Positions 1 to 64,000 of a DNA stretch of 64,000 bases are shown in pieces (within the stretch, counting starts at the first letter, position 1; each line of letters begins with the position of its first letter). The stretch is from the NCBI GenBank assembly GCA_016183615.1, contig JACPEG010000028.1, positions 1 through 64,000 on the forward strand. The letters run 5' to 3'. The translations under genes and the position numbers were made by a program. The notes beneath the pieces were generated by a model, which saw only the letters and a list, made by a program, of their open reading frames with translations, was not told where the DNA came from and did no database searches. The stretch is from Betaproteobacteria bacterium (GTDB lineage: Bacteria > Pseudomonadota > Gammaproteobacteria > Burkholderiales > UBA6910).

Positions 1-93
1 AAGATTCGTGTCATCCAGCGACGTGCATACGGACTGCGCGACGAAGAATACCTGCGGCTCAAGATTCTGACTTGCATGCTGCCCGTGCTCTAA
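1..93 (+). CDS. ISL3-type transposase, C-terminal end (5' truncated by window)
   Basis: The frame starting at base 1 stays open for 30 codons and stops with TAA at 91-93. The visible residues include RRAYGLRDEEYLRLKI, which matches the conserved C-terminal tail of ISL3-family DDE transposases. Only this tail is in the window, so the catalytic residues and the integrity of the gene cannot be judged. It is followed directly by a candidate IS end and by a block of REP-like palindromes. The family call rests on the tail motif alone. Confidence 0.6.
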   Translation, partial: KIRVIQRRAYGLRDEEYLRLKILTCMLPVL

Positions 94-131
94 AATGACA
101 CATAATCACCAACTCGATTTCCCGAAGACCC
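94..131. mobile_element. Candidate right end of the ISL3-type element
   Basis: Directly after the transposase stop lies an A/T-richer stretch ending in a block that runs TCGATTTCCCGAAGACCC. ISL3-family termini usually read GG(G/C)TCTTC on the opposite strand, and the reverse complement here begins GGGTCTTCGGGAAATCGA. The other terminus is outside the window, so the inverted repeat and an 8-bp target duplication cannot be verified. Confidence 0.4.
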
Positions 132-149
132 ATTTTACTTCGGCGGGGC

Positions 150-385
150 GTAGGAGGGGATTTATCCCCGACCGAGGTCGCGAATGAATTCGCTCCTACG
201 GGGCGGCTGGGCAATCGTGGTGTTGTAGGAGGGGATTCATCCCCGACATAACCGGCATTCCCGCCGGAGGTCGCGAATGAATTCGCTCCTACGGGGCGGC
301 TGGGCAATCGTGGTGTTGTAGGAGGGGATTCATCCCCGACATAACCGGCATCCGCCACCGGGGTTGCGAATAAATTCGCTCCCAC
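150..385. repeat. Three REP-like palindromes in tandem
   Basis: Three copies (150-199, 225-292, 318-385) each start with GTAGGAGGGGAT and end with the near-complement ATTCGCTCC(T/C)AC, so each can fold into a hairpin. Copies 2 and 3 start 93 bp apart, and the same 25-base spacer separates copies 1/2 and 2/3, so the unit spread by tandem duplication. A fourth member with the same GTAGGAG/CTCCTAC ends lies at 17578-17636. The stretch 386-502 holds nothing recognisable. Confidence 0.8.
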
Positions 386-502
386 TTTCATTGCAGGACC
401 CGAAGGAGGGACGGCGGACACAGCCCGCCCTAGGCGGCCGGGCGGGGGTGAGCAGCGGGCACAGCCCACCCTCGCTGCCGGCAGGACCGCAGCGGTTGCC
501 CG

Positions 503-1213
503 TCACAGCTTGATGTAGGAGTAGCCTTCCTCGGCCTGGAGCCGGGCGATCTCGACGATGCCGGAGGGGACCAGGACCGCCTCGGGGATCACGCGGTCGG
601 CCTGGATGTTGCGGCGCCCGAGCGTGTTGCCGCAGATGCGGAAATCGACTCCGCGGCTTTTCAGTTGCGCCACCGCGGGCTGGTAGGGGTCACCGGCCTT
701 GTCCCGGGCGCCGCTGATCAGGAAATCCACTCCACTGTTGTGGGCGACCACGACCACCCTGGTCCGGGGCGCGGCGTCGAGCAGGTTGGAAAGATTTCTG
801 AACGCCGTCGCCACGTCATCGCTGCTGTTGACGTGATAGACCAGCTTTCTTTCGGCCGGCGCCTGGGCCACCTGGGTCGGGGCGGGAGGCTGATGCACAG
901 TTACCCACGCCGTCACGGCAATCAGGAGCGCTGCGGCGGCCATGGCGGTGGCCGGCCAGGGCTGCAGCCAGGCCGGAATCCGGGTCCTGCCCTCCGCCGC
1001 GAGCCGCGTGCGCAGCGCCTGGCGCAATCCCGCCGGCGCCGCGTGGTAGCGCGCCTTGCCGGTGACCGCGCTTCGCAGCGCCTGCTGCCCGGTAAAGCGC
1101 TCGCGGCAGGCGGCGCACTCCCGCAGGTGATCCTCCAGCGCGAGGGCGCTGGCGAGATCCAGCTCTCCGTCCAGGTAGCCGTGCAGCAGCCGGTTGGTTT
1201 CAACGCATAGCAT
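503..1213 (-). CDS. Anti-sigma factor: zinc finger, one TM helix, DsrE-like C-terminal domain
   Basis: This 236-residue protein has three parts. Residues 1-40 form a zf-HC2/ZAS domain (C3, then H29-x3-C33-x2-C36), the usual binding module for an ECF sigma factor. Residues about 87-106 form one hydrophobic helix. Residues about 122-236 form a DsrE-like domain with a single cysteine (C194 in RICGNT) and the ending VPSGIVEIARLQ. The separate DsrE protein encoded at 1915-2382 has the matching segments ACQNTM and VPAGIVEIINKQ. The expected topology puts the zinc finger in the cytoplasm and the DsrE domain in the periplasm. The gene overlaps the end of the sigma gene by 14 bases, so the pair is co-translated. 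Domain identity is seen directly; a sensing role for the DsrE part is inferred. Confidence 0.85.
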   Translation of the reverse strand: MLCVETNRLLHGYLDGELDLASALALEDHLRECAACRERFTGQQALRSAVTGKARYHAAPAGLRQALRTRLAAEGRTRIPAWLQPWPATAMAAAALLIAVTAWVTVHQPPAPTQVAQAPAERKLVYHVNSSDDVATAFRNLSNLLDAAPRTRVVVVAHNSGVDFLISGARDKAGDPYQPAVAQLKSRGVDFRICGNTLGRRNIQADRVIPEAVLVPSGIVEIARLQAEEGYSYIKL

Positions 1214-1748
1214 TTGTCTTTTCCTTGCCCAGTCGTTTCAGGATCGCCTCCTGCAGCAGCCGGCGCCCGCGGGCGAGCCGCGACATCACCGTGCCGATGG
1301 GGATGTTCGCCACCAGCGCGATTTCCCGGTATGAGAGCCCCTCCAGCTCCCGCAGCACCAGCGCTTCCCGGAACTCGACCGGCAGCCCGGCGAGCGCGGC
1401 GTTCACCAGTTCCCGGTCGACGCTCTCCATGGCCGCCGCTTCGGGAGTGGGTCCCGGCGCGATCAGTTCCTCGCCGTGCAGCTCCTCGTCGAGCACCTCC
1501 ATGATTCCCGGCGGGCGGTTTCGCCCGTGGAGCGTGAAGCAGGCGTTGCGGACGATGGCGAGAAACCACGCTCTTGCGTCGTCGCCCCGCAGCGAATCGA
1601 AGAACTTGTAGGCCCGGAGGAACGCCTCCTGCACGGCATCCCTCGCATCGTCCTCGTCGCGGGTGAGCCAGCACGCCAGGTTATGGGCGGCGTCCAAGTG
1701 GGGCAGGACCAGCCGCTCGAAGCGCCGGCACCGGTCGTTCGCTGCCAA
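1200..1748 (-). CDS. ECF-type RNA polymerase sigma factor
   Basis: The protein is 182 residues, typical for ECF sigma factors. Region 2 is visible around DARDAVQEAFLRAYKFFDSL, and region 4 around FREALVLRELEGLSYREIA followed by IPIGTVMSRLARGRRLL, the helix-turn-helix that reads the -35 box. The acidic linker (EVLDEELHGEELI) is ordinary. The start is an ATG preceded on the minus strand by AGGAGGAG. It is co-transcribed with the membrane anti-sigma factor and is divergent from a dsrE-like/soxB-like pair. A matched promoter motif upstream of both units suggests that it activates its own operon and the divergent one. Confidence 0.92.
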   Translation of the reverse strand: MAANDRCRRFERLVLPHLDAAHNLACWLTRDEDDARDAVQEAFLRAYKFFDSLRGDDARAWFLAIVRNACFTLHGRNRPPGIMEVLDEELHGEELIAPGPTPEAAAMESVDRELVNAALAGLPVEFREALVLRELEGLSYREIALVANIPIGTVMSRLARGRRLLQEAILKRLGKEKTNAMR

Positions 1749-1760
1749 GCTTTCTCCTCC

Positions 1761-1792
1761 TATAAGACTGCCGCAGCGGCCATTTTATTCCC
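1761..1792 (-). promoter_or_regulatory. Candidate ECF promoter of the sigma/anti-sigma operon
   Basis: Read on the minus strand, GGGAATAAAAT (1792-1782) is followed by CAGTCTTATA (1770-1761). The first base of CAGTCTTA lies 22 bases after the first base of GGGAATAAA. The forward promoter at 1811-1840 has the same element and the same 22-base offset. The ribosome-binding site AGGAGGAG follows at once, so the 5' leader would be short. The assignment rests on the divergent symmetry and not on a known consensus for this sigma group. Confidence 0.55.
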
Positions 1793-1806
1793 GCATCCCC
1801 GAGACA

Positions 1807-1840
1807 GTCCGGGAATAAATCCCGGACCCGGGCGGTATTA
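1807..1840 (+). promoter_or_regulatory. Candidate ECF promoter of the dsrE-like/soxB-like operon, with inverted repeat
   Basis: GGGAATAAAT (1811-1820) is followed 22 bases later by CGGTATTA (1833-1840), mirroring the promoter of the sigma gene. The -35-like box also sits inside a perfect 8-bp inverted repeat, GTCCGGGA and TCCCGGAC with a 5-base spacer (1807-1827), absent from the minus-strand promoter. That palindrome could be an operator. It also resembles the core of the REP hairpins near base 150, so a repeat origin is not excluded. Confidence 0.5.
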
Positions 1841-1914
1841 ATGGGCAATGGCGCCTGCTGTCCTATTGGCGCCAGCGTAACAGAATTCCAGTCCACGACT
1901 AATAGGAGGAGACC

Positions 1915-2382
1915 ATGCTGCGAAGCAAAATCGCCGTTGTACTGTTGTCGGGCGCCCTGGGCTCGATGGGCTTCCATTCGATTGCCTGGGCCGGCGCCGA
2001 GGCCGCGAAGGCTCCCGCGCAGGCCGCGTCTCAGGCCGTAAAGGAAAAGGTGGTGCTCCAGGTGAGCGATGGCGACCCCAAAACCTGGAACCAAGCCCTC
2101 AATGTGGTCAAGAACCTCCAGCAGGCCTACGGGAAGGACAAGGTGGACATCGAGGTGGTGGCCTTCGGCAACGGCATCGGGATGTTGAAGATGGACTCCG
2201 AGGTGGGCAACCGCGTCGGCGAAACCATCGACGGCGGGGCGAAGGTCTACGCCTGCCAGAACACCATGCGCGGGCGCAAGCTCACCAAGGAGGACATGCT
2301 TGCGACAGTGGGTTACGTCCCGGCCGGCATCGTCGAAATCATCAACAAGCAGCGCGAGGGCTGGGCGGTGGTCCGGCCCTGA
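1915..2382 (+). CDS. Periplasmic DsrE-family protein
   Basis: The product is 155 residues: an N-terminal signal peptide (about 1-27, hydrophobic core IAVVLLSGALGSMGF, then AWAGAEA) and a DsrE/DsrF-like domain (about 43-155). One cysteine, C114, sits in the motif YACQNTMRG, where DsrE-family proteins carry the residue that can bind a sulfane sulfur. The start follows AGGAGGAG at ideal spacing. It is the first gene of the operon divergent from the ECF sigma pair and lies 73 bases before the SoxB-like gene. A role in binding or handing over reduced sulfur in the periplasm is inferred from the family. Confidence 0.85.
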   Translation: MLRSKIAVVLLSGALGSMGFHSIAWAGAEAAKAPAQAASQAVKEKVVLQVSDGDPKTWNQALNVVKNLQQAYGKDKVDIEVVAFGNGIGMLKMDSEVGNRVGETIDGGAKVYACQNTMRGRKLTKEDMLATVGYVPAGIVEIINKQREGWAVVRP

Positions 2383-2455
2383 CCCGGGCGGCGGGGACGT
2401 CGTGGTGCTCAACCGGCGCCGCGGCGATAACGATTAGAACAGCAGGAGGAGCCTC

Positions 2456-4186
2456 ATGACTCGACATTTCGTGTCGTGCCTTGCCGTTGCCGCCCTCTGC
2501 GCCGTGACGGGTGCCGCCCGAGCCGGTGCGAGCGGCGAGATCACCCTCATCCACATCGGCGACATCCACGGGCACCTGGTGCCCCGGGTCAACCTGCGCA
2601 GCGACTCCAGCGGCAAGATGGAAGGCGGCCTCGCCCGCATGGCCGCGAAGATCCAGGAAATCCGCAAGGCGAGTCGCAGCAACCTGCTCATCAACACCGG
2701 CGACACCATCCAGGGCTCGGCCGAGGCGCTCTATACCCGGGGCCAGGCGCTGGTGGACGTGGTGAACCTGCTGGGGCTCGACGCCTATGCCCCCGGCAAC
2801 TGGGAGTTCGTTTACGGCACCGAGCGCTTCCTGGAGCTGTTCACCGGGGAGCGGCCCAAGGCCCCCTGGAACACCGTCGCCGCCAATGTCTATTACAGCA
2901 AGGCCGAGGAGGAGAAGGGCTCCCCCTATGCGGCGAAGGGCGGCCAGCGGGTGCTGCCGCCGTATCTCGTCCGGGAGATGGGCGGGCTCAAGGTGGGCAT
3001 CATCGGGCTCACCACCCGGCGCGGACCCCAGGTGGTCGGCCGCGCCGTCACCAAGGGCTTCCGCTTCACCAGCGGGGACGCCGAGCTGAAGGAGCTGGTG
3101 CCGCTGCTCAGGGAAAAGGAGAAGGTGGATCTCCTGATCCTGATCTCGGAACAGGAGCTGGCGAACAATGTCCGCATGGCGGAAGCCTATCCGGGAATCG
3201 ACGTGGTGCTCTCCTCCGACATGCACGAGGTGACCCGCAAGCCCATCGTGGCCAGGACCGGGACGCTGCTCATCGAGGAGGGGCAGGATGGCACCATGCT
3301 CGGGGAGCTCAGGCTGAAGGTGGAGAATGGCAAGGTGACCGCCTGGGACTGGAAGCCCCACGTCATCACCAGCGACCTCCGCGAGGACAAGCAGGTGGCG
3401 GCCAAGGTGGCGGAAGTGCGCCGGACCTTCCTTGCGGGAAAGCATTTCACCCGCCACGTGAACCCGTTCAACGGCTCGAAGCTCAAGCGGCCCATCGACA
3501 CGGTGGTGGGCTACACCATGCAGCCCCTGCACCGCTCCAACTTCTCCCGGGAGGAGATGCCGGCGCTGATCGAGGGCTCGTCCCACGATTTCCTGACGGA
3601 CGCCTTCCGCTATGAATGCCGCGCCGACATCGGCGCGATCCGCGGCTTCCGCTACGGGACCCACGTGGCGAAAGGCTCCCTCACCATGGAGGACCTCTAC
3701 CACTTCATTCCGATCGGGCCCCAGATTGCCTGCGGCACCATCAAGGGCCGCCAGCTCAAGAACCAGATCGAGAACTCGGCTTCCGGCAGCCTCGACCCGG
3801 ACATGACCAAGTGGACCGGCGGCTGGTTATTCAACTTCAGCGGCGTCACTTTCGATTTCGACCCCTGGAAACCCAGCGGCCAGCGCGCATCCAACATCCG
3901 GGTGCGCGGCGCACCCCTGAATCCCGACGCGGATTATAGCTACGCGTCCTACTGGTACGCGGCCGATCCGGATCTCATCAACGTGGTGCCCTCGAAGAAC
4001 ATCCGCGTGGTGAAGGACGAGGACGGCAGCCCCATGGACGGCACCGAATCCGTGGTGCGCTACATCCGCACCTGGCCGGAGCGCATGGTGCGCACCGACC
4101 TCAACCGCATCCGACTGCTGGAGCCGCTGCCCGCGGCCCGCTACGGCTTCCCGGAAATCCAGCCCCTGGCGGGCGCCAAGCGCTGA
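2456..4186 (+). CDS. Secreted SoxB-like metallophosphatase / 5'-nucleotidase superfamily protein
   Basis: The protein has 576 residues with a signal peptide (about 1-23, cleavage after ARA). The N-terminal metallophosphatase domain shows IGDIHGH (D36, H38), NTGDTIQGS (D83) and GNWEFVYG (N115, W116). The C-terminal domain contains GAIRGFRYGTH followed by LTMEDLYHFIPIGP, as in SoxB and 5'-nucleotidases. The Trp after N115 and the overall layout resemble SoxB thiosulfohydrolase. However, the SoxB signature DGGDTW is NTGDTI here, the LSHxG histidine is replaced (ISEQE, E232), and GGHxH reads SSDMH (D255, H257). A SoxB relative with altered metal ligands is the safest call. It is co-transcribed with the DsrE-like gene and ends in a strong terminator. 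Confidence 0.8.
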   Translation: MTRHFVSCLAVAALCAVTGAARAGASGEITLIHIGDIHGHLVPRVNLRSDSSGKMEGGLARMAAKIQEIRKASRSNLLINTGDTIQGSAEALYTRGQALVDVVNLLGLDAYAPGNWEFVYGTERFLELFTGERPKAPWNTVAANVYYSKAEEEKGSPYAAKGGQRVLPPYLVREMGGLKVGIIGLTTRRGPQVVGRAVTKGFRFTSGDAELKELVPLLREKEKVDLLILISEQELANNVRMAEAYPGIDVVLSSDMHEVTRKPIVARTGTLLIEEGQDGTMLGELRLKVENGKVTAWDWKPHVITSDLREDKQVAAKVAEVRRTFLAGKHFTRHVNPFNGSKLKRPIDTVVGYTMQPLHRSNFSREEMPALIEGSSHDFLTDAFRYECRADIGAIRGFRYGTHVAKGSLTMEDLYHFIPIGPQIACGTIKGRQLKNQIENSASGSLDPDMTKWTGGWLFNFSGVTFDFDPWKPSGQRASNIRVRGAPLNPDADYSYASYWYAADPDLINVVPSKNIRVVKDEDGSPMDGTESVVRYIRTWPERMVRTDLNRIRLLEPLPAARYGFPEIQPLAGAKR

Positions 4187-4206
4187 TTTTCTCCCTGCGA
4201 AGGAGC

Positions 4207-4232
4207 GGGCGGCCTCGGCCGCCCTTTTTTTT
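4207..4232 (+). terminator. Rho-independent terminator
   Basis: GGGCGGCC (4207-4214) and GGCCGCCC (4217-4224) form a perfect stem directly followed by eight T residues (4225-4232). It closes the dsrE-like/soxB-like operon. Confidence 0.9.
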
Positions 4233-4325
4233 CGCCTCGTCCGAGGGGTGGCCCGAAAGACCGGGGGATATCGCCTCTCCCCGGGGGCATCGGTGTCGAT
4301 TGAAAGGACGGTTGGGCCTTGCCAA

Positions 4326-5366
4326 CTAGCCGTCGAGCCGCCGGATCACCGCGTCGGCGAATTCGTGCGTCGTGGCGCTTCCGCCCAGGTCTCGCGTTCG
4401 CATGCCGTCCCGGACCAGGACGCGGTCGAGGGCGGTGCGAAGGCGCCGCGCGGAATCGGCGCGGTTTACGTGCTCCAGCATCAGGCACGCGGCCAGCATG
4501 AGGGCGACCGGATTGGCGATTCCTTTTCCCGCGATGTCCGGAGCTGAGCCATGAACCGCCTCGAAGATTGCGGCGCCTTCGCCGATGTTGGCCCCCGGCG
4601 CCATTCCCAGCCCCCCCACCAGGCCCGCGATCTCGTCGGACAGGATGTCGCCGAACAGGTTCGTGGTGAGGATCACATCGAACTGCCACGGATCCAGCAC
4701 CAGCTGCATCGCGCATGCGTCCACAATGCGCTCTTCCACTTGCACGCGGCCGGCGTATTCCTGCGCCACTTCTTTCGCGGCGTCCAGGAACAGGCCGGTA
4801 AGCGCCTTGAGGATGTTCGCCTTGTGAACGACGGTCACCTTCCTGCGGCCGTTGCGCACGGCGTAATCGAAGGCGAACCTGGCAATCCGCCGGCTGCCAG
4901 CCCGGCTGTTCACGCCCGATCCAATGGCCACAGCGTGCGGGTCCCCGTCAATGGGAATGTAATGCTCGAAGCCGACGTAAAATCCTTCGATGTTCTCGCG
5001 CACCAGAACGATATCGATGTTTTCGTAGCGCCCCCCCGGCACCATGGTACGCGCCGGACGGACATTGGCGTAGAGCTGAAACTCCTCCCGCAAGCGAACG
5101 TTCACGGAGCGATAGCCCCCGCCTACCGGCGTCGTCAGGGGGCCTTTGAGGGCGAGCCCCGTCCGCCGGATGCTGGCGAGGGTATCCTCCGGCAGCGGGT
5201 CGCCGCTCGCGGCCAGCCCGGCCATGCCGGCATGGCGCTCATCCCACGCGAACGGCGCGCCCAGGGCATCGAGGACGCGCACCACCGCCTCGAGGATCTC
5301 GGGGCCGATGCCGTCTCCCGGGATCAGGGTGGCGGGCAATACCCGGGTCTTGGCGCTGCCGCTCAT
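4326..5366 (-). CDS. Isocitrate/isopropylmalate dehydrogenase family protein, probably NAD-dependent isocitrate dehydrogenase
   Basis: The 346-residue protein has the beta-decarboxylating dehydrogenase fold: [11 protein letters not shown] near the N-terminus, RENIEGFYVGFEHYI, the metal-binding segment [16 protein letters not shown], and [18 protein letters not shown]. The substrate loop SVNVRLREEFQLYANVRP has the serine and basic residues of isocitrate dehydrogenases and lacks the leucine-binding pattern of LeuB, which is encoded separately at 53193-54257. The expected reaction is isocitrate to 2-oxoglutarate in the TCA cycle. The start at 5366 is preferred because AGGAGAG lies just upstream; an in-frame extension to 5471 has no ribosome-binding site. 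A related substrate such as homoisocitrate or tartrate is possible but less likely. Confidence 0.8.
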   Translation of the reverse strand: MSGSAKTRVLPATLIPGDGIGPEILEAVVRVLDALGAPFAWDERHAGMAGLAASGDPLPEDTLASIRRTGLALKGPLTTPVGGGYRSVNVRLREEFQLYANVRPARTMVPGGRYENIDIVLVRENIEGFYVGFEHYIPIDGDPHAVAIGSGVNSRAGSRRIARFAFDYAVRNGRRKVTVVHKANILKALTGLFLDAAKEVAQEYAGRVQVEERIVDACAMQLVLDPWQFDVILTTNLFGDILSDEIAGLVGGLGMAPGANIGEGAAIFEAVHGSAPDIAGKGIANPVALMLAACLMLEHVNRADSARRLRTALDRVLVRDGMRTRDLGGSATTHEFADAVIRRLDG

Positions 5367-5442
5367 TTGACTCTCCTGCTTTCCGATCATGAACGGTTGA
5401 CACTCGTTCGGGGTGAAGTTGGCCGCGCAGCCAATGATTGGC

Positions 5443-5471
5443 ATTATATGGAATTCCGATGATATTTTCAT
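5443..5471 (-). promoter_or_regulatory. Sigma-70-like promoter for the isocitrate dehydrogenase gene
   Basis: On the minus strand ATGAAA (5471-5466), a 17-base spacer and a perfect TATAAT (5448-5443) precede the start codon by about 75 bases. A second TATAAT on the plus strand (5472-5477) abuts it and could serve the ribbon-helix-helix gene. The two would form a compact divergent control region. Confidence 0.55.
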
Positions 5472-5506
5472 TATAATCTCATGAGCAACCCCGCCGATTG
5501 ATCGCC

Positions 5507-5704
5507 ATGGAAAACAAGACCGCCCGTTTGACGATCCTCATCGATCCGAGGAAGAAAGCCATCTTTGAAGACATTTGCGCGGAGCAGGATCTCACTCCCT
5601 CGCAGGTGGTCCGCAGGTTGATCCGGCAGTACATCGTCGAGCACGCCGGGGCACGCAGATTGCCGCGCTGGCTCTCGGTTCATTCCTCCGGGAAAAAGAG
5701 ATGA
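5507..5704 (+). CDS. Small ribbon-helix-helix DNA-binding protein (CopG/Arc-like)
   Basis: The product has 65 residues. It begins with the beta-strand segment TARLTILIDPRKKAIFEDIC, followed by a helix-turn-helix-like stretch, LTPSQVVRRLIRQYIVEHAG, and a basic tail. This is the pattern of MetJ/Arc ribbon-helix-helix regulators. No toxin-like gene is adjacent, so a free-standing regulator is more likely than an antitoxin. The ATG at 5507 is chosen over an upstream in-frame TTG (5498). The targets are unknown; the divergent isocitrate dehydrogenase gene is the closest candidate. Confidence 0.7.
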   Translation: MENKTARLTILIDPRKKAIFEDICAEQDLTPSQVVRRLIRQYIVEHAGARRLPRWLSVHSSGKKR

Positions 5705-5723
5705 GGCCGCCGGGGACAACAAA

Positions 5724-5755
5724 GACGCCCCGGTCGAGGCGTCGTTATTTTGTTT
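5724..5755 (+). terminator. Probable terminator after the ribbon-helix-helix gene
   Basis: GACGCC (5724-5729) and GGCGTC (5738-5743) pair around an 8-base loop and are followed by the T-rich run GTTATTTTGTTT. The stem is short, so termination may be partial. Confidence 0.5.
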
Positions 5756-5792
5756 CGCGTTCTTCTGGGCTTGTGTTCCCCGGCGGGATTCC

Positions 5793-6332
5793 ATGAGGCG
5801 AAAAGCAAAAGTCTCCATCTATTGCCATCACGCCGAAAGCAACGCAGCCCCCTGTCCATCGGAACTGCTGGTGCGGGAAGTGTGGGTCTATGAAGTGATC
5901 GGCAAGTCGACCCCGCGAGCGTTGAGGGCGATTCATCATGATCTCACGCCGAATGGCACGACCCGGACCGTGGCGCTGATGGTGGCCCCGGCGATCAGGG
6001 AGATCGGAACCGCCATGACGACCTGCAGGGAGCTGGTGAGCTATTGCAGCCTGTTCAATCATGAGCTATTCCTGTGCGGGGCCACCGGGGACACCCTGGA
6101 GCGTCTCCGTGCGGAAGGAGTCCTGGAGCGAATCAAGGAGGAGCGGATATTTCCGACCGCCGCGGAGATGGTGAGTTCGTTTGCGGTCGTCCAGCGGGCT
6201 ACCGCCCGGGCGTCGGGCGCCGACGTGCAGGACGCGCAACCGGCGGCCGGTCCGCCGGGCGCGGAGATTCGTGCCGCACCAGAACGGGTTCCGCCGTGCG
6301 CCGATTTGACAGAGGGACGCGGCAATCATTAA
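5793..6332 (+). CDS. Stand-alone STAS-domain-like protein
   Basis: The 179-residue protein is soluble. Residues about 29-128 resemble a single STAS domain as found at the C-terminus of SulP transporters and in anti-sigma antagonists: EVWVYEVIGKSTPRAL, then VAPAIREIGTAM, LFNHELFLCGATGDTLERL and EERIFPTAAEMVSSF. The usual phosphorylatable D-S/T-S/T-G is IREIG here, so control by serine phosphorylation is unlikely. The tail from about 135 is Ala/Pro-rich and apparently disordered. No SulP transporter or anti-sigma kinase is nearby. The function is unknown; the fold assignment is by eye. Confidence 0.5.
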   Translation: MRRKAKVSIYCHHAESNAAPCPSELLVREVWVYEVIGKSTPRALRAIHHDLTPNGTTRTVALMVAPAIREIGTAMTTCRELVSYCSLFNHELFLCGATGDTLERLRAEGVLERIKEERIFPTAAEMVSSFAVVQRATARASGADVQDAQPAAGPPGAEIRAAPERVPPCADLTEGRGNH

Positions 6333-6482
6333 ATAGCGGAAAGTGCCGAATACGTTCCAGCGTCAACAAGTACGCAACCAGAAGACCTGCCGTGATGTCC
6401 TCTTCGTATCGCGGGCCTGCGGCATCGGTTGGCATGCGTCCCGGCCCGTGACGTTTTCCCGGCGCCTGGCGTGAGTCGCGAG

Positions 6483-8528
6483 ATGGGCGAGGTGCTGCTC
6501 CAGCCGCTTGCGCTCATGTACCTCGCCGCGTTCGCGACAATTCTCTCGGGTGTCGCCGCCGCCGGCGCCGTCCGCCGCTATCCCTTGCTTCTCCACGCCG
6601 GCTCGTTTGCCCTGCTTGCCGTTGCGGGCGCGGCGGGAGTCGCCGGCGGCGGCTGGGCGATGCTGGATGATCTGACGGTGACCGATACGATTGCGTTCGG
6701 CCTGCCCTGGCTGCGCTGGCACCTGCGCCTGGATCCGCTCTCGGGCTTCTTTTCGGTGCTGCTGGGCACTCTGGTGCTCGCCGTCGCGCTGTACGGCCCG
6801 CGCTACACGCGCGAATTCGGCCGCGGCGAGTCGGCACAGCCCCTGCCTCCGCTCGGAATTTTCACCGCAGTGTTCGTGCTCGGAATGCAGATGCTTCTGC
6901 TGGCCGACGATGCCTTCATGTTCCTGGTGTTCTGGGAGATGATGTCGGTGGGCGGCTACCTTCTCGTCGCCTATCAGCACCAGCATCCGGCCAACCGCCA
7001 CGCCGCCTTCCTGTACCTGCTGCTGGCGCACATCGGTTCGCTCGTCATCCTTATCTCCTTTGGCGTGCTCGCCGCCTTTGGCGGCGGCTTTGCCTTCGAC
7101 CAGATGCGCGCGGCGGAACTTTCGCCGCTGTGGGCCACGCTCGCCTTCACCTTTGCACTCGTCGGCTTCGGCACCAAGGCCGGCATCGTGCCTCTGCACG
7201 CGTGGCTGCCGGAAGCGCACCCGGTGGCGCCTTCGCACGTTTCGGCTTTGATGAGCGGCGCCATGATCAAGATGGGAATCTACGGGATCGTGCGCGTCAC
7301 CTACGACTTGATCGGGCAGATCCAATGGCAGTGGGGCGTGGTGGTGTTGCTGGTGGGCACCGCCTCGGCCCTGCTCGGCGTGCTGTACGCGCTCATGCAG
7401 CACGACCTCAAGCGCCTGCTTGCCTATCACTCGATTGAGAACATCGGCATCGTCCTGATGGGACTGGGGCTGTCCATGATCTTTCTCGGCACCGGGCACA
7501 AGACGCTCGGCGTGCTCGGACTGGTGGCCGCGCTCTACCACACGATCAACCACGCGCTGTTCAAGGCCCTGCTGTTCCTTGGCGCCGGCGCGGTGCTGCA
7601 TCGGACCCACGAGCGCGACCTGGAGCACATGGGAGGGTTGATCCACCGCATGCCGGTCACCGCTGCGTTCTTCCTCATCGGTTGCGTCGCGATCTCCGCA
7701 TTGCCGCCGCTCAACGGTTTCGTCTCCGAATGGCTCACCTTTCAGACTGCGCTGCAGGCGCCGCGGCTCGAAAATGGCGTGCTGCGTGCCGTCATCCCCA
7801 TCACCGCCGCCACGCTGGCGTTGACCGGGGCGCTCGCGGCGGCGTGCTTCGTGAAGGCCTTCGGCGTAGCCTTCCTCGGTCAGCCCCGATCCCGTCATGT
7901 TGCGCGCGCGCGGGAAGTCGGCCCCGGCATGCTCGCAGGCATGGGGCTGCTGTCCGCGCTGTGCCTGGTGCTTGGGGTAATACCCACCAGCGTAATCGAG
8001 GCCATGGCCCCGATTACGCAGATGCTGGTGGGCAAGGCGCTGCCCTCGGCCAGCGTCCGCGGCTGGCTCTGGCTGACGCCGGTGGCTCCCGAAGTCGCGT
8101 CCTACTCGGCGCCATTCGTGGTGCTGGGAGTTGCGCTCGCCTTCCTGCTGGGCTACCTGCTGCTCAAGCGCCGTGCCGGCCCGATCCGGCGTGGCGCCGC
8201 GTGGGATTGCGGATTCGGACCGCTTACCACACGCATGCAATACACCTCGACCGCCTACAGCCAGCCGATCCGGCGGGTGTTTGCGCCGACCTGGAAGCTC
8301 GACGAACGAATAGAGGAGGTGCGCGAACCGGGCGTACCGGGTCGCCTGCGCGCGCTGCACTACCAGTTCCATGCGGTCGACTGGTCCTGGCTCATGGGCT
8401 ACCTGCCGATCGGGCGGGCAGTGCTCACCGCGGCCCGCGTCGTCGGCAGGATTCAGACCGGCAGCATCCACACCTACCTCGTCTACTCGTTCGTGACGCT
8501 GCTGCTGTTCCTATGGATCATTACCTGA
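6483..8528 (+). CDS. hyfB: Hyf-like complex, cluster 1: HyfB-type antiporter-like membrane subunit
   Basis: The 681-residue polytopic protein belongs to the NuoL/MrpA-like proton-translocating family. The conserved TM5 glutamate is in LVFWEMMS (E152) and the TM7 lysine in GFGTKAGIVPLHAWLPEAHP (K232); a further lysine is in GAMIKMGIYG. The segment AAWDCGFGPLTTRMQYT near the C-terminus is typical of HyfB/HycC. It opens a tightly packed six-gene operon and overlaps hyfC by 16 bases. The ATG at 6483 is chosen; GTG at 6471 is an alternative and neither has a clear ribosome-binding site. It should pump or conduct H+ (or Na+) coupled to redox chemistry in the peripheral arm. Confidence 0.88.
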   Translation: MGEVLLQPLALMYLAAFATILSGVAAAGAVRRYPLLLHAGSFALLAVAGAAGVAGGGWAMLDDLTVTDTIAFGLPWLRWHLRLDPLSGFFSVLLGTLVLAVALYGPRYTREFGRGESAQPLPPLGIFTAVFVLGMQMLLLADDAFMFLVFWEMMSVGGYLLVAYQHQHPANRHAAFLYLLLAHIGSLVILISFGVLAAFGGGFAFDQMRAAELSPLWATLAFTFALVGFGTKAGIVPLHAWLPEAHPVAPSHVSALMSGAMIKMGIYGIVRVTYDLIGQIQWQWGVVVLLVGTASALLGVLYALMQHDLKRLLAYHSIENIGIVLMGLGLSMIFLGTGHKTLGVLGLVAALYHTINHALFKALLFLGAGAVLHRTHERDLEHMGGLIHRMPVTAAFFLIGCVAISALPPLNGFVSEWLTFQTALQAPRLENGVLRAVIPITAATLALTGALAAACFVKAFGVAFLGQPRSRHVARAREVGPGMLAGMGLLSALCLVLGVIPTSVIEAMAPITQMLVGKALPSASVRGWLWLTPVAPEVASYSAPFVVLGVALAFLLGYLLLKRRAGPIRRGAAWDCGFGPLTTRMQYTSTAYSQPIRRVFAPTWKLDERIEEVREPGVPGRLRALHYQFHAVDWSWLMGYLPIGRAVLTAARVVGRIQTGSIHTYLVYSFVTLLLFLWIIT

Positions 8529-9469
8529 CGGCCTGGCTGCTCGCGGCCGCGCAGACCGCATTATTCGTTGCCGCGGCGCCCCTGCTCGCCGGCTGGGTGA
8601 AGCGCGTCAAGTGCCACATGCAGAATCGGGCGGCGCCACCGGTCGCCCAGGTCTACCGTGATCTGGCCAAGCTCTTCCGCAAACAGCCGGTGATCGCGGA
8701 AAATGCGTCGTGGGTGTTCCGCGCGACGCCGTACATCGTGTTTGGGGCGATGCTGCTCTCGGCGGCCGCGATCCCGCTGGTGGCGGTGGATCTGCCGACC
8801 GGCGCCATCGCCGACGTCATCGTGCTGGTCGGCTTCGCAGCGCTTGCGCGTTTCTTCACGGCGCTGGCCGGCCTGGACATCGGCACCGCCTTCGGCGGCA
8901 TGGGCTCGTCGCGGGAGATGACGGTGGCGGCGCTGGCCGAGCCGGCCATGCTGATGGCGGTATTCACCCTTTCCATGACCGCCAATTCGACCAACCTCTC
9001 AGCAGTCATCAACTTCAACCTCGATGCGGGCCTGGTGCTGCGGCCGTCGTTCCTGTTCGCATTGTCCGGGTTCGCCATGGTGGCGGTGGCGGAGACCGGC
9101 CGCATCCCGGTGGACAACCCGGCCACCCACCTGGAACTCACCATGATTCACGAGGCCATGATTCTGGAGTACTCGGGCCGGCACCTGGGGCTGATCGAAT
9201 GGGCGAATCAGATCAAGCTCATGATCTACGCGGTGCTGATGGCGAACGTCTTCTGGCCGTGGGGCATTGCGCGCGAATTCACCGCGCCCGCGCTGGCGCT
9301 GGGCGCAGTGGCCATCGCCGCCAAGTTGGCGCTGCTTGCCGTGGCCCTGGTGGTGTGGGAAACGGTGATGGCCAAGATGCGGCTGTTTCGCGTGCCGCAG
9401 TTCCTCGGCTTCGCGTTGCTGTTGTCGCTGCTCGGCATGCTCACTCACGTGGTGCTGGAAACGGGTTAG
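8513..9469 (+). CDS. hyfC: Hyf-like complex, cluster 1: HyfC (NuoH-like) membrane subunit
   Basis: The 318-residue protein is homologous to HyfC/HycD and NuoH, the subunit joining the peripheral and membrane arms. It carries the charged signature IPVDNPATHLELTMIHEAM followed by LEYSG, and the acidic patch DIGTAFGGMGSSREMT, typical of the quinone or hydrogenase interface. About eight hydrophobic segments are visible. The ATG at 8513 lies inside the end of hyfB, implying translational coupling. Its length matches E. coli HyfC. Confidence 0.9.
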   Translation: MDHYLTAWLLAAAQTALFVAAAPLLAGWVKRVKCHMQNRAAPPVAQVYRDLAKLFRKQPVIAENASWVFRATPYIVFGAMLLSAAAIPLVAVDLPTGAIADVIVLVGFAALARFFTALAGLDIGTAFGGMGSSREMTVAALAEPAMLMAVFTLSMTANSTNLSAVINFNLDAGLVLRPSFLFALSGFAMVAVAETGRIPVDNPATHLELTMIHEAMILEYSGRHLGLIEWANQIKLMIYAVLMANVFWPWGIAREFTAPALALGAVAIAAKLALLAVALVVWETVMAKMRLFRVPQFLGFALLLSLLGMLTHVVLETG

Positions 9470-9471
9470 CG

Positions 9472-10200
9472 ATGACGCAGTTCGCCCAGATCGGGGTATT
9501 CAACCAGGCGATCGTCCTGTTTGCGGCGCTGGTGCTGTTCACTTCGTTCATCATGCTTGCCCAGACCCGCATGCTGCCCCTGATCTTCTCCTTCGCCTGG
9601 CAGGGCGCGTTGCTGGCGGTGGCGACCGCCCTGGTGGCGTTCGTGTCCGGACATTCGCACTTGTACGTCTCGGCTCTCATGACGGTGGCCCTCAAGGTGG
9701 TCGCGATCCCGTGGCTGCTTTACCGCCTGACGCTGCAGCTGAAAATCCAGTTCGACGCCGAGCCGGTTCGCCACCCGTCGCTGCTGCTGCTGGGGGGGGC
9801 GGGGCTGGTCATCTTCAGCTATTCCGTGGCGCTGCCCGTCGTGCATCGCTCGGGACTCGCCACGCGCAACACGATCGCGGTAAGCGTCGCGGTCATCCTG
9901 ATCGGCATGCTGCTCATGATCGCGCGCAAGAAGGCGCTGGCGCAGGTGATCGGTTTCATGTCGATCGAAAACGGACTGTTCTTCTCGGCGGTTGTCTCGA
10001 CCTACGGAATGCCGCTGGTGGTGGAACTGGGCGTGGCCTTTGACGTGCTGGTTGCGGCCATCCTTTTCGGGGTGTTTTTTCTGCACATGCGCGAGTCCTT
10101 CGACTCGCTCGACGTGGATCGCCTGACGCGGCTGTCCGAGGCGCGGGACAGTCTGCCCGGCCACGGCGAGGCCGGGGAGGCGCCCGAGAGTCATCCATGA
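9472..10200 (+). CDS. hyfE: Hyf-like complex, cluster 1: HyfE (NuoK-like) membrane subunit
   Basis: The 242-residue membrane protein resembles HyfE, with a NuoK-like half. Diagnostic stretches are FAWQGALLAVATALVAF, LKVVAIPWLL and VIGFMSIENGLFFSA, which contains the membrane glutamate expected in the proton path. The hydrophilic C-terminal tail of about 25 residues is longer than in the second cluster. It starts two bases after the hyfC stop and overlaps hyfF by four bases (ATGA). Confidence 0.87.
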   Translation: MTQFAQIGVFNQAIVLFAALVLFTSFIMLAQTRMLPLIFSFAWQGALLAVATALVAFVSGHSHLYVSALMTVALKVVAIPWLLYRLTLQLKIQFDAEPVRHPSLLLLGGAGLVIFSYSVALPVVHRSGLATRNTIAVSVAVILIGMLLMIARKKALAQVIGFMSIENGLFFSAVVSTYGMPLVVELGVAFDVLVAAILFGVFFLHMRESFDSLDVDRLTRLSEARDSLPGHGEAGEAPESHP

Positions 10201-11666
10201 CGCTGCTCGGCATCACGCTCGTCGCCCCGCTTGCCGGCTGCCTGCTTCTGGCTTTTCTTGGCCACCGGAAGGCGGCGGGCTGGCTCAATATCGGGGCGAG
10301 CGGTGTCAGCTTCGGCGCCTCGGCGGCGCTGGCGCTTGACGTTTTCACCGGCGGTCCACAGCTCTCGGCCGGGAAGTACTTCTACATCGACGCCTTCAAC
10401 GTCTACCTGGTGGCGCTGACCGCCTTCGTCGGGCTCACCACGGCCATCTTCTCGCGCCCCTACATGCGCCACGAGGTCGAGCGGGGTCGCGTCACGGACC
10501 GGCGCATGCGCCTGTATCACTCGATGTACCAGGGCTTTCTTTTCACGATGCTGCTGGCGCTGTCCACCAACAACCTGGGAATTCTCTGGGTAGCCATGGA
10601 AGCGGCCACCCTGTCCACGGTCCTGCTGGTATCGCTGTATCGCACGCCGGAATCCATCGAGGCGGCGTGGAAGTATTTCGTACTGTGCGGCGTCGGCATC
10701 GCCCAGGCGCTGTTCGGCACGGTGCTGGTGTACTTCGCGGCGGAACAGCACCTCGGCGGCGAACGCGAGGACACGCTGCTTTGGACGGTGCTGCATGGCG
10801 CCGCGGCCAACCTCGATCCGGCCGTGCTTTCGCTTGCCTTCGTATTTCTGCTCGTGGGCTATGGCACGAAGGTCGGGCTTGTGCCACTGCACAACTGGTT
10901 GCCTGACGCGCATTCGGAAGGGCCGACGCCCATGTCGGCCGTGCTCTCCGGACTGCTGCTCAACGTCGCTCTCTATGCGCTGGTGCGGCTGAAAATGCTG
11001 GTGGATGCCTCGCTGCACACCTCGCTCGCGGGCTATCTCATGATGGGTTTCGGGCTGGTCTCCTTCATGGTCGCCGGGCTGTTCCTGCACCGCCAGCACG
11101 ATATCAAGCGCATGTTCAGCTATTCCTCGATCGAGCACATGGGGTTGATGACCTATGCATTCGGCCTGGGCGGGCCGCTTGCCACCTTCGGCGCGCTCCT
11201 GCACATGACGGTGCATTCGCTCACCAAGAGCGCCATCTTCATCACGGTCGGCTACGCTTCGCAACTCGCGGGAACCCAGCGTATCGACCGCATCCGCGGC
11301 ATCATCCGCACCCAGCCGGCGATCGGCTGGAGCCTGCTGATCGGCACGATTGCCATCGCCGGATTCCCGCCTTTCGGCGTGTTCACCAGCGAGTTCCTGC
11401 TGATCACCGCCACGATGAAGGCGTGGCCGTGGCTCGCGGTGCCGCTGCTCATCGGCTTCGGGGTCGCCTTCGCCGGCCTGTTCCGCCACCTGCAGCCGAT
11501 GGTTTTCGGCGAACCGCCGGCGGGCCAGAAGCCGTTGCACGCGAACATGCTGCCGGTGATGGTGCACCTGGTGCTGGTGCTGTGGCTGGGCCTTTCGATC
11601 CCGGCTTTCCTGGCGCGCTGGTTCGAGCAGGCCACCGTGCTCATTTCGGGAGCCTCGCCGCTATGA
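10197..11666 (+). CDS. hyfF: Hyf-like complex, cluster 1: HyfF-type antiporter-like membrane subunit
   Basis: This is a second NuoL/M/N-like proton channel subunit (489 residues). Key membrane residues are E135 in WVAMEAAT and K225 in GYGTKVGLVPLHNWLPDAH. The segment TPMSAVLSGLLLNVALYAL follows as in HyfF. With hyfB this gives two antiporter-like channels per complex; a HyfD homologue, present in E. coli hydrogenase 4, is absent. It overlaps hyfE and hyfG by ATGA. Confidence 0.9.
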   Translation: MTLLGITLVAPLAGCLLLAFLGHRKAAGWLNIGASGVSFGASAALALDVFTGGPQLSAGKYFYIDAFNVYLVALTAFVGLTTAIFSRPYMRHEVERGRVTDRRMRLYHSMYQGFLFTMLLALSTNNLGILWVAMEAATLSTVLLVSLYRTPESIEAAWKYFVLCGVGIAQALFGTVLVYFAAEQHLGGEREDTLLWTVLHGAAANLDPAVLSLAFVFLLVGYGTKVGLVPLHNWLPDAHSEGPTPMSAVLSGLLLNVALYALVRLKMLVDASLHTSLAGYLMMGFGLVSFMVAGLFLHRQHDIKRMFSYSSIEHMGLMTYAFGLGGPLATFGALLHMTVHSLTKSAIFITVGYASQLAGTQRIDRIRGIIRTQPAIGWSLLIGTIAIAGFPPFGVFTSEFLLITATMKAWPWLAVPLLIGFGVAFAGLFRHLQPMVFGEPPAGQKPLHANMLPVMVHLVLVLWLGLSIPAFLARWFEQATVLISGASPL

Positions 11667-13243
11667 GCACGGACGCCTGGATCGGCGGGTTGATGGAATC
11701 GCTGTCCGGCGCCGGCGCCACGGCCGAGCAGGCGCCGGGCCTGTCGCCGGCGCGGCTCATCGCGATCGATCCCGGCGCGTGGGGCGTTCTGGGCGAAGTC
11801 GCCGCGCGCCACGGCTGCCGCTGGGTCGCCGGCTGGGGCGAAGACATGGGCGAGTCAATCCGCATCAACGCCTGTTTCGAGAAAGCCGGCGCCTACCTTC
11901 TCGCCCGCACCGCGGTGCCGCGCGCCCATCCGGTTTTGCCTTCGCACACGCCCGTGTTCCCCGCCGCCGACCGGCCCGAGCGGCACACCCAGGATCTGCT
12001 CGGGGTGAGCTTTTCCGACCATCCGGATGCGCGGCGCTGGACACGGCATCAGGCCTGGAAGACTTCCGAGCACCCCTTGCGGCGGAATTTCCCGGTGTCC
12101 GGCCACCCGCCGGAGAAAACGCCGCCGGATCACCAGTACCCCTTCCTCCTCGCCCAGGGCAGCGGCGTCTGCGAGATACCGGTCGGACCGGTTCACGCCG
12201 GCATCATCGAGCCGGGGCACTTCCGCTTTCAGGCGGTGGGCGAAACCGTGCTCAACCTCGAACAGCGTCTCGGTTACGTGCACAAGGGCATCGAGAAGCT
12301 CGCCGAAGGCCGCGACGCAGAAGGACTGGCACGCCTGGCCGGCCGCATCTCGGGCGACTCCACCGTGGCGCATGCCTGGGCGGCGTGCATGGCGATGGAG
12401 AAGGCGGGCAACATTACGGCGCCGCCACGCGCCGCCTGGCTGCGGGCGCTGATGTGCGAGCGCGAGCGGGTGGCCAACCATCTCGGCGACATCGGCGCCA
12501 TGTTGAACGACATCGCCTTCAGCTTCGGCTTCTACCACTTCGCGCGGCTGCGCGAGGACTGGCAGCGCGTCTCGCGCGAAGCCTTCGGCCACCGTTTCAT
12601 GATGGATTGCATCGTCCCCGGCGGCGTGGCGCCGGATCTCCCGCCGCGTTTCATTGCGGCAATGCGCGATGAAGCCCGCGCCTTACGCAAACAGATCGGC
12701 AAGCTGATGGCGATCATCAACGATCTGCCCTCGGTCGCCGACCGGGTGCGCGGCGCCGGCGTGCTGAAGCCCGAATACGCCAGGGCGCTCGGCTGCGTCG
12801 GCTACGTCGGGCGCGCCTCGGGCATGGATTCGGATGTCCGGCGCGATGCGCCCTACCCCCCCTATGACCGCCTTCAGGTCGCAGTGCCGGTGCATCACTA
12901 CGGCGACGTCAACGCACGCGCGCGCACCCGCCTGGAGGAAATGGCCGTCTCCTTCGATCTGATCGAAGCACTGCTCGCCGGCCTGCCGGCCGGACCGATA
13001 CGCGCCCCCTGGCCGCCGCCCGCGGCGGATGCGGAAGGCCTGGGACTCGTCGAGGGATGGCGCGGAGAGATCCTGAGCTTTGTGCGCTTCGGCGCGGACG
13101 GGCGAATCGCGCGCTTCTTCGCGCGCGACCCGTCATGGACCACCTGGCCGGCGCTGGAACTGCTGATCCGCGACAACATCGTTCCCGATTTCCCGCTCTG
13201 CAACAAGTCGGTGAACGGTTCGTACTCCGGCCATGACCTGTGA
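11663..13243 (+). CDS. hyfG: Hyf-like complex, cluster 1: HyfG/HycE-type large subunit without NiFe ligands
   Basis: The 526-residue protein fuses a NuoC-like N-terminus (about 1-150; DLLGVSFSDHPDARR, then HPLRRNF) to a NuoD/large-hydrogenase-subunit domain. In hydrogenases the NiFe site is held by R-x-C-G-x-C and D-P-C-x-S-C. Here the first motif is R228-I-S-G-D-S (S230, S233). The C-terminal one is N-G-S-Y-S-G-H-D-L (S520, G523), with the protein ending at that point. All four cysteines are therefore missing and H2 chemistry is not expected. The conserved GPVHAGIIEPGHFRF and the HKGIEKLAEG segment remain, so assembly with the NuoB-like subunit is likely. The substrate is unknown. Confidence 0.88.
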   Translation: MSTDAWIGGLMESLSGAGATAEQAPGLSPARLIAIDPGAWGVLGEVAARHGCRWVAGWGEDMGESIRINACFEKAGAYLLARTAVPRAHPVLPSHTPVFPAADRPERHTQDLLGVSFSDHPDARRWTRHQAWKTSEHPLRRNFPVSGHPPEKTPPDHQYPFLLAQGSGVCEIPVGPVHAGIIEPGHFRFQAVGETVLNLEQRLGYVHKGIEKLAEGRDAEGLARLAGRISGDSTVAHAWAACMAMEKAGNITAPPRAAWLRALMCERERVANHLGDIGAMLNDIAFSFGFYHFARLREDWQRVSREAFGHRFMMDCIVPGGVAPDLPPRFIAAMRDEARALRKQIGKLMAIINDLPSVADRVRGAGVLKPEYARALGCVGYVGRASGMDSDVRRDAPYPPYDRLQVAVPVHHYGDVNARARTRLEEMAVSFDLIEALLAGLPAGPIRAPWPPPAADAEGLGLVEGWRGEILSFVRFGADGRIARFFARDPSWTTWPALELLIRDNIVPDFPLCNKSVNGSYSGHDL

Positions 13244-13261
13244 GATGAGGAGCGCCGTCCC

Positions 13262-13804
13262 ATGCTGAGGATACTGGGCAAGATACAGCGCCTCGGCATC
13301 ATCACCGAGCCGCTGCCGGAGCCGGATCGGGCGGCGCTGGAGCAGGTCGGGGAACAACTTAAAGCGAGAATCGGCGAGATATTCGGCGGCAGCCTCGCCA
13401 TCCGGGAAGTGGATGCGGGCTCCTGCAACGGCTGCGAGCTGGAGATTCAGGCTCTCAACAACCCTTACTACGGGATAGAGCGCTTTGGGGTGCATTTCGT
13501 CGCCAGCCCGCGCCATGCCGACCTGCTGCTTGTCACCGGTCCGGTATCCCGCCACATGGAGGCGGCGTTGCGCCGGACTTACGACGCCACGCCCGAGCCC
13601 AAGCTCGTCATTGCGGTAGGCGAGTGCGGCGCGAATGGCGGCGAGTTCGGCGTCAATTACGCTTCGTGTGGCGCCGTGGCGAACGTCCTGCCGGTGGATG
13701 CCGTGATCCGCGGCTGCCCGCCCACGCCCCTGAGCCTGATGCTCGGCCTGCTCGAGGCCATCGGCCGGCGCCGAGTCGGGGCGCCGGGCGAAAAAGCGGA
13801 TTGA
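13262..13804 (+). CDS. hyfI: Hyf-like complex, cluster 1: HyfI (NuoB-like) Fe-S subunit
   Basis: The 180-residue protein carries the NuoB/small-hydrogenase-subunit ligand set for one 4Fe-4S cluster: C55-x2-C58 in DAGSCNGCELE, C122 in AVGECGANGG and C152 in GCPPTP. It is shorter at the C-terminus than E. coli HyfI. The start follows AGGAG. With the NiFe site missing in the partner large subunit, this cluster must pass electrons to or from another cofactor or a quinone. It is the last gene of cluster 1. Confidence 0.9.
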   Translation: MLRILGKIQRLGIITEPLPEPDRAALEQVGEQLKARIGEIFGGSLAIREVDAGSCNGCELEIQALNNPYYGIERFGVHFVASPRHADLLLVTGPVSRHMEAALRRTYDATPEPKLVIAVGECGANGGEFGVNYASCGAVANVLPVDAVIRGCPPTPLSLMLGLLEAIGRRRVGAPGEKAD

Positions 13805-13853
13805 CGGCGCGGGTTGTCCGTGTTTTTGTTGCGCTGCGCAAACGCCGGCTTCT

Positions 13854-13862
13854 TGGTATAAT
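13854..13862 (+). promoter_or_regulatory. Extended -10 promoter element before cluster 2
   Basis: TGGTATAAT is a perfect extended -10 (TGn-TATAAT) 78 bases before the cluster 2 hyfB start, in the only sizeable gap between the two clusters. No good -35 is seen at 17 bases. It suggests that cluster 2 has its own transcription start. Confidence 0.55.
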
Positions 13863-13939
13863 TCAACCGCTGTGCTCTCTCGCCACGGCGTTTTTATTTT
13901 TGCGACCCGGTTTTCCTTTCCGCCCCAGATAGCGCAACG

Positions 13940-15952
13940 ATGAGCCAGGCAGGACCGTTACCCATCGGTATCATCCTCGGGGTAATTGTGTTCTGGCTCG
14001 GCATCGCCCTGGTCGGGCTTGCGGCCCAGCGCCGGTTCCGCCTGGTGAGCCAGGTGCTGTTCCCGCTCGGCGGCGCCGGCGCGCTGGTGCTGGCGGGCGC
14101 CGCCTTCGCCGCGCTGGGCCAGGCGCCGGCCTCCCTGGTCCTTCCCCTGGGGCTGCCGGACCTGCCGTTTCATCTCCGGCTCGATGCCCTTTCGGCGTTC
14201 TTCCTGGTGCTTCTGGGGGGCACCTCCTTCGCCATTTCGATTTTTTCCGCCGGCTATTTCCGCCAGGCCGAGGGCACGCCTCCGGGCCTGCTGTGCCTGC
14301 AATACCACATGTTTCTCGCCAGCATGGCGGGGGTGCTGCTCGCCGATGACGCCTATCTCTTCATGGTGGCGTGGGAGACCATGGCCCTGTCCTCCTACTT
14401 CCTGGTCACCACTAACCACCGCATTCCCGAGATCCGCTGGGCCGGCTTTCTCTATCTGCTGATCGCCCACGTGGGGGCCATCGCCATCCTGCTCTGCTTC
14501 GGCGCCATGCAGGGATTCCAGGGGGACTACACCTTTGCCGCCATGCGCCAGGCCCATCTCTCCGGCTTCTGGGCCAGCGTCACCTTCCTGCTGGCGCTGT
14601 TCGGGTTCGGGGCCAAGGCGGGGCTGCTGCCGGTCCATGTGTGGCTGCCGGAGGCCCACCCGGCGGCGCCCTCGCCGGTGTCGGCCATGATGAGCGGGGT
14701 GATGCTGAAGACCGCCGTATACGGCCTGCTGCGGGTCACCTTCGATCTGCTCGACACCCAGCTCTGGTGGTGGGGGGTGCTGGCATTGGGGCTGGGCCTA
14801 ATCACCGCCCTCTACGGGGTCATGTTTGCCGCGGTGCAGGCGGACATGAAGCGGCTCCTTGCCTACTCCTCCGTCGAGAACATCGGCATCATCGTTGCGG
14901 GAGTGGGGCTTGCCATCGTGTTCCGAGCCTACGGCATGAACACGCTCTCGGCGCTGGCCATGACCGCCGCCCTGTACCACTGCCTGAATCACGCCTTCTT
15001 CAAGAGCCTGCTGTTTCTCGCCACCGGCCACGTGCTGCACGCCACGGGCGAGCGCAACCTGGGGAAACTGGGCGGACTGATCCACCGCATGCCCTGGGTC
15101 GCGATCATCGCCCTGGTGGGCACGCTGGCCATCGCCTCGCTGCCGCCGTTGAACGGCTTCGTCTCCGAGTGGCTGCTGCTGCAGGCCTTCCTGTTTTCCC
15201 CGGACCTGCCCAATCCCTATCTGCACATGCTGATCCCCTCGGCGGCAGGGGCGCTGGTGCTGGCGGCGGCGCTGGCCGGCTACGTGATGGTGAAATTCTA
15301 CGGGGTGATTTTCCTGGGGCGCCCCCGGGAGGACAAGCTCGCCCAGGCCCATGACGCGGGCAACTGGGAAAAGGCCGGGCTGCTGTGGCTGGCCGCCGGC
15401 TGCCTGCTGCTGGGAATCTTTCCGGTCTACGTCATCGCCCAGCTGGATTTCGTGACCGTGGACCTGATCGGCCGGGCGCTGGGCGATACCGCCGGCAAGA
15501 CCGGGTGGCTGTTCCTGACCCCGGTCGCGCCCGAGCGGGCGAGCTACAGCCCGCTGCTATTTCTGGTGGTGATCGCGGTGGGGGTGGGGTTCACCTACTG
15601 GATGGTGCGGATGTTCTACCACGGACGGCTGCGCCGGGGCGATCCCTGGGACTGCGGCTACCCCGCGCAGACGCCGCGCATGCAGGACACGGCGGAGGGC
15701 TTCGGTCAGCCCATCCGCCAGATTTTCGAGCCGTTCTTCGTCATCGAACGCGAGTTGCCAACCCCCTTCGATGGGGCGCCGCGCTACCGGATGACGACCC
15801 GTGACCGGCTGTGGCACTGGGTATACCTGCCGGTGGCGCGGCTCGCCGAGCGGATGACCTCGCTGGTGGCGGTGCTGCAGCAGGGGCGCATCCACGTCTA
15901 TCTCATGTACAGCTTCGGCACCCTGCTGTTGCTGCTGCTGTTCGCGCGCTGA
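13940..15952 (+). CDS. hyfB: Hyf-like complex, cluster 2: HyfB-type antiporter-like membrane subunit
   Basis: The 670-residue paralogue of the protein at 6483-8528 has the same landmarks in the same order: MVAWETMALSSYFLV with the TM5 glutamate, FGFGAKAGLLPVHVWLPEAHP with the TM7 lysine, SGVMLKTAVYGLLRV, and DPWDCGYPAQTPRMQDT near the C-terminus. Divergence from the first copy is substantial along the whole length, so this is not a recent duplication. It is preceded by an extended -10 promoter and followed by hyfC after ten bases. Confidence 0.88.
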   Translation: MSQAGPLPIGIILGVIVFWLGIALVGLAAQRRFRLVSQVLFPLGGAGALVLAGAAFAALGQAPASLVLPLGLPDLPFHLRLDALSAFFLVLLGGTSFAISIFSAGYFRQAEGTPPGLLCLQYHMFLASMAGVLLADDAYLFMVAWETMALSSYFLVTTNHRIPEIRWAGFLYLLIAHVGAIAILLCFGAMQGFQGDYTFAAMRQAHLSGFWASVTFLLALFGFGAKAGLLPVHVWLPEAHPAAPSPVSAMMSGVMLKTAVYGLLRVTFDLLDTQLWWWGVLALGLGLITALYGVMFAAVQADMKRLLAYSSVENIGIIVAGVGLAIVFRAYGMNTLSALAMTAALYHCLNHAFFKSLLFLATGHVLHATGERNLGKLGGLIHRMPWVAIIALVGTLAIASLPPLNGFVSEWLLLQAFLFSPDLPNPYLHMLIPSAAGALVLAAALAGYVMVKFYGVIFLGRPREDKLAQAHDAGNWEKAGLLWLAAGCLLLGIFPVYVIAQLDFVTVDLIGRALGDTAGKTGWLFLTPVAPERASYSPLLFLVVIAVGVGFTYWMVRMFYHGRLRRGDPWDCGYPAQTPRMQDTAEGFGQPIRQIFEPFFVIERELPTPFDGAPRYRMTTRDRLWHWVYLPVARLAERMTSLVAVLQQGRIHVYLMYSFGTLLLLLLFAR

Positions 15953-15962
15953 GGGGCGGAGG

Positions 15963-16916
15963 ATGCAGCTCACGATTTCCGGACTCCTCTACCAGACCAT
16001 CCAGTCGCTGCTGCTGGTGCTGGTGGCGCCGCTGTTCCTGGGCTGGGTCAACCAGTGCCGGGCCTGGTTCCAGAACCGCAGCGGGCCGGGGCTGTTCCAG
16101 CCTTACCGCAATCTTCTCAAGCTGGTGAACAAGGACGCGGTGATGGCCCACGGCGCCTCCGGCCTGTTCCGCACCACGCCCTACGTGCTGTTCGCCTGCA
16201 TGTGGCTCGCCGCGGGCATCGTTCCGGTGCTCGCCACCGACCTGCCCTACGCGCCGGCGGCGGACGTGATTGCGCTGGTGGGGGTGTTCGCGCTGGCCCG
16301 GGTGTTCCTGGCGCTGGCCGCCATGGACATCGGCACCGCGTTTGGCAGCCTCGGCGCCCGGCGCGAGATGCTGGTGGCGTTTCTCGCCGAGCCGGCGCTG
16401 CTCATGGTGTTCTTCACGGCCTCCCTCATCAGCCATTCCACGTCGTTGACCACCATCGTCGAGACCCTGGCCCACCGCGAGTTCGTGGTCTATCCCAGCA
16501 TGGCCTTCGCCGCGGTGGCCTTCCTGCTGGTGTTCCTGGCCGAGAACGCCCGCATCCCGGTGGACAACCCCGCCACCCACCTGGAGCTCACCATGATCCA
16601 CGAGGCGATGATTCTCGAGTACTCGGCGCGCCACCTGGCGCTCATCGAATGGGCGGTGGCCATCAAGCTCACCGCCTACACCGCCATCGGCATCGCCCTG
16701 TTCATGCCCTGGGGCGTGATCGAGGCGGGCCACTGGGAGGGGCTGCCGACGGCCCTCGGGGCTTTCGTGGCCAAGCTGCTGGCGGCGGGCCTCGGGCTCG
16801 CGCTGCTGGAAACCGTGTCGGCCAAGATGCGCATCTTCCGCGCCCCGGAGTTCCTCGGCACCGCGTTCCTGCTGGGGGTGCTCGGCATGCTGATCCGTTT
16901 CCTGCTGGAGAGCTGA
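15963..16916 (+). CDS. hyfC: Hyf-like complex, cluster 2: HyfC (NuoH-like) membrane subunit
   Basis: The 317-residue NuoH-like protein carries ARIPVDNPATHLELTMIHEA followed by MILEYSARHLALIEWA, and DIGTAFGSLGARREML. It is the counterpart of 8513-9469 and nearly equal in length. The start follows a good ribosome-binding site (GGGGCGGAGG). It is predicted to sit at the membrane end of the redox arm. Confidence 0.9.
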   Translation: MQLTISGLLYQTIQSLLLVLVAPLFLGWVNQCRAWFQNRSGPGLFQPYRNLLKLVNKDAVMAHGASGLFRTTPYVLFACMWLAAGIVPVLATDLPYAPAADVIALVGVFALARVFLALAAMDIGTAFGSLGARREMLVAFLAEPALLMVFFTASLISHSTSLTTIVETLAHREFVVYPSMAFAAVAFLLVFLAENARIPVDNPATHLELTMIHEAMILEYSARHLALIEWAVAIKLTAYTAIGIALFMPWGVIEAGHWEGLPTALGAFVAKLLAAGLGLALLETVSAKMRIFRAPEFLGTAFLLGVLGMLIRFLLES

Positions 16917-16917
16917 G

Positions 16918-17577
16918 ATGGGCATCCCGGTTACCAGTCAGATGATCAATATCCTGGCGTCCCTCATGCTGCTGATCGCGTTTGCCATGCTTTCCCAGCG
17001 GCGCATCATCTCGCTCATCAACCTGTTCGCCTGGCAGGGCGCGGTGCTGGTGGCGAGCACGCTTATCGTTGCCGGCACCACGGGACAGGAACACCTGTTT
17101 TACTCGGCGCTGATCACCCTGGTGCTGAAAGTGATCCTGCTGCCCTGGATCCTGCACCGGCTGATCCGCCGGCTCAACGTGAAATGGGATGTGGAAACCC
17201 TGATCAACATCCCCACCACCATGCTGGCCGGGCTGCTGCTGGTGATCGTCGCCTTCAACCTGGCGCTGCCCATTTCCGAGATGGCGAGCACCGTCACCCG
17301 CTCGACCCTCGGCATCGCCATGGCCTGCGTGCTGCTCTCGTTCCTGATGATGATCACCCGCAGCAAGGCGGTGCCCCAGGTGATCGGCTTCCTGTCCATG
17401 GAAAACGGCCTGTTCTTCGCCGCCACCAGCGCCACCTACGGCATGCCCATGGTGGTGGAGCTGGGCATCGCCCTCGACGTGCTGGTGGGCACGCTCATTT
17501 TCGCCATCTTCTTCTTTCAGATCCGGCAGACCTTCGACAGCCTGGACCTGAAGCACATGGAAAAGCTCAAGGAATGA
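16918..17577 (+). CDS. hyfE: Hyf-like complex, cluster 2: HyfE (NuoK-like) membrane subunit
   Basis: The 219-residue membrane protein shares FAWQGAVLVAST, LVLKVILLPWIL and QVIGFLSMENGLFFAA with the cluster 1 HyfE, including the intramembrane glutamate. It starts one base after the hyfC stop. Its own stop overlaps the edge of a REP-like palindrome that separates it from hyfF. Confidence 0.88.
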   Translation: MGIPVTSQMINILASLMLLIAFAMLSQRRIISLINLFAWQGAVLVASTLIVAGTTGQEHLFYSALITLVLKVILLPWILHRLIRRLNVKWDVETLINIPTTMLAGLLLVIVAFNLALPISEMASTVTRSTLGIAMACVLLSFLMMITRSKAVPQVIGFLSMENGLFFAATSATYGMPMVVELGIALDVLVGTLIFAIFFFQIRQTFDSLDLKHMEKLKE

Positions 17578-17636
17578 GTAGGAGTGGCTTCAGCCGCGAA
17601 TGGGCGGCCGGGAAGCGCGGATAAATCCGCTCCTAC
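17578..17636. repeat. REP-like palindrome between hyfE and hyfF of cluster 2
   Basis: The element runs from GTAGGAGTGGCTTCAGCCGC to CGCGGATAAATCCGCTCCTAC, with complementary ends and an internal hairpin. It shares its GTAGGAG/CTCCTAC ends with the three copies near base 150. It begins at the hyfE stop codon and ends 23 bases before the likely hyfF start. It interrupts what is an overlapping gene junction in cluster 1. Confidence 0.8.
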
Positions 17637-17659
17637 ACCAAGGGATAAGGTATACGACG

Positions 17660-19108
17660 GTGGAAATTTTATTTGTTCTGGGCATTCCCCTCGCAGGCGG
17701 CCTGGTCCTCGCGCTTTACGGCCACAAGGACTGGGCTCCGGAGCTCAATGCGGCTTTCAGCCTCGCCACCTTCGTGGCCGGGGCGGTGCTGACGGCGCGC
17801 ATCATCTCCGAGGGACCGATGGTCGCGCTCAACGAGCAGTTGTTCGTGGACTCCTTCAACGTGTTCCTGGTGGCGCTCACCGCCTTCGTGGGCTTCACCA
17901 CGGCGCTGTTCTCCCGGCCCTACATGCGGGTCGAGCAGGCCCACGGCCGGCTCAATCCGGCGCGGCTGCGGCTCTATCACAGCATGTACCAGCTGTTCAG
18001 CTTCACCATGCTGCTGGCGCTGCTCACCAACAACATGGGCATCCTGTGGGTGGCGATGGAGGCGGCGACGCTCACCACCGTGCTGCTGGTCTCTCTCTAC
18101 CGCACGCCGGCGAGCCTGGAGGCGGCCTGGAAGTACTTCATCCTGTGTGGCGTCGGCATCGCCCAGGCCCTGTTCGGCACCATCCTGCTCTTCTTCGCCG
18201 CGGAGAAGGTGCTGGGGGCGGGGGGCACGGCGCTGCTGTGGACCCATCTCAACGAGGTGAAGGGAAGCCTGCAGCCCACGGTGCTGTCGCTCTCCTTCGT
18301 GTTCCTGCTGGTGGGCTACGGGACCAAGGTCGGACTTGCGCCGCTCCACAACTGGCTGCCGGATGCCCACGCCGAGGGCCCAACGCCCATCTCCGCGGTG
18401 CTTTCGGGGCTGCTGCTCAACGTGGCGCTCTATGCCGTGGTGCGCAGCAAGGTGCTGGTGGACGGGGCGCTGGGCCCCGGGCTGGGGGGCAACCTGATGA
18501 TGGGCTTCGGGCTGCTCTCCGTGGTGGTGGCGGCATTTTTCCTGTCGCGGCAAAAGGACATCAAGCGGCTGTTCGCCTATTCGTCCATCGAGCACATGGG
18601 CATCATCACCTTTGCCTTCGGCATGGGCGGGCCGGTGGCCACCTTTGCGGCGCTGCTGCACATGACAGTCCATTCCCTCACCAAGTCCGCCATCTTCTTC
18701 GCCGTGGGCCACGCGGCCCAGAAGGCCGGCACCCAGGCGATCGACAGCATCCGCGGCCTCATCAAGCTGAGCCCCGCCATCGGCTGGGGGCTGATGCTGG
18801 GCTGCCTCGCCATTCTTGGCATGCCGCCATTCGGCGTGTTCGCCAGCGAGTTCCTGATCATCACCACCGCCATGGCCAAGCACCCCTGGGCGACGCCGTT
18901 CCTGCTGGTGTCCCTGGGCGTGGCGTTCGCGGCGATTTTCGGGAAGGTTCAGCCCATGGTGTTCGGGGAAACCACGGCGCGAAGGCTGCCGCACCCGCCG
19001 GCGCTGATCCCGGTGTTCGTGCATCTCGCCCTGGTGCTGATGCTGGGCCTTTATATCCCGCCCTACCTGGCCGAGTGGTACCGGCAGGCGGCGCGGCTCA
19101 TTGGATAG
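17660..19108 (+). CDS. hyfF: Hyf-like complex, cluster 2: HyfF-type antiporter-like membrane subunit
   Basis: The 482-residue HyfF homologue contains WVAMEAATLTTVLLVSLYRT and GYGTKVGLAPLHNWLPDAHA, then TPISAVLSGLLLNVALYA. The latter block is almost identical to that of the cluster 1 copy. GTG at 17660 is taken as the start because it aligns with the N-terminus of the other copy (VEILFVLGIPLAGG against MTLLGITLVAPLAGC). The ATG at 17600 lies inside the REP element and would add twenty unrelated residues. AAGG lies upstream of the GTG. Confidence 0.87.
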   Translation: MEILFVLGIPLAGGLVLALYGHKDWAPELNAAFSLATFVAGAVLTARIISEGPMVALNEQLFVDSFNVFLVALTAFVGFTTALFSRPYMRVEQAHGRLNPARLRLYHSMYQLFSFTMLLALLTNNMGILWVAMEAATLTTVLLVSLYRTPASLEAAWKYFILCGVGIAQALFGTILLFFAAEKVLGAGGTALLWTHLNEVKGSLQPTVLSLSFVFLLVGYGTKVGLAPLHNWLPDAHAEGPTPISAVLSGLLLNVALYAVVRSKVLVDGALGPGLGGNLMMGFGLLSVVVAAFFLSRQKDIKRLFAYSSIEHMGIITFAFGMGGPVATFAALLHMTVHSLTKSAIFFAVGHAAQKAGTQAIDSIRGLIKLSPAIGWGLMLGCLAILGMPPFGVFASEFLIITTAMAKHPWATPFLLVSLGVAFAAIFGKVQPMVFGETTARRLPHPPALIPVFVHLALVLMLGLYIPPYLAEWYRQAARLIG

Positions 19109-19123
19109 GATCGCGGAGCAGGC

Positions 19124-20671
19124 GTGAAGCTGAGTGATCTCGACATCAGGCTGGAGCCCCTGCCGGCGGCGTTCCCGGCGTGGCGCGCCGACGTCAGCGA
19201 GTGGCAGTGGATCTCCGCGCATCAGGCGGTCCGGGAGGAGGGCGGCTACCTGGTGGCCCTGTGGGGCGCGGATGAGCGGTCGAGGGGCCGGGGTTTCGCC
19301 GTGCACGGGGCGCTGGCGACTCCGGCCGGGCTTCTGTGCCTGGTGCTGCGCCTGCCGCCGGTGGCGCCGGCCTTTCCCGACGTGAGCGAAATTTTCCCGG
19401 CGGCGATCCGCATGCAGCGCGCGGTTCACGACCTGCTGGGCATCGAACCCAAGGGCGCGGAAGACCAGCGGCCCTGGCTGCGGCACGGCGCCTGGCCCGC
19501 CGATCAATATCCCCTGCGCAAGGACTTCATCCTCAATCCGTCCCTTGCGCCCGAGCCCGACGAATATCGGTTCGTTGCCGTGGCCGGAGACGGGGTGCAC
19601 GAGATTCCGGTCGGTCCGGTCCACGCCGGCACCATCGAGCCCGGCCATTTCCGGTTCTCCATCGTGGGCGAGAAAGTGCTCAGACTGGAGGAGCGCCTGG
19701 GCTACACGCACAAGGGCATCGAGAAGCGCTTCGAGGCCATGGACCTCCTGGAGGGCGCGAAACTCGCCGGGCGGGTGTCCGGGGATTCCACCGTCGCCTA
19801 CGCCTGGGCCTATGCCATGGCCGCGGAGGCCATGACCGGCATCACCCCGCCGCCGCGGGCCCTGTGGCTGCGGGCCCTGTTCCTGGAGCGGGAGCGGGTG
19901 GCGAATCATCTGGGCGACCTGGGCTTCCTGGGCAACGACGCGGCGCTTTCGTTCGGGCTGGCCCAGTTCTCGCGGCTCAAGGAGGACTGGCTGCGCACCC
20001 ACCATGCCCTCTTCGGCCATCGCTATCTCATGGACCTGATTGTCCCCGGCGGCGTCGCCCGGGACATCGATTCCGGGGGCACTGCACGCATCCGCGACGA
20101 GATCGCGTTTGTGCGGCGCGAGGTGGAGATCATCAAGGAAATCTACGACGAGCACGCCGGGCTGCAGGACCGGTTCATCACCACCGGGCGGGTCACCCCG
20201 GCGCTCGCCGCAAAGCTGGGACTCACGGGGCTGGCGGGCCGGGCGAGCGGGCAGGCCTGGGACCGGCGGGTGGAGTTTCCCGCCGCGCCCTACGACCAGC
20301 TGGAGGTCCAGATGGTGACCCATCGCAACGGCGACGTGGCGGCGCGGGTCACGGTGCGCTTCGAGGAAACGCTGGAGTCGCTGCGGCTCATCGGCGAGAT
20401 CCTGGATCGGCTGCCCGCCGGAGGCATCGCGACCACCCTGGGGGTCGCGCCCGAAGGGGCGCTCGGCCTCGGCTGGGTCGAAGGCTGGCGCGGCGAGGTG
20501 CTGGTGGCGCTGCACGCCGGGGCGAACAACGCCATCGGCCGCTGCCACGCCCACGATCCGTCGTGGCAGAACTGGCCGCTGCTGGAGCACGCGGTGATCG
20601 GCAACATCGTTCCCGATTTCCCGCTCATCAACAAGTCGTTCAATCTCTCCTATAGCGGCCAAGATCTGTAA
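19124..20671 (+). CDS. hyfG: Hyf-like complex, cluster 2: HyfG/HycE-type large subunit without NiFe ligands
   Basis: The 515-residue NuoC-NuoD-like fusion has a divergent N-terminal part (about 1-140, ending RPWLRHGAWPADQYPLRKDF) and a conserved catalytic-type domain beginning HEIPVGPVHAGTIEPGHFRF. The L1 motif is R217-V-S-G-D-S (S219, S222). The C-terminal motif is N-L-S-Y-S-G-Q-D-L (S509, G512), again at the very end. The four NiFe cysteines are thus replaced exactly as in cluster 1, which argues for an ancient, functional non-hydrogenase family and against decay. GTG start with GGAG upstream. Confidence 0.88.
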   Translation: MKLSDLDIRLEPLPAAFPAWRADVSEWQWISAHQAVREEGGYLVALWGADERSRGRGFAVHGALATPAGLLCLVLRLPPVAPAFPDVSEIFPAAIRMQRAVHDLLGIEPKGAEDQRPWLRHGAWPADQYPLRKDFILNPSLAPEPDEYRFVAVAGDGVHEIPVGPVHAGTIEPGHFRFSIVGEKVLRLEERLGYTHKGIEKRFEAMDLLEGAKLAGRVSGDSTVAYAWAYAMAAEAMTGITPPPRALWLRALFLERERVANHLGDLGFLGNDAALSFGLAQFSRLKEDWLRTHHALFGHRYLMDLIVPGGVARDIDSGGTARIRDEIAFVRREVEIIKEIYDEHAGLQDRFITTGRVTPALAAKLGLTGLAGRASGQAWDRRVEFPAAPYDQLEVQMVTHRNGDVAARVTVRFEETLESLRLIGEILDRLPAGGIATTLGVAPEGALGLGWVEGWRGEVLVALHAGANNAIGRCHAHDPSWQNWPLLEHAVIGNIVPDFPLINKSFNLSYSGQDL

Positions 20672-20684
20672 CTGCAAAAACCCT

Positions 20685-20786
20685 GAGCCACAGAGCGCAC
20701 AGAGAACACAGAGAAATTCGAATGAAATGCTTCAGGACTGGAAAAGGATATCGGTTTTCTCTGTGAACTCTGTGTTCTCTGTGGCT
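20685..20786. repeat. Long CACAGAG-type inverted repeat between hyfG and hyfI
   Basis: The left arm (20685-20716, containing CACAGAGAACACAGAG) and the right arm (20755-20786, containing CTCTGTGTTCTCTGTGGC) pair over about 32 bases with few mismatches, around a loop of about 38 bases. In RNA it would form a very long hairpin in the middle of the operon. It fills most of the hyfG-hyfI gap. Confidence 0.85.
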
Positions 20787-20803
20787 AGAGATTTGGAACT
20801 TGC

Positions 20804-21322
20804 ATGTACCAGATACTGAAACAGATCGTCAAAACCGGCATCAGGACCGAGCGGCCGCCGCAGCCCGACGAGGCGCTGCGCGCGGCCGAGCAGCGGCTGA
20901 AGGCGGCCGTGCTCAGGCATTTCGCCGGCTGTCTCACCATCCGCCACGTGGACGCGGGGTCCTGCAACGGCTGCGAGCTGGAGATTCACGCCTGCAACAA
21001 TCCCTACTACAACCTGGAGGGGCTGGGCATCAGGTTCGTGGCGAGCCCGCGCCATGCGGACATGCTGCTGGTGACCGGCCCGGTGTCGAAGCACATGGAA
21101 GTGGCGCTGAAGCGCACCTACGACAGCACCCCGGAGCCGAAGCTGGTGGTGGCGATCGGCGACTGCGGCTGCACCGGAGGAATCTTCGGGGAGAGCTACG
21201 CGAGCTGCGGGCGGGTGGCCAACGTAATTCCGGTGGATGTGGCAGTGCCGGGTTGCCCGCCCACGCCCACCGCCATCATGCAGGGGATTCTCACCGCCAT
21301 TACCGCCAGGGCGGGCAAGTAG
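20804..21322 (+). CDS. hyfI: Hyf-like complex, cluster 2: HyfI (NuoB-like) Fe-S subunit
   Basis: The 172-residue protein has the full NuoB-like ligand set: C54-x2-C57 in DAGSCNGCELE, C121 in AIGDCGCTGG and C151 in GCPPTP. It is closely similar to the cluster 1 HyfI in the core (ASPRHADMLLVTGPVS, KRTYDSTPEPKLVVAIG). It ends cluster 2 and is convergent with metG. Confidence 0.9.
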   Translation: MYQILKQIVKTGIRTERPPQPDEALRAAEQRLKAAVLRHFAGCLTIRHVDAGSCNGCELEIHACNNPYYNLEGLGIRFVASPRHADMLLVTGPVSKHMEVALKRTYDSTPEPKLVVAIGDCGCTGGIFGESYASCGRVANVIPVDVAVPGCPPTPTAIMQGILTAITARAGK

Positions 21323-21389
21323 CGCCGTCAGTGGCGACGCCGGTTGCGCCGGTCGGGTTGTTCGGGGGAAATGTCGTCGCCGCGGATGT

Positions 21390-21420
21390 GGCGGAACCCG
21401 CTCTGCGGTTCCGCCCTACG
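21390..21420. repeat. GGCGGAACC-type palindrome
   Basis: GGCGGAACCCG and CGGTTCCGCC pair around a short loop, followed by CTACG. It lies in the 143-base convergent gap between hyfI and metG. Related copies are at 25588-25623 and 46720-46745. Confidence 0.7.
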
Positions 21421-21465
21421 TTCTGCCGCTGCCGGGGTACGACCGGCGGGCAAAGCTCGCTCGGC

Positions 21466-23604
21466 CTATTTGACGCGCATTCCTGGCTGGGCGCCGCTGT
21501 CCACCGCCAGCAGGTAGATTCCGCCGCCGTTGCCTGCGGCGAGCACCATCCCTTCCGACACGCCGAACTTCATCTTGCGGGGTGCCAGGTTCGCCACCAT
21601 GACCGTGAGCCGGCCCGTGAGGCTCTCCGGGTCGTAGGAAGACTTGATCCCGGCGAACACGGTGCGGGTCTCGGTGCCGATGTCGAGGGTGAGCTTCAGC
21701 AGCTTCTCGGCCCCTTCCACCTGCTCGGCGTTGACGATCTTCGCCACCCGCAGGTCCACCTTGCCGAAGTCGTCCATGGTGACGGGCGCCGCCAATGGCT
21801 GGTGGGCGTGGACCTGGGCCTCCGGGTGCCGCACCTGGGAGTGGGGCGCCGGCTGCTGCGCCGCCTGCAGGGTCTGCCGGTTGGCTTCCACCAGGGCCTG
21901 GACCTGCTTGGGGTCGATGCGGGTCATCAGATGCTGGTATGGATTGATGCGGTGGCCGGCGGGGAGCGCATTCCCGAGATCGGCCCAGCAGAGCTTCGGT
22001 ATTCCCAGGAAGGCTTCGACGTCCTCAGCAAGCTTGGGAAGCACTGGCTTGAGCATCACCGTCAGCCACCGAAAGAGGTTCAGTGCAAGCGTGCATGTTT
22101 GATGCAGTTCACTGTCACGGCCAGACTGCTTGGCGATTTCCCAAGGTTTTTTCTCGTCCACAAAGCGATTCGCGAGGTCGGCAAAAGCCATGATCTCACG
22201 AATTGCCTTCGAAAAATCGCGGGCTTCATAGGCATTCGCCAGATTTTCCGCGCTGCGTGCCGCGGTCGCTTTATAGAATCCGTATGCGAAAGCAATGTCC
22301 TCGGAATCGAGATTGGCGAGCTCTCCGTTGAACCGCTTCGTGACAAACCCCGCCGCCCGGCTGGCGATATTCACGTACTTGCCCACCAAATCCGAGTTCA
22401 CTCGCGCCACGAAGTCTTCCAGGTTGAGGTCAATGTCCTCCATGGTGGCGTTGAGCTTGGCGGCGTAGTAGTAGCGCAGCCACTCGGGATTGAGGCCCTG
22501 CTTGAGGTAGCTCTCGGCGGTGATGAAGGTGCCCCGCGACTTGGACATCTTTTCGCCGTTCACCGTGAGGAAGCCGTGGGCGAAGATCTTCGACGGCGTG
22601 CGGTAGCCCGAGAAGTTGAGCATCGCCGGCCAGAACAGGGCGTGGAAGTACAGGATGTCCTTGCCGATGAAGTGGTAAAGCTCCGTGTTCGCCTTCCCGG
22701 CTTCACCGGCGTTCCAGAAATCCCCAAATTGTGGCGCCGGGGCTCCCGCTGACGGCTGACCGCTGACCGCTGACCGCTTGTCGCACAGGTTCCTGAAGCT
22801 CGCCATGTAGCCGATGGGGGCATCGAGCCACACGTAGAAGTATTTGCCCGGCGCGCCGGGAATTTCGAACCCGAAGTAGGGGGCATCGCGGGAGATGTCC
22901 CAGTCCGAGAGTCCCGCCTTGAACCATTCATCCAGCTTGTTGGCGGCTTCCGGCTGCAGCGCGCCGGAGCGGGTCCAGCCTTTCAGGAATTCCGCGCAGT
23001 CGCCGAGCTTGAAGAAATAGTGGTCGGATTGCCTGCGCACCGGCGCCGCCCCCGACACCGCCGAGTAGGGATTGATGAGGTCGGTGGGGGCATAGGCCGA
23101 GCCGCACACCTCGCAGGCATCCCCGTACTGGTCCCTGGCGTGGCACTTGGGGCACTCGCCCTTGATGAAGCGGTCCGGCAGGAACATGTTCTTGACCGGG
23201 TCGAAGAACTGCTCGATGGGCCGCTTCTCGATGAGGGAGGGCTTGCGGTCCCTGAGGCGGGTGTAGATCTCCTCGCAGAAGCCGCGGTTTTCCGGCGAGT
23301 TGGTGGAGTAGTAGTTGTCGAAGGCGACGTGGAATCTCTTGAAATCCAGGGTGTGCTCGCCATGCATGCGGGCGATCAACTGCTCCGGGGTGACGCCTTC
23401 CGCCTCGGCCCGGAGCATGATGGGCGTGCCGTGGGTGTCGTCGGCGCACACGTAGTGGCACTCGCGGGGTGAGCCTTCCTCGTCCACTTGCATCTTCTGG
23501 AACCGCACCCAGATGTCGGTCTGGATGTACTCCACCAGGTGCCCCAGATGGATCGCGCCGTTGGCGTAGGGCAGGGCGGAGGTGACGAGAATCCTGCGTT
23601 TCAT
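21466..23604 (-). CDS. metG: Methionyl-tRNA synthetase
   Basis: The 712-residue protein charges tRNA-Met. It has the HIGH-type motif HLGH at the N-terminus, a zinc-binding insertion (CPKCHA, then CEVCGS), and the KMSKS loop in [12 protein letters not shown]-terminal tRNA-binding OB domain starts near [17 protein letters not shown]. The length fits the long dimeric class. One oddity is an extra stretch around [16 protein letters not shown] between FRNLCD and the conserved ELYHFIGKD. It is encoded by a (GCTGACC) heptamer array and is absent from typical MetRS. It is divergent from apbC. Confidence 0.97.
22748..22778. repeat. GCTGACC heptamer array inside metG
   Basis: On the plus strand one GCTGACG and three GCTGACC units follow in direct succession, ending with GCT. 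The array lies in the coding strand complement of metG and encodes the run SAVSGQPS. Each unit gained or lost would shift the metG reading frame. Confidence 0.8.
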
Positions 23605-23662
23605 GTTGCCCGGGAACTTAAAAACCCGGATTGTAACAAAGTAACTGCGGATACCCGAGATT

Positions 23663-23671
23663 TGCTAGAAT
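23663..23671 (+). promoter_or_regulatory. Extended -10 element before apbC
   Basis: TGCTAGAAT matches the extended -10 pattern TGn-TANAAT, 36 bases before the apbC GTG start. No convincing -35 accompanies it. Confidence 0.4.
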
Positions 23672-23706
23672 TTTCAATTTGGTTTCACCGGCTGGAGGAG
23701 CGCAGC

Positions 23707-24795
23707 GTGGCATTAACGGAACTACAGGTACAGGCGGCCCTGAAAGAGGTCATCGACCCGAATACCCACAAGGATTTTGTGGCGGGAAAGTCGGCCAAGA
23801 ATATCAAGATCGACGGCACCGACATCTCCCTCGACATCGTTCTGGGCTACCCTTCCGCGAGCGTGCGGGACGAAGTCCGGAAGCTGGTCCAGGGCAAGCT
23901 CAAGGCGATCCCGGGGGCCAGCAACGTCAGCGTCAACGTGTTCAGCAAGATCGTCTCCCACGGCGTGCAGCGGGGGGTGAAGCTCATCCCCAACGTGAAG
24001 AACATCATCGCCGTGGCCTCCGGCAAGGGCGGCGTGGGCAAGTCCACCACCGCCGTGAACCTGGCTCTCGCCCTGGCGGCGGAAGGCGCCAACGTGGCGG
24101 TGCTGGATGCCGACATTTACGGGCCGTCCCAGCCCACGATGCTGGGGATCACCGGGCGCCCGGAGTCGGTGGACGGCAAGAGCCTGGAGCCCATGGAAGG
24201 CTACGGCCTCCAGGCCATGTCCATCGGCTTCCTGATCGACGTGGACACCCCCATGGTCTGGCGCGGCCCCATGGTCACCCAGGCCCTGGAGCAGCTCCTG
24301 AACGATACCCGCTGGCGGGACGTGGATTACCTGGTGGTGGACCTGCCGCCGGGCACCGGCGACATCCAGCTGACGCTGGCCCAGCGGGTCCCTGTGACCG
24401 GGGCCATCATCGTCACCACGCCCCAGGACATCGCGCTGATCGACGCCCGCAAGGGCTACAAGATGTTCCAGAAGGTGGGCATTCCCATTGTCGGTGTCGT
24501 CGAGAACATGTCCACCCACCTCTGCTCCAAGTGCGGCCACGAGGAGCACATCTTCGGCGAGGGCGGTGGGGAGAAGATGTGCAAGGACTACGGGATCGAG
24601 TTCCTGGGGGCGCTGCCGCTGGACAAGAACATCCGCGAGCAGGCGGACTCCGGCAAGCCCACGGTGGTCTCCGACCCGGACGGCCGGGTGGCCCAGATCT
24701 ACCGGGCCATCGCCCGGCGCACCGCGGTGCGCGTCGCCGAGATGGCCCAGGACCACACGGCGGCGTTCCCCAAGATCGTCATCCAGAACACCTGA
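23707..24795 (+). CDS. apbC: Iron-sulfur cluster carrier protein ApbC (Mrp/NBP35 family P-loop ATPase)
   Basis: The 362-residue protein has an N-terminal DUF59/MIP18-like domain (about 1-90) and a deviant Walker A, SGKGGVGKSTTAVNLA. Further along are DADIYGPSQPTMLG and the cluster-binding C-x2-C in THLCSKCGH. It is expected to bind a 4Fe-4S cluster between subunits and pass it to apo-proteins. The GTG start is set by GGAGGAG at 23694-23700. It stands alone, divergent from metG. Confidence 0.95.
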   Translation: MALTELQVQAALKEVIDPNTHKDFVAGKSAKNIKIDGTDISLDIVLGYPSASVRDEVRKLVQGKLKAIPGASNVSVNVFSKIVSHGVQRGVKLIPNVKNIIAVASGKGGVGKSTTAVNLALALAAEGANVAVLDADIYGPSQPTMLGITGRPESVDGKSLEPMEGYGLQAMSIGFLIDVDTPMVWRGPMVTQALEQLLNDTRWRDVDYLVVDLPPGTGDIQLTLAQRVPVTGAIIVTTPQDIALIDARKGYKMFQKVGIPIVGVVENMSTHLCSKCGHEEHIFGEGGGEKMCKDYGIEFLGALPLDKNIREQADSGKPTVVSDPDGRVAQIYRAIARRTAVRVAEMAQDHTAAFPKIVIQNT

Positions 24796-24805
24796 GCGGT
24801 TTACT

Positions 24806-24885
24806 GTAGGTTGGGCATTCATGCCCAACATGACGGCGGCGAATCGGAAATGATCGTTGGGCTCCGCAGGACGGAGCCCAACTAC
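24806..24885. repeat. GTTGGGC-type double hairpin repeat
   Basis: Two hairpins lie side by side: GTTGGGC/GCCCAAC around 24810-24829, and GTTGGGCTCCG/CGGAGCCCAAC at 24856-24882. The whole element is bounded by GTAGGTTGGGC and GCCCAACTAC. It fills most of the apbC-dcd gap. Confidence 0.75.
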
Positions 24886-24905
24886 GACTACGACAGGGAG
24901 AAAGC

Positions 24906-25472
24906 GTGAGCATCAAATCCGACAAGTGGATCCGCAGGATGGCCGCTGAGCAGCGCATGATCGAGCCCTTTGAGCCGAACCAGATCAAGAGCGTGAACGG
25001 CCAGCGGATCGTCTCCTACGGCACCTCCAGCTACGGCTACGACATCCGCTGCTCCAACGAATTCAAGCTGTTCACCGACATCAACTGCACCATCGTCGAC
25101 CCCAAGGCCTTCGACCCCAAGTCCTTCGTCGACATCAAGGGTGACCACTGCATCATCCCTCCCAACTCCTTCGCCCTGGCCCGCACGGTGGAGTATTTCC
25201 GGATTCCGCGCAACGTGCTCACCATCTGCCTCGGCAAGTCCACCTACGCCCGCTGCGGCATCATCGTAAACGTCACCCCCTTCGAGCCCGAGTGGGAGGG
25301 CTACGTCACCCTGGAGTTCTCCAACACCACGCCGCTGCCCGCCAAGATCTACGCCAACGAGGGCGTGGCCCAGGTCATCTTCTTCGAGTCCGACGAGGTC
25401 TGCGAGACCTCCTACAAGGACCGGGGCGGCAAGTACCAGGGCCAGCAGGGCGTGACCCTGCCCCGCATGTAG
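24906..25472 (+). CDS. dcd: dCTP deaminase
   Basis: The 188-residue protein deaminates dCTP to dUTP for dTMP synthesis. Typical motifs are [13 protein letters not shown] near residue 40, [21 protein letters not shown] with the catalytic Arg/Glu region, and the C-terminal [13 protein letters not shown]. The length is standard. GTG start with GGGAG upstream. Confidence 0.96.
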
Positions 25473-25510
25473 GGCGGAACCGCGGAGCGGGTTCCGCCGG
25501 TCGCCCGAGC

Positions 25511-25536
25511 GCGGAGCACGTTCCGCCGGTTTTTTT
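25511..25536 (+). terminator. Possible terminator after dcd
   Basis: A short stem GCGGA (25511-25515)/TCCGC (25522-25526) is followed within three bases by seven T residues (25530-25536). The stem is weak, so this is tentative. Confidence 0.35.
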
Positions 25537-25587
25537 GGTGCAACCCGCTTCGCGGTTGCCCCCTGCTTGTCCGCCCGAACGGCCGTA

Positions 25588-25623
25588 GTCTTGGCGGAAC
25601 CCCGCAGGGGGTTCCGCCAAGAC
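25588..25623. repeat. Perfect 16-bp inverted repeat of the GGCGGAACC family
   Basis: GTCTTGGCGGAACCCC (25588-25603) and its exact complement (25608-25623) flank the four-base loop GCAG. The surrounding 25473-25800 region holds more degenerate copies of the same sequence and no credible gene. Confidence 0.8.
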
Positions 25624-25813
25624 CCGGTCCGGCACGCGAATTCGGGAAAGACCCGACCGGCGCAACCGGCGTTGCCGTTGCGCCCTACGGTGGCTTCGTT
25701 TTGCCTGTCGCAAATTCCCCATCCCGCCCGCTCCGGAACCCTTGCCCGGCGCCCCCTTATCCGCCTGCGCCGCCTCGGCTTTTGCGGAAATGTCACATCC
25801 CTGAAAAAAACGC

Positions 25814-25841
25814 TTGATTTCAGGACCGTCGGCCCTATAAT
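25814..25841 (+). promoter_or_regulatory. Sigma-70 promoter of the ornithine decarboxylase leader
   Basis: TTGATT (25814-25819), a 16-base spacer and a perfect TATAAT (25836-25841) form one of the best promoters in the window. Transcription from about 25848 would give a leader of nearly 200 bases before the decarboxylase gene. Confidence 0.75.
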
Positions 25842-25864
25842 TCGGGGAAATTTTAGTTGCGGCG

Positions 25865-25887
25865 TAACGTTCGGTGCCCGAACGTTA
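25865..25887 (+). promoter_or_regulatory. Perfect hairpin near the start of the decarboxylase leader
   Basis: TAACGTTCGG (25865-25874) and CCGAACGTTA (25878-25887) are exact complements around a TGC loop. It lies about 20 bases after the predicted transcription start, with no T-run, so it is not a simple terminator. It may be a DNA operator or a leader RNA hairpin. Confidence 0.55.
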
Positions 25888-25959
25888 GCCTTCACGGAAA
25901 CAGGCTTCGCATATTTTGGTCAACCCTGTGCAGCACCAAGCCGGCTAAAGGAGGTCATC

Positions 25960-26025
25960 ATGACAAGCAAAAGGAACTACTGCGGCGCTTGCGACCTGGT
26001 CAACGTCCATATTCCGGTAACGTAG
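25960..26025 (+). CDS. 21-residue leader ORF upstream of ornithine decarboxylase
   Basis: ATG at 25960 is preceded by AAAGGAGGT, a near-perfect Shine-Dalgarno sequence at correct spacing. The ORF encodes 21 residues with a small Cys pair (YCGACDLV) and stops 19 bases before the decarboxylase start. The strong translation signal on such a short ORF, between a strong promoter and a polyamine gene, suggests a regulatory leader peptide or a small protein in its own right. I do not recognise the sequence. Confidence 0.55.
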   Translation: MTSKRNYCGACDLVNVHIPVT

Positions 26026-26044
26026 GTTCCGTAGGAGAACTTCA

Positions 26045-27217
26045 ATGCAGATGCGCGCTTCGCTGCGTAAAAAAGTCCAACCCGAAGCCATCTTCGACAC
26101 TCACCCCGAGGTCAGCCTGGACTTCGACAAAGTCCGGCAGATCCTCGCCAGCGGCTACCACAAGCCGTTCCTGCTGGTCGACTCCCAGCTCGTCCGCGAA
26201 AAGACCCGGCGCTTCAAGGCCGCCATGCCCCGCGTTTGCCCCCATTACGCGGTGAAGGCGAACCCTGATCCGCGGGTGCTCAAGGTCCTGATCGAGGAAG
26301 GCGCCGGCTTCGAAATCGCCTCCATTCCCGAGCTCGACCTCCTGCTCGGCCTGGGGGTGCCGGCCGCCGAAATCTACTATAGCAACCCGGTGAAGTCCCG
26401 GGCCTACCTGGAGTATGCCGCGGCCAAGGGCGTCGAGTGGTACGTGCTGGACAGCGTGGAAGAGCTGCGCAAGATCGTCTCCGTCAAGCCTGACGCCAGG
26501 CTGTATCTGCGCATCGAGACCCCCAACATCGGCAGCGACTGGCCGCTTTCGGGCAAGTTCGGCGCCCAGCTCGCCGACGCCAGGCAGATCATTGCCGCGG
26601 CGGTGGAGCTCAAGGCGGATCTGGCGGGGGTGACCTTCCACGTGGGCTCCCAGTGCCGCAATCCGGAGAACTGGCGGGTGGGCACCGAGCGCGCCCAGAA
26701 GGTGTTCGCCGACATGAAGAAGGCTGGCCTCAGGCCCCGGCTGCTCAACATCGGCGGCGGCTTCCCGGTGCGCCACGTCAAGCCGATTCCCTCCATCGAG
26801 GTGATCGGCGAGGTGGTAAACCGCGCCATCGCCGACATTCCCGAGGACGTGCGCATCATGGCCGAGCCCGGGCGCTACCTGGTGTCCGATGCCGGCTATT
26901 TCGTGTGCCGGGTGATCGGCACCTCCACCCGCGGCGGCAAGCGCTGGATGTACTGGGACGCCGGGGTGTTCGGCGGGGTGATCGAGACCATGGAGGGCCT
27001 GAAATACAAGGTCAAGACCGACCGCACCGGGCCCGACGTGCCATGGAACGTGGCCGGGCCCACCTGCGACTCGGTGGACGTGATGATGAAGGACGAGCTG
27101 CTGCCTTCCGACATGCAGGAGGGCGATTTCGTCTATGTCAAGAACGCCGGCGCCTACACTACGGCCTACGCCAGCAACTTCAACGGCTTCCCGCTGCCGG
27201 ACGTGATCGTTCTGTAG
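26045..27217 (+). CDS. Ornithine decarboxylase (fold III, PLP-dependent)
   Basis: The 390-residue protein belongs to the alanine-racemase-fold decarboxylases (eukaryotic ODC-like). The PLP lysine is K71 in HYAVKANPDP. HVGSQ, IGGGFP and AEPGRYLV follow in order. The active-site pair C341-D342 in GPTCDSVDVM fits ornithine, or ornithine/lysine, decarboxylation and not diaminopimelate. The product would be putrescine. AGGAG at 26033-26037 sets the start. The gene has its own promoter, leader hairpin and leader ORF, which points to regulation at the leader. Confidence 0.9.
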   Translation: MQMRASLRKKVQPEAIFDTHPEVSLDFDKVRQILASGYHKPFLLVDSQLVREKTRRFKAAMPRVCPHYAVKANPDPRVLKVLIEEGAGFEIASIPELDLLLGLGVPAAEIYYSNPVKSRAYLEYAAAKGVEWYVLDSVEELRKIVSVKPDARLYLRIETPNIGSDWPLSGKFGAQLADARQIIAAAVELKADLAGVTFHVGSQCRNPENWRVGTERAQKVFADMKKAGLRPRLLNIGGGFPVRHVKPIPSIEVIGEVVNRAIADIPEDVRIMAEPGRYLVSDAGYFVCRVIGTSTRGGKRWMYWDAGVFGGVIETMEGLKYKVKTDRTGPDVPWNVAGPTCDSVDVMMKDELLPSDMQEGDFVYVKNAGAYTTAYASNFNGFPLPDVIVL

Positions 27218-27472
27218 CCGCGTCATCCGGTCCCCGGTTCCTGGGCAGGGACCGGGGCGGGCGGTGCCCGCGTCCCCGATGCGAGCGGCTGCCTTCCCCT
27301 CCAGCCTGGGTTTCCCGGGGCCGGGCGCAATTTCGGCGGCCGCGGGGATACCGGCCGGTCCGCGTGCCTCGCGGTTCTCGCCGCCAAGCGGGAACCTGCT
27401 TGAAATCCTTCCATTTTTCCAGGTTTTTGTGCTAAGTTAGCCCGAAATATTCAGAAGCAGGGTTAACAGACG

Positions 27473-28801
27473 ATGAAAAAATCCCCCGGGAAATTTTTCC
27501 TTGCCGTGTGTCTGGCGTTTGCCTGGATCAGCGCCGCGATTGCGGCGGACGATCTGCTGGTCAAGGCGAAGCAACTGATGGAACGCAAGGACGCCAAGGC
27601 CGCCTACGAACTGCTGGTGCCTTTCCAGTCGGAGCGCGCCGGCGACCCGGACTACGATTATCTGCTCGGCATTGCGGCGCTCGATTCCGGCCGGCCCGGC
27701 GAAGCGGTGTTCGCCCTGGAGCGGGTGCTGGCCGTCAAGCCGGATCACCCCCAGGCGCGCGCCGAAATCGCCCGGGCCTATTTCGCCCTCGGCGAGCGGG
27801 AAACCGCGAAGCAGGAATTCGAGTCGGTCAAGAAAATGGACGTGCCGCCGGAGGCGGCCGCCACCATCCAGAAATTCCTCGATGCCATCGAGCAGCTCGA
27901 AGCGACCGAGCGCACCCAGGTGAGGTACTACCTGGAGGCCACGCTGGGTTACGACAGCAACGTCAACAGCGCGACTTCCAGCAGCCAGATCGCGGTTCCA
28001 CTGTTCGGGGGCGCGATTTTCACCCTGAGCCCGACCAGCATCGAGCTGGACGATACCTACGCCGCCGTGGGCGGCGGCGTGAGCGTGAGGCACCCGCTGT
28101 CGAGGGAGGTCGCGCTGTTTGGCGGCATCAATCTCAACAAGCGCGTCAACGACACCGAGGACCGGTTCGACACCGGCTTCTGGGACGTCAATGCCGGCGT
28201 GAGCGTGACCCGCGAAAAGAACGTGTTCACCGCGGCGTTCCAGGGCAGCAATTTCTACGTGGACAACAACCGCTTCCGCGACGCCTACGGCGTGACGGGC
28301 CAGTGGCAGCATAATTACGATGCCCGCAACCAGGCCAGCGCCTTCCTGCAATACAGCCAGCTGCATTACCCGGGGCAGGATCTCAGGGACGCGGACCGCT
28401 ACGTGGCGGGCGTTGCCTACGCCCACGCCTTCGGCGGAGACTTGGCGCCGGTGATCTATGTCGGCGGTTACGTCGGCGAGGAGCGGGAGCAGGCGGCGCG
28501 CGTTCCCCACCTGGGCCACGAGCTGATCGGCCTGCGGGCCGGCGGGCAGGTCAGGCTCAGCGAGAAGGCGACGGTGTTCGTCAACGCCAGCGCCGAGCGG
28601 CGTGATTACGGCGGGCCCGAGCCGTTTTTCCTGGTGACCCGGGAGGACGAGCAGCTCGACTTCAGGATCGGCGCCAATTTCGTTCCCGCGAGGAACTGGA
28701 CCATCACGCCCCTGGCGAGTTTTGTCCGCAACGATTCGAACGTCATCATCAACGATTTCAAGCGCGACGTGTTTTCGTTGACCGTGCGCCGGGAATTCTA
28801 G
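27473..28801 (+). CDS. TPR plus beta-barrel outer-membrane protein (Slam/DUF560-like)
   Basis: The 442-residue protein has a signal peptide (1-25, ending AAIAA) and a TPR-rich periplasmic domain (about 27-145: AYELLVPFQSE, YLLGIAALDSGRPGEAVFAL, ARAEIARAYFALGERETAKQ). An outer-membrane beta-barrel follows (about 150-442), starting YYLEATLGYDSNVNSA and ending with Phe. This TPR-then-barrel layout and length match Slam-type (surface lipoprotein assembly modifier, type XI secretion) translocators. The next gene encodes a large repeat protein that would be the natural cargo. A plain porin or a FecR-associated barrel of unknown role is the alternative. The intergenic 27218-27472 holds only a GC-rich hairpin near 27227-27255. 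Confidence 0.7.
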   Translation: MKKSPGKFFLAVCLAFAWISAAIAADDLLVKAKQLMERKDAKAAYELLVPFQSERAGDPDYDYLLGIAALDSGRPGEAVFALERVLAVKPDHPQARAEIARAYFALGERETAKQEFESVKKMDVPPEAAATIQKFLDAIEQLEATERTQVRYYLEATLGYDSNVNSATSSSQIAVPLFGGAIFTLSPTSIELDDTYAAVGGGVSVRHPLSREVALFGGINLNKRVNDTEDRFDTGFWDVNAGVSVTREKNVFTAAFQGSNFYVDNNRFRDAYGVTGQWQHNYDARNQASAFLQYSQLHYPGQDLRDADRYVAGVAYAHAFGGDLAPVIYVGGYVGEEREQAARVPHLGHELIGLRAGGQVRLSEKATVFVNASAERRDYGGPEPFFLVTREDEQLDFRIGANFVPARNWTITPLASFVRNDSNVIINDFKRDVFSLTVRREF

Positions 28802-28993
28802 GTCGGGTAATAATCACTTCCGGCCGGCCACGGGCGGCCCGTCTCAGCCGCCGCGGAAACGGCCGAAAAATGATGCATCCGGTGTGAATTAATTCCTGTA
28901 ATCCACCCCGGGGATGTGCTATCAAGATACTGTGCAGAAGGGGGTATCTGCGCGGTGCGATCAACGCTATCTTGAAGTTCGGGAGTGACTCTC

Positions 28994-31900
28994 ATGTTTC
29001 CTCATGATCAGTTCAGGCTTACCCGGCAGGCGGCTTTGCTGGCCGCCATTTCCGCCGCCTTCCCGACAGCCGGATATGCCGCGGTGGCGGGAAGGATCGA
29101 TTTTTCCGTCGGAGAGGTAAGCGCGACTGCGCCCGACGGCAAGGTGCGGCCCCTCGCCAGGGGCGCCGAAGTCGCCGTGGGCGACACTATCGTCACCGGC
29201 GCCACCGGGCGCGCCCAGGTGCGCTTTACCGACGGCGCCTACAGTTCCGTCCAGCCCCAGACCCAGTTCCGGGTGGACGATTACCAGTACGCGGGCAAGA
29301 CGGACGGCAGCGAGAAGAGCTTTTTCAGCCTGCTCAAGGGCGGGCTGAGGACCATCACCGGCGCCATCGGCAGGGTAAACAAGCAGGCCTACCGGGTCAC
29401 GACGCCCACCGCGACCATCGGCATCCGCGGAACGGAGTACCTGGCACGGGAGGGCAACAGCCTGACCGTCAGCGTCGGCGAAGGCATCATCGAGGTTTGC
29501 AATGCCGCGGGCTGTCTGACGGTGGCCGACGGCCATTCCGCCTTCGTCCGGGACCCCAACACCCTGCCGACGTTTACGCTGATCAAGCCCAAGGAGTCGC
29601 CGCCGCCGCCCACGGGCCCGGGCGGAGGCGGTGTGCCGCAACCGAACCCGGATCCCAAGCCAACCGGTAGCGAACAGACCGATTGCAATCCGGCGACGCA
29701 GACTTGCGATGCCACCAGTGGGGTGGAAGAGACGCCCTCGATCGTTACCGCGCCCCCGCCCCCGCCGACCACGGCGGTGCTCTCCGGCCGTGCGGCCGCC
29801 ATTTCGGCGGGCCTGGGGTCCACCACAGGCAATGTCAGCTTCGCGGACTGCGTGGGCGCCGCGTGCGGCGCGCCCGACCATACCGTGAGTTTCAGCGACG
29901 CGAATGTCACCCGCATCGAGGTCAGTTCCGATCCCACCCTGTTCGACGGGCTCATTGCCGGAACGGTGGAAGGGCAGAGCGTGGACGATGTGCTGTTCCT
30001 GGGCCGGTGGATCAATGGCACCGTCCATGCCTTCGGGTTCAGCGATACCTCCGACCTGACGGCAGGCCCGGGGCAGGGGTATCACTACGTCGTGGGTGTG
30101 CCCACGTCGCCCATGCCGGCGTCCGGCGTCGGGACCTACAGCCTGGCGGCGGCGACGGTTCCCACCTTCAGTGACGGCCTCGGCGGAGGCCTGGGCACGG
30201 GCTCGGTGACCGCCGGGACCCTCACCGCCGACTTCGGCGCCGGAACCCTGGGCGCCAGCATGGATCTTTCCTTCAGCGGAAGCTCGGGCAGCAGCAACTA
30301 CCAGATGTCGTCCTCGGGGACCCCGATTTCCGGCTCGGGCTTCACGGGTTTTGGCGAAACTGCCTTCCAGGGCGGCGCCGTCAATGTCTGCTCGGACGGC
30401 TGCATCACGCTCTACAACGGCTTTTTCGCCGGCACCGACGCTTCCCACGCCGGGCTGGCCTACGAGGTGTTCACGGACGGCGGCTTCGACATCAACGGCG
30501 CAGCCGCTTTCCGGCAGACCGGCCTGGAAACATTGCAGCCAATCGCGGGAGTGGGTTCATTCAGCTTCGGCGGCAATCTGCCTGACTTCGGCAACCAGGT
30601 CGTCGCCGATCTGGAATTCGACGACGGCACGGGATTCAAGAACGCTTCCAACCAGTTTGTCCGGTTTGAAAATATCAATGGCATATTCGACCTCGGGACG
30701 GCGACCGTCGTCGAGAATGGTTTCGAGCAGACCGGCACGGCCACCATCGCCTGGGGGCGCTGGACCAACGGCACGTTTACCGTGGCCGGCGAGGAAGGAC
30801 TCGTCAACGTCAGCGTAAGCTCGAACCAGGGTTTCCACTATTTCGGCGGCGTTCCGACCCTGGCTTCCGAAATGGCGAGCCTTGCCAGCGGCGCCATGAC
30901 GGGTACCTACAGCCTGCTGGGTTCCACCCAGGCCACCTCCGCGGACGGGTCTCTCGGCCTCGGAACCTTCACCGGCGCCCTGGTGGCGGATTTCGGCGCC
31001 AGCAAGGTGGGCCTCGACTTCAACGTGGCATTCTCCAGCGCCAGCTACCAGGTCGCCACCACCGGCGGGACGGCCGATCCAGGATTGTCCGAACTGAATA
31101 TCGTGGCCGCCGATTCCCACTTTTTCAACCTGATTCCGATTCCCACGACCGGATCGGGGGCTGCCTGCGCGTCGGGCTGCTCGACCTTCGTCGAGGGCCT
31201 GTTCGCGGGCACCAACGCGGCGCGCGCCGGGTTCACCTACCTGATCGACGACGACTCACTCACCAATACGGTCCACGGGGCCGCCGCCTTCACCCAGGAC
31301 AGCCTGGTGGCGCCGCCTCCACCCGACCAGTTGATTGCGGGTTCGGGGGCATTCAGCCTTGGCGGAAACCTGCCCGACTTCGGGAATAACCTGACGATTG
31401 ACCTCGATTTCTCGGAGGGCACGGCAACCATCAACAGCCTCGGCCAGGCCACGAGGTTCGTGAATCTGGACAGCGAGTTCAACCTCGGCACCGCAAGCGT
31501 CGTGGACTTCGGGTTTGAACAGAGCGCGACGGCCACGATCGCCTGGGGGCGCTGGACCAACGGCACGTTCACCGCGGACGGCGGCGAAGGGCCGTTCAAT
31601 GTCAGCGTAAGCTCGAACCAGGGTTTCCACTATTTCGGCGGCGTGGCCACCACGTCTCTCCAGATGGCGAGTCTCGCCAGCCTGGCGCAGAAAGCCACCT
31701 ATACGCTGATATCGGGTGGCGCCACCAGCGCCACCGCCTCCGACGGCTCCCTGGGGCTCGGGACATTCGGCGGCGGCTCCCTGGTGGCCGATTTCGGGGC
31801 CGGCAAGGTAGGGCTTGCCTTCAACGTGACCTTCCCGTCGGTCAGCTACAGCGTGGCGACCACCGGGGGCACTTCCGACCCGGCCCTCTCCGAACTGGAT

Positions 31901-32902
31901 ATCGTCACCAGCCCGAACGCCCACTTCCACAACCTGAGCTTCGGGATACCGACGTCCGCCAGCGGCCCGGCCTGCTCGTCAGGGTGTGCCACCTACGTGG
32001 AGGGGCTGTTTGCCGGAACCAATGCGGCGCGGGCCGGTTTCACCTACCTGATCGAGGATTTCATCAATTTCGACCAGTCGGTCCATGGCGCCGCGGCGTT
32101 CCAGCAGGCGAGCCTGGGCGCCGCCCTCGTGTCGGGATCGGGATTCATGATGGCGGCCTCCCCCGACGGCGGCGAGGGCATCGTAAGCTCGGTCAACGCG
32201 ACCTTCGACAGTTCCAGCCGGCTGACGGCCTACTTGGGAACCACGGTGTTCGCCACTTCCACGCAGGGGTCGCTCGGGACCACCACGATCCCCGCCGCAG
32301 ATTCGGGCGCCGATTCGGTCATCGGCTGGGGCAGATGGACCAACGGGACCACCGCCACGACGTTGGGGTTCGACCCTTTAGGTCATCCGATGACGCTTTC
32401 GGCGAACCAGGGCTTCCACTACGTCGTCGGCACGCCCACCCCGGGAGCGGACCTGATCGCCCTGGCGGTTAGCTCAACCTCCGCGACCTATTCGCTGATG
32501 GGCGCCACCAGCGCCACCTCCAGCGACGGGTCCCTCGGCCTGGGCACCTTCTCGGGCAACCTGGAGGCGTTTTTCTCCAGCGGGTTCGTATCGGTGAACA
32601 TGGGCCTCAATTTCCCGAGCGCCTCCGGCGGAGCGCAGACCTACTCGCTGAGCGGCTCGGCCAGCGGATTGTTTGCCAGCGGTGTCCCCAACTTCGCTGG
32701 GTCGGTATTCGGCAGCGCCAGCAACTCGGGAGCCGCTGGCTTTTGCGTAAGTGGCTGCTCCGGGTCGATCAACGGGTTCTTTGCGGGCGCCAACGCGGCG
32801 CGCGCCGGCCTGTCGTACACGGTCTTCACGGATAGTCCGATCATCAACGGCGCGGCAGCATTCAAGCAATCCAGCGTTTGCCCGGGTTGCGACAACTTCT
32901 AG
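28994..32902 (+). CDS. Large FecR-domain surface protein with four tandem beta-rich repeats
   Basis: The 1302-residue protein begins with a secretion signal (about 10-30, ending TAGYAA). A FecR domain follows (about 35-180: VGEVSATAPDGKVRPLARGA, KGGLRTITGAIG, TPTATIGIRGTEY), then a Pro/Gly linker. Four repeats of roughly 260 residues make up the rest (coding about 29770-32899). Each repeat contains GRW-x-NGT, then QG(F/Y)HY-x-x-G-x-P/A-T, then (F)FAG-x-(N/D)A-x-xAG-x-x-Y and GAAAF-x-Q. The last block resembles the C-terminal barrel of TbpB-like proteins. The end is CPGCDNF. ATG at 28994 fits GGGAG at 28981. Surface display through the upstream barrel protein is inferred. Confidence 0.75.
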   Translation: MFPHDQFRLTRQAALLAAISAAFPTAGYAAVAGRIDFSVGEVSATAPDGKVRPLARGAEVAVGDTIVTGATGRAQVRFTDGAYSSVQPQTQFRVDDYQYAGKTDGSEKSFFSLLKGGLRTITGAIGRVNKQAYRVTTPTATIGIRGTEYLAREGNSLTVSVGEGIIEVCNAAGCLTVADGHSAFVRDPNTLPTFTLIKPKESPPPPTGPGGGGVPQPNPDPKPTGSEQTDCNPATQTCDATSGVEETPSIVTAPPPPPTTAVLSGRAAAISAGLGSTTGNVSFADCVGAACGAPDHTVSFSDANVTRIEVSSDPTLFDGLIAGTVEGQSVDDVLFLGRWINGTVHAFGFSDTSDLTAGPGQGYHYVVGVPTSPMPASGVGTYSLAAATVPTFSDGLGGGLGTGSVTAGTLTADFGAGTLGASMDLSFSGSSGSSNYQMSSSGTPISGSGFTGFGETAFQGGAVNVCSDGCITLYNGFFAGTDASHAGLAYEVFTDGGFDINGAAAFRQTGLETLQPIAGVGSFSFGGNLPDFGNQVVADLEFDDGTGFKNASNQFVRFENINGIFDLGTATVVENGFEQTGTATIAWGRWTNGTFTVAGEEGLVNVSVSSNQGFHYFGGVPTLASEMASLASGAMTGTYSLLGSTQATSADGSLGLGTFTGALVADFGASKVGLDFNVAFSSASYQVATTGGTADPGLSELNIVAADSHFFNLIPIPTTGSGAACASGCSTFVEGLFAGTNAARAGFTYLIDDDSLTNTVHGAAAFTQDSLVAPPPPDQLIAGSGAFSLGGNLPDFGNNLTIDLDFSEGTATINSLGQATRFVNLDSEFNLGTASVVDFGFEQSATATIAWGRWTNGTFTADGGEGPFNVSVSSNQGFHYFGGVATTSLQMASLASLAQKATYTLISGGATSATASDGSLGLGTFGGGSLVADFGAGKVGLAFNVTFPSVSYSVATTGGTSDPALSELDIVTSPNAHFHNLSFGIPTSASGPACSSGCATYVEGLFAGTNAARAGFTYLIEDFINFDQSVHGAAAFQQASLGAALVSGSGFMMAASPDGGEGIVSSVNATFDSSSRLTAYLGTTVFATSTQGSLGTTTIPAADSGADSVIGWGRWTNGTTATTLGFDPLGHPMTLSANQGFHYVVGTPTPGADLIALAVSSTSATYSLMGATSATSSDGSLGLGTFSGNLEAFFSSGFVSVNMGLNFPSASGGAQTYSLSGSASGLFASGVPNFAGSVFGSASNSGAAGFCVSGCSGSINGFFAGANAARAGLSYTVFTDSPIINGAAAFKQSSVCPGCDNF
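30749..31644 (+). repeat. Exact DNA repeats between units 2 and 3 of the FecR-domain gene
   Basis: A 29-base block at 30749-30777 recurs at 31541-31569, and a 44-base block at 30809-30852 recurs at 31601-31644. Both recur at exactly 792 bp. Such identity in an otherwise diverging repeat indicates recent gene conversion or duplication of one 264-codon unit. Confidence 0.85.
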
Positions 32903-32984
32903 GGGGCTGGCGCGACACCGGGTACGGCCGGCCGGATTTTTCGTGATTCCGCGAAGCGCCGTCACCGGCATCGGCTGGCCGGCC

Positions 32985-34298
32985 ATGCCTGCCCAGGTGG
33001 GCGCCTCCATGCTGGCCATGCAGTTCCAGCTGGAGCAAAGCCAGTGGTGGAAGCCCGAAACCCTGCGCCAGCAGCAGTTGCGCCAGCTGGAAGCGGTGCT
33101 GGCCCACGCCGCCGCCCAGGTCCCTTTCTACGCCAGCCGCTTTGAGGCGGCCGGGCTCCGCCCCGGAAGCGGCATTTCTCCCGACGCGTGGCTCAATCTC
33201 CCGCTTCTCTCCCGCGGCGAAATCCAGTCCGCCGGTAACGCCCTCCACAGCCGGCAGGTTCCCCCGGACCACGGCAAGGTGCTGCGCTACGAGTCGTCGG
33301 GCTCCACGGGGGAGCCCATCGTCACCTACGGCACCGAGGCCACCCAGTTTTTCTGGGGGGCGCTGACCCTGCGGGACCATCTCTGGCACCGGCGCGACCT
33401 CTCCGGAAAACTCGCCGCCATCCGCACCAAGGTCAAGGAGGAGGCGCTGCCGGGCTGGGGGCCTTCCACCGACGTGGTGGCGGACACCGGCCCTTCGGTC
33501 ACCCTCAACATCTCCGCCGACGTGGACACCCAGCTGCGGTGGCTGCAAGAGCAGAATCCGGACTACCTGCTGACCCATCCTTCGAATGCGCTGGCCCTGG
33601 CGCGCCGCAGCCTCGAAACCCAAGCTCGCATCCCCAAGCTCCGCGAGGTGCGGACTTTCGGCGAAACGCTGCCGGCGGAACTCCGGGCGGCCTGCCGGCA
33701 GGCGTGGGGCGTGCCGGTCACGGACATGTACAGCGCCGAGGAAGTCGGCTACATCGCGCTGCAATGCCCGGAGCGCGAGCATTACCACGTGCAGGCGGAA
33801 AACCTGCTGGTGGAAATTCTCGACGAGAAGGGAATGCCCTGCGAGCCAGGACAGATCGGCCGGGTCGTCATCACCACGCTGCACAACTTCGCCATGCCCC
33901 TCCTGCGCTATGCTAACGGCGACTACGCGGAAGCCGGCGGGGCCTGCTCCTGCGGCCGCGGGCTGCCGGTCCTGGAGCGCATCCTGGGGCGGCAGCGCAA
34001 CATGGTCACCCTGCCCGGGGGCCGGCAGCACTGGCCGAGCTTTCCATCAGAAGCCTGGCTCGGGATCGCGCCGATCCGGCAGATTCAGCTGGTCCAGCGC
34101 ACCGTGGAGCAGATCGAAGCCCGCCTGGTCCTGCCGCGGGACCTGACGGCCGACGAGGAAACCCGCCTGGTGGCGGCATTGCAGGAATGCCTGGGCCATC
34201 CGTTCCGGATTGCCCTGAACCGCGTGGAACAGATTCCCCGCGCCGCCAATTTCAAGTACGAGGATTTCGTTTCCGAGGTTCCGGCCCCCGGCACCTAG
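32985..34298 (+). CDS. CapK/PaaK-type adenylate-forming enzyme
   Basis: The 437-residue protein belongs to the phenylacetate-CoA ligase/CapK branch of AMP-binding enzymes. The ATP loop is YESSGSTGEPIVT, followed by MYSAEEVGYIALQCPE, RVVITTLHNFAMPLLRYANGD and the basic C-terminal region with GRQRNMVTLPGG. The acid it activates is unknown. Close relatives often sit in capsule or surface-polymer loci, which fits the neighbourhood. The start is uncertain: ATG 32985 is used; 33009 and 33018 are alternatives and none has a clear ribosome-binding site. It ends overlapping the convergent neighbour by four bases. Confidence 0.75.
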   Translation: MPAQVGASMLAMQFQLEQSQWWKPETLRQQQLRQLEAVLAHAAAQVPFYASRFEAAGLRPGSGISPDAWLNLPLLSRGEIQSAGNALHSRQVPPDHGKVLRYESSGSTGEPIVTYGTEATQFFWGALTLRDHLWHRRDLSGKLAAIRTKVKEEALPGWGPSTDVVADTGPSVTLNISADVDTQLRWLQEQNPDYLLTHPSNALALARRSLETQARIPKLREVRTFGETLPAELRAACRQAWGVPVTDMYSAEEVGYIALQCPEREHYHVQAENLLVEILDEKGMPCEPGQIGRVVITTLHNFAMPLLRYANGDYAEAGGACSCGRGLPVLERILGRQRNMVTLPGGRQHWPSFPSEAWLGIAPIRQIQLVQRTVEQIEARLVLPRDLTADEETRLVAALQECLGHPFRIALNRVEQIPRAANFKYEDFVSEVPAPGT

Positions 34299-35308
34299 GC
34301 GTTTGCCGCCCGCTCCAGGAGATAGCCGATGGTGAGGTTATCGAACAGCGCCGAGCCGGTGGAAATGAAAATCCGCGGGCGCGGCGCGGGAAGGGGAGCG
34401 GGGCTGCGCATCAGCTCCAGCATGTCGGCCGGACCGCAGGCATCCGGCAGCCCGCTTTCGCGCCAGGCCCGCAGATCGCCGAAACGCACGCAGTCTTCGG
34501 TATCCACAAAAATGTCTGCAATGCCTGCCCAGGCCGGATCCAGCTCGCGCTGGAAATCGGTGTCGGCCCCGAGGCTGATCACCAGTTCCGCTCCCAGGCC
34601 GGGGGGCTCGCAGAAGGGGCGGGTGCTGGTGGTCGCCAGCAGCAACACGTCGCTCCCGCCCAGTGCTTCGAATGGCTGCGCCTCGAACCGGACCGAGGGA
34701 AACTGCCCGGCGAGGGCGGCGGCGGTGCGGCGCGCCCGTTCCGCGTCCAGGTCGGATAAGCGGATTTCCTCGACGCCCCCCAGGGCGGCGGCGAAAAGGG
34801 CGCAGTAATAACCGACCTTGCCCGCGCCGATGATGGTCATCATGTTGCGCCGGCCGGCCAGCAGTTCGGTCGCCAGCGCCGCGCAGGCGCCGGTTCGCGC
34901 CGACGAGAGCAAACAGGCCTCGAAGATGTGGGTGACGAAATTCTCCACCGGGTGCAGGGCGAAGGCCTTGCCCACGGTGACCTGCCCCGGCACGATGCGC
35001 CGCGCCGCGTTGGTGCCCACCAGCTTGACGGTTTTTCTCGCCCACCCGTCGCGGCGCAGCACGCAGGGCATGATCCTGAAATCGGCGTCATCTCCCGGAT
35101 CCACGAACACCTGCTTGGGCGGCAGTTCAAGACGGGCGCGGCCGGCGGCGATATCGGCCAGTTCCGAGCGCAGGAAGCGGATATAATCCGCCGGGCGGCG
35201 GGTGAGCAGGCGGTGAACCCGCTGTTCGTCGAAATATTCATAAGGCTCCGGGCTGGTGCGGAGCACCTGTTCCAGCAGATCATCCATGTCTGATGCCGTG
35301 CCTTCCAT
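34295..35308 (-). CDS. Ornithine cyclodeaminase / mu-crystallin family protein (SbnB-like)
   Basis: The protein of about 337 residues shows the NAD-binding segment MMTIIGAGKVGYYCALFAAA with the following SDLDAERARRTA, typical of ornithine cyclodeaminase, alanine dehydrogenase and SbnB. Upstream, KTVKLVGTNAARR supplies the substrate-binding lysine region. The product could be proline, an amino acid such as 2,3-diaminopropionate, or simply a ketimine reductase reaction. No SbnA partner is adjacent. The start is uncertain (35308 or 35287). It is convergent with the CapK-like gene. Confidence 0.75.
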   Translation of the reverse strand: MEGTASDMDDLLEQVLRTSPEPYEYFDEQRVHRLLTRRPADYIRFLRSELADIAAGRARLELPPKQVFVDPGDDADFRIMPCVLRRDGWARKTVKLVGTNAARRIVPGQVTVGKAFALHPVENFVTHIFEACLLSSARTGACAALATELLAGRRNMMTIIGAGKVGYYCALFAAALGGVEEIRLSDLDAERARRTAAALAGQFPSVRFEAQPFEALGGSDVLLLATTSTRPFCEPPGLGAELVISLGADTDFQRELDPAWAGIADIFVDTEDCVRFGDLRAWRESGLPDACGPADMLELMRSPAPLPAPRPRIFISTGSALFDNLTIGYLLERAANA

Positions 35309-35382
35309 GATGCGATTGACGATGCCGGCCCGGCCCCACCGCCCCGGCACACCCGGATGCGGGATTCTAACCGGCGCCGCCG

Positions 35383-35399
35383 GCCGCTATTATAGCGGC
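35383..35399. promoter_or_regulatory. Short palindrome in the divergent region before the glycosyltransferase
   Basis: GCCGCTA and TAGCGGC flank TTA, forming a perfect 7-bp inverted repeat that also contains -10-like TATTAT/TATAGC. It lies between two divergent genes and could be an operator or promoter. Confidence 0.35.
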
Positions 35400-35457
35400 A
35401 CGGATGGCCCGCCGACCGGCGACAGCCCGCGACTCACCCGAAAATAATCGCCCTCCG

Positions 35458-37647
35458 ATGCCCATCGCCGACAACGAGTCCGTCCTGCAGCGGGCCTGGA
35501 GCCTGTTCCAGCAAAACCGCTTGCAGGAGGCGGAGCAGATGTTTTCACGGGTCTGCGACCTGGATTCCGCAAATGCTTCGGCCTGGTTCATGCTGGGCGC
35601 CACCCGGCACCGGCAGGACAAGATTGACGGCGCCCTTGCCGCCTTCGACAACGCGGCCCGGCTGGACCCGGCCAACGTCCAGGCGCTGAGCGCCAGGGCG
35701 GCGATGCTGTCGCTGCTCGACCGGCAGAATGAGGCGCTGGAAACCTATCGCCGTGCGTTTGCCCTGAGTCCCCGCAACCCGGAGCTCCTGACCAATATCG
35801 GTATCGTGCTGGAAAAGCTCGCGGATCTTCCCGGGGCGCTGCAGCACTACGAGCGGGCGCTCGCCCTGCAGCCGGGTTTTCCCGCGGCGCTCATGAACCG
35901 GGGGGCGCTCCTCAACCTGCTGAAGCGGTACCGGGAGGCGCTGGAAAACAACGATCGCTTCGCGCGCCTCTACCCGGAACTGGACGACGCCCATTTTAAC
36001 CGGGCGGAAACGCTCCTGGCGCTGGAAAAATACCAGGAGGCGCTGGCCGCCTGCGAGCGGGCGATCGCCCTCAATCCACGCCACGGGAAGGCCCATTTCG
36101 ACCGCGGGCTCGCCCTGTCCATGCTGGAGCGTTTTCCGGAGGCCCAGGCCGCCTTCGACGTGGCGAAATCCATTGACCCGCGCCAGGCAGCGGCATTCCT
36201 CAAGTTTCCCGAGCAGGAGAAGGGCGAGGATCTGTGGCCGTTCCTGCCCCAGCGGGTGTTTCTGCACCGCTGCTACGAGGAGATCAGGGAGTGCAACTGG
36301 ACGCGGCTGCGGGATTACGTGCGGCAGATGGAAACCATCGTCCGATCCACCACGGAGTCGGGCAACCCCATCTGGGACAAGGCGCTGGCGTTCCAGTCCC
36401 TGGCGCTCCCGGTCTCCCCCGACACGCGCTTCACGCTGGTCAAAAGCATTTCCGACCGTATTGCGCAGGTGATGCGGCCCAAGGCATTCGGCGGCGCTGC
36501 GCCGGCCCGGACGCGGGAAGGCAGGATCCGCATCGGCTATGTCTCGCCGGACTACCGGGCTCACCCGACGGCCTTTCTGTCGCGGCGCCTCTTCGGCCTG
36601 CATGACCGCGCCCGGTTCGAGGTCTACGGCTATTCGCTGCACCCGGGGGACGGCAGCGCGGTGCGGCGGGACATCGAGGACGGCTGCGACCACTTCGTCG
36701 AGCTGTCGGAACTGAACGATCTCCAGGCGGCGGAGCGGATACGCTCGGACGGCATCCAGATCCTGGTGGATCTCGCGGGCTACACCACTTTTTGCAGGAC
36801 CGAGATCCTTGCGTTGCGGCCGGCGCCGATCCAGGTGAATTACCTGGGCTTCCCCGGCACCATGGGGGCCGGGTTCATCGACTACCGCTTTACCGACCGC
36901 ATCGCCACGCCGCCGGAGGACGAGAAATACTGGACGGAAAAACTGGTTTACCTGCCGCACACCTTCATGATCACCAATAACCGGCAGGCGATAGCGGAGG
37001 AGCCACTGGAACGGGGCAGATTGGGCCTGCCGGAAAAGGGGTTCGTGTTCTGCTGCTTCAACAATAGCTACAAGATCGAACCTGTGGTCTTTGGCATCTG
37101 GATGTCCCTTCTGGGCCGGCTGCCCGGCAGCGTGCTGTGGCTGTTCAAGGCTGATGATGCGGTGGAGGAGAACCTGAGAGGGGAAGCCGCGCGGCGTGGT
37201 GTATCGCCGGAGCGCCTGGTATTCGCGCCGTTCATGGAGCATGAGCGCCACTTGGCCAGATATCGGCTCGCCGACCTGTTCCTCGACACCCTGTGGTGCG
37301 GGGCCCACACCACCGCCTGCGATGCCCTGTGGGCGGGGCTGCCGGTGCTGACCTGCCCCGGTCTATCGTTTGCGTCGCGGGGAGCGGCGAGCATGATGTG
37401 CGCCGCCGGGCTCCCCGAGATGGTGACGAGGAATCTCCAGGAATACGAAGACCGCGCCAATCATCTGGCGACTCATCCCGAAGAGCTGGCCCGGATCCGC
37501 GGAAGGCTGGCGCACGGCCGCCTGTCGAGCCGCCTGTTTGATACCGAGCGCCGGGTCCGGGAATTCGAGGCGGCCTACCGCATCATGTGGGAACGCCACT
37601 GCGACGGGCTGCCTCCCGAGCCCTTTGCCGTGCCGGCGGCATCCTGA
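35458..37647 (+). CDS. TPR-containing OGT/SPINDLY-type glycosyltransferase
   Basis: The 729-residue protein has about seven TPR units (1-250, for example AWFMLGATRHRQDKIDGALA and AHFNRAETLLALEKYQEALA). These are followed by the two-part O-GlcNAc-transferase-like (GT41) catalytic region. Signatures are RIGYVSPDYRAHPTAFL, ILVDLAGYTTFCRTEILALR, PAPIQVNYLGFPGTMGAGFI and DLFLDTLWCGAHTTACDALW followed by GLPVLTCPG. It should transfer a sugar from a nucleotide donor to protein Ser/Thr or another acceptor. ATG 35458 is chosen; 35404 is possible. A second SPINDLY-type enzyme is at 40515-42383. Confidence 0.85.
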   Translation: MPIADNESVLQRAWSLFQQNRLQEAEQMFSRVCDLDSANASAWFMLGATRHRQDKIDGALAAFDNAARLDPANVQALSARAAMLSLLDRQNEALETYRRAFALSPRNPELLTNIGIVLEKLADLPGALQHYERALALQPGFPAALMNRGALLNLLKRYREALENNDRFARLYPELDDAHFNRAETLLALEKYQEALAACERAIALNPRHGKAHFDRGLALSMLERFPEAQAAFDVAKSIDPRQAAAFLKFPEQEKGEDLWPFLPQRVFLHRCYEEIRECNWTRLRDYVRQMETIVRSTTESGNPIWDKALAFQSLALPVSPDTRFTLVKSISDRIAQVMRPKAFGGAAPARTREGRIRIGYVSPDYRAHPTAFLSRRLFGLHDRARFEVYGYSLHPGDGSAVRRDIEDGCDHFVELSELNDLQAAERIRSDGIQILVDLAGYTTFCRTEILALRPAPIQVNYLGFPGTMGAGFIDYRFTDRIATPPEDEKYWTEKLVYLPHTFMITNNRQAIAEEPLERGRLGLPEKGFVFCCFNNSYKIEPVVFGIWMSLLGRLPGSVLWLFKADDAVEENLRGEAARRGVSPERLVFAPFMEHERHLARYRLADLFLDTLWCGAHTTACDALWAGLPVLTCPGLSFASRGAASMMCAAGLPEMVTRNLQEYEDRANHLATHPEELARIRGRLAHGRLSSRLFDTERRVREFEAAYRIMWERHCDGLPPEPFAVPAAS

Positions 37648-37673
37648 AGGCCCGCGGTGTCGGCGGCGGGCGG

Positions 37674-38372
37674 CTACACCGACCCGCGAATGTAATAGCG
37701 CATGAGGGCGTGCTCCTTTCCCACCAGCAGCGCGGCGTCGCGATTTCGTTCCTGGTCGCCGGTACCGATGAATTCCGCGAGCTCCTGAATCACGCGCCGG
37801 GGTTCCGACGTCAACTGCTCGTACTGCACGCGAATCGCCGGCACGCCGAGCCGCCGGATGTGCCATTCCGCGAGCTCGGAATAGCGCCGGACGGCGGTCT
37901 GAACGTTATCGGGATTGATCTCCGGCAGCAGTTGTGCGAACGGGGGGAACGACAGGATGCTGCGGGCGCACTCGCTTGCGTCACGGCTGACCTGCACCAG
38001 CCGCAGTCCGTTCCGCGCCAGAATGCCCGCTTCGACCCATGACAGCAGCGTTGCCGAGAAGCGCGGGTCCTTGAGTCCCCACGGCTTGCGACTCCCGCGC
38101 CAGCCCAGGTCCGGACCCCGCAGCAACGAGACATCGCCATTTTGCAGCAGCACCTCGGGATCGGAGGGCAGGGCGACACTGGATCCGGCGGACCCGATGA
38201 AACGCGTGTTGGCTTCGAGAACATCCCGGCGCTGAAAGAACCCGTCCGGATTGAACCGGGTCGGCCCGAAGAGGGCGGCGCCCGGGCCGAAATCCACCCC
38301 CAGTTCCGCCAGGATTCGGGAAACGAGAGAGGTGCCCGAGCGGAAGACGCCGAGAACGACTACGCCGCGCAT
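37674..38372 (-). CDS. Sulfotransferase family protein
   Basis: The 232-residue protein has the 5'-phosphosulfate loop at the N-terminus, VVVLGVFRSGTSLVSRIL, and the 3'-phosphate motif in VSRDASECARSILSFPPF. Both PAPS contacts are therefore present. WGLKDPRFSATLLSWVEAGI lies between them. It would transfer sulfate from PAPS to a sugar or other hydroxyl. It is convergent with the OGT-type gene, and another sulfotransferase lies at 43545-44234. The acceptor is unknown. Confidence 0.8.
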   Translation of the reverse strand: MRGVVVLGVFRSGTSLVSRILAELGVDFGPGAALFGPTRFNPDGFFQRRDVLEANTRFIGSAGSSVALPSDPEVLLQNGDVSLLRGPDLGWRGSRKPWGLKDPRFSATLLSWVEAGILARNGLRLVQVSRDASECARSILSFPPFAQLLPEINPDNVQTAVRRYSELAEWHIRRLGVPAIRVQYEQLTSEPRRVIQELAEFIGTGDQERNRDAALLVGKEHALMRYYIRGSV

Positions 38373-38418
38373 CGGGACCCCATCCAGGGCTGCTGCGCAG
38401 CGGGATTCCTGAGGGCGG

Positions 38419-39066
38419 CTATTTGATTTTCTGCCGCAGCCATTCCCTTGCCTGCGACTTGCCTTCCTCCACCTGCGCCGGTGAGAGTTCGCTCATGAGT
38501 CGCCTGAGATATCCATCGGCCTTTTCATCGCCCTGCGCGGCGGCAATCGCGACCCAGGCATAAGCCTGCACGTCGTCGCGTTCGGTGCCGGACCCTTCGC
38601 GATACATGAGGCCGAGATTATGCTGGGCCAGGATGTGCCCGCCCTGCGCGGCCTTGCGCATCCACTGGAACGCCTGCCGGGGGTCCCTGGCCACGCCGCG
38701 GCCTTCCTGGAAAAGGATCCCCAGGTTGTACTGGGCGCCCGGGTCGCCCTGGGCGGCCGCGGTACTCCACAATTTGCGCGCTTCGCCGAGATCCCTGGGA
38801 ACGCCCCAGCCGTTGGCGTACATGAGCCCAAGGCTGGTCTGGGCGCGGCGGTCGCCGTGCCTGGCGAGGGCGCGGTACCACTTGGCGGCCTCGGCGTAGT
38901 CCTGTTCCACGTTCTTGCCGAGATAATAGGATTCCGCCAATTCCCGCTGGGCGCCGATATCGCCGCCGGCGGCCCGTTGCCGGAGCTCGCCGATGTCCGG
39001 GCCGGCGGCCGCGCAGGCCGCCGCGACTGCGATCGCAAATGCCGCAATGACTCGGGAGGCTTCCAT
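38419..39066 (-). CDS. Secreted Sel1-repeat protein
   Basis: The 215-residue protein has a signal peptide (about 1-20, IAAFAIAVAAACAAAG) and about four to five Sel1/TPR-like repeats: AQRELAESYYLGKNVEQDYA, AQTSLGLMYANGWGVPRDLG, AQYNLGILFQEGRGVARDPR and AQHNLGLMYREGSGTERDDV. Such solenoids bind other proteins in the periplasm. The ATG at 39066 is chosen because an upstream ATG would precede the signal peptide by 16 residues. The specific role is unknown. Confidence 0.8.
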   Translation of the reverse strand: MEASRVIAAFAIAVAAACAAAGPDIGELRQRAAGGDIGAQRELAESYYLGKNVEQDYAEAAKWYRALARHGDRRAQTSLGLMYANGWGVPRDLGEARKLWSTAAAQGDPGAQYNLGILFQEGRGVARDPRQAFQWMRKAAQGGHILAQHNLGLMYREGSGTERDDVQAYAWVAIAAAQGDEKADGYLRRLMSELSPAQVEEGKSQAREWLRQKIK

Positions 39067-39117
39067 TGCAGGATTCCGGAACCGGTTTTTCGGCGCACCG
39101 GGCTCCGCCAACACCGA

Positions 39118-39657
39118 TTATGGCCGGGCCCGCTCGTAGACCACGAAATGGTATTCCAGGCCCCCGGGACCGTCCACCCGGTGGCGCTCGCGGGACACCT
39201 CGCGCCATTGGCTGCGATCGAATTCGGGCAGCAGCACGTCGCCCACGAAGTCGCGCTGAATTTCCGTGAAGTACAGGCGATTCGCCCGCTCCAGGATCTG
39301 GGCGAAGAGTTCCGCCCCGCCGATGACGAAGACCTCCGTGTCCGCGGCGCAGGCCGCCAGCGCCTGCTCGACGGAGCCCGCGACGATCACGCCCGGCGCC
39401 CGATACCCGGGCTGGCGGGTCACCACCACGCTGGTGCGCCCCGGCAGCGCCTTGCCGATGGACTCGAAGGTCTTGCGGCCCATCACCAGGTGGTGCCCCA
39501 GGGTGAGCGCCTTGAAATATTTCAGGTCCGCGGGGAGGTGCCAGGGCAGCTTGTTGTCGCGGCCGATCACGCCGTTTCGCGCCACGGCGACGATGATGGA
39601 AATTCGGGGCTGCGCGGTTTTTTCAGGCGTTTGCGCGGGCGCGGAGGAAACGGCCAT
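39118..39657 (-). CDS. folA: Dihydrofolate reductase
   Basis: The 179-residue protein reduces dihydrofolate with NADPH. After an extra N-terminus of about 17 residues it reads RISIIVAVARNGVIGRDNKL, then PWHLPADLKYFKAL with the catalytic Asp, HHLVMGRKTFESIG, and VFVIGGAELF. In many betaproteobacteria folA directly follows thyA; here thyA lies 4.7 kb away (44329-45123) with a glycan-type gene block in between. Start set at 39657. Confidence 0.95.
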   Translation of the reverse strand: MAVSSAPAQTPEKTAQPRISIIVAVARNGVIGRDNKLPWHLPADLKYFKALTLGHHLVMGRKTFESIGKALPGRTSVVVTRQPGYRAPGVIVAGSVEQALAACAADTEVFVIGGAELFAQILERANRLYFTEIQRDFVGDVLLPEFDRSQWREVSRERHRVDGPGGLEYHFVVYERARP

Positions 39658-39834
39658 GGCGGGTGTCGTTTGCGTCGAATGGCGGGAACGGGCTTCGGCG
39701 AATGATAGAGGATGCGGAGCGGAATTTACACCATGACGCGGCGAATCCGCGATGGGCGCGGGCAATCACCCGGGCTCCGGCGCCGGCGGATTCCGCGCCC
39801 TCAAGTTTGGCCGACGCCGGCCGGGGCCCGCAGG

Positions 39835-40518
39835 CTAGTCGCCCACCCGCTTCTTGAAGCTGGCGGGAATTCCCGCCACCAGCGCGTTCTCCGCCACGTC
39901 CTCCAGCACGATCGCGCCGGCCGCAACGAAGGCGCCGTCGCCCACCACCCGCTCCTCGATGACCCCCGCCCCCAGGCCGATGGTCGCCCCCGCGCCGATC
40001 GTGGTGTGCCCTCCGACGTTGCAGCCGGGCTGCAGGCGGGCATACGCCTTGATGGTCGAGTCATGGCCGACGGTCACTCCGCGGTTGATGAACACATGGT
40101 CCCCGATCGCGGTGCCCGGCCCGACCGCGCTTTGCGCGCCGACGAAAACGCCCTCGCCGAGGGTGGCAAGCGGGGAAACGTAGGCCGTCGGATGTATCAG
40201 CGTGGCAAACGCCAGCCCGTGCCGTTCCTTCAGCAGCCGGACCAGCTCGGTCCGGGCGGGCGAGGTGGTGCCGAGGAAGTACAGGTCCCCGGCAACGGGC
40301 CGAAACTCCGCGAGCCCCATGATCCGGGGTGGCGGCGACAGCCAACCCGCCCTTTCGTGGACGCTCCGGGTCCGTTCGCGCAGCACCTCGGCCTGGTTCA
40401 TCACAATCGCCGCGATGCGCAGGCCCCGGGCGCAGGCGCAATCGAAAATGTCGCCGATCATGTTGCTGGCGCCGAAAAGGACCACCCGCGGGGCGTCGTC
40501 CGAGCCGTTCTGTATCAT
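39835..40518 (-). CDS. NeuD/PglD-type sugar acyltransferase (left-handed beta-helix)
   Basis: The 227-residue protein starts with a small Rossmann-like domain (RVVLFGASNMIGDIFDCACA) and continues with hexapeptide repeats of a left-handed beta-helix (THPTAYVSPLATLGEG-like region from about 110, then VGHDSTIKAYARLQPGCNVG, TIGAGATIGLGAG). It ends VAGIPASFKKR. It fits the NeuD/PglD family, which acylates amino or hydroxyl groups of nucleotide sugars. It is the last gene of a coupled operon and overlaps the glycosyltransferase by ATGA. Confidence 0.8.
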   Translation of the reverse strand: MIQNGSDDAPRVVLFGASNMIGDIFDCACARGLRIAAIVMNQAEVLRERTRSVHERAGWLSPPPRIMGLAEFRPVAGDLYFLGTTSPARTELVRLLKERHGLAFATLIHPTAYVSPLATLGEGVFVGAQSAVGPGTAIGDHVFINRGVTVGHDSTIKAYARLQPGCNVGGHTTIGAGATIGLGAGVIEERVVGDGAFVAAGAIVLEDVAENALVAGIPASFKKRVGD

Positions 40519-42383
40519 TCGTCCGCTCCCTGCGGAATCAGCGTCTCGCGGATCTCCGGCTCCCAGACCTTCCGGGGATCGTTCCGGATCAGGTCATGAT
40601 GCTCATACAGCCACCAGACGGTGTCCACGAAGTCGGTCGGGTGCCGGCCATGTTCCTCGTCGAATAAGGTCTGGTCCACGTTCTTCTCGACGAGGGCCGT
40701 GGACAGCTCGAGCCGCAGCCCGTGGTCGCCGATCAGGCGCAACGCGGCGTCGCGAAAGGACGCCGCGTCGCGGGCGCACAGCCATTCCGGCAGGCCCATG
40801 GCGCGCTGGATCCGCAGGTCGGTCCGGGAATGGGGTTCGGGTCCCTGGAAGCTGACCACCGGGATCCCCTGTCCCAGGGCGTCGATGGTGCTGCAGGCAT
40901 TGCCGAAAGGAAAGGTGCTGAGGGCGAGGTCGCAGCGGTTCAGGTTGCCGATGTATTCGCCATAGGACTTGGAAGGATGGGCGATGGCCCGGGGAAGCCG
41001 GTTGCGGATCTGCCGGGAAATCGCGCAATGCAGGGTTCCCCTGAAATTCGGAAAGAAGTGGAACTCGGCGCTTCCCTTTGCCTTCTCCTCGATCTCGGCG
41101 CAAAGATCCAGGAATGCGGCGGTGATCTTCATGCCCCGGGCCGGCACGGCGATTCTCACCGGGTCCGGCCTTTCACGAAGCTCGGGCAGGATCCCGGGGG
41201 CGTCGTGGCGCATTTCGTAGAGGCTGCCGGGACTCTGAAGCAAAACGATCCTTTCGGAAAAGCAGTCCGGGTTGCCCAGGATGTCCCGCCCCATCAGAAC
41301 ATAATCGATGCAGGAGGACTGCGAAGTCGCGGGGTGCCCGAGGGTGAAGAACTGGATCGGGGCCAGCCTGAGGTTGGCCATGACGACCGTCCAGGGCCGC
41401 ATGCCCAGGCTCGGAAAGTAGATCAGGTCCGGCTCCAGCTCGCCGGCGAGCGCCGCGATGCGCCCGATATCGAGGCGATCCGGTACCTGGATCACCTCGT
41501 CGAACAGCGACTTTGCCCGGTCGTCCGCATCCGCAGCGCCAGCCATCATCACCATGCGGAACTTCTGCCCCAGCTGGCGGATAAACGAGGCATAGCAGCG
41601 GTACATGGCGTGGGTGGACACCAGTTGTTCCGCTGCGACCAGCAGGGTCGGGCGCTGCCGGACGGACCTTGGGGCGGGCAGGTCGCGGTCGGCCACGCCT
41701 TTTTCCGCCAGCCATCGCCGGACCAGCCGGTTGAGGTGGACCTTGATGCCGTGCTTGCCGGGAGCGTCGGCATAGCTGCACAGCATCCACGCGCTGGCCA
41801 GCGGCGGCACCAGCGCGTCGGTCAGCGCTCCGCGCTCGATCACCGGACCGAGGGCGAGGAGCTGCCGCCGGTGCTCCGTCGCGGCCGGGGTCAGGACCAT
41901 GCGGGCGGCAAGCAGGCCCAGGACAATGGGCAGCGCGAGCTCCGGGGAACAGCGCTCCAGGAATTCGGCCATCTTGCCGGGCATGGACTCCAGGGTCGTG
42001 GCAGCGAGGAACCTTCGGCGCCGGTCGTCGATTGCCGTGCCCTTTGCGCCGCCGCCAGGGGTCTCGATGAGGGGTAGCAGATGACCGGTGCTGCCGAAGC
42101 CGCTGGCGGCGAAGATCTGCGACAGGTCCCGGTTGAGCACCGCCAGCTGCTCGTACGCCTTGCCGCTCAGGGACAGATCCGGCTCCAGCAGCAGGCTGCC
42201 TGCGGCGGCCGCCAGACGGGTGTGGAACTGCAGGGATTTCTCCTCTCCCATCGCATCCGTGGCGAACAGACGGCCCGATTCGCAGGCAGACAGGATCGCG
42301 ATAAGGTAGCGCAGGGCCTGGCCGTGCTGCCTCGAGGAGACCAGTTGCTCGAATTTCGCCACCGACAATTGCACGGCCTTCAT
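40515..42383 (-). CDS. OGT/SPINDLY-like glycosyltransferase without obvious TPRs
   Basis: The 622-residue protein has a helical N-terminal half without clear TPR repeats. Its C-terminal half is GT41-like: APIQFFTLGHPATSQSSCID, then DLALSTFPFGNACSTIDALG followed by QGIPVVSFQGPEPHSRTDLR, and a closing GL-type helix. It overlaps both neighbours by four bases (ATGA at each end), so the aminotransferase, this enzyme and the acyltransferase are translated together. A role in glycosylating a surface polymer or protein is inferred. The acceptor is not known. Confidence 0.75.
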   Translation of the reverse strand: MKAVQLSVAKFEQLVSSRQHGQALRYLIAILSACESGRLFATDAMGEEKSLQFHTRLAAAAGSLLLEPDLSLSGKAYEQLAVLNRDLSQIFAASGFGSTGHLLPLIETPGGGAKGTAIDDRRRRFLAATTLESMPGKMAEFLERCSPELALPIVLGLLAARMVLTPAATEHRRQLLALGPVIERGALTDALVPPLASAWMLCSYADAPGKHGIKVHLNRLVRRWLAEKGVADRDLPAPRSVRQRPTLLVAAEQLVSTHAMYRCYASFIRQLGQKFRMVMMAGAADADDRAKSLFDEVIQVPDRLDIGRIAALAGELEPDLIYFPSLGMRPWTVVMANLRLAPIQFFTLGHPATSQSSCIDYVLMGRDILGNPDCFSERIVLLQSPGSLYEMRHDAPGILPELRERPDPVRIAVPARGMKITAAFLDLCAEIEEKAKGSAEFHFFPNFRGTLHCAISRQIRNRLPRAIAHPSKSYGEYIGNLNRCDLALSTFPFGNACSTIDALGQGIPVVSFQGPEPHSRTDLRIQRAMGLPEWLCARDAASFRDAALRLIGDHGLRLELSTALVEKNVDQTLFDEEHGRHPTDFVDTVWWLYEHHDLIRNDPRKVWEPEIRETLIPQGADE

Positions 42384-43507
42384 TGCCCTGTCTCCCGGCC
42401 GGCGAGCTGGCGAACGCAGTCGCAGATGAAGCCGGTTTGCTGGTCCGTGAGCCCGGTGTGAAAGGGCAGACCCACCAGCCGCCGGGCCAGGGCGTCGGTA
42501 ACGGGGAGATCTCCGGTGCCGTCCGGCCCGGCGCGGGAAAAGGCCGCGAACGCGGGCTGATGGGTGAGCGGCGGGCAGTACCAGCTGCGGGTTTCTATGC
42601 CGGATGATGCCAGTCCGTCCGAAACCTCCGCCGCCGCAACCGAGGTCATGACGCCGACCACGGCCGGCACCCAGCCCTCCGGCCCGTCCTGGAGCCGGAC
42701 CGACGGAATCGCCGCCAGCCGCTCGCGGTAATTCGTCCAAAGTCGCCGGCGCAGTTCCTGGATGCGGGGCCAGCGCGCCAGCTGGGCGAGTCCCACCGCT
42801 GCCGCATACTCGCTCAGCTTGGCGTTGGTTCCGTCACGCTGTGCCATGCCCTTGCGGAAACCGAAATTGGAAAGTTGCCTGGCGCGATCGATGATGGCCG
42901 GGTCCCGGCTGACCAGCAGGCCCCCTTCCCCGATTCCGTGGGGCTTGGTGGCATGGAGACTGAATGCGGCGGTCATCCCGGTCGCGATCGCCTGGTAGCC
43001 CAGCGCTGCGGCCGCGTCAGCCAGCACCGGGATCCCCGTGTTCCGGGCGAACGCATCCCATTCCCCGGCCGGCAGGGGTCGTCCGAAGGTGGCGACCGGC
43101 AGCACCAGATCAAGATCGGTTCGCCCGGCCACGGCGCGGGCGATGGCGGGGCTCAGGCACCAGTCCTTGCCATCGACCTCGGTGAATACCGGCTCCAGCC
43201 CGGCGTGAAGAATCGCCAATGCCGTGGCAGGAAACGTGAAGCTGGGGACCAGCACCCGGCTCCCCCGGGGAAGCGAAAGCCCGCTCAAGGCGAGCTGCAG
43301 CGCGGATGTGCCGGATGCGGTGGTCGTCAGGTGCAGCGCCCCGGCATCGTTCTCGGGAAACACGCCCGACACCGAGGATTCGAACTCCTGGACCAGGGGC
43401 CCGAAATTGGAGTACCAGCGGGACGCGTCGATCCGCCTGAGCCACGGCAGCAGCTCATCCGCGGACGGGAAGTCGGGCACCAGGAGGCGAATGGCGAACT
43501 GGGTCAT
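42380..43507 (-). CDS. DegT/DnrJ/EryC1-type sugar aminotransferase
   Basis: The 375-residue PLP enzyme has the fold-type I pattern of sugar aminotransferases: HLTTTASGTSALQLALSGL, LPVATFGRPLPAGEW, DAAAALGYQAIA and the Schiff-base lysine K188 in FSLHATKPHGIGEGGLLVS. It would aminate a nucleotide-linked keto sugar, which the neighbouring NeuD-type enzyme could then acylate. It heads the coupled three-gene operon, 37 bases after a sulfotransferase gene on the same strand. Confidence 0.85.
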   Translation of the reverse strand: MTQFAIRLLVPDFPSADELLPWLRRIDASRWYSNFGPLVQEFESSVSGVFPENDAGALHLTTTASGTSALQLALSGLSLPRGSRVLVPSFTFPATALAILHAGLEPVFTEVDGKDWCLSPAIARAVAGRTDLDLVLPVATFGRPLPAGEWDAFARNTGIPVLADAAAALGYQAIATGMTAAFSLHATKPHGIGEGGLLVSRDPAIIDRARQLSNFGFRKGMAQRDGTNAKLSEYAAAVGLAQLARWPRIQELRRRLWTNYRERLAAIPSVRLQDGPEGWVPAVVGVMTSVAAAEVSDGLASSGIETRSWYCPPLTHQPAFAAFSRAGPDGTGDLPVTDALARRLVGLPFHTGLTDQQTGFICDCVRQLAGRETGQ

Positions 43508-43544
43508 TGGCCGAAAGCGCGGTCAGGGCCCCGGGCCGCTGCCC

Positions 43545-44234
43545 CTATCCTCGCGAATACCCGAACCGGATCATGAATTTCTGGCATTTTTTCTCGATTT
43601 CCGCAATTTCCGAGTCTGCCAGAATTTCCCGGTAACGGCCTACGGATTCCGGGGAGATCGGCTTCCAGTAGAGATCGGTGACCCAGGGCTTCAGGCGCTC
43701 GGGCAGCTGCTGCGGATCGAGCCCGTTATCGAAGCCTTCATTCAGATTGAGACGGGACAGGGCCAATCCCGTGAACCGCCTTATTTTCTCTATTCCCTCT
43801 GACGGCGCAGTGACGAGATCTTCGTATTTCACCCAGAGCAGGCGCGCCGCGCCGAACGACGCGCGGCCGTTGAATACCGGCAGGTAGGACTCCAGGAAGC
43901 GGTCGCAAAGCTTTCCCGCGTTCCGGAGCTCGGGGGAATACTTGGTGAGCTGCGGCTCTTTCAGGACCAGGCGCCGGGTTCCAAGGCGCTTCCTGGTTCT
44001 TTCAAGAAATGCGCCGACCACGCCCGAATGGAATTCCCGCAGGTCGTCGAGGTTGTCGAAAAAATCGTAAGTCTGGGATGAAAACTGTCGCTTGCCCCAG
44101 CGATAGGCGGAGATCAGGAACCTCAGGTAATCCACCTCCCGGGTTCTGCGATGGGTGGTTTCATCCGCGCACAGGATATTGGCCAGCACGCCGGTGCCGG
44201 AGCGCTGGGCGCCGCCGACGAAATAACAGGTCAT
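43545..44234 (-). CDS. Sulfotransferase-like protein with an internal deletion
   Basis: The 229-residue product starts with the 5'-phosphosulfate loop VGGAQRSGTGVLANIL, and VLKEPQLTKYSPEL is intact. The middle then jumps from SPELRNAG directly to KLCDRFLESYLPVFNG and LLWVKYEDLVTAPSEG. Family members have some tens of residues between these points, including the RDPRD..S 3'-phosphate site, so this copy appears to have lost that site in frame. It may be inactive or bind PAPS differently. The ATG at 44234 is chosen because the loop follows immediately. Either it heads the glycan operon or it is a decaying remnant. Confidence 0.7.
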   Translation of the reverse strand: MTCYFVGGAQRSGTGVLANILCADETTHRRTREVDYLRFLISAYRWGKRQFSSQTYDFFDNLDDLREFHSGVVGAFLERTRKRLGTRRLVLKEPQLTKYSPELRNAGKLCDRFLESYLPVFNGRASFGAARLLWVKYEDLVTAPSEGIEKIRRFTGLALSRLNLNEGFDNGLDPQQLPERLKPWVTDLYWKPISPESVGRYREILADSEIAEIEKKCQKFMIRFGYSRG

Positions 44235-44328
44235 GGAAAGCGTATCGTGAACACCGACTCGGGGACGGGGAGGAAAGAGGAAGCGGCCATGCCGGCGGCG
44301 CTCCTCCTTTTCCGTGCCGGCTCCCCCC

Positions 44329-45123
<795 letters not shown>

Positions 45124-45215
45124 GGCGGGAATTCGAAAGGGATGGCGAAACGCGACGGCGACAAGCGTAAGTGAAATCCGGCGGCGAGGCAACCACGATG
45201 CGCCGCGCGGAGACT

Positions 45216-45221
45216 TATAAT
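45216..45221 (+). promoter_or_regulatory. -10 element before the aminopeptidase gene
   Basis: A perfect TATAAT (45216-45221) lies 30 bases before the start codon in the thyA/aminopeptidase divergent gap. No strong -35 is visible. Confidence 0.4.
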
Positions 45222-45250
45222 AGCGGGGCCTCTTGATCAAGGAAGCCTAA

Positions 45251-46711
45251 ATGCTTGCGAAACTGGAACAAAGCCTCTCGCACAGAAACGCGGAGCGGGC
45301 GGCGGATCACCTGCTCGTGGTGTTGCCCAAGGCCACGACGGTCCCCGCGGTGCCGGGGGCGGCGGCGCTCAAGACGTTGCTCGCGCGCCGGCGCATGAAG
45401 TCCCAAGACCTTGCCGACAAGCCCCTCTGCGGCAATCTGGCGGACGGGCGCCTCGCGGCCTGGGTCATGGTGGACTTTGCCAAGCCGGTATTCGAGCAAC
45501 AGACGGTGCTGCGCAAGGCGCTGCAGCCGCTGCTGGACGAGCAGCCCCGTAACCTCGCGGTTGCGGTATTCGGCGACCAGGCGCAGCGGCGCAGGGCGGC
45601 GGGGCTCGGAGTCCATGGCGCCTGGGTGAACGGCGCGCTGCTGCCGGTGCGCAAGAAAAAGGACGAGCGCAAGCCGCTGGGGAAAATCCTGCTCTTCGGC
45701 TTCCGGTCGCCCGACGGCTTTGCGGCGTTGCGCGCCCGGGCCGAGGGCAATCTCCTGGCCCGGGAGCTCACGATCCTGCCCCCGAACGAGCTCACCCCGG
45801 GGCTGTACCGGGAGCGGGTGCGCAAGCTGGCGCGGCAGGAGGGGTGGAAACACCGCGAATATGATTTGAAGACGCTGCGCAGGATGGGCGCCGGGGCCTT
45901 CGTCGCCGTGGCCCGTGGCAGCATCGAGGAAGACGCCGCCATCGTCCATCTGCGGCGGCAGGTGAAGGGGGCCGGGAAAACCATCGCCCTGGTGGGCAAG
46001 GGCATCTGCTTCGACACCGGCGGCCACAATCTCAAGCCCGCCCGCTACATGCACGGCATGCACGAGGACATGAACGGTTCCGCGGTGGCCCTGGGCATCC
46101 TGCTGGCGGCGACCCGATCCGGAGCGCCGGTGAACCTCGACTGCTGGCTGGCGCTGGCCCAGAACCACATCAGCCCGAAGGCCTACAAGCAGAACGAGGT
46201 GGTCAGGGCGCTGAACGGGACGACCATCGAAGTGGTGCACACCGATGCGGAGGGGCGCATGGTGCTCGCCGACACCCTGACGCTGGCGGCACGCGGGAAG
46301 CCTTCGGCGATGGTGGATTTCGCCACGCTCACCGGCAGCATGCACGCGGCGCTGGGGTCGCGCTACAGCGGGATTTTCGCCACTGACGATGAGCTGATCG
46401 GCAAGGCCATCGCCGCGGGCAGGGCCACCGGAGAACGGGTATGCGCGTTTCCCTTCGATGCCGATTACGACCCGGCGCTCGACAGCAAGATCGCCGACAT
46501 CAAGCAATGCACCATGGAAGGGGAAGCCGATCACATCCTCGCCGCGCGCTTCCTGAACCGGTTCGTGAGCGACATCCCGTGGCTGCACATGGACCTCTCG
46601 GCCTCGAGCTGCAGCGGCGGGCTGGGGGCAGTGGCGTCCGACGTGACCGGGTTCGGCGTGGCGTGGGGGATGGCGTTCCTGGAATCGCTGGCGCAACCTC
46701 GGGAGCCGTAG
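45251..46711 (+). CDS. Leucyl aminopeptidase (M17 family)
   Basis: The 486-residue peptidase has an N-terminal macro-like domain and the M17 catalytic domain. Metal and catalytic residues line up with PepA: K250 and D255 in VGKGICFDTGG, K262 in HNLKPA, D273 in HEDMNGSA, and D332, E334 and R336 in HTDAEGRM. All expected two-metal ligands are present, so it should be an active cytoplasmic aminopeptidase. The N-terminal domain differs from classical PepA, so the symbol is left open. Confidence 0.88.
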   Translation: MLAKLEQSLSHRNAERAADHLLVVLPKATTVPAVPGAAALKTLLARRRMKSQDLADKPLCGNLADGRLAAWVMVDFAKPVFEQQTVLRKALQPLLDEQPRNLAVAVFGDQAQRRRAAGLGVHGAWVNGALLPVRKKKDERKPLGKILLFGFRSPDGFAALRARAEGNLLARELTILPPNELTPGLYRERVRKLARQEGWKHREYDLKTLRRMGAGAFVAVARGSIEEDAAIVHLRRQVKGAGKTIALVGKGICFDTGGHNLKPARYMHGMHEDMNGSAVALGILLAATRSGAPVNLDCWLALAQNHISPKAYKQNEVVRALNGTTIEVVHTDAEGRMVLADTLTLAARGKPSAMVDFATLTGSMHAALGSRYSGIFATDDELIGKAIAAGRATGERVCAFPFDADYDPALDSKIADIKQCTMEGEADHILAARFLNRFVSDIPWLHMDLSASSCSGGLGAVASDVTGFGVAWGMAFLESLAQPREP

Positions 46712-46719
46712 GGCCGTAG

Positions 46720-46745
46720 GGCGGAACCTCGCAGGGGGTTCCGCC
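46720..46745. repeat. GGCGGAACC-type palindrome
   Basis: GGCGGAACC (46720-46728) and GGTTCCGCC (46737-46745) pair around eight bases in the convergent gap between the aminopeptidase and the oxidoreductase. It could act as a weak bidirectional 3' hairpin. Confidence 0.7.
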
Positions 46746-46752
46746 GAATGAA

Positions 46753-47757
46753 TCAGGCGATATTGAGCACCACCTTGCCCGTGGTGTGGCCTTCCTCGAT
46801 CGCGCGGTGGGCTTCGGCCGCCCGTTCCAGCGGAAACACATCGCTCACCCTGACCTTGAGCTTTCCCTGCTCGATGAGCTTGGCGCCTTCTTCCAGAATC
46901 CGGGTCTGGGCGCGCCGGGCATTGTCGAGGCCAAGGTAAAGCGGTGCCGTCATCTGCACGTAGCCGATGGTGAGATTGCGCAGCCGCGCCGTGTTGACCG
47001 CCTGCAGGTCGCTGGCGGTGGAGAGGATCGTCACCACCCGCCCGTAAACCCGCGTCGCCGCAAACGACCGGGTGAAAGTCGGTCCGCCCACCGTATCCAG
47101 CACCAGCTTGACGCCCATCCCCTCGGTCCAGTCGAGCACCGCATCCACAAAATCGTCCTTGGTGTAGTTGATGGCGAGTTCCGCGCCGAGGGATTGCACG
47201 AATTCCGCCTTGATGGCGTTGGAGACGGTGGTGGCGACGAACGCACCGATGTGCCGCGCGAGCTGGATGGCCACGTGGCCTACCCCCCCCGCCCCGGCGT
47301 GGATCAGCACCGTGTGGCCTTCCCTGAGCTGCCCGCGGTCGATGAGAGACTCCCATGCGGTGATCAGCACCAGCGGTACTGCCGCCGCTTCTTCCATGGA
47401 CAGGTTTTTCGGCTTCGGGGCCAGGTGATCCTCGTGAACCACGGTGTAATCGGCATAGGTCCCCGGGTCCGATCCGAGCCCGTTGTTGAAGAAATAGACC
47501 TCGTCCCCCGGCTTGAACCGGGTGACCGAGGTGCCGACGGATTCCACAATGCCGGCGCCGTCGCAGCCCAGGACCGCCGGCAGGTTGCTCGGGTAATACA
47601 TGTGGAGCTTGCGCACCTTGGTGTCGATCGGGTTGACGCCCGCGGCGTGCAGCCGAACCAGCAGGTGCGAAGGACTGAGGAGATCGGGGACCGCCAGGTT
47701 GCTGGCGAGCTGGAGCACGTCCGGCCCCCCGGCGGTGGTCATCAGCATGGCTCTCAT
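46753..47757 (-). CDS. Quinone oxidoreductase-like medium-chain dehydrogenase (MDR, zinc-free)
   Basis: The 334-residue NADPH-type MDR has a GroES-like N-terminus (GVNPIDTKVRK, then AVLGCDGAGIVESVG) and a Rossmann segment with VLIHAGAGGVGHVAIQLARH. It ends with VFPLERAAEAHRAIEEGHTT followed by GKVVLNI. The structural and catalytic zinc cysteines of alcohol dehydrogenases are missing, which fits the quinone reductase/enoyl reductase branch. The start overlaps the upstream small gene by ATGA. The substrate is unknown. Confidence 0.88.
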   Translation of the reverse strand: MRAMLMTTAGGPDVLQLASNLAVPDLLSPSHLLVRLHAAGVNPIDTKVRKLHMYYPSNLPAVLGCDGAGIVESVGTSVTRFKPGDEVYFFNNGLGSDPGTYADYTVVHEDHLAPKPKNLSMEEAAAVPLVLITAWESLIDRGQLREGHTVLIHAGAGGVGHVAIQLARHIGAFVATTVSNAIKAEFVQSLGAELAINYTKDDFVDAVLDWTEGMGVKLVLDTVGGPTFTRSFAATRVYGRVVTILSTASDLQAVNTARLRNLTIGYVQMTAPLYLGLDNARRAQTRILEEGAKLIEQGKLKVRVSDVFPLERAAEAHRAIEEGHTTGKVVLNIA

Positions 47758-47960
47758 GATCTTTTTCCTTTCTTTTTTGCGTACTGCATGAAACGCTGCC
47801 AGCGCTGCTCGCGGCCCGCGACCGGCTGGGGCGCCTTGCCCGAGGCCGGTTTGCGCCGGCGACCCTTGGCGTGGCCCCTTGGCGAGGCCGGATCTTCAGA
47901 AGCCTTCGGCTTGGCTCGGCGGGAGCTCACGGGAACGGGTGCGTTCGGCTTATGGGACAA
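47754..47960 (-). CDS. Small basic protein, unrecognised
   Basis: The 68-residue ORF is rich in Lys, Arg, Ala and Pro (RAKPKASEDP, HAKGRRRKPA) and ends in QRWQRFMQYAKKKGKRS. There are no hydrophobic segments. It overlaps the start of the oxidoreductase gene by ATGA, as expected of a translationally coupled gene, but composition alone could produce such an ORF. The short C-terminal aromatic-basic patch is the only non-random looking part. The function is unknown. Confidence 0.45.
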   Translation of the reverse strand: MSHKPNAPVPVSSRRAKPKASEDPASPRGHAKGRRRKPASGKAPQPVAGREQRWQRFMQYAKKKGKRS

Positions 47961-48024
47961 GGGGATATGTTAAACTTCACGCATCAAAATTGCGAGGGGC
48001 CGCACCCGCTGCCCTGAGAAAAAC

Positions 48025-49188
48025 GTGTCCGCCAATACCTTCGGGAAACTCTTTTGCGTCACCTCCTTCGGCGAGTCCCACGGCCCGGCCATCGGCTGCG
48101 TCGTGGACGGCTGCCCGCCGGGGCTGGAGCTTGCCGCCTCCGACATCCAGCACGATCTCGACCGGCGCAAGCCGGGCACTTCCCGGCACGTGACCCAGCG
48201 CCGGGAATCCGACACGGTGGAGATCCTGTCCGGGGTGTTCGAGGCCCGGACCACCGGCACGCCGATTGCGCTGCTCATCCGCAACGAGGACCAGAAGAGC
48301 CGCGACTACGCCAACATCATGGACACTTTTCGGCCGGGGCACGCGGACTACACCTACTGGCACAAGTACGGCATCCGCGACTACCGCGGCGGCGGCCGTG
48401 CCTCGGCCCGGGAAACGGCGGTGCGGGTGGCGGCGGGCGCGATTGCGCGCAAGTGGCTCAAGGAGCGCTACGGCGTAACGGTTCGCGGCTACCTGGCGCA
48501 GCTCGGCCCGGTCGGCATTCCGTTCAAGCGCTGGGAGGCGGTGGACGCCAACCCGTTCTTCGTCGCCGACGAGAGCTACGTGCCGCAGCTCGAGGAATTC
48601 ATGGACCGGCTGCGCAAGTCCGGCGACTCCGTGGGAGCGAGGATCAATGTGGTCGCGGAAAACGTGCCGGTAGGCTGGGGTGAACCGGTGTACGCCCGGC
48701 TCGACGCCGACATCGCCTCGGCCATGATGGGCATCAACGCGGTGAAGGGCGTCGAGATCGGCGCCGGATTCGCCAGCATCGAGCAGAAAGGCACCGAGCA
48801 TGCGGACGAGATGACGCCCGAGGGATTCCTGTCCAATAACGCGGGCGGCATCCTGGGGGGCATTTCCACCGGGCAGGATGTGGTGGTCTCCATGGCCATC
48901 AAGCCCACCTCCAGTATCCGGCTGCCGCGCCGCTCCGTCGACAAGACCGGCGCCCCGGTGCTGGTGGAAACCCACGGCCGCCACGATCCCTGCGTCGGCA
49001 TCCGCGCCACCCCCATCGCGGAGGCGATGCTGGCGCTGGTGCTCATGGACCACGCGCTGCGCCACCGGGCCCAGAACGCGGACGTGGAGTGCCTCACGCC
49101 CAGGATTCCCGGGAAGGTGGCAATCAGTCCCGTGCCTGCGCATCCCGGCGCCTCCCACCGCGAAGACCCCGAGCCGGACGAGGCCTGA
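48025..49188 (+). CDS. aroC: Chorismate synthase
   Basis: The 387-residue protein makes chorismate from EPSP. Family signatures are present: [40 protein letters not shown] followed by [10 protein letters not shown], and the C-terminal [15 protein letters not shown] and [20 protein letters not shown] at 48025 begins the protein SANTFGKLF. It feeds the tryptophan genes at the right end of the window. Confidence 0.97.
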
Positions 49189-49251
49189 GCACGGGCGTTC
49201 GGTGCGGCTCCATCGGCTATCCGGTTTCAACTGCGAGATTCACCCAGAGTC

Positions 49252-49539
49252 ATGTCCACGATAGACCTGCGCCGGGCCCACCACATCGGCAGGGACAAGG
49301 CCCGGGAAGCCGTGGAATCCATCGCCCGCGAACTCCGGGGCAAACTCGACATCAGCTATCGATGGGACGGGGACTGCGTGCGCTTCAAGCGCACCGGTGC
49401 GGAAGGCACCATCCAGGTTGCGGATGCCGAAGTGCGGTTCCAGGCCGATCTCGGGCTTTTACTGCGGCCCCTGCGCGGAACCATCGAGCGGGAAGTGAGG
49501 GAGTACTTCGACCGCTATCTCGGCACGGATCAGGCGTGA
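49252..49539 (+). CDS. Polyhydroxyalkanoic acid system protein (PHA_gran_rgn family)
   Basis: The 95-residue protein matches the small PHA-granule-region family: an N-terminal AHHIGRDKAREAVESIAREL helix, central YRWDGDCVRFKRTGAEGTI strands and the closing LRPLRGTIEREVREYFDRYL. Members are found near PHA genes or alone; no PHA synthase is nearby here. The precise role is undefined. Confidence 0.75.
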   Translation: MSTIDLRRAHHIGRDKAREAVESIARELRGKLDISYRWDGDCVRFKRTGAEGTIQVADAEVRFQADLGLLLRPLRGTIEREVREYFDRYLGTDQA

Positions 49540-49547
49540 AGACCTGA

Positions 49548-50696
49548 ATGCCCGGACACCTTCCCTACTGGCGCCTCTCCGGCTTCTACTTTTTCTACTT
49601 CGCCTTCGTCGGCGCCTTCGCCCCCTACTGGAGCCTGTATCTCAAGTCGCTGGCCTTCAGCGCCTTCGAGATCGGGGTGCTGATGTCGCTGCTGCAGGTG
49701 ATGCGGGTGTTCGCCCCTAACGCCTGGGGCTGGCTCGCCGACCACACCGGGAAGCGGCTTGCCATCGTGCAGCTCGGCGCCGTTCTCGGCCTCGTGGCCT
49801 ACAGCGGGGCGTTGTTCGGGACCAGCTTCGCCTGGCTGTTCCTGGTGATGGGGCTCATGAGCTTCTTCTGGAGCGCGTCGCTGCCGCTGGTGGAGGCCAT
49901 GACCCTCACTTTCCTCGGCGAAAGCGCTGCGAGCTACGGCAAGATCCGCCTGTGGGGCTCGATCGGCTTCATCGTCGCCGTGATCGGCGTGGGCTACCTG
50001 CTCGACTTCATCGCCATCGCCGGGTTGCTCTGGGTGGTACTCGCGTTCAAGGCGGGGATTGTCATCTTCTCCCGGCAGATCCCCGATCCCGGAACCCTTT
50101 CCCATCCGGCGGGCGACGTGCCGGTGTGGGAAATTCTGCGTCGGCCGGAAGTCATCGCCTTCTTCGCCGCCTGCTTCCTGATGGCGGCGGCCCATGGCCC
50201 CTATTACACCTTCTTCTCCATTTATCTCGAGGACCACGGCTACGCCAAGGGCGCCATCGGCTGGCTGTGGGCGCTGGGCGTGATCTGCGAAATCGGCGTG
50301 TTCTTCCTCATGCCGCGGCTGATGCAGCGTTTCTCGCTGAAGGCCATCCTCGCCGTGAGTTTCGGCTGCGCGGTGGTCCGCTTCCTGATCACCGGGTGGG
50401 CGGTGGACGCGCTTTCCCTGATGCTCATTGCCCAGGCCTTGCACGCCGCGAGCTTCGGCTCCTACCACGCTGCGGCGGTGGCGGTGGTGCATCGGTTCTT
50501 TCGCGGCCGCCACCAGGCCAAGGGCCAGGCTCTTTACACCAGCCTGTCCTTCGGCGCCGGGGGCGCCCTGGGCGGGTTCCTGAGCGGGGTGGGATGGGAA
50601 ACTCTCGGCGCCGGGATGACCTTCACGTTTGCGGCGCTGGCGGCCCTGGCCGGCATGGGCCTGGTGATCGGCCGGCTCAGGATCGGCTCCGAATAG
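49548..50696 (+). CDS. MFS transporter (HcaT / 3-phenylpropionate-permease-like)
   Basis: The 382-residue protein has about twelve hydrophobic segments and the short format of the MFS_1-like/HcaT group. It begins YWRLSGFYFFYFAFVGAFAP and YWSLYLKSL, has the loop 2 motif AWGWLADHTGKRL, and later GPYYTFFSIYLEDHGYAKGA. The substrate cannot be read from the sequence. It lies nine bases after the PHA-region gene, probably co-transcribed. Confidence 0.8.
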   Translation: MPGHLPYWRLSGFYFFYFAFVGAFAPYWSLYLKSLAFSAFEIGVLMSLLQVMRVFAPNAWGWLADHTGKRLAIVQLGAVLGLVAYSGALFGTSFAWLFLVMGLMSFFWSASLPLVEAMTLTFLGESAASYGKIRLWGSIGFIVAVIGVGYLLDFIAIAGLLWVVLAFKAGIVIFSRQIPDPGTLSHPAGDVPVWEILRRPEVIAFFAACFLMAAAHGPYYTFFSIYLEDHGYAKGAIGWLWALGVICEIGVFFLMPRLMQRFSLKAILAVSFGCAVVRFLITGWAVDALSLMLIAQALHAASFGSYHAAAVAVVHRFFRGRHQAKGQALYTSLSFGAGGALGGFLSGVGWETLGAGMTFTFAALAALAGMGLVIGRLRIGSE

Positions 50697-50762
50697 CGCC
50701 GCTTCCTTGGCCCATCGGGCGCTGGCGGCGGGTGTTTGGATCTACAGCAGGCCCCGTCTTTG

Positions 50763-50771
50763 TGCGATAAT
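50763..50771 (+). promoter_or_regulatory. Extended -10 element before leuC
   Basis: TGCGATAAT fits TGn followed by GATAAT, 26 bases before the leuC start. No long attenuator leader is seen between it and leuC. Confidence 0.4.
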
Positions 50772-50797
50772 TTTCAGTTCGATTTTCGTCCACTGCC

Positions 50798-52207
50798 ATG
50801 ACTGCCAAAACCCTCTACGACAAGCTCTGGGACAGCCATCTGGTGCGCCAGGAACCGGACGGCACGGCGCTCGTTTACATCGACCGCCACCTGGTCCACG
50901 AGGTGACCAGCCCCCAGGCGTTCGAGGGCCTGAAGCTCGCCGGCCGCAAGCCGTGGCGCAAGGACTCCATCGTCGCCACGGCCGACCACAACACCCCTAC
51001 TCACGATTGGGACAAAGGCATCCGGGACCCGATTTCGAGGACCCAGGTGGAGACGCTGGATGCGAACATCCGGGAAGTCGGCGCCAAGGCGTACTTTCCG
51101 TTCCGCGACACGCATCAGGGCATCGTGCACGTGATCGGGCCCGAGCACGGGGCGACGCTGCCGGGAATGACCGTGGTGTGCGGGGACTCCCACACCAGCA
51201 CCCATGGGGCGTTCGCGGCGCTCGCGTTCGGAATCGGCACTTCGGAAGTGGAGCACGTGCTGGCCACCCAGTGCCTGGTGATGAAGAAGGCCAGGGCGAT
51301 GCAGGTGGCGGTGGAGGGGAAGCTCGGGCGAGGCGTGACCGCCAAGGACATCGCGCTGGCGGTGATCGGCAGGATCGGCACCGCCGGCGGCACCGGCTAC
51401 GCCATAGAGTTAGTGGGCAGCGCCATCCGCGCCCTTTCCATGGAAGGCCGCATGACCGTCTGCAACATGGCCATCGAGGCCGGCGCCCGGGCTGGTATGG
51501 TGGCGGTGGACGAGACCACCATCGATTACCTGCGCGGCCGGCAGTTCGCACCCCGCGGCGAGCTGTGGGACCGGGCGGTGGCGTACTGGCTCACGCTCCG
51601 GAGCGATGCGGGGGCAAATTTTGACAAGGTGGTGGCGCTGGACGCCGCGGAGATCAAGCCCCAGGTCACCTGGGGCACGTCGCCCGAGATGGTCACCACG
51701 GTGGACGGGAAGGTGCCCGACCCGGCACAGATTTCCGACCCGGTGAAGCGGGAGGGTGCAGAGCGGGCGCTGAAATACATGGGGCTCGCGCCCGACACGC
51801 CCATCGCCGAAATCCGGCCTGACAAGATTTTTATCGGCTCCTGCACCAACTCGCGGATCGAGGATTTGCGCGCGGCGGCGGCCATCGTGAAAGGCAAGCG
51901 TGTAGCGGCCAGCATCAAGCTGGCGCTGGTGGTGCCGGGCTCGGGCCTGGTGAAGCGGCAGGCGGAGCAGGAAGGGCTCGACCGGATTTTCACCGAGGCC
52001 GGGTTTGAATGGCGCGAGCCGGGCTGCTCCATGTGCCTCGCCATGAACGACGACCGGCTGGAGCCCGGGGAGCGCTGCGCCTCGACGTCCAACCGCAATT
52101 TCGAGGGGCGCCAGGGCGCGGGTGGGCGCACCCACCTGGTGAGCCCGGAGATGGCGGCGGCCGCGGCGATTGCCGGGCATTTCGTGGACGTGCGGAAACT
52201 GGTCTGA
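50798..52207 (+). CDS. leuC: 3-isopropylmalate dehydratase large subunit
   Basis: The 469-residue aconitase-family protein isomerises isopropylmalate in leucine synthesis. The 4Fe-4S cysteines are in [13 protein letters not shown] and [11 protein letters not shown], and [20 protein letters not shown] is present. It works with leuD, which follows after a repeat and a small lipoprotein gene. No strong ribosome-binding site precedes the ATG. Confidence 0.97.
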
Positions 52208-52213
52208 TTTTTC

Positions 52214-52284
52214 GCCGCGGATTTGCGCGGGTGAACGCGGGAAAACCGCGATCAGGATCTGCGTAATCCGCGCTCATCCGCGGC
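52214..52284. repeat. GCCGCGGAT-type inverted repeat after leuC
   Basis: GCCGCGGAT at 52214-52222 and ATCCGCGGC at 52276-52284 are exact complements, with further imperfect pairing between them (GCGCGGGTGAACGCGG / CCGCGCTC). It fills the gap between leuC and the entericidin-like gene. Confidence 0.7.
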
Positions 52285-52309
52285 TTGGATGTTTGTTTGT
52301 GAGGTGACA

Positions 52310-52435
52310 ATGAACAAGTTGACGATATTCGTTGCGATATTTGCGGCGCTGCTGCTCTCCGCCTGCAATACCATGCAGGGCGTGGGCAAGGACCTGAAGA
52401 AGGGCGGCGAGGCCATCGAGAAGGCGGCGAAGTAA
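52310..52435 (+). CDS. Entericidin-type small lipoprotein
   Basis: The 41-residue peptide has a lipoprotein signal with the lipobox LLLSACNT (lipidated Cys19), followed by [20 protein letters not shown], the conserved entericidin A/B tail. It is preceded by GAGGTGAC. The stop codon overlaps the leuD start (TAATG), so the gene is translated in the leucine operon. Entericidins are membrane lipoproteins linked to envelope stress or toxin/antidote behaviour. This one has no second copy alongside. Confidence 0.85.
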
Positions 52436-53073
52436 TGGAGAAATTCGTACGGCGCGAAGGCCTGGTGGCGCCGCTGGACCGGGCCAATGTGGATACCGAC
52501 GCCATTATTCCGAAGCAGTTCCTGAAGTCCATCAAGCGGACGGGCTTCGGGCCCAATCTGTTCGATCAATGGCGCTATCTCGATCACGGCGAGCCGGGGA
52601 TGGACAACGCGAAACGGCCGCTCAACCCGGACTTCGTGCTGAACCGGCCCCGCTACCGCGGCGCCACCGTGCTGCTCGCCCGCGACAACTTCGGCTGCGG
52701 CTCGAGCCGGGAGCATGCGCCGTGGGCGCTGCTCGACTACGGGTTCCAGGCGGTCATCGCCCCCGGCTTCGCCGACATTTTCTTCAACAATTGCTTCAAG
52801 AACGGGTTGCTGCCCATCGTGCTGCCCGCCGATGTGGTGGACAAGCTGTTTCGCGAAGTCGAGGCGACGCCGGGCTACCGACTGGCGGTGGACCTGGAGA
52901 ACCAGAGCGTTACCACTCCGGACGGGGAGGAATTCAGGTTCAACGTCGATCCCTTCCGCAAGCACTGCCTGGTGAACGGCCTCGACGAGATCGGGCTTAC
53001 CCTGCAGCACGCGGACCGGATTCGCGCGTTCGAGGATAAGCGCCGGGCCGAGCAGCCCTGGCTGTTTGAGTAG
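52435..53073 (+). CDS. leuD: 3-isopropylmalate dehydratase small subunit
   Basis: The 212-residue partner of LeuC shows [20 protein letters not shown] near the N-terminus, [20 protein letters not shown] and the end [15 protein letters not shown]. It is coupled to the preceding lipoprotein gene through TAATG. Length and motifs are standard. Confidence 0.97.
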
Positions 53074-53192
53074 ACGGGTAATCGGCAAGCCGCGGTAGGG
53101 TGGAATGTCCGTCCCGCCGATGCGATTTCGACAATGAGTTGCCGACCCGCGGCGTGCGCCCTCCACCATTCACCGTTCACAACTGACGAGAC

Positions 53193-54257
53193 ATGAAAAT
53201 CGCAATATTGCCGGGCGACGGCATCGGCCCCGAAATCGTGGCCCAGGCCGTGAAGGTGCTGGAGCGCCTGCGTCGCGACGGCCTGAAAATTGAAATGGAG
53301 CAGGCCCCCATCGGCGGGGCGGGTTATGACGCCTCGGGCGATCCGCTGCCGGCGAAGACCCTGGACGTCGCGAGGCGGGCTGATGCGGTGCTTCTCGGTG
53401 CCGTAGGCGGGCCGAAATATGACAATCTGCCGCGCCCGAGCCGTCCGGAGCAGGGCCTGCTGCGCATACGGAAGGAACTTGCGCTGTTTGCCAACCTGCG
53501 CCCGGCCACGGTTTACCCGGAGCTGGCGGCCGCCTCCACCCTCAAGCCGGAGGTGGTGGCCGGGCTCGATATCCTCATCGTGCGGGAGCTGACCGGCGAC
53601 ATCTATTTCGGCCAGCCGCGCGGGATCCGCGCCAATGCCCGCGGCGAGCAGGAAGGCTTCGACACCATGCTGTATTCGGAGCCCGAGATCCGCCGCATCG
53701 CCCATGTCGGATTCCAGGCAGCCCGCAAACGCGGAAAGAAGCTTTGCTCGGTGGACAAGGCCAACGTCCTGGAAACCAGCCAGCTTTGGCGGGGCGTGGT
53801 GACCGACGTGGCGAAGGAGTACCCGGATGTGGCGCTGTCCCACATGTACGTGGACAACGCGGCGATGCAGTTGGTGCGCAATCCCGGGCAGTTCGACGTC
53901 ATGGTGACCGGCAACATGTTCGGCGACATTCTCTCCGACGAGGCGTCCATGCTCACCGGCTCGATCGGGATGCTGCCCTCGGCCTCGCTGGATGCCAACA
54001 ACAAGGGGCTCTACGAGCCGATCCACGGCTCGGCCCCCGACATCGCGGGCAAGGACCTGGCCAATCCCCTTGCCACCATCCTGTCGGCGGCCATGATGCT
54101 GCGCTATAGTCTCCGTGAGGAGCGGGCCGCGGACCGGGTGGAAGAGGCGGTGAAGAAGGCGCTGGCCCAGGGCTTTCGCACGGCGGACATTTCCGAAGCC
54201 GGCGCCCGCAAGGTGGGGACCCGGGAGATGGGCGACGCGGTGGCGGCGGCGCTTTGA
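53193..54257 (+). CDS. leuB: 3-isopropylmalate dehydrogenase
   Basis: The 354-residue NAD enzyme carries the leucine-pathway signature [20 protein letters not shown], distinct from the isocitrate-type loop of 4326-5366. [31 protein letters not shown] and [18 protein letters not shown] follow. It oxidatively decarboxylates 3-isopropylmalate. It lies 119 bases after leuD, with a degenerate repeat in the gap, and 26 bases before asd. Confidence 0.97.
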
Positions 54258-54283
54258 CCGTGAAACGCAAAGGGTAGCGAACA

Positions 54284-55396
54284 ATGATGCGGGTAGGCTT
54301 CATCGGCTGGCGCGGAATGGTGGGTTCCGTCCTCATGCAGCGCATGCGGGACGAGGGCGATTTCGCCCATGTCGATCCGGTGTTCTTCAGCACCTCCCAG
54401 GCAGGGGGCAGGGGCCCCGACGTGGGCAGGGACGTGCCGGCGCTGAAGGATGCCCACAGCGTGAACGACCTGAAGGCGATGGAGGTGCTCGTCTCCTGCC
54501 AGGGCGGAGACTACACCAACGACGTCTTCCCGAAACTGCGCGCCGCCGGGTGGAAGGGCTACTGGATCGACGCCGCCTCCGCGCTGCGCATGAAGGACGA
54601 TGCAGTCATCATCCTCGACCCGGTCAACCTGGCGTTGATCAAGGATGCGCTGAAAAAGGGGGTAAGGAACTATATCGGCGGCAACTGCACCGTGAGCCTG
54701 ATGCTGATGGCGCTGGGCGGATTGTTCCAGCGCGACCTGGTGGAGTGGATGAGCGCCATGACCTACCAGGCCGCCTCCGGCGCCGGCGCCCAGAACATGC
54801 GGGAGCTCTTGCAGCAGATGGGAGAGGCCCACCGGGTGGCGATGAGCCTGCTCAATGACCCGGCCTCGGCGATTCTCGATATCGACCGCGAGGTGGCGGG
54901 AATTCTGCGCGACGAGAGCTTCCCCACCGCCCAGTTCGGCGTGCCGCTCGCCGGCAGCCTCATTCCCTGGATCGACAAGGATCTCGGCAACGGCCAGAGC
55001 CGCGAGGAATGGAAGGCCGAGACCGAAGGCAACAAGATCCTGGGACGGGAAAAGAACCCGCTTCCAATCGACGGCATCTGCGTGCGCATCGGGGCCATGC
55101 GCTGCCACAGCCAGGCGCTGACCATCAAGCTGAAGCGCGACATTCCGCTCGACGAGATCGAGGGCATGCTGGCCGACGCCAATGACTGGGTGAAGGTCAT
55201 CCCCAACCAGCGGGAAGTCACCGTGCGCGAACTCACTCCGGCGGCGGTCACCGGTACCTTGACGGTGCCGGTGGGGCGGTTGCGCAAGCTCTCCATGGGC
55301 GGGCAATACCTGTCCGCCTTTACGGTGGGGGACCAGCTTCTGTGGGGTGCCGCGGAACCCCTGCGGCGAATGCTGCGCATATTGCTGGAATCCTAG
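54284..55396 (+). CDS. asd: Aspartate-semialdehyde dehydrogenase
   Basis: The 370-residue protein makes aspartate semialdehyde for lysine, threonine and methionine. It begins [19 protein letters not shown], has the nucleophilic cysteine in [17 protein letters not shown] and the catalytic histidine in [15 protein letters not shown]. Its TAG stop lies inside the left arm of a long nested palindrome (55392-55500). Confidence 0.97.
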
Positions 55397-55500
55397 GAGC
55401 CTGTCGGACTTAGAGCTTGTCCGTAAATAAGGCGTGCATTATTCACGGACAAGCTCTTAGAGTCACCCATGCGCGATCCTAAGTCCGACGGGCTCCTAGG
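55392..55500. repeat. Nested double palindrome starting in the asd stop codon
   Basis: The outer arms 55392-55413 and 55479-55500 are complementary at 21 of 22 positions. The inner arms 55410-55430 and 55439-55459 (containing AGCTTGTCCGT and ACGGACAAGCT) are complementary at 19 of 21 around the 8-base loop GGCGTGCA. Nineteen unpaired bases separate the inner and outer right arms. It looks like a miniature mobile repeat. The rest of the asd-fimV gap (55501-55740) holds only the fimV promoter region. Confidence 0.85.
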
Positions 55501-55624
55501 TGATCGCGGATGTGCGCGGCAGTCAGCGGCGAGGCGACATGGAATCGGTTTTTCCCCTTCCACGGCACAAGGATCCTCCGAGGGCAGGGGTGGGTCGGGA
55601 CATGGCCGGTGGTCTAGATTTTGA

Positions 55625-55652
55625 TTGAAAATCGCTTGTGTTAAGCCATAAT
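55625..55652 (+). promoter_or_regulatory. Sigma-70 promoter of fimV
   Basis: TTGAAA (55625-55630), 16 bases and CATAAT (55647-55652) precede the GTG start by about 90 bases. Short complementary pairs TTAAGCC/GGCTTAA and TGCAAG/CTTGCA just downstream could fold in the leader. Confidence 0.6.
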
Positions 55653-55740
55653 GCAAGAGCCGGGCTTAACTTGCATACCTAACTACATGATGTTAATTTA
55701 GTTACCCTTGCTGAAACTTGCTGAAACTCCGGGGGGCGCT

Positions 55741-58242
55741 GTGCTCAAACTAGCGATTAAGACCTTGGTCATCACGGGGGCGCTGATGCTGCCGATGGCC
55801 GCCCATGGGACCGGCATGGGCAGGCTCACCGTGAATTCCGCCCTTGGTGAGCCCCTCAAGGCCGAAGTTGAGCTCCTTTCGGTAAAAAAGGATGAAATCC
55901 CGTCGGTCAGCGCGCGGGTCGCGACGCCGGAGCAGTTCAAGCAGGCGGGGCTGGATTTTGGCGCAATCCATTCCCGGCTGAAACTCAGCGTTGAAGTCCG
56001 CGCCGACGGTCAGCCCTATATCCGGATCATTTCGGACCAGCCGGTTCGGGAGCCGTTCGTCGCGTTGCTGGTGGAACTGTCCTGGTCTTCCGGACGACTG
56101 CTCCGCGAATACACCTTCCTGCTGGATCCCCCGGGATTCGACGCCCAGAAGCCGCTTGCCCCGGTGGCCAAGCCTGCTGCCCCGGTAACGCCTCCGGTCG
56201 CGGTGGCGCCGGAGAAGCCCAAGGCGGGGGCGCCCGTCGCTGCGCCGGCCGGGGAACCCGCGGCAGCGCCGACGAGGCCGGAGGCGGCGCCCCGGGAACC
56301 TGCGGCCAACACTTACGGGCCGGTAAAGCGCGGCGACAATCTGTCCAGGATCGCCGTCGGAGTGAGACCCGAGGGCGTTAGCCTCGACCAGATGCTGGTG
56401 GCGTTGTACCGGGCCAACCGGGAGGCGTTCATGGGCAACAACATGAACCGCCTCAGGACGGGTCCGATCCTGCGCGTGCCGGATGCAAGCGAGCTCGCGA
56501 GCGTGGATGCGAAGGAGGCGCGCAGGGAAGTGCGGACCCAGGCCAGCGACTGGAACGCCTACAAGCAGAAGCTTGCCGCGGTGGCCGCAACCGGTGCGCC
56601 CGGCGCCCCGGCCCAGCAGATCGCGGCCGGAAAGATTACTACCGCGGTGGAAGACAAGGCCGCAGCCAGGGAGCCGGCGAAAGAGGTACTGAAACTCTCC
56701 AAGGGCGAGGCCCCGGGCGACAAAGCCGCCGGCGCCCGGGACGCCAAGGCGCTTCAAGCCCGGGTGCGCGCAATGGAAGAGGACGCTACCGCCAGGGACA
56801 AGGCGCTCAGGGAAGCCAAGGAGCGCATCGCGCTGCTGGAAAAGAACATCAAGGATATGCAGAAGCTGGCGGAGATCAAGAGCCAGCCTCTCGCGAAGGC
56901 CCAGGAGGCGGCCAAGCCCGTCCAACCGACGCCTGCGGCGCCAGCCGCCAAGCCGGAAGCACCGAAACCCGAGGCCGCGAAACCTGCGGAACCGGCAAAA
57001 CCGGTCGAAGCGGCCAAACCCGCGGAAGCGCCGAAGCCCGAAGCCGCCAAGCCCGCCCCGCCGAAACCAACACCCAAGCCCGCGGCCGCGCCACCCCCGC
57101 CGCCGGAGAAATCGCTCATCGAGGAATTCCTCGACAACCCGATCTACATTGGCGTCATTGTCGTCGCGCTGCTGATCCTGGTCGGTGTTGGATTCCTCGC
57201 GCTTCGCAGGGAAAAAAAGGTTAGTGCCCCGGCGGTAGAAGCCGCGGAGGAAATGAAAACCATGATCGTGCCGGCGGCCGCGGCGGGAATAGCGGCCGCC
57301 CCGGGGCCCGCGGCCGAAGCGGAGGCCAGGGCAGCGCCTCCTTCCGAGGAAGTCGATCCCATCGCGGAAGCTGAGGTGTACCTCACCTACGGGCGCGACA
57401 CCCAGGCCGAGGAAATCCTGAAGGATGCGCTTGCCAAGGATGCCTCGCGGGCCGAGGTCCAGGTGAAGCTGCTCGAAATCTATGCCAACCGCAAGGACAA
57501 GGCGGCGTGCGAGGCGGCGGCGAAGCGGTTCCAGGCGGCGGGCGGCGCCGGGCCGGTGTGGGAACGCGTCATCAACATGGGCATCGTCCTGGATCCCGCG
57601 AACCCGCTTTACGCAGGAGGCATTGCAGCGGCGCCCGCGCCACAAGCAGCGGAAGCGGCGGCCGAGGCCGCGGCCCCGGGAAAGGTGGACTTCGACTTCG
57701 ATCTGGATCTGGGCGCGCCCGCTGCGGCTCCCCAGCCCGCGGCAGCCCCGGAAGCGCCGGCCAAGGCCGAGACTATGGCCATGGATTTCGACATTACTGC
57801 GCTGGGCGGCGAAGCGCCCGCGGCAGCGCCGGCTGCGGCTGCCCCGGCTCCCGCCGCGGAAGAGATCGTGTTCGACATCACCGTGCCGCCCGCCGCGGAG
57901 ACGCCGGCGGCCGCTCCCGCGCCGGCCGAATCGTCGGCTGATGCCGGCATCGAGTTCAAGCTGGATACCGGCGACGCTGGCGCCGCCCCCGCTGCGCCCG
58001 CGGCGAGCGAGCTTTCGCTGGGAGATATCAGCCTTGACCTGGGCGAGCCCAGGGCCGCGCCCGGCGGAGACGGCGAGGGCCACGACGCCCACTGGCAGGA
58101 GGTGGCCACCAAGTTCGACCTGGCCAAGGCCTACCAGGAAATGGGGGACAAGGACGGAGCCCGGGAGATACTCCAGGAAGTCCTGCGCGAAGGCGACGCC
58201 CAGCAGCAGGAAGCAGCCAAGGCCCTTCTCGCCACGCTCTGA
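55741..58242 (+). CDS. fimV: FimV-type peptidoglycan-binding polar/pilus assembly protein
   Basis: The 833-residue protein follows the FimV plan. A signal peptide is followed by the conserved FimV N-terminal domain (GRLTVNSALGEPLKAEVELL, LLVELSWSSGRLLREYTFLL), a LysM region (YGPVKRGDNLSRIAVGV, LYRANREAFMGNNMNRL) and a coiled coil with a long Ala/Pro/Lys-rich stretch. One membrane helix is present (about residues 472-494, YIGVIVVALLILVGVGFLAL). A low-complexity acidic cytoplasmic region follows, then the C-terminal TPR-like cap TKFDLAKAYQEMGDKDGARE. GTG 55741 with GGGGGG upstream is preferred; a TTG at 55708 is in frame. It supports type IV pilus assembly and polar signalling. Confidence 0.92.
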   Translation: MLKLAIKTLVITGALMLPMAAHGTGMGRLTVNSALGEPLKAEVELLSVKKDEIPSVSARVATPEQFKQAGLDFGAIHSRLKLSVEVRADGQPYIRIISDQPVREPFVALLVELSWSSGRLLREYTFLLDPPGFDAQKPLAPVAKPAAPVTPPVAVAPEKPKAGAPVAAPAGEPAAAPTRPEAAPREPAANTYGPVKRGDNLSRIAVGVRPEGVSLDQMLVALYRANREAFMGNNMNRLRTGPILRVPDASELASVDAKEARREVRTQASDWNAYKQKLAAVAATGAPGAPAQQIAAGKITTAVEDKAAAREPAKEVLKLSKGEAPGDKAAGARDAKALQARVRAMEEDATARDKALREAKERIALLEKNIKDMQKLAEIKSQPLAKAQEAAKPVQPTPAAPAAKPEAPKPEAAKPAEPAKPVEAAKPAEAPKPEAAKPAPPKPTPKPAAAPPPPPEKSLIEEFLDNPIYIGVIVVALLILVGVGFLALRREKKVSAPAVEAAEEMKTMIVPAAAAGIAAAPGPAAEAEARAAPPSEEVDPIAEAEVYLTYGRDTQAEEILKDALAKDASRAEVQVKLLEIYANRKDKAACEAAAKRFQAAGGAGPVWERVINMGIVLDPANPLYAGGIAAAPAPQAAEAAAEAAAPGKVDFDFDLDLGAPAAAPQPAAAPEAPAKAETMAMDFDITALGGEAPAAAPAAAAPAPAAEEIVFDITVPPAAETPAAAPAPAESSADAGIEFKLDTGDAGAAPAAPAASELSLGDISLDLGEPRAAPGGDGEGHDAHWQEVATKFDLAKAYQEMGDKDGAREILQEVLREGDAQQQEAAKALLATL

Positions 58243-58354
58243 GTCCAGTTCAGCCGGCACGATTGCCCCGCCGGGGATGGCGCCTTCCCTGGAGCCCTGG
58301 CCGGGATAACCGGAGCATTGACCGCGGGCAACCCCATTCTCACCCTCCGGACCC

Positions 58355-58984
58355 ATGGCTGACTCGTCGCCGGCACTGAACGCCGCGGGGCTGCATCCCG
58401 CAACCCGCATTGTCGCGTGGGTGATCCTGACGGCGGCCGCATCCCGGGCCGACCCTCCGGCACTGCTCGCGCTCGGCGCTGTCGCGCTGCTGCTTGCCCC
58501 CAGGGCGCCCTTCGCCCGACTGTTTGTGCGCAGCCGCTGGCTGCTGCTGTCGCTCGTCCTGGTGTTCGGGCTCGGCACTCCCGGCGAGCCCCTGGCCCCC
58601 CATCTCGGCATCTTCAGCCCCACCGCCGAGGGCGTCGCGGAGGGCGCGCTTCATGCGTGGCGGCTCACCTTCATCATGGCCTCGCTCACGCTGCTCGTGA
58701 TTTCCATGCCGACGGAAGAAATGCTGATCGGGCTGTATGTGCTCCTGCATCCGCTCAATGGGCCCGGCATGGGGGCGGAGCGCGTCGCGACCCGGCTGTG
58801 GCTCACGCTGCGGTACGCCCAGTCCGCTGAAAAACCTGCGCGCCTGACGGACTGGCTGGAGCGCGGCCTGGAAGCAGATCCTGCCGAGACCGGTTCGATG
58901 AACCTGGCCATTCCGCGCTTCCGGCTCGGCGATGCGGCCTTTGCCGGGGCCGCCCTGGTGCTCGCCGGCGCGCTGCTGGCCTGA
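58355..58984 (+). CDS. Membrane protein resembling CbiQ/EcfT
   Basis: The 209-residue protein has four to five hydrophobic segments (TRIVAWVILTAAASRA, ALLALGAVALLLAP, WLLLSLVLVFGLG, AAFAGAALVLAGALLA) and a charged segment (GAERVATRLWLTLRYAQSAE) that resembles the coupling helices of ECF-transporter T proteins. No ATPase or S component is adjacent. It sits between fimV and truA, a position often held by an uncharacterised membrane protein in betaproteobacteria. The function is unknown. Confidence 0.55.
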   Translation: MADSSPALNAAGLHPATRIVAWVILTAAASRADPPALLALGAVALLLAPRAPFARLFVRSRWLLLSLVLVFGLGTPGEPLAPHLGIFSPTAEGVAEGALHAWRLTFIMASLTLLVISMPTEEMLIGLYVLLHPLNGPGMGAERVATRLWLTLRYAQSAEKPARLTDWLERGLEADPAETGSMNLAIPRFRLGDAAFAGAALVLAGALLA

Positions 58985-59006
58985 CCCGGGCGGGTTACCC
59001 TCACCG

Positions 59007-59810
59007 ATGCGTATTGCGCTCGGCCTGGAATACGACGGCAGCCGCTTTTGCGGCTGGCAAAGCCAGCCTTCCGGCTGCTCCGTGCAGGACGCGCTGGAAG
59101 CCGCGCTCTCTCGGATCGCCGGGAGCGATGTCCGGGTGACGAGCGCGGGGCGCACCGATTCCGGCGTGCATGCGCTGACCCAGGTGGTTCACTTCGACAC
59201 TGGCGCGAATCGGCCGCTTTCGGCCTGGGTGCGCGGTGTGAATGCCCAGTTGCCCGGGAGCGTGGCCGCGCTGTGGGCGCGGGAGGTGGCCGCCGATTTC
59301 CACGCGCGGTTCAGCGCGCGCTCCCGCACCTATTATTATCTTCTCCTCAACCGGCCGGTCCGGCCGGGGCTCGGCCAGCGCCGGGTCGGCTGGTTTCACC
59401 TGCCCCTGGAACTGGAGCGTATGCAGGAGGCGGCGCGCCCGCTCCTCGGCAGCCACGACTTCAGCGCGTTCCGGGCGGCAGAATGCCAGGCGAAGTCGCC
59501 CGTGAAGGATCTCTACCGGGCCGATATCTCGCGCCAGGGCGAGCTGTTCGTGTTCGAGTTCCGGGCCAATGCCTTCCTGCACCACATGGTGCGCAATATC
59601 GTGGGCTGCCTGGTGTACGTCGGGAAGGGCAGGTACCCGGTGGAGTGGGTTCGCCAACTGCTCGAACAACGCGACCGTACCCTTGCGGCGCCGACCTTTG
59701 CCCCTGACGGGCTGTATCTTGCGGGGATAGAATACGACGCCGCCTGGGGCGTGCCCCGGGGGGAATTGGCGCTCAACGCCATTCCGGTTTATCAATGGGC
59801 TGCATCGTAA
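59007..59810 (+). CDS. truA: tRNA pseudouridine(38-40) synthase
   Basis: The 267-residue enzyme modifies the anticodon stem-loop. LEYDGSRFCGWQSQPSGCSV begins the protein, the catalytic aspartate is in TSAGRTDSGVHALTQVVHF, and FHARFSARSRTYYYLL and NAFLHHMVRNIVGCLVYVG follow. It is followed by trpF after four bases, the usual betaproteobacterial arrangement. Confidence 0.96.
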   Translation: MRIALGLEYDGSRFCGWQSQPSGCSVQDALEAALSRIAGSDVRVTSAGRTDSGVHALTQVVHFDTGANRPLSAWVRGVNAQLPGSVAALWAREVAADFHARFSARSRTYYYLLLNRPVRPGLGQRRVGWFHLPLELERMQEAARPLLGSHDFSAFRAAECQAKSPVKDLYRADISRQGELFVFEFRANAFLHHMVRNIVGCLVYVGKGRYPVEWVRQLLEQRDRTLAAPTFAPDGLYLAGIEYDAAWGVPRGELALNAIPVYQWAAS

Positions 59811-59814
59811 GGCG

Positions 59815-60447
59815 ATGACTCGGGTAAAGATCTGCGGCATTACGCGAATCGAAGATGGCCTTGCCGCCGCCGAAAGCGGTGCGGACGCCATCGGGCTCGT
59901 GTTCTGGCCGAAGAGCCCGCGTTTCGTGACGCCGGACCGGGCGCGAGGCGTGGCGGAGCGACTGCCTCCCCTGGTTACGGTGGTAGGGGTGTACGTGGAC
60001 CCGGCGCCGGGGGACGTGGAGGACTCGATCGCCGCCGCGAAGCTCGATCTGCTGCAGTTTCACGGCGAGGAGCCGCCGGATTTCTGCCGCCGTTTCGGCA
60101 GGCCTTACCTGAAGGCGGTGCGGGTCAGGCCGGGGCTGGATTTGCTACAATACGCATCCCGTTATCGGGAAGCGCGGGGCCTGCTGCTCGACACCTTCGT
60201 CGACGGCACGGTGGGCGGGACCGGGATCGAGTTCGACTGGGGCCTGATCCCGCGCGAGCTGCCGCTGCCGGTCATTCTGTCCGGAGGACTCAACGCCGGC
60301 AACGTGGCCCGGGCGATCGAGCGGGTGCGGCCCTGGGGCGTGGACGTTTCGAGCGGCGTCGAGGCATCCAAGGGCATCAAGGATCCCCGAAAGATCGCCG
60401 AATTCATGCGAGGAGTGCGCGGTGCGGATGTACGATCTTCCCGATAA
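59815..60447 (+). CDS. trpF: Phosphoribosylanthranilate isomerase
   Basis: The 210-residue TIM-barrel protein starts [20 protein letters not shown] with the catalytic cysteine, and has [33 protein letters not shown], and the end [20 protein letters not shown] and [20 protein letters not shown]. It catalyses the third step from chorismate to tryptophan. It overlaps trpB. Confidence 0.97.
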
Positions 60448-61621
60448 GAGCGGTCACTTCGGCCCCTACGGCGGCGTGTTCGTGGCCGAGACCCTGATCG
60501 CGGCCCTCGACGAGTTGCGCACCCAGTACCAGCGCTATCGCGACGATGCCGAGTTCCAGGCCGAGTTCGCCGATGAGCTCAAGCACTACGTGGGGCGCCC
60601 CAGTCCGATCTTCCGCGCCAAGCGCTGGTCCGCGCACCTGGGCGGCGCCCAGATTCTCCTGAAACGCGAAGACCTCAACCATACCGGCGCTCACAAGATC
60701 AACAACACTGTCGGGCAGGCGCTGCTCGCCCGCCGCATGGGTAAACCCCGGGTGATCGCCGAAACCGGCGCCGGGCAGCACGGGGTTGCCGCTGCCACCG
60801 TTGCGGCCCGCTACGGCATGGAGTGCGTGGTGTACATGGGCTCCGAGGACGTGAAGCGCCAGGCCACCAACGTCTACCGCATGAAGCTGCTGGGCGCCAG
60901 GGTGGTGCCGGTGGAGAGCGGCTCCAGGACCCTCAAGGATGCGCTCAACGAGGCCATGCGCGACTGGGTCACCAACGTCGAGAACACCTTCTACATCATC
61001 GGCACCGTGGCCGGTCCCCATCCCTATCCCATGATGGTGCGCGATTTCCAGGCCATCATCGGCCGCGAGGCCAAGGTCCAGATGCAGGAGGAATATGGGC
61101 GCCAGCCGGATGCGCTGGTGGCGTGCGTGGGGGGCGGGTCGAACGCCATCGGCCTGTTCTATCCCTACATCGACGACAAGGACGTGCGCATGATCGGCGT
61201 CGAGGCGGCGGGCCATGGCATCCCGAGCGGCCAGCACGCGGCGACCCTGTGCGCGGGGCGTCCCGGCGTGCTGCACGGCAACCGCACCTACCTCATCCAG
61301 GACGCCAATGGCCAGATCCTGGAGACCCATTCCATCTCCGCAGGCCTCGATTACCCGGGCGTCGGACCCGAGCATGCCTGGCTCAAGGACAGCGGCCGCG
61401 CCGAGTATGTGGCGGCCACCGACGACGAGGCGCTGGCCGCATTTCACGCCCTGTGCCGCTTCGAGGGCATCATGCCGGCCCTGGAGTCGAGCCACGCGCT
61501 TGCCCATGCCGCGAAACTCGCCCCCCAGATGGAGAAGGATCAGCTGATCCTGGTGAACCTCTCGGGCCGCGGCGACAAGGACATGAATACCGTGGCCCAG
61601 GCGTCGGGAATTACGTTCTAG
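60422..61621 (+). CDS. trpB: Tryptophan synthase beta chain
   Basis: The 399-residue PLP enzyme has the Schiff-base lysine in [20 protein letters not shown], with [19 protein letters not shown] and [16 protein letters not shown] at 60422 is taken as the start because AGGAG at 60411-60415 is six bases away; the in-frame ATG at 60428 would be too far from it. It overlaps trpF by 26 bases and is followed by trpA after four bases. Confidence 0.97.
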
Positions 61622-61625
61622 CGAC

Positions 61626-62426
61626 ATGTCGCGCATCGAAGCCAAATTCGAATCCCTGCGCAAGCAGAACCGCAAGGCGCTCATCGCCTTCATCACGGCG
61701 GGCGATCCCGAGCCTGCCGCGACGGTTCCGTTGATGCACGCCCTGAGCAAGGCCGGTGCCGACATCATCGAGCTGGGCGTTCCGTTTTCCGATCCCATGG
61801 CCGATGGGCCCACCATCCAGCGCTCCTCGGAGCGGGCATTGAAGCACGGCGTGGGGCTCAGGGACATCCTCGCCATGGTGCGGGAGTTCCGCAGAACCAA
61901 CGGCGAGACGCCGGTGGTGCTCATGGGCTACGACAATCCGGTCGAAGCCATGGGCTACGAAACGTTCGCCGCCGAGGCGAAGGGGGCCGGCGTGGACGGC
62001 GTGCTCACGGTGGATTGCCCGCCTGAAGAAAGCTCCGAACTGGTGCGCCACCTTGCCGCCCAGGGACTGGACCCGATCTTCCTGCTCTCCCCCACGACGC
62101 CGCCGGCGCGGGTGGAAAAGGTGGCGAAATACGCGCGCGGATTCGTTTATTACGTGTCTCTCAAGGGCGTGACTGGCGCCGCTCACCTGGACCTCTCGGA
62201 GCTTTCCGGCAAGCTGCCCCAGCTCCGCACGCGCCTCGGGCTTCCGGTGGGCGTGGGGTTCGGCATCCGCGATGGCGCAACCGCCCAGGCGGTGGCGAAG
62301 CTGGCCGATGCGGTGGTGGTGGGCAGCCGCATCGTCGAGGAGATCGAGCGCTCGGCAAGGGAGCGCGTGGTGGACAACGTGACGGCGCTGGTTTCGGGCC
62401 TGCGGGCCGCGGTGGACGCGGCCTGA
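61626..62426 (+). CDS. trpA: Tryptophan synthase alpha chain
   Basis: The 266-residue TIM-barrel subunit cleaves indole-glycerol phosphate. Its motifs are [40 protein letters not shown] with the catalytic Glu, [14 protein letters not shown] with the second acid, and [19 protein letters not shown]. It pairs with the TrpB encoded just upstream. Confidence 0.97.
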
Positions 62427-62456
62427 GGGTCGCGGCAGGCGAATCGGGACGGTCCC

Positions 62457-63323
62457 ATGAGCTGGTTCCAGAAGCTCCTTCCCCCCAAGATCAAGCGCAA
62501 GGACGCCGGCGCCAAGAAGGTGGTGCCGGAGGGCCTGTGGAGCAAGTGCCCCGCCTGCGAGGCCGTGCTCTACTACTCGGACCTTGAGAAAAACTTCAAC
62601 GTCTGTCCCAAGTGCGGTCACCACAACCGCGTCTCGGCGCGCGAGCGCATCGATCAGCTGCTCGACCCGGAGGGCCGCTACGAGATCGGCTCGGAGATCC
62701 TGGCCGTGGACAGCCTGAAATTCAAGGACAGCAAGCGCTATCCCGAGCGCCTGGAGCAGGGCAGGGCCGAATCGGGCGAGGACGAGGCGCTGGTGGTGGT
62801 GCAGGGAAGCATCAAGACCATTCCGCTGGTGATTGCGGCCTTCGAGTTCAAGTTCATGGGGGGCTCCATGGGCTCGGTGGTCGGCGAGCGCTTCGTGCGC
62901 GGGGTGCAGATCTGCGTCGAGCAGGCGCTGCCTTTCGTCTGCGTCACCGCGAGCGGCGGCGCCCGCATGCAGGAGAGCCTGTTCTCCCTGATGCAGATGG
63001 CCAAGACCTGCGCCGCGCTCACCCAGCTCGCCGAGACCCGGCAGCCCTTCATCCCGGTGCTCACCGATCCCACCATGGGCGGGGTGTCGGCAAGCTTTGC
63101 CATGATCGGCGACGTGGTGATCGCCGAGCCGGGGGCGCTGATCGGCTTCGCCGGCCCGCGGGTGATCGAGCAGACCGTGCGCCAGACCCTGCCCGAGGGC
63201 TTCCAGCGCGCCGAGTTCCTGCTCGAGCACGGAGCCGTGGACCTGATCGTGGACCGCCGGCAGCTGCGCGACCGGCTCGCCAATCTCATCACGCTGCTTA
63301 CCCGCCAGCCGGCCGCGGCATGA
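62457..63323 (+). CDS. accD: Acetyl-CoA carboxylase carboxyltransferase subunit beta
   Basis: The 288-residue subunit has the N-terminal zinc ribbon [20 protein letters not shown] followed by [10 protein letters not shown] (C-x2-C, C-x2-C). The carboxyltransferase core contains [19 protein letters not shown] and [19 protein letters not shown]. It lies between trpA and folC, the standard order in this group. A good ribosome-binding site is not evident. Confidence 0.97.
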
Positions 63324-63384
63324 GCCGCCGGTTTCGAATCGGCGGTTCGGCGATCCGGTCGCGACGCCGCCGAGCCAGCTGATC

Positions 63385-64000
63385 ATGCACCCCGATTCCC
63401 GCGAACCCGATTTCGAAACCCTCGATGGGTGGCTCCGGTATCTGGAGCGGGTCCATCCGCGCTCCATCGAGATGGGGCTGGAGCGGGTGAAACGGGTGAA
63501 AGACGCCCTGCGTTTGAACCCCGGCTTCCCGGTCATTGTGGTGGGCGGCACCAACGGCAAGGGCTCGGTATGCACCATGCTGGAGGCGATTCTGTCCCGC
63601 GCCGGCTACCGGGTGGCGTGCTACACCTCGCCACACCTGCTGCGCTACAACGAGCGGGTGCGGATCAACCGCTGCGAGGCCACCGACGCGGCGCTGTGCG
63701 GGGCGTTCGCCGCGGTCGAGGCGGCGCGCGCCGGAATTCCCCTCACCTATTTCGAATTCGGCACCCTGGCCGCGATGCAGATGTTCGTCCAGGACGGAGT
63801 CGAAGCCGCCATTCTGGAGGTGGGCCTCGGCGGACGGCTGGATGCGGTCAATGCGTTCGACAACGACTGCGCGGTGATCACCAGCGTTGCCCTCGACCAC
63901 ATGGATTACCTGGGGCACACGCGGGAGGCAATCGGCTTCGAGAAGGCGGGCACCTTCCGGCGCGGGAAGGCGGCCGTATGCGGCGACCCGAATCCGCCCG
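63385..64000 (+). CDS. folC: Folylpolyglutamate synthase / dihydrofolate synthase (3' end beyond window)
   Basis: The 205 visible residues are the N-terminal half of FolC: LDGWLRYLERVHPRSIEMGL, the ATP loop VVGGTNGKGSVCTMLEAIL, CYTSPHLLRYNERVRIN, LEVGLGGRLDAVNAFD and ITSVALDHMDYLG. The frame runs open to the window edge. It glutamylates folates, linking to folA and thyA on the left. Confidence 0.95.
   Translation, partial: MHPDSREPDFETLDGWLRYLERVHPRSIEMGLERVKRVKDALRLNPGFPVIVVGGTNGKGSVCTMLEAILSRAGYRVACYTSPHLLRYNERVRINRCEATDAALCGAFAAVEAARAGIPLTYFEFGTLAAMQMFVQDGVEAAILEVGLGGRLDAVNAFDNDCAVITSVALDHMDYLGHTREAIGFEKAGTFRRGKAAVCGDPNPP

Follow-up and report, generated by a model that had tools for sequence, protein, structure and literature searches.

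The locus at positions 503 to 4186 of the window (the whole 64,000-nucleotide stretch of DNA analysed) probably encodes a sulfur-responsive transmembrane ECF sigma factor switch for sulfur oxidation, in which the anti-sigma factor carries a periplasmic DsrE domain as the sensor. The domain architecture, a charge-based topology, a conserved cysteine, paired promoters, linkage to sox genes and recurrence in two lineages were established by computation, and the fusion design is probably how the Gammaproteobacteria carrying it sense sulfur compounds. A sulfur-sensing role is probable because the design recurs and, in some genomes, heads a thiosulfate-oxidation operon. The fusions offer a concrete candidate for the receptors by which many sulfur-oxidising Gammaproteobacteria may detect extracytoplasmic thiosulfate or sulfane sulfur, a family marked by a defined promoter, a single invariant cysteine and operon linkage to sox. 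If the reading is true, they would extend the functions of the DsrE family to regulation.

Domain architecture and topology of the anti-sigma factor

The anti-sigma factor (503..1213, minus strand, 236 aa) has three parts, as seen from Pfam, an AlphaFold (AF2) model and orthologues: a zinc anti-sigma domain, one transmembrane helix and a DsrE domain predicted to be periplasmic. Pfam places zf-HC2 at residues 3-37 (E 8.5e-9, 35.8 bits, cut-off 22.2) and DsrE at residues 135-235 (E 3.8e-11, 43.6 bits, cut-off 22.7). The zinc ligands, H29-x3-C33-x2-C36 (1106..1129, minus strand), are present in nine aligned window-type fusions and in none of the second lineage described below. Having this motif, a score above the Pfam cut-off and an adjoining sigma gene, the protein belongs with the zf-HC2/ZAS factors and is predicted to inhibit the sigma factor. 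Among solved structures, its N-terminus best matches RsrA and RsiW, and its curated-family scores fall below both cut-offs (RsrA 42.9 vs 62.5 bits, ChrR 20.4 vs 124.5 bits).

The DsrE domain covers residues 121-236 (506..853, minus strand), and its sole cysteine, C194, is encoded at 632..634. The model has a mean pLDDT of 85, with the N-terminal helices and residues 121-236 mostly above 90, and its best structure matches are MTH1491 (1l1s) and ST0148 (2pd2), with a TMt of 0.91 each, followed by DsrE/DsrF/YchN/TusD folds. Pfam score, fold and active-site cysteine all identify a DsrE/DsrF domain, ruling against another fold for residues 122-236. The transmembrane helix, at about residues 88-106 (896..952, minus strand), is indicated by hydropathy and charge and appears as a helix in the model; two K/R residues precede it and none follow, giving an N-in/C-out orientation that is also assigned by charge in 52 of 55 fusions and is predicted to place the DsrE domain outside the cytoplasm. 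The gene positions and identities agree with the initial annotation, as do Pfam and the model, which had described a ZAS finger, one helix and a DsrE domain with C194 in a single protein. Since the window begins at a contig end, the sequence visible downstream of this gene amounts to 502 bases.

The sigma factor and the divergent genes

The sigma factor (1200..1748, minus strand, 182 aa; Pfam Sigma70_r2 and r4_2) overlaps the start of the anti-sigma gene by 14 bases and has the features of an ECF factor, being small, possessing regions 2 and 4 and scoring 83 bits against 42.9 for TIGR02937. The facing operon starts with a secreted stand-alone DsrE protein (1915..2382, plus strand, 155 aa) with a single cysteine, C114, which is confirmed as DsrE by Pfam (E 9e-8) and matches 1l1s (E 3e-15); a hydrophobic signal region is found in 50/50 of its stand-alone relatives, in keeping with the periplasmic location proposed earlier. 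The anti-sigma factor had also been said to carry the same DsrE fold as the operon that it faces. The shared fold stands but a close relationship does not, as the two window domains are only 26-29% identical, while the nearest kin of the anti-sigma domain belong to a different stand-alone DsrE subfamily, with 44-55% identity.

The second divergent gene (2456..4186, plus strand) encodes a periplasmic metallophosphatase related to SoxB and UshA. Its description as SoxB-like holds as regards relatedness; being SoxB itself is ruled out, since it reaches 196-210 bits on the SoxB profile TIGR04486, where the cut-off is 550, and has lost two metal-ligand histidines, SHNG being replaced by SEQE and GGHTH by SSDMH. 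Genes similar to this one face two second-lineage systems (L199 and L211).

Predicted paired ECF promoters

A fixed-spacing motif, GGGAATAAA-N15-GTMTTA, precedes both the sigma gene and the divergent DsrE operon, with predicted promoters at 1763..1792 on the minus strand (GGGAATAAA-N15-GTCTTA) and at 1811..1840 on the plus strand (GGGAATAAA-N15-GTATTA). The strict pattern has three copies in the 3.7-Mb genome of the window, two of them at this locus, and occurs 13 times in six genomes, compared with none for the reversed control; most of the additional matches in those six genomes stand before unrelated genes and were put down to chance. Among 54 systems, a promoter score of at least 20 is reached toward the sigma gene in 65% (shuffles 1.6%) and in the opposite direction in 46% (shuffles 1.5%). 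The sox operon of the window's own genome, located elsewhere (C60), has no strict match. Computation gave no evidence against dependence of the divergent operon on the sigma factor, the operon having the same predicted promoter motif as the sigma gene.

The elements are of the ECF26 type (-35 GGAATA / -10 GT), and the sigma promoter of the window has the same motif as the rpoE1 promoter of S. meliloti, GGGAATAAA-N15-GTCTTA (PMC6180224); the sigma factor of that gene is responsive to sulfite (PMC3511301), which adds to the case for a sulfur signal. GGAATA-type promoters also accompany sigma factors of related lineages lacking the DsrE domain; the motif therefore goes with the type of sigma factor and not with sulfur as such.

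Recurrence and origin of the fusions

Searching with the single anti-sigma protein found no relatives, while an alignment query gave MAG relatives. At least 75 genomes contain full-length relatives, and in those systems that were examined a sigma gene lies directly upstream. Anti-sigma-DsrE fusions are present in about a sixth of the sampled Gammaproteobacteria genomes, and 54-56 fusions were examined. Full-length window-type orthologues were found in eight further genomes, and a ninth (L137) aligns from residue 30. The DsrE domain has exactly one cysteine, at the C194 position, in 56/56 fusions, and H127 and Y233 are also invariant. Some matches were set aside: those from acidobacteria are stand-alone DsrE proteins, as are G046 and G025, which had seemed broken fusions with in-frame stops where the match ran into upstream sequence. 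The plasmid records searched held DsrE domains only and no fusion. The literature searched contained no anti-sigma factor of this design, as the initial annotation had supposed; its distribution shows that it is not a one-off.

Two fusion lineages can be distinguished, the window type with zinc ligands and a second without them. The sigma tree rejects a common origin of both (p-AU 0.010), and the DsrE tree points in the same direction but falls short of decisive (p-AU 0.084), which suggests that sensors of one kind were gained independently in two sigma lineages. In a small sigma tree, the second lineage is sister to RpoE6, and the window lineage groups with C. necator/B. stagnalis-type sigma factors, outside the RpoE6 side; the tentative ECF-group placement is based on the promoter together with this small tree.

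Gene neighbourhood and the link to sox

The sigma gene, the anti-sigma-DsrE gene and sox genes lie in order on one strand in three genomes (G254, G364 and G023), and sox genes are divergent from or adjacent to the fusion system in three others (G605, G069 and G265). SoxB is present in 51 of 65 fusion genomes compared with 70 of 303 others, in counts not corrected for relatedness, and 14 of the 65 lack it by the profile used. SoxB was found in each of the six window-type genomes tested, and dsrA in three of them, including the window's own. Stand-alone DsrE genes lie near 37 of 53 systems and porins are common neighbours, most second-lineage systems facing a DsrE-porin pair rather than sox. The sox-linked relatives, the co-occurrence with SoxB and the invariant single cysteine together strengthen the link to sulfur beyond what had been proposed from the window.

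Proposed mechanism and alternatives

In the preferred reading, the DsrE domain of the anti-sigma factor would monitor the status of sulfur in the periplasm. C194 would most likely receive sulfane sulfur or a species derived from thiosulfate, either without an intermediary or by transfer from the secreted DsrE protein, which shares the fold of the domain and might join it in mixed oligomers. The resulting change would free the sigma factor, probably by regulated proteolysis as in other membrane anti-sigma factors, and the freed sigma would transcribe its own operon and the divergent one from the paired promoters, the divergent target being DsrE and the SoxB-related enzyme here and sox, a DsrE-porin pair or other genes in relatives. 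These steps differ in strength: that sulfur is the signal seems likely, and that the DsrE domain is the sensing part only slightly less so; release by proteolysis has about an even chance, persulfide chemistry at C194 falls a little below that, and the idea that the DsrE partner donates sulfur or acts as co-inducer is more tentative again.

The DsrE domain could also be a docking or oligomerisation module reading the amount or occupancy of secreted DsrE (or of an outer-membrane porin/DsrE complex), with C194 left over from the captured domain. A stand-alone DsrE gene beside most systems, usually in the predicted regulon, would then close a feedback loop, and DsrE-family proteins such as DsrEFH and YchN form hexamers; however, the invariance of C194 and H127 across all 56 domains and two lineages exceeds what a passive docking surface would need, making this account unlikely. 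Equally improbable is that sulfite, sulfite stress or another envelope stress is the signal and the DsrE and SoxB-related products are detoxifiers rather than part of energy metabolism. The ECF26-type promoter, the response of RpoE1/RpoE4 to sulfite (PMC3511301) and the frequent porins would suit it, while sox operons are present and no sulfite dehydrogenase gene was identified among the recurrent neighbours, a weak argument as few of these are annotated.

Sensing by the zinc finger, as a cytoplasmic thiol-redox or metal sensor like RsrA or ChrR with the DsrE domain merely as anchor, would agree with the intact H-x3-C-x2-C and the resemblance, below cut-offs, to both proteins. Yet zinc ligands are absent from the second lineage, where the DsrE domain, its cysteine and the genomic setting are all retained, and the zinc site of membrane anti-sigma factors is often structural (PMC7406223), leaving this explanation very improbable. 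The contig end at the window start might suggest a chance fusion or gene-calling artefact of one genome, which the full-length relatives refute, so that its probability is negligible. Extending the sulfur-switch reading, DsrE-tethered anti-sigmas could form a large class of sulfane-sulfur receptors of the periplasm that has so far gone undescribed, arose two or more times and provides the main Sox regulators in many Gammaproteobacteria. They would act through persulfidation of one cysteine, the modification being handed on from secreted DsrE carriers, a proposal that we regard as rather doubtful in this full form.

Comparison with known systems

The closest parallels are the ECF26 pairs of S. 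meliloti, RpoE1/RpoE4/RpoE6 with EcfR1/4/6 (PMC3511301, PMC6180224, PMC6527743), where a membrane anti-sigma is likewise co-encoded with an ECF sigma factor, and which have autoregulation, a small local regulon and a response to sulfur compounds, as predicted here. Unlike the window protein, the RpoE6-linked anti-sigma has a C-terminal part in which no DsrE motif was seen on reading, and the S. meliloti targets include sulfite dehydrogenase genes among others, whereas those predicted are DsrE and the SoxB-related gene in the window and sox in relatives. In Arcobacter butzleri, ECF sigma factors change sox expression, a similar link in which DsrE is not mentioned (PMC3445524).

The ZAS factors RsrA, ChrR and RsiW have the zf-HC2 anti-sigma domain in common with the window protein, which differs from RsrA and ChrR in falling below their curated cut-offs and in being membrane-anchored with a DsrE domain outside. 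The window enzyme and the SoxB thiosulfohydrolase (TIGR04486) share a metallophosphatase/5'-nucleotidase architecture, the former being without the SoxB N-terminal insertion and having the altered ligand motifs. Regarding the sensor, MTH1491/ST0148-type DsrE proteins (1l1s, 2pd2), DsrEFH, TusBCD and YchN have the same fold and cysteine position. To our knowledge, the known members of the family either are free-standing proteins that transfer sulfur in the cytoplasm or have yet to be characterised, in contrast to the DsrE domain of the window, which is tethered outside within a regulator.

Architecture and topology of the anti-sigma factor

The anti-sigma factor (503-1213, minus strand) carries a zf-HC2 domain (residues 3-37) and a DsrE domain (residues 135-235), both above the Pfam cut-offs, and its ECF sigma factor (1200-1748, minus strand) has regions 2 and 4. 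On the plus strand, Pfam assigns a stand-alone DsrE protein (1915-2382) and a metallophosphatase (2456-4186) whose C-terminal part is a 5'-nucleotidase domain. The gene positions and the zinc anti-sigma/DsrE architecture agree with the initial annotation. In sequence searches, the closest solved structures are MTH1491 (1l1s) and ST0148 (2pd2) for the DsrE domain and RsrA and RsiW for the N-terminus. The AlphaFold model, built on an alignment of ten fusions, has a mean pLDDT of 85, mostly >90 in the N-terminal helices and residues 121-236, and in the PDB it most resembles 1l1s and 2pd2 (TMt 0.91), ahead of DsrE/DsrF/YchN/TusD structures. Sequence and model both lead to the DsrE family, as first proposed, and not to an unrelated fold.

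The TM helix (about residues 88-106) is preceded by two K/R and followed by none, the charge rule gives N-in for 52 of 55 fusions, and a hydrophobic signal region is present in all 50 stand-alone DsrE relatives. The DsrE domain is thus predicted to lie outside the cytoplasm (N-in/C-out), in line with the external location claimed earlier; a cytoplasmic placement is not supported. All 56 aligned DsrE domains have exactly one cysteine, at C194, with H127 and Y233 invariant. A DsrE-like protein adjoining the anti-sigma factor in genome G252 (locus L095, 1304-1732) lacks the cysteine and has a very long tree branch.

The window also contains two tandem hydrogenase-4/complex-I-like operons (6429-13804 and 13940-21322, plus strand; HyfB, C, E, F, G and I types), whose large subunits have R(I/V)SGDS in place of the first nickel-binding cysteine motif of [NiFe] hydrogenases, so they are probably not hydrogenases. 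Hyf-like genes occur near seven window-type systems. Close to the contig end (120-390), repeated palindrome-like units (GTAGGAGGGGATTCATCCCCGAC ... GAATGAATTCGCTCCTAC) resemble REP-type repeats.

Distribution and origin

Three further full-length fusions were found among 100 relatives, two in an order-level search, and four, besides one already found, by profile search of named Betaproteobacteria/Burkholderiales MAG contigs, where one match begins only at residue 30. These window-type systems retain H-x3-C-x2-C. Faint full-length matches elsewhere in the class revealed a second lineage without the zinc ligands, whose profile matched over its whole length in 65 of the 368 other class genomes sampled; among 299 phylum genomes, full-length matches occurred in order members only. 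The sigma gene lies directly upstream of the fusion in the 54 systems studied closely, a set leaving out L212, whose sigma gene was not paired by the script. Two loci (L194 and L198, from G324 and G208) have two tandem sigma/anti-sigma-DsrE pairs.

In the sigma tree, the window type clusters with sigma factors of Cupriavidus, Burkholderia, Janthinobacterium and Mesorhizobium plasmids; the Burkholderia stagnalis anti-sigma factor, the sole one of that cluster compared over full length, has the zinc domain and a different periplasmic part. Second-lineage sigma factors form the sister group to S. meliloti RpoE6 plus a paralogue, with a support of 100/99 for the split. A single clade of all fusion sigma factors is rejected (p-AU 0.010). 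In the DsrE tree, window-type domains are nested inside a stand-alone secreted subfamily and the second type falls on the other side, with a p-AU of 0.084 for the one-clade constraint. Taken together, two independent captures of the DsrE domain are favoured but not proved.

Association with sulfur oxidation

Of the 65 fusion genomes, 51 have SoxB proper, compared with 70 of the 303 remaining genomes (odds ratio 12, Fisher p 7e-17, relatedness ignored). SoxB is present in all six window-type genomes tested, three of which, including the window's own, have dsrA. In G605, the divergent operon reads DsrE-soxY-soxZ-(soxA)-soxB-YeeE-type transporter (Pfam SoxY, SoxZ, Sulf_transp); in G069, YeeE-soxYZAXB, with SoxA identified, diverges from the sigma/anti-sigma pair; and in G265 a sox cluster, DsrE, porin and YeeE surround the system. 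Sigma, anti-sigma-DsrE and soxX/Y/Z/A/B genes are closely ordered on one strand in G254, G364 and G023. In the latter (L241), soxYZ is duplicated on both sides of the pair (5324-5794/4976-5287 and 7546-8016/7198-7509), both copies being equally identical to reference genes. A stand-alone DsrE gene lies near 37 of 53 systems, followed in 25 systems by a gene for a Porin_O_P-like outer-membrane protein (e.g., L097 4280-5587, L197 9411-10820), including many second-lineage loci.

The window enzyme at 2456-4186, initially called SoxB-like, is a SoxB-related metallophosphatase but not SoxB: it scores 196-210 bits against a cut-off of 550, lacks the insertion, and has SEQE for SHNG and SSDMH for GGHTH. 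Since relatives face two second-lineage systems (L199 and L211), it may belong to the regulon.

Predicted promoters

All window-type intergenic regions and most others contain GGGAATAAA or a near variant, separated by 15 bases from a GTMTTA-like element, frequently once per direction. Scores of at least 20 were reached towards sigma in 65% of the 54 systems (1.6% in shuffles) and away from it in 46% (1.5%). The strict pattern, with fixed spacing, gave 13 matches in six genomes and none in the reversed control; the own genome has three, two of them in the window (1763-1792, minus; 1811-1840, plus). As GGAATA-type sites are also common to related sigma factors whose partners are not DsrE-type, the motif marks the sigma type, and the two-way placement marks the target.

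In both G001 and G003 (L123, L124), GGGAATAA-type sites precede another ECF sigma/anti-sigma pair, of a type lacking the DsrE domain, making cross-talk possible. In G003 (L130), a strict match (1501-1528) lies 26 bases ahead of a gene (1555-2583) for a secreted, possibly SoxW-like protein of thioredoxin fold (Thioredoxin_2, E 3e-39), a candidate extra regulon member.

Proposed mode of action and comparison with known systems

The membrane anti-sigma factor likely holds sigma until periplasmic sulfur changes the state of the external DsrE domain. C194 could take persulfide directly, receive it via the partner DsrE, or only mark an oligomer interface. The second lineage has lost its zinc ligands, which speaks against zinc-thiol sensing as a general mechanism of the fusions.

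A literature search on DsrE with anti-sigma factors, sulfane sulfur and sox found no such fusion protein in titles and abstracts, the level at which the initial claim of an undescribed design holds; a mention of the domain pair in a large table is possible. The listed S. meliloti rpoE1 promoter, GCCGGGAATAAATCCATAGCCCTCCGTGTCTTATCCTCG, has the same motif and spacer as the fusion systems (PMC6180224), the ECF26 consensus being GGAATA/GT (PMC6180224), and RpoE1 and RpoE4 of this group respond to sulfite-generating compounds (PMC3511301). ECF sigma factors, ZAS and DsrE are known parts; what is apparently new is their union as a proposed sulfur sensor.
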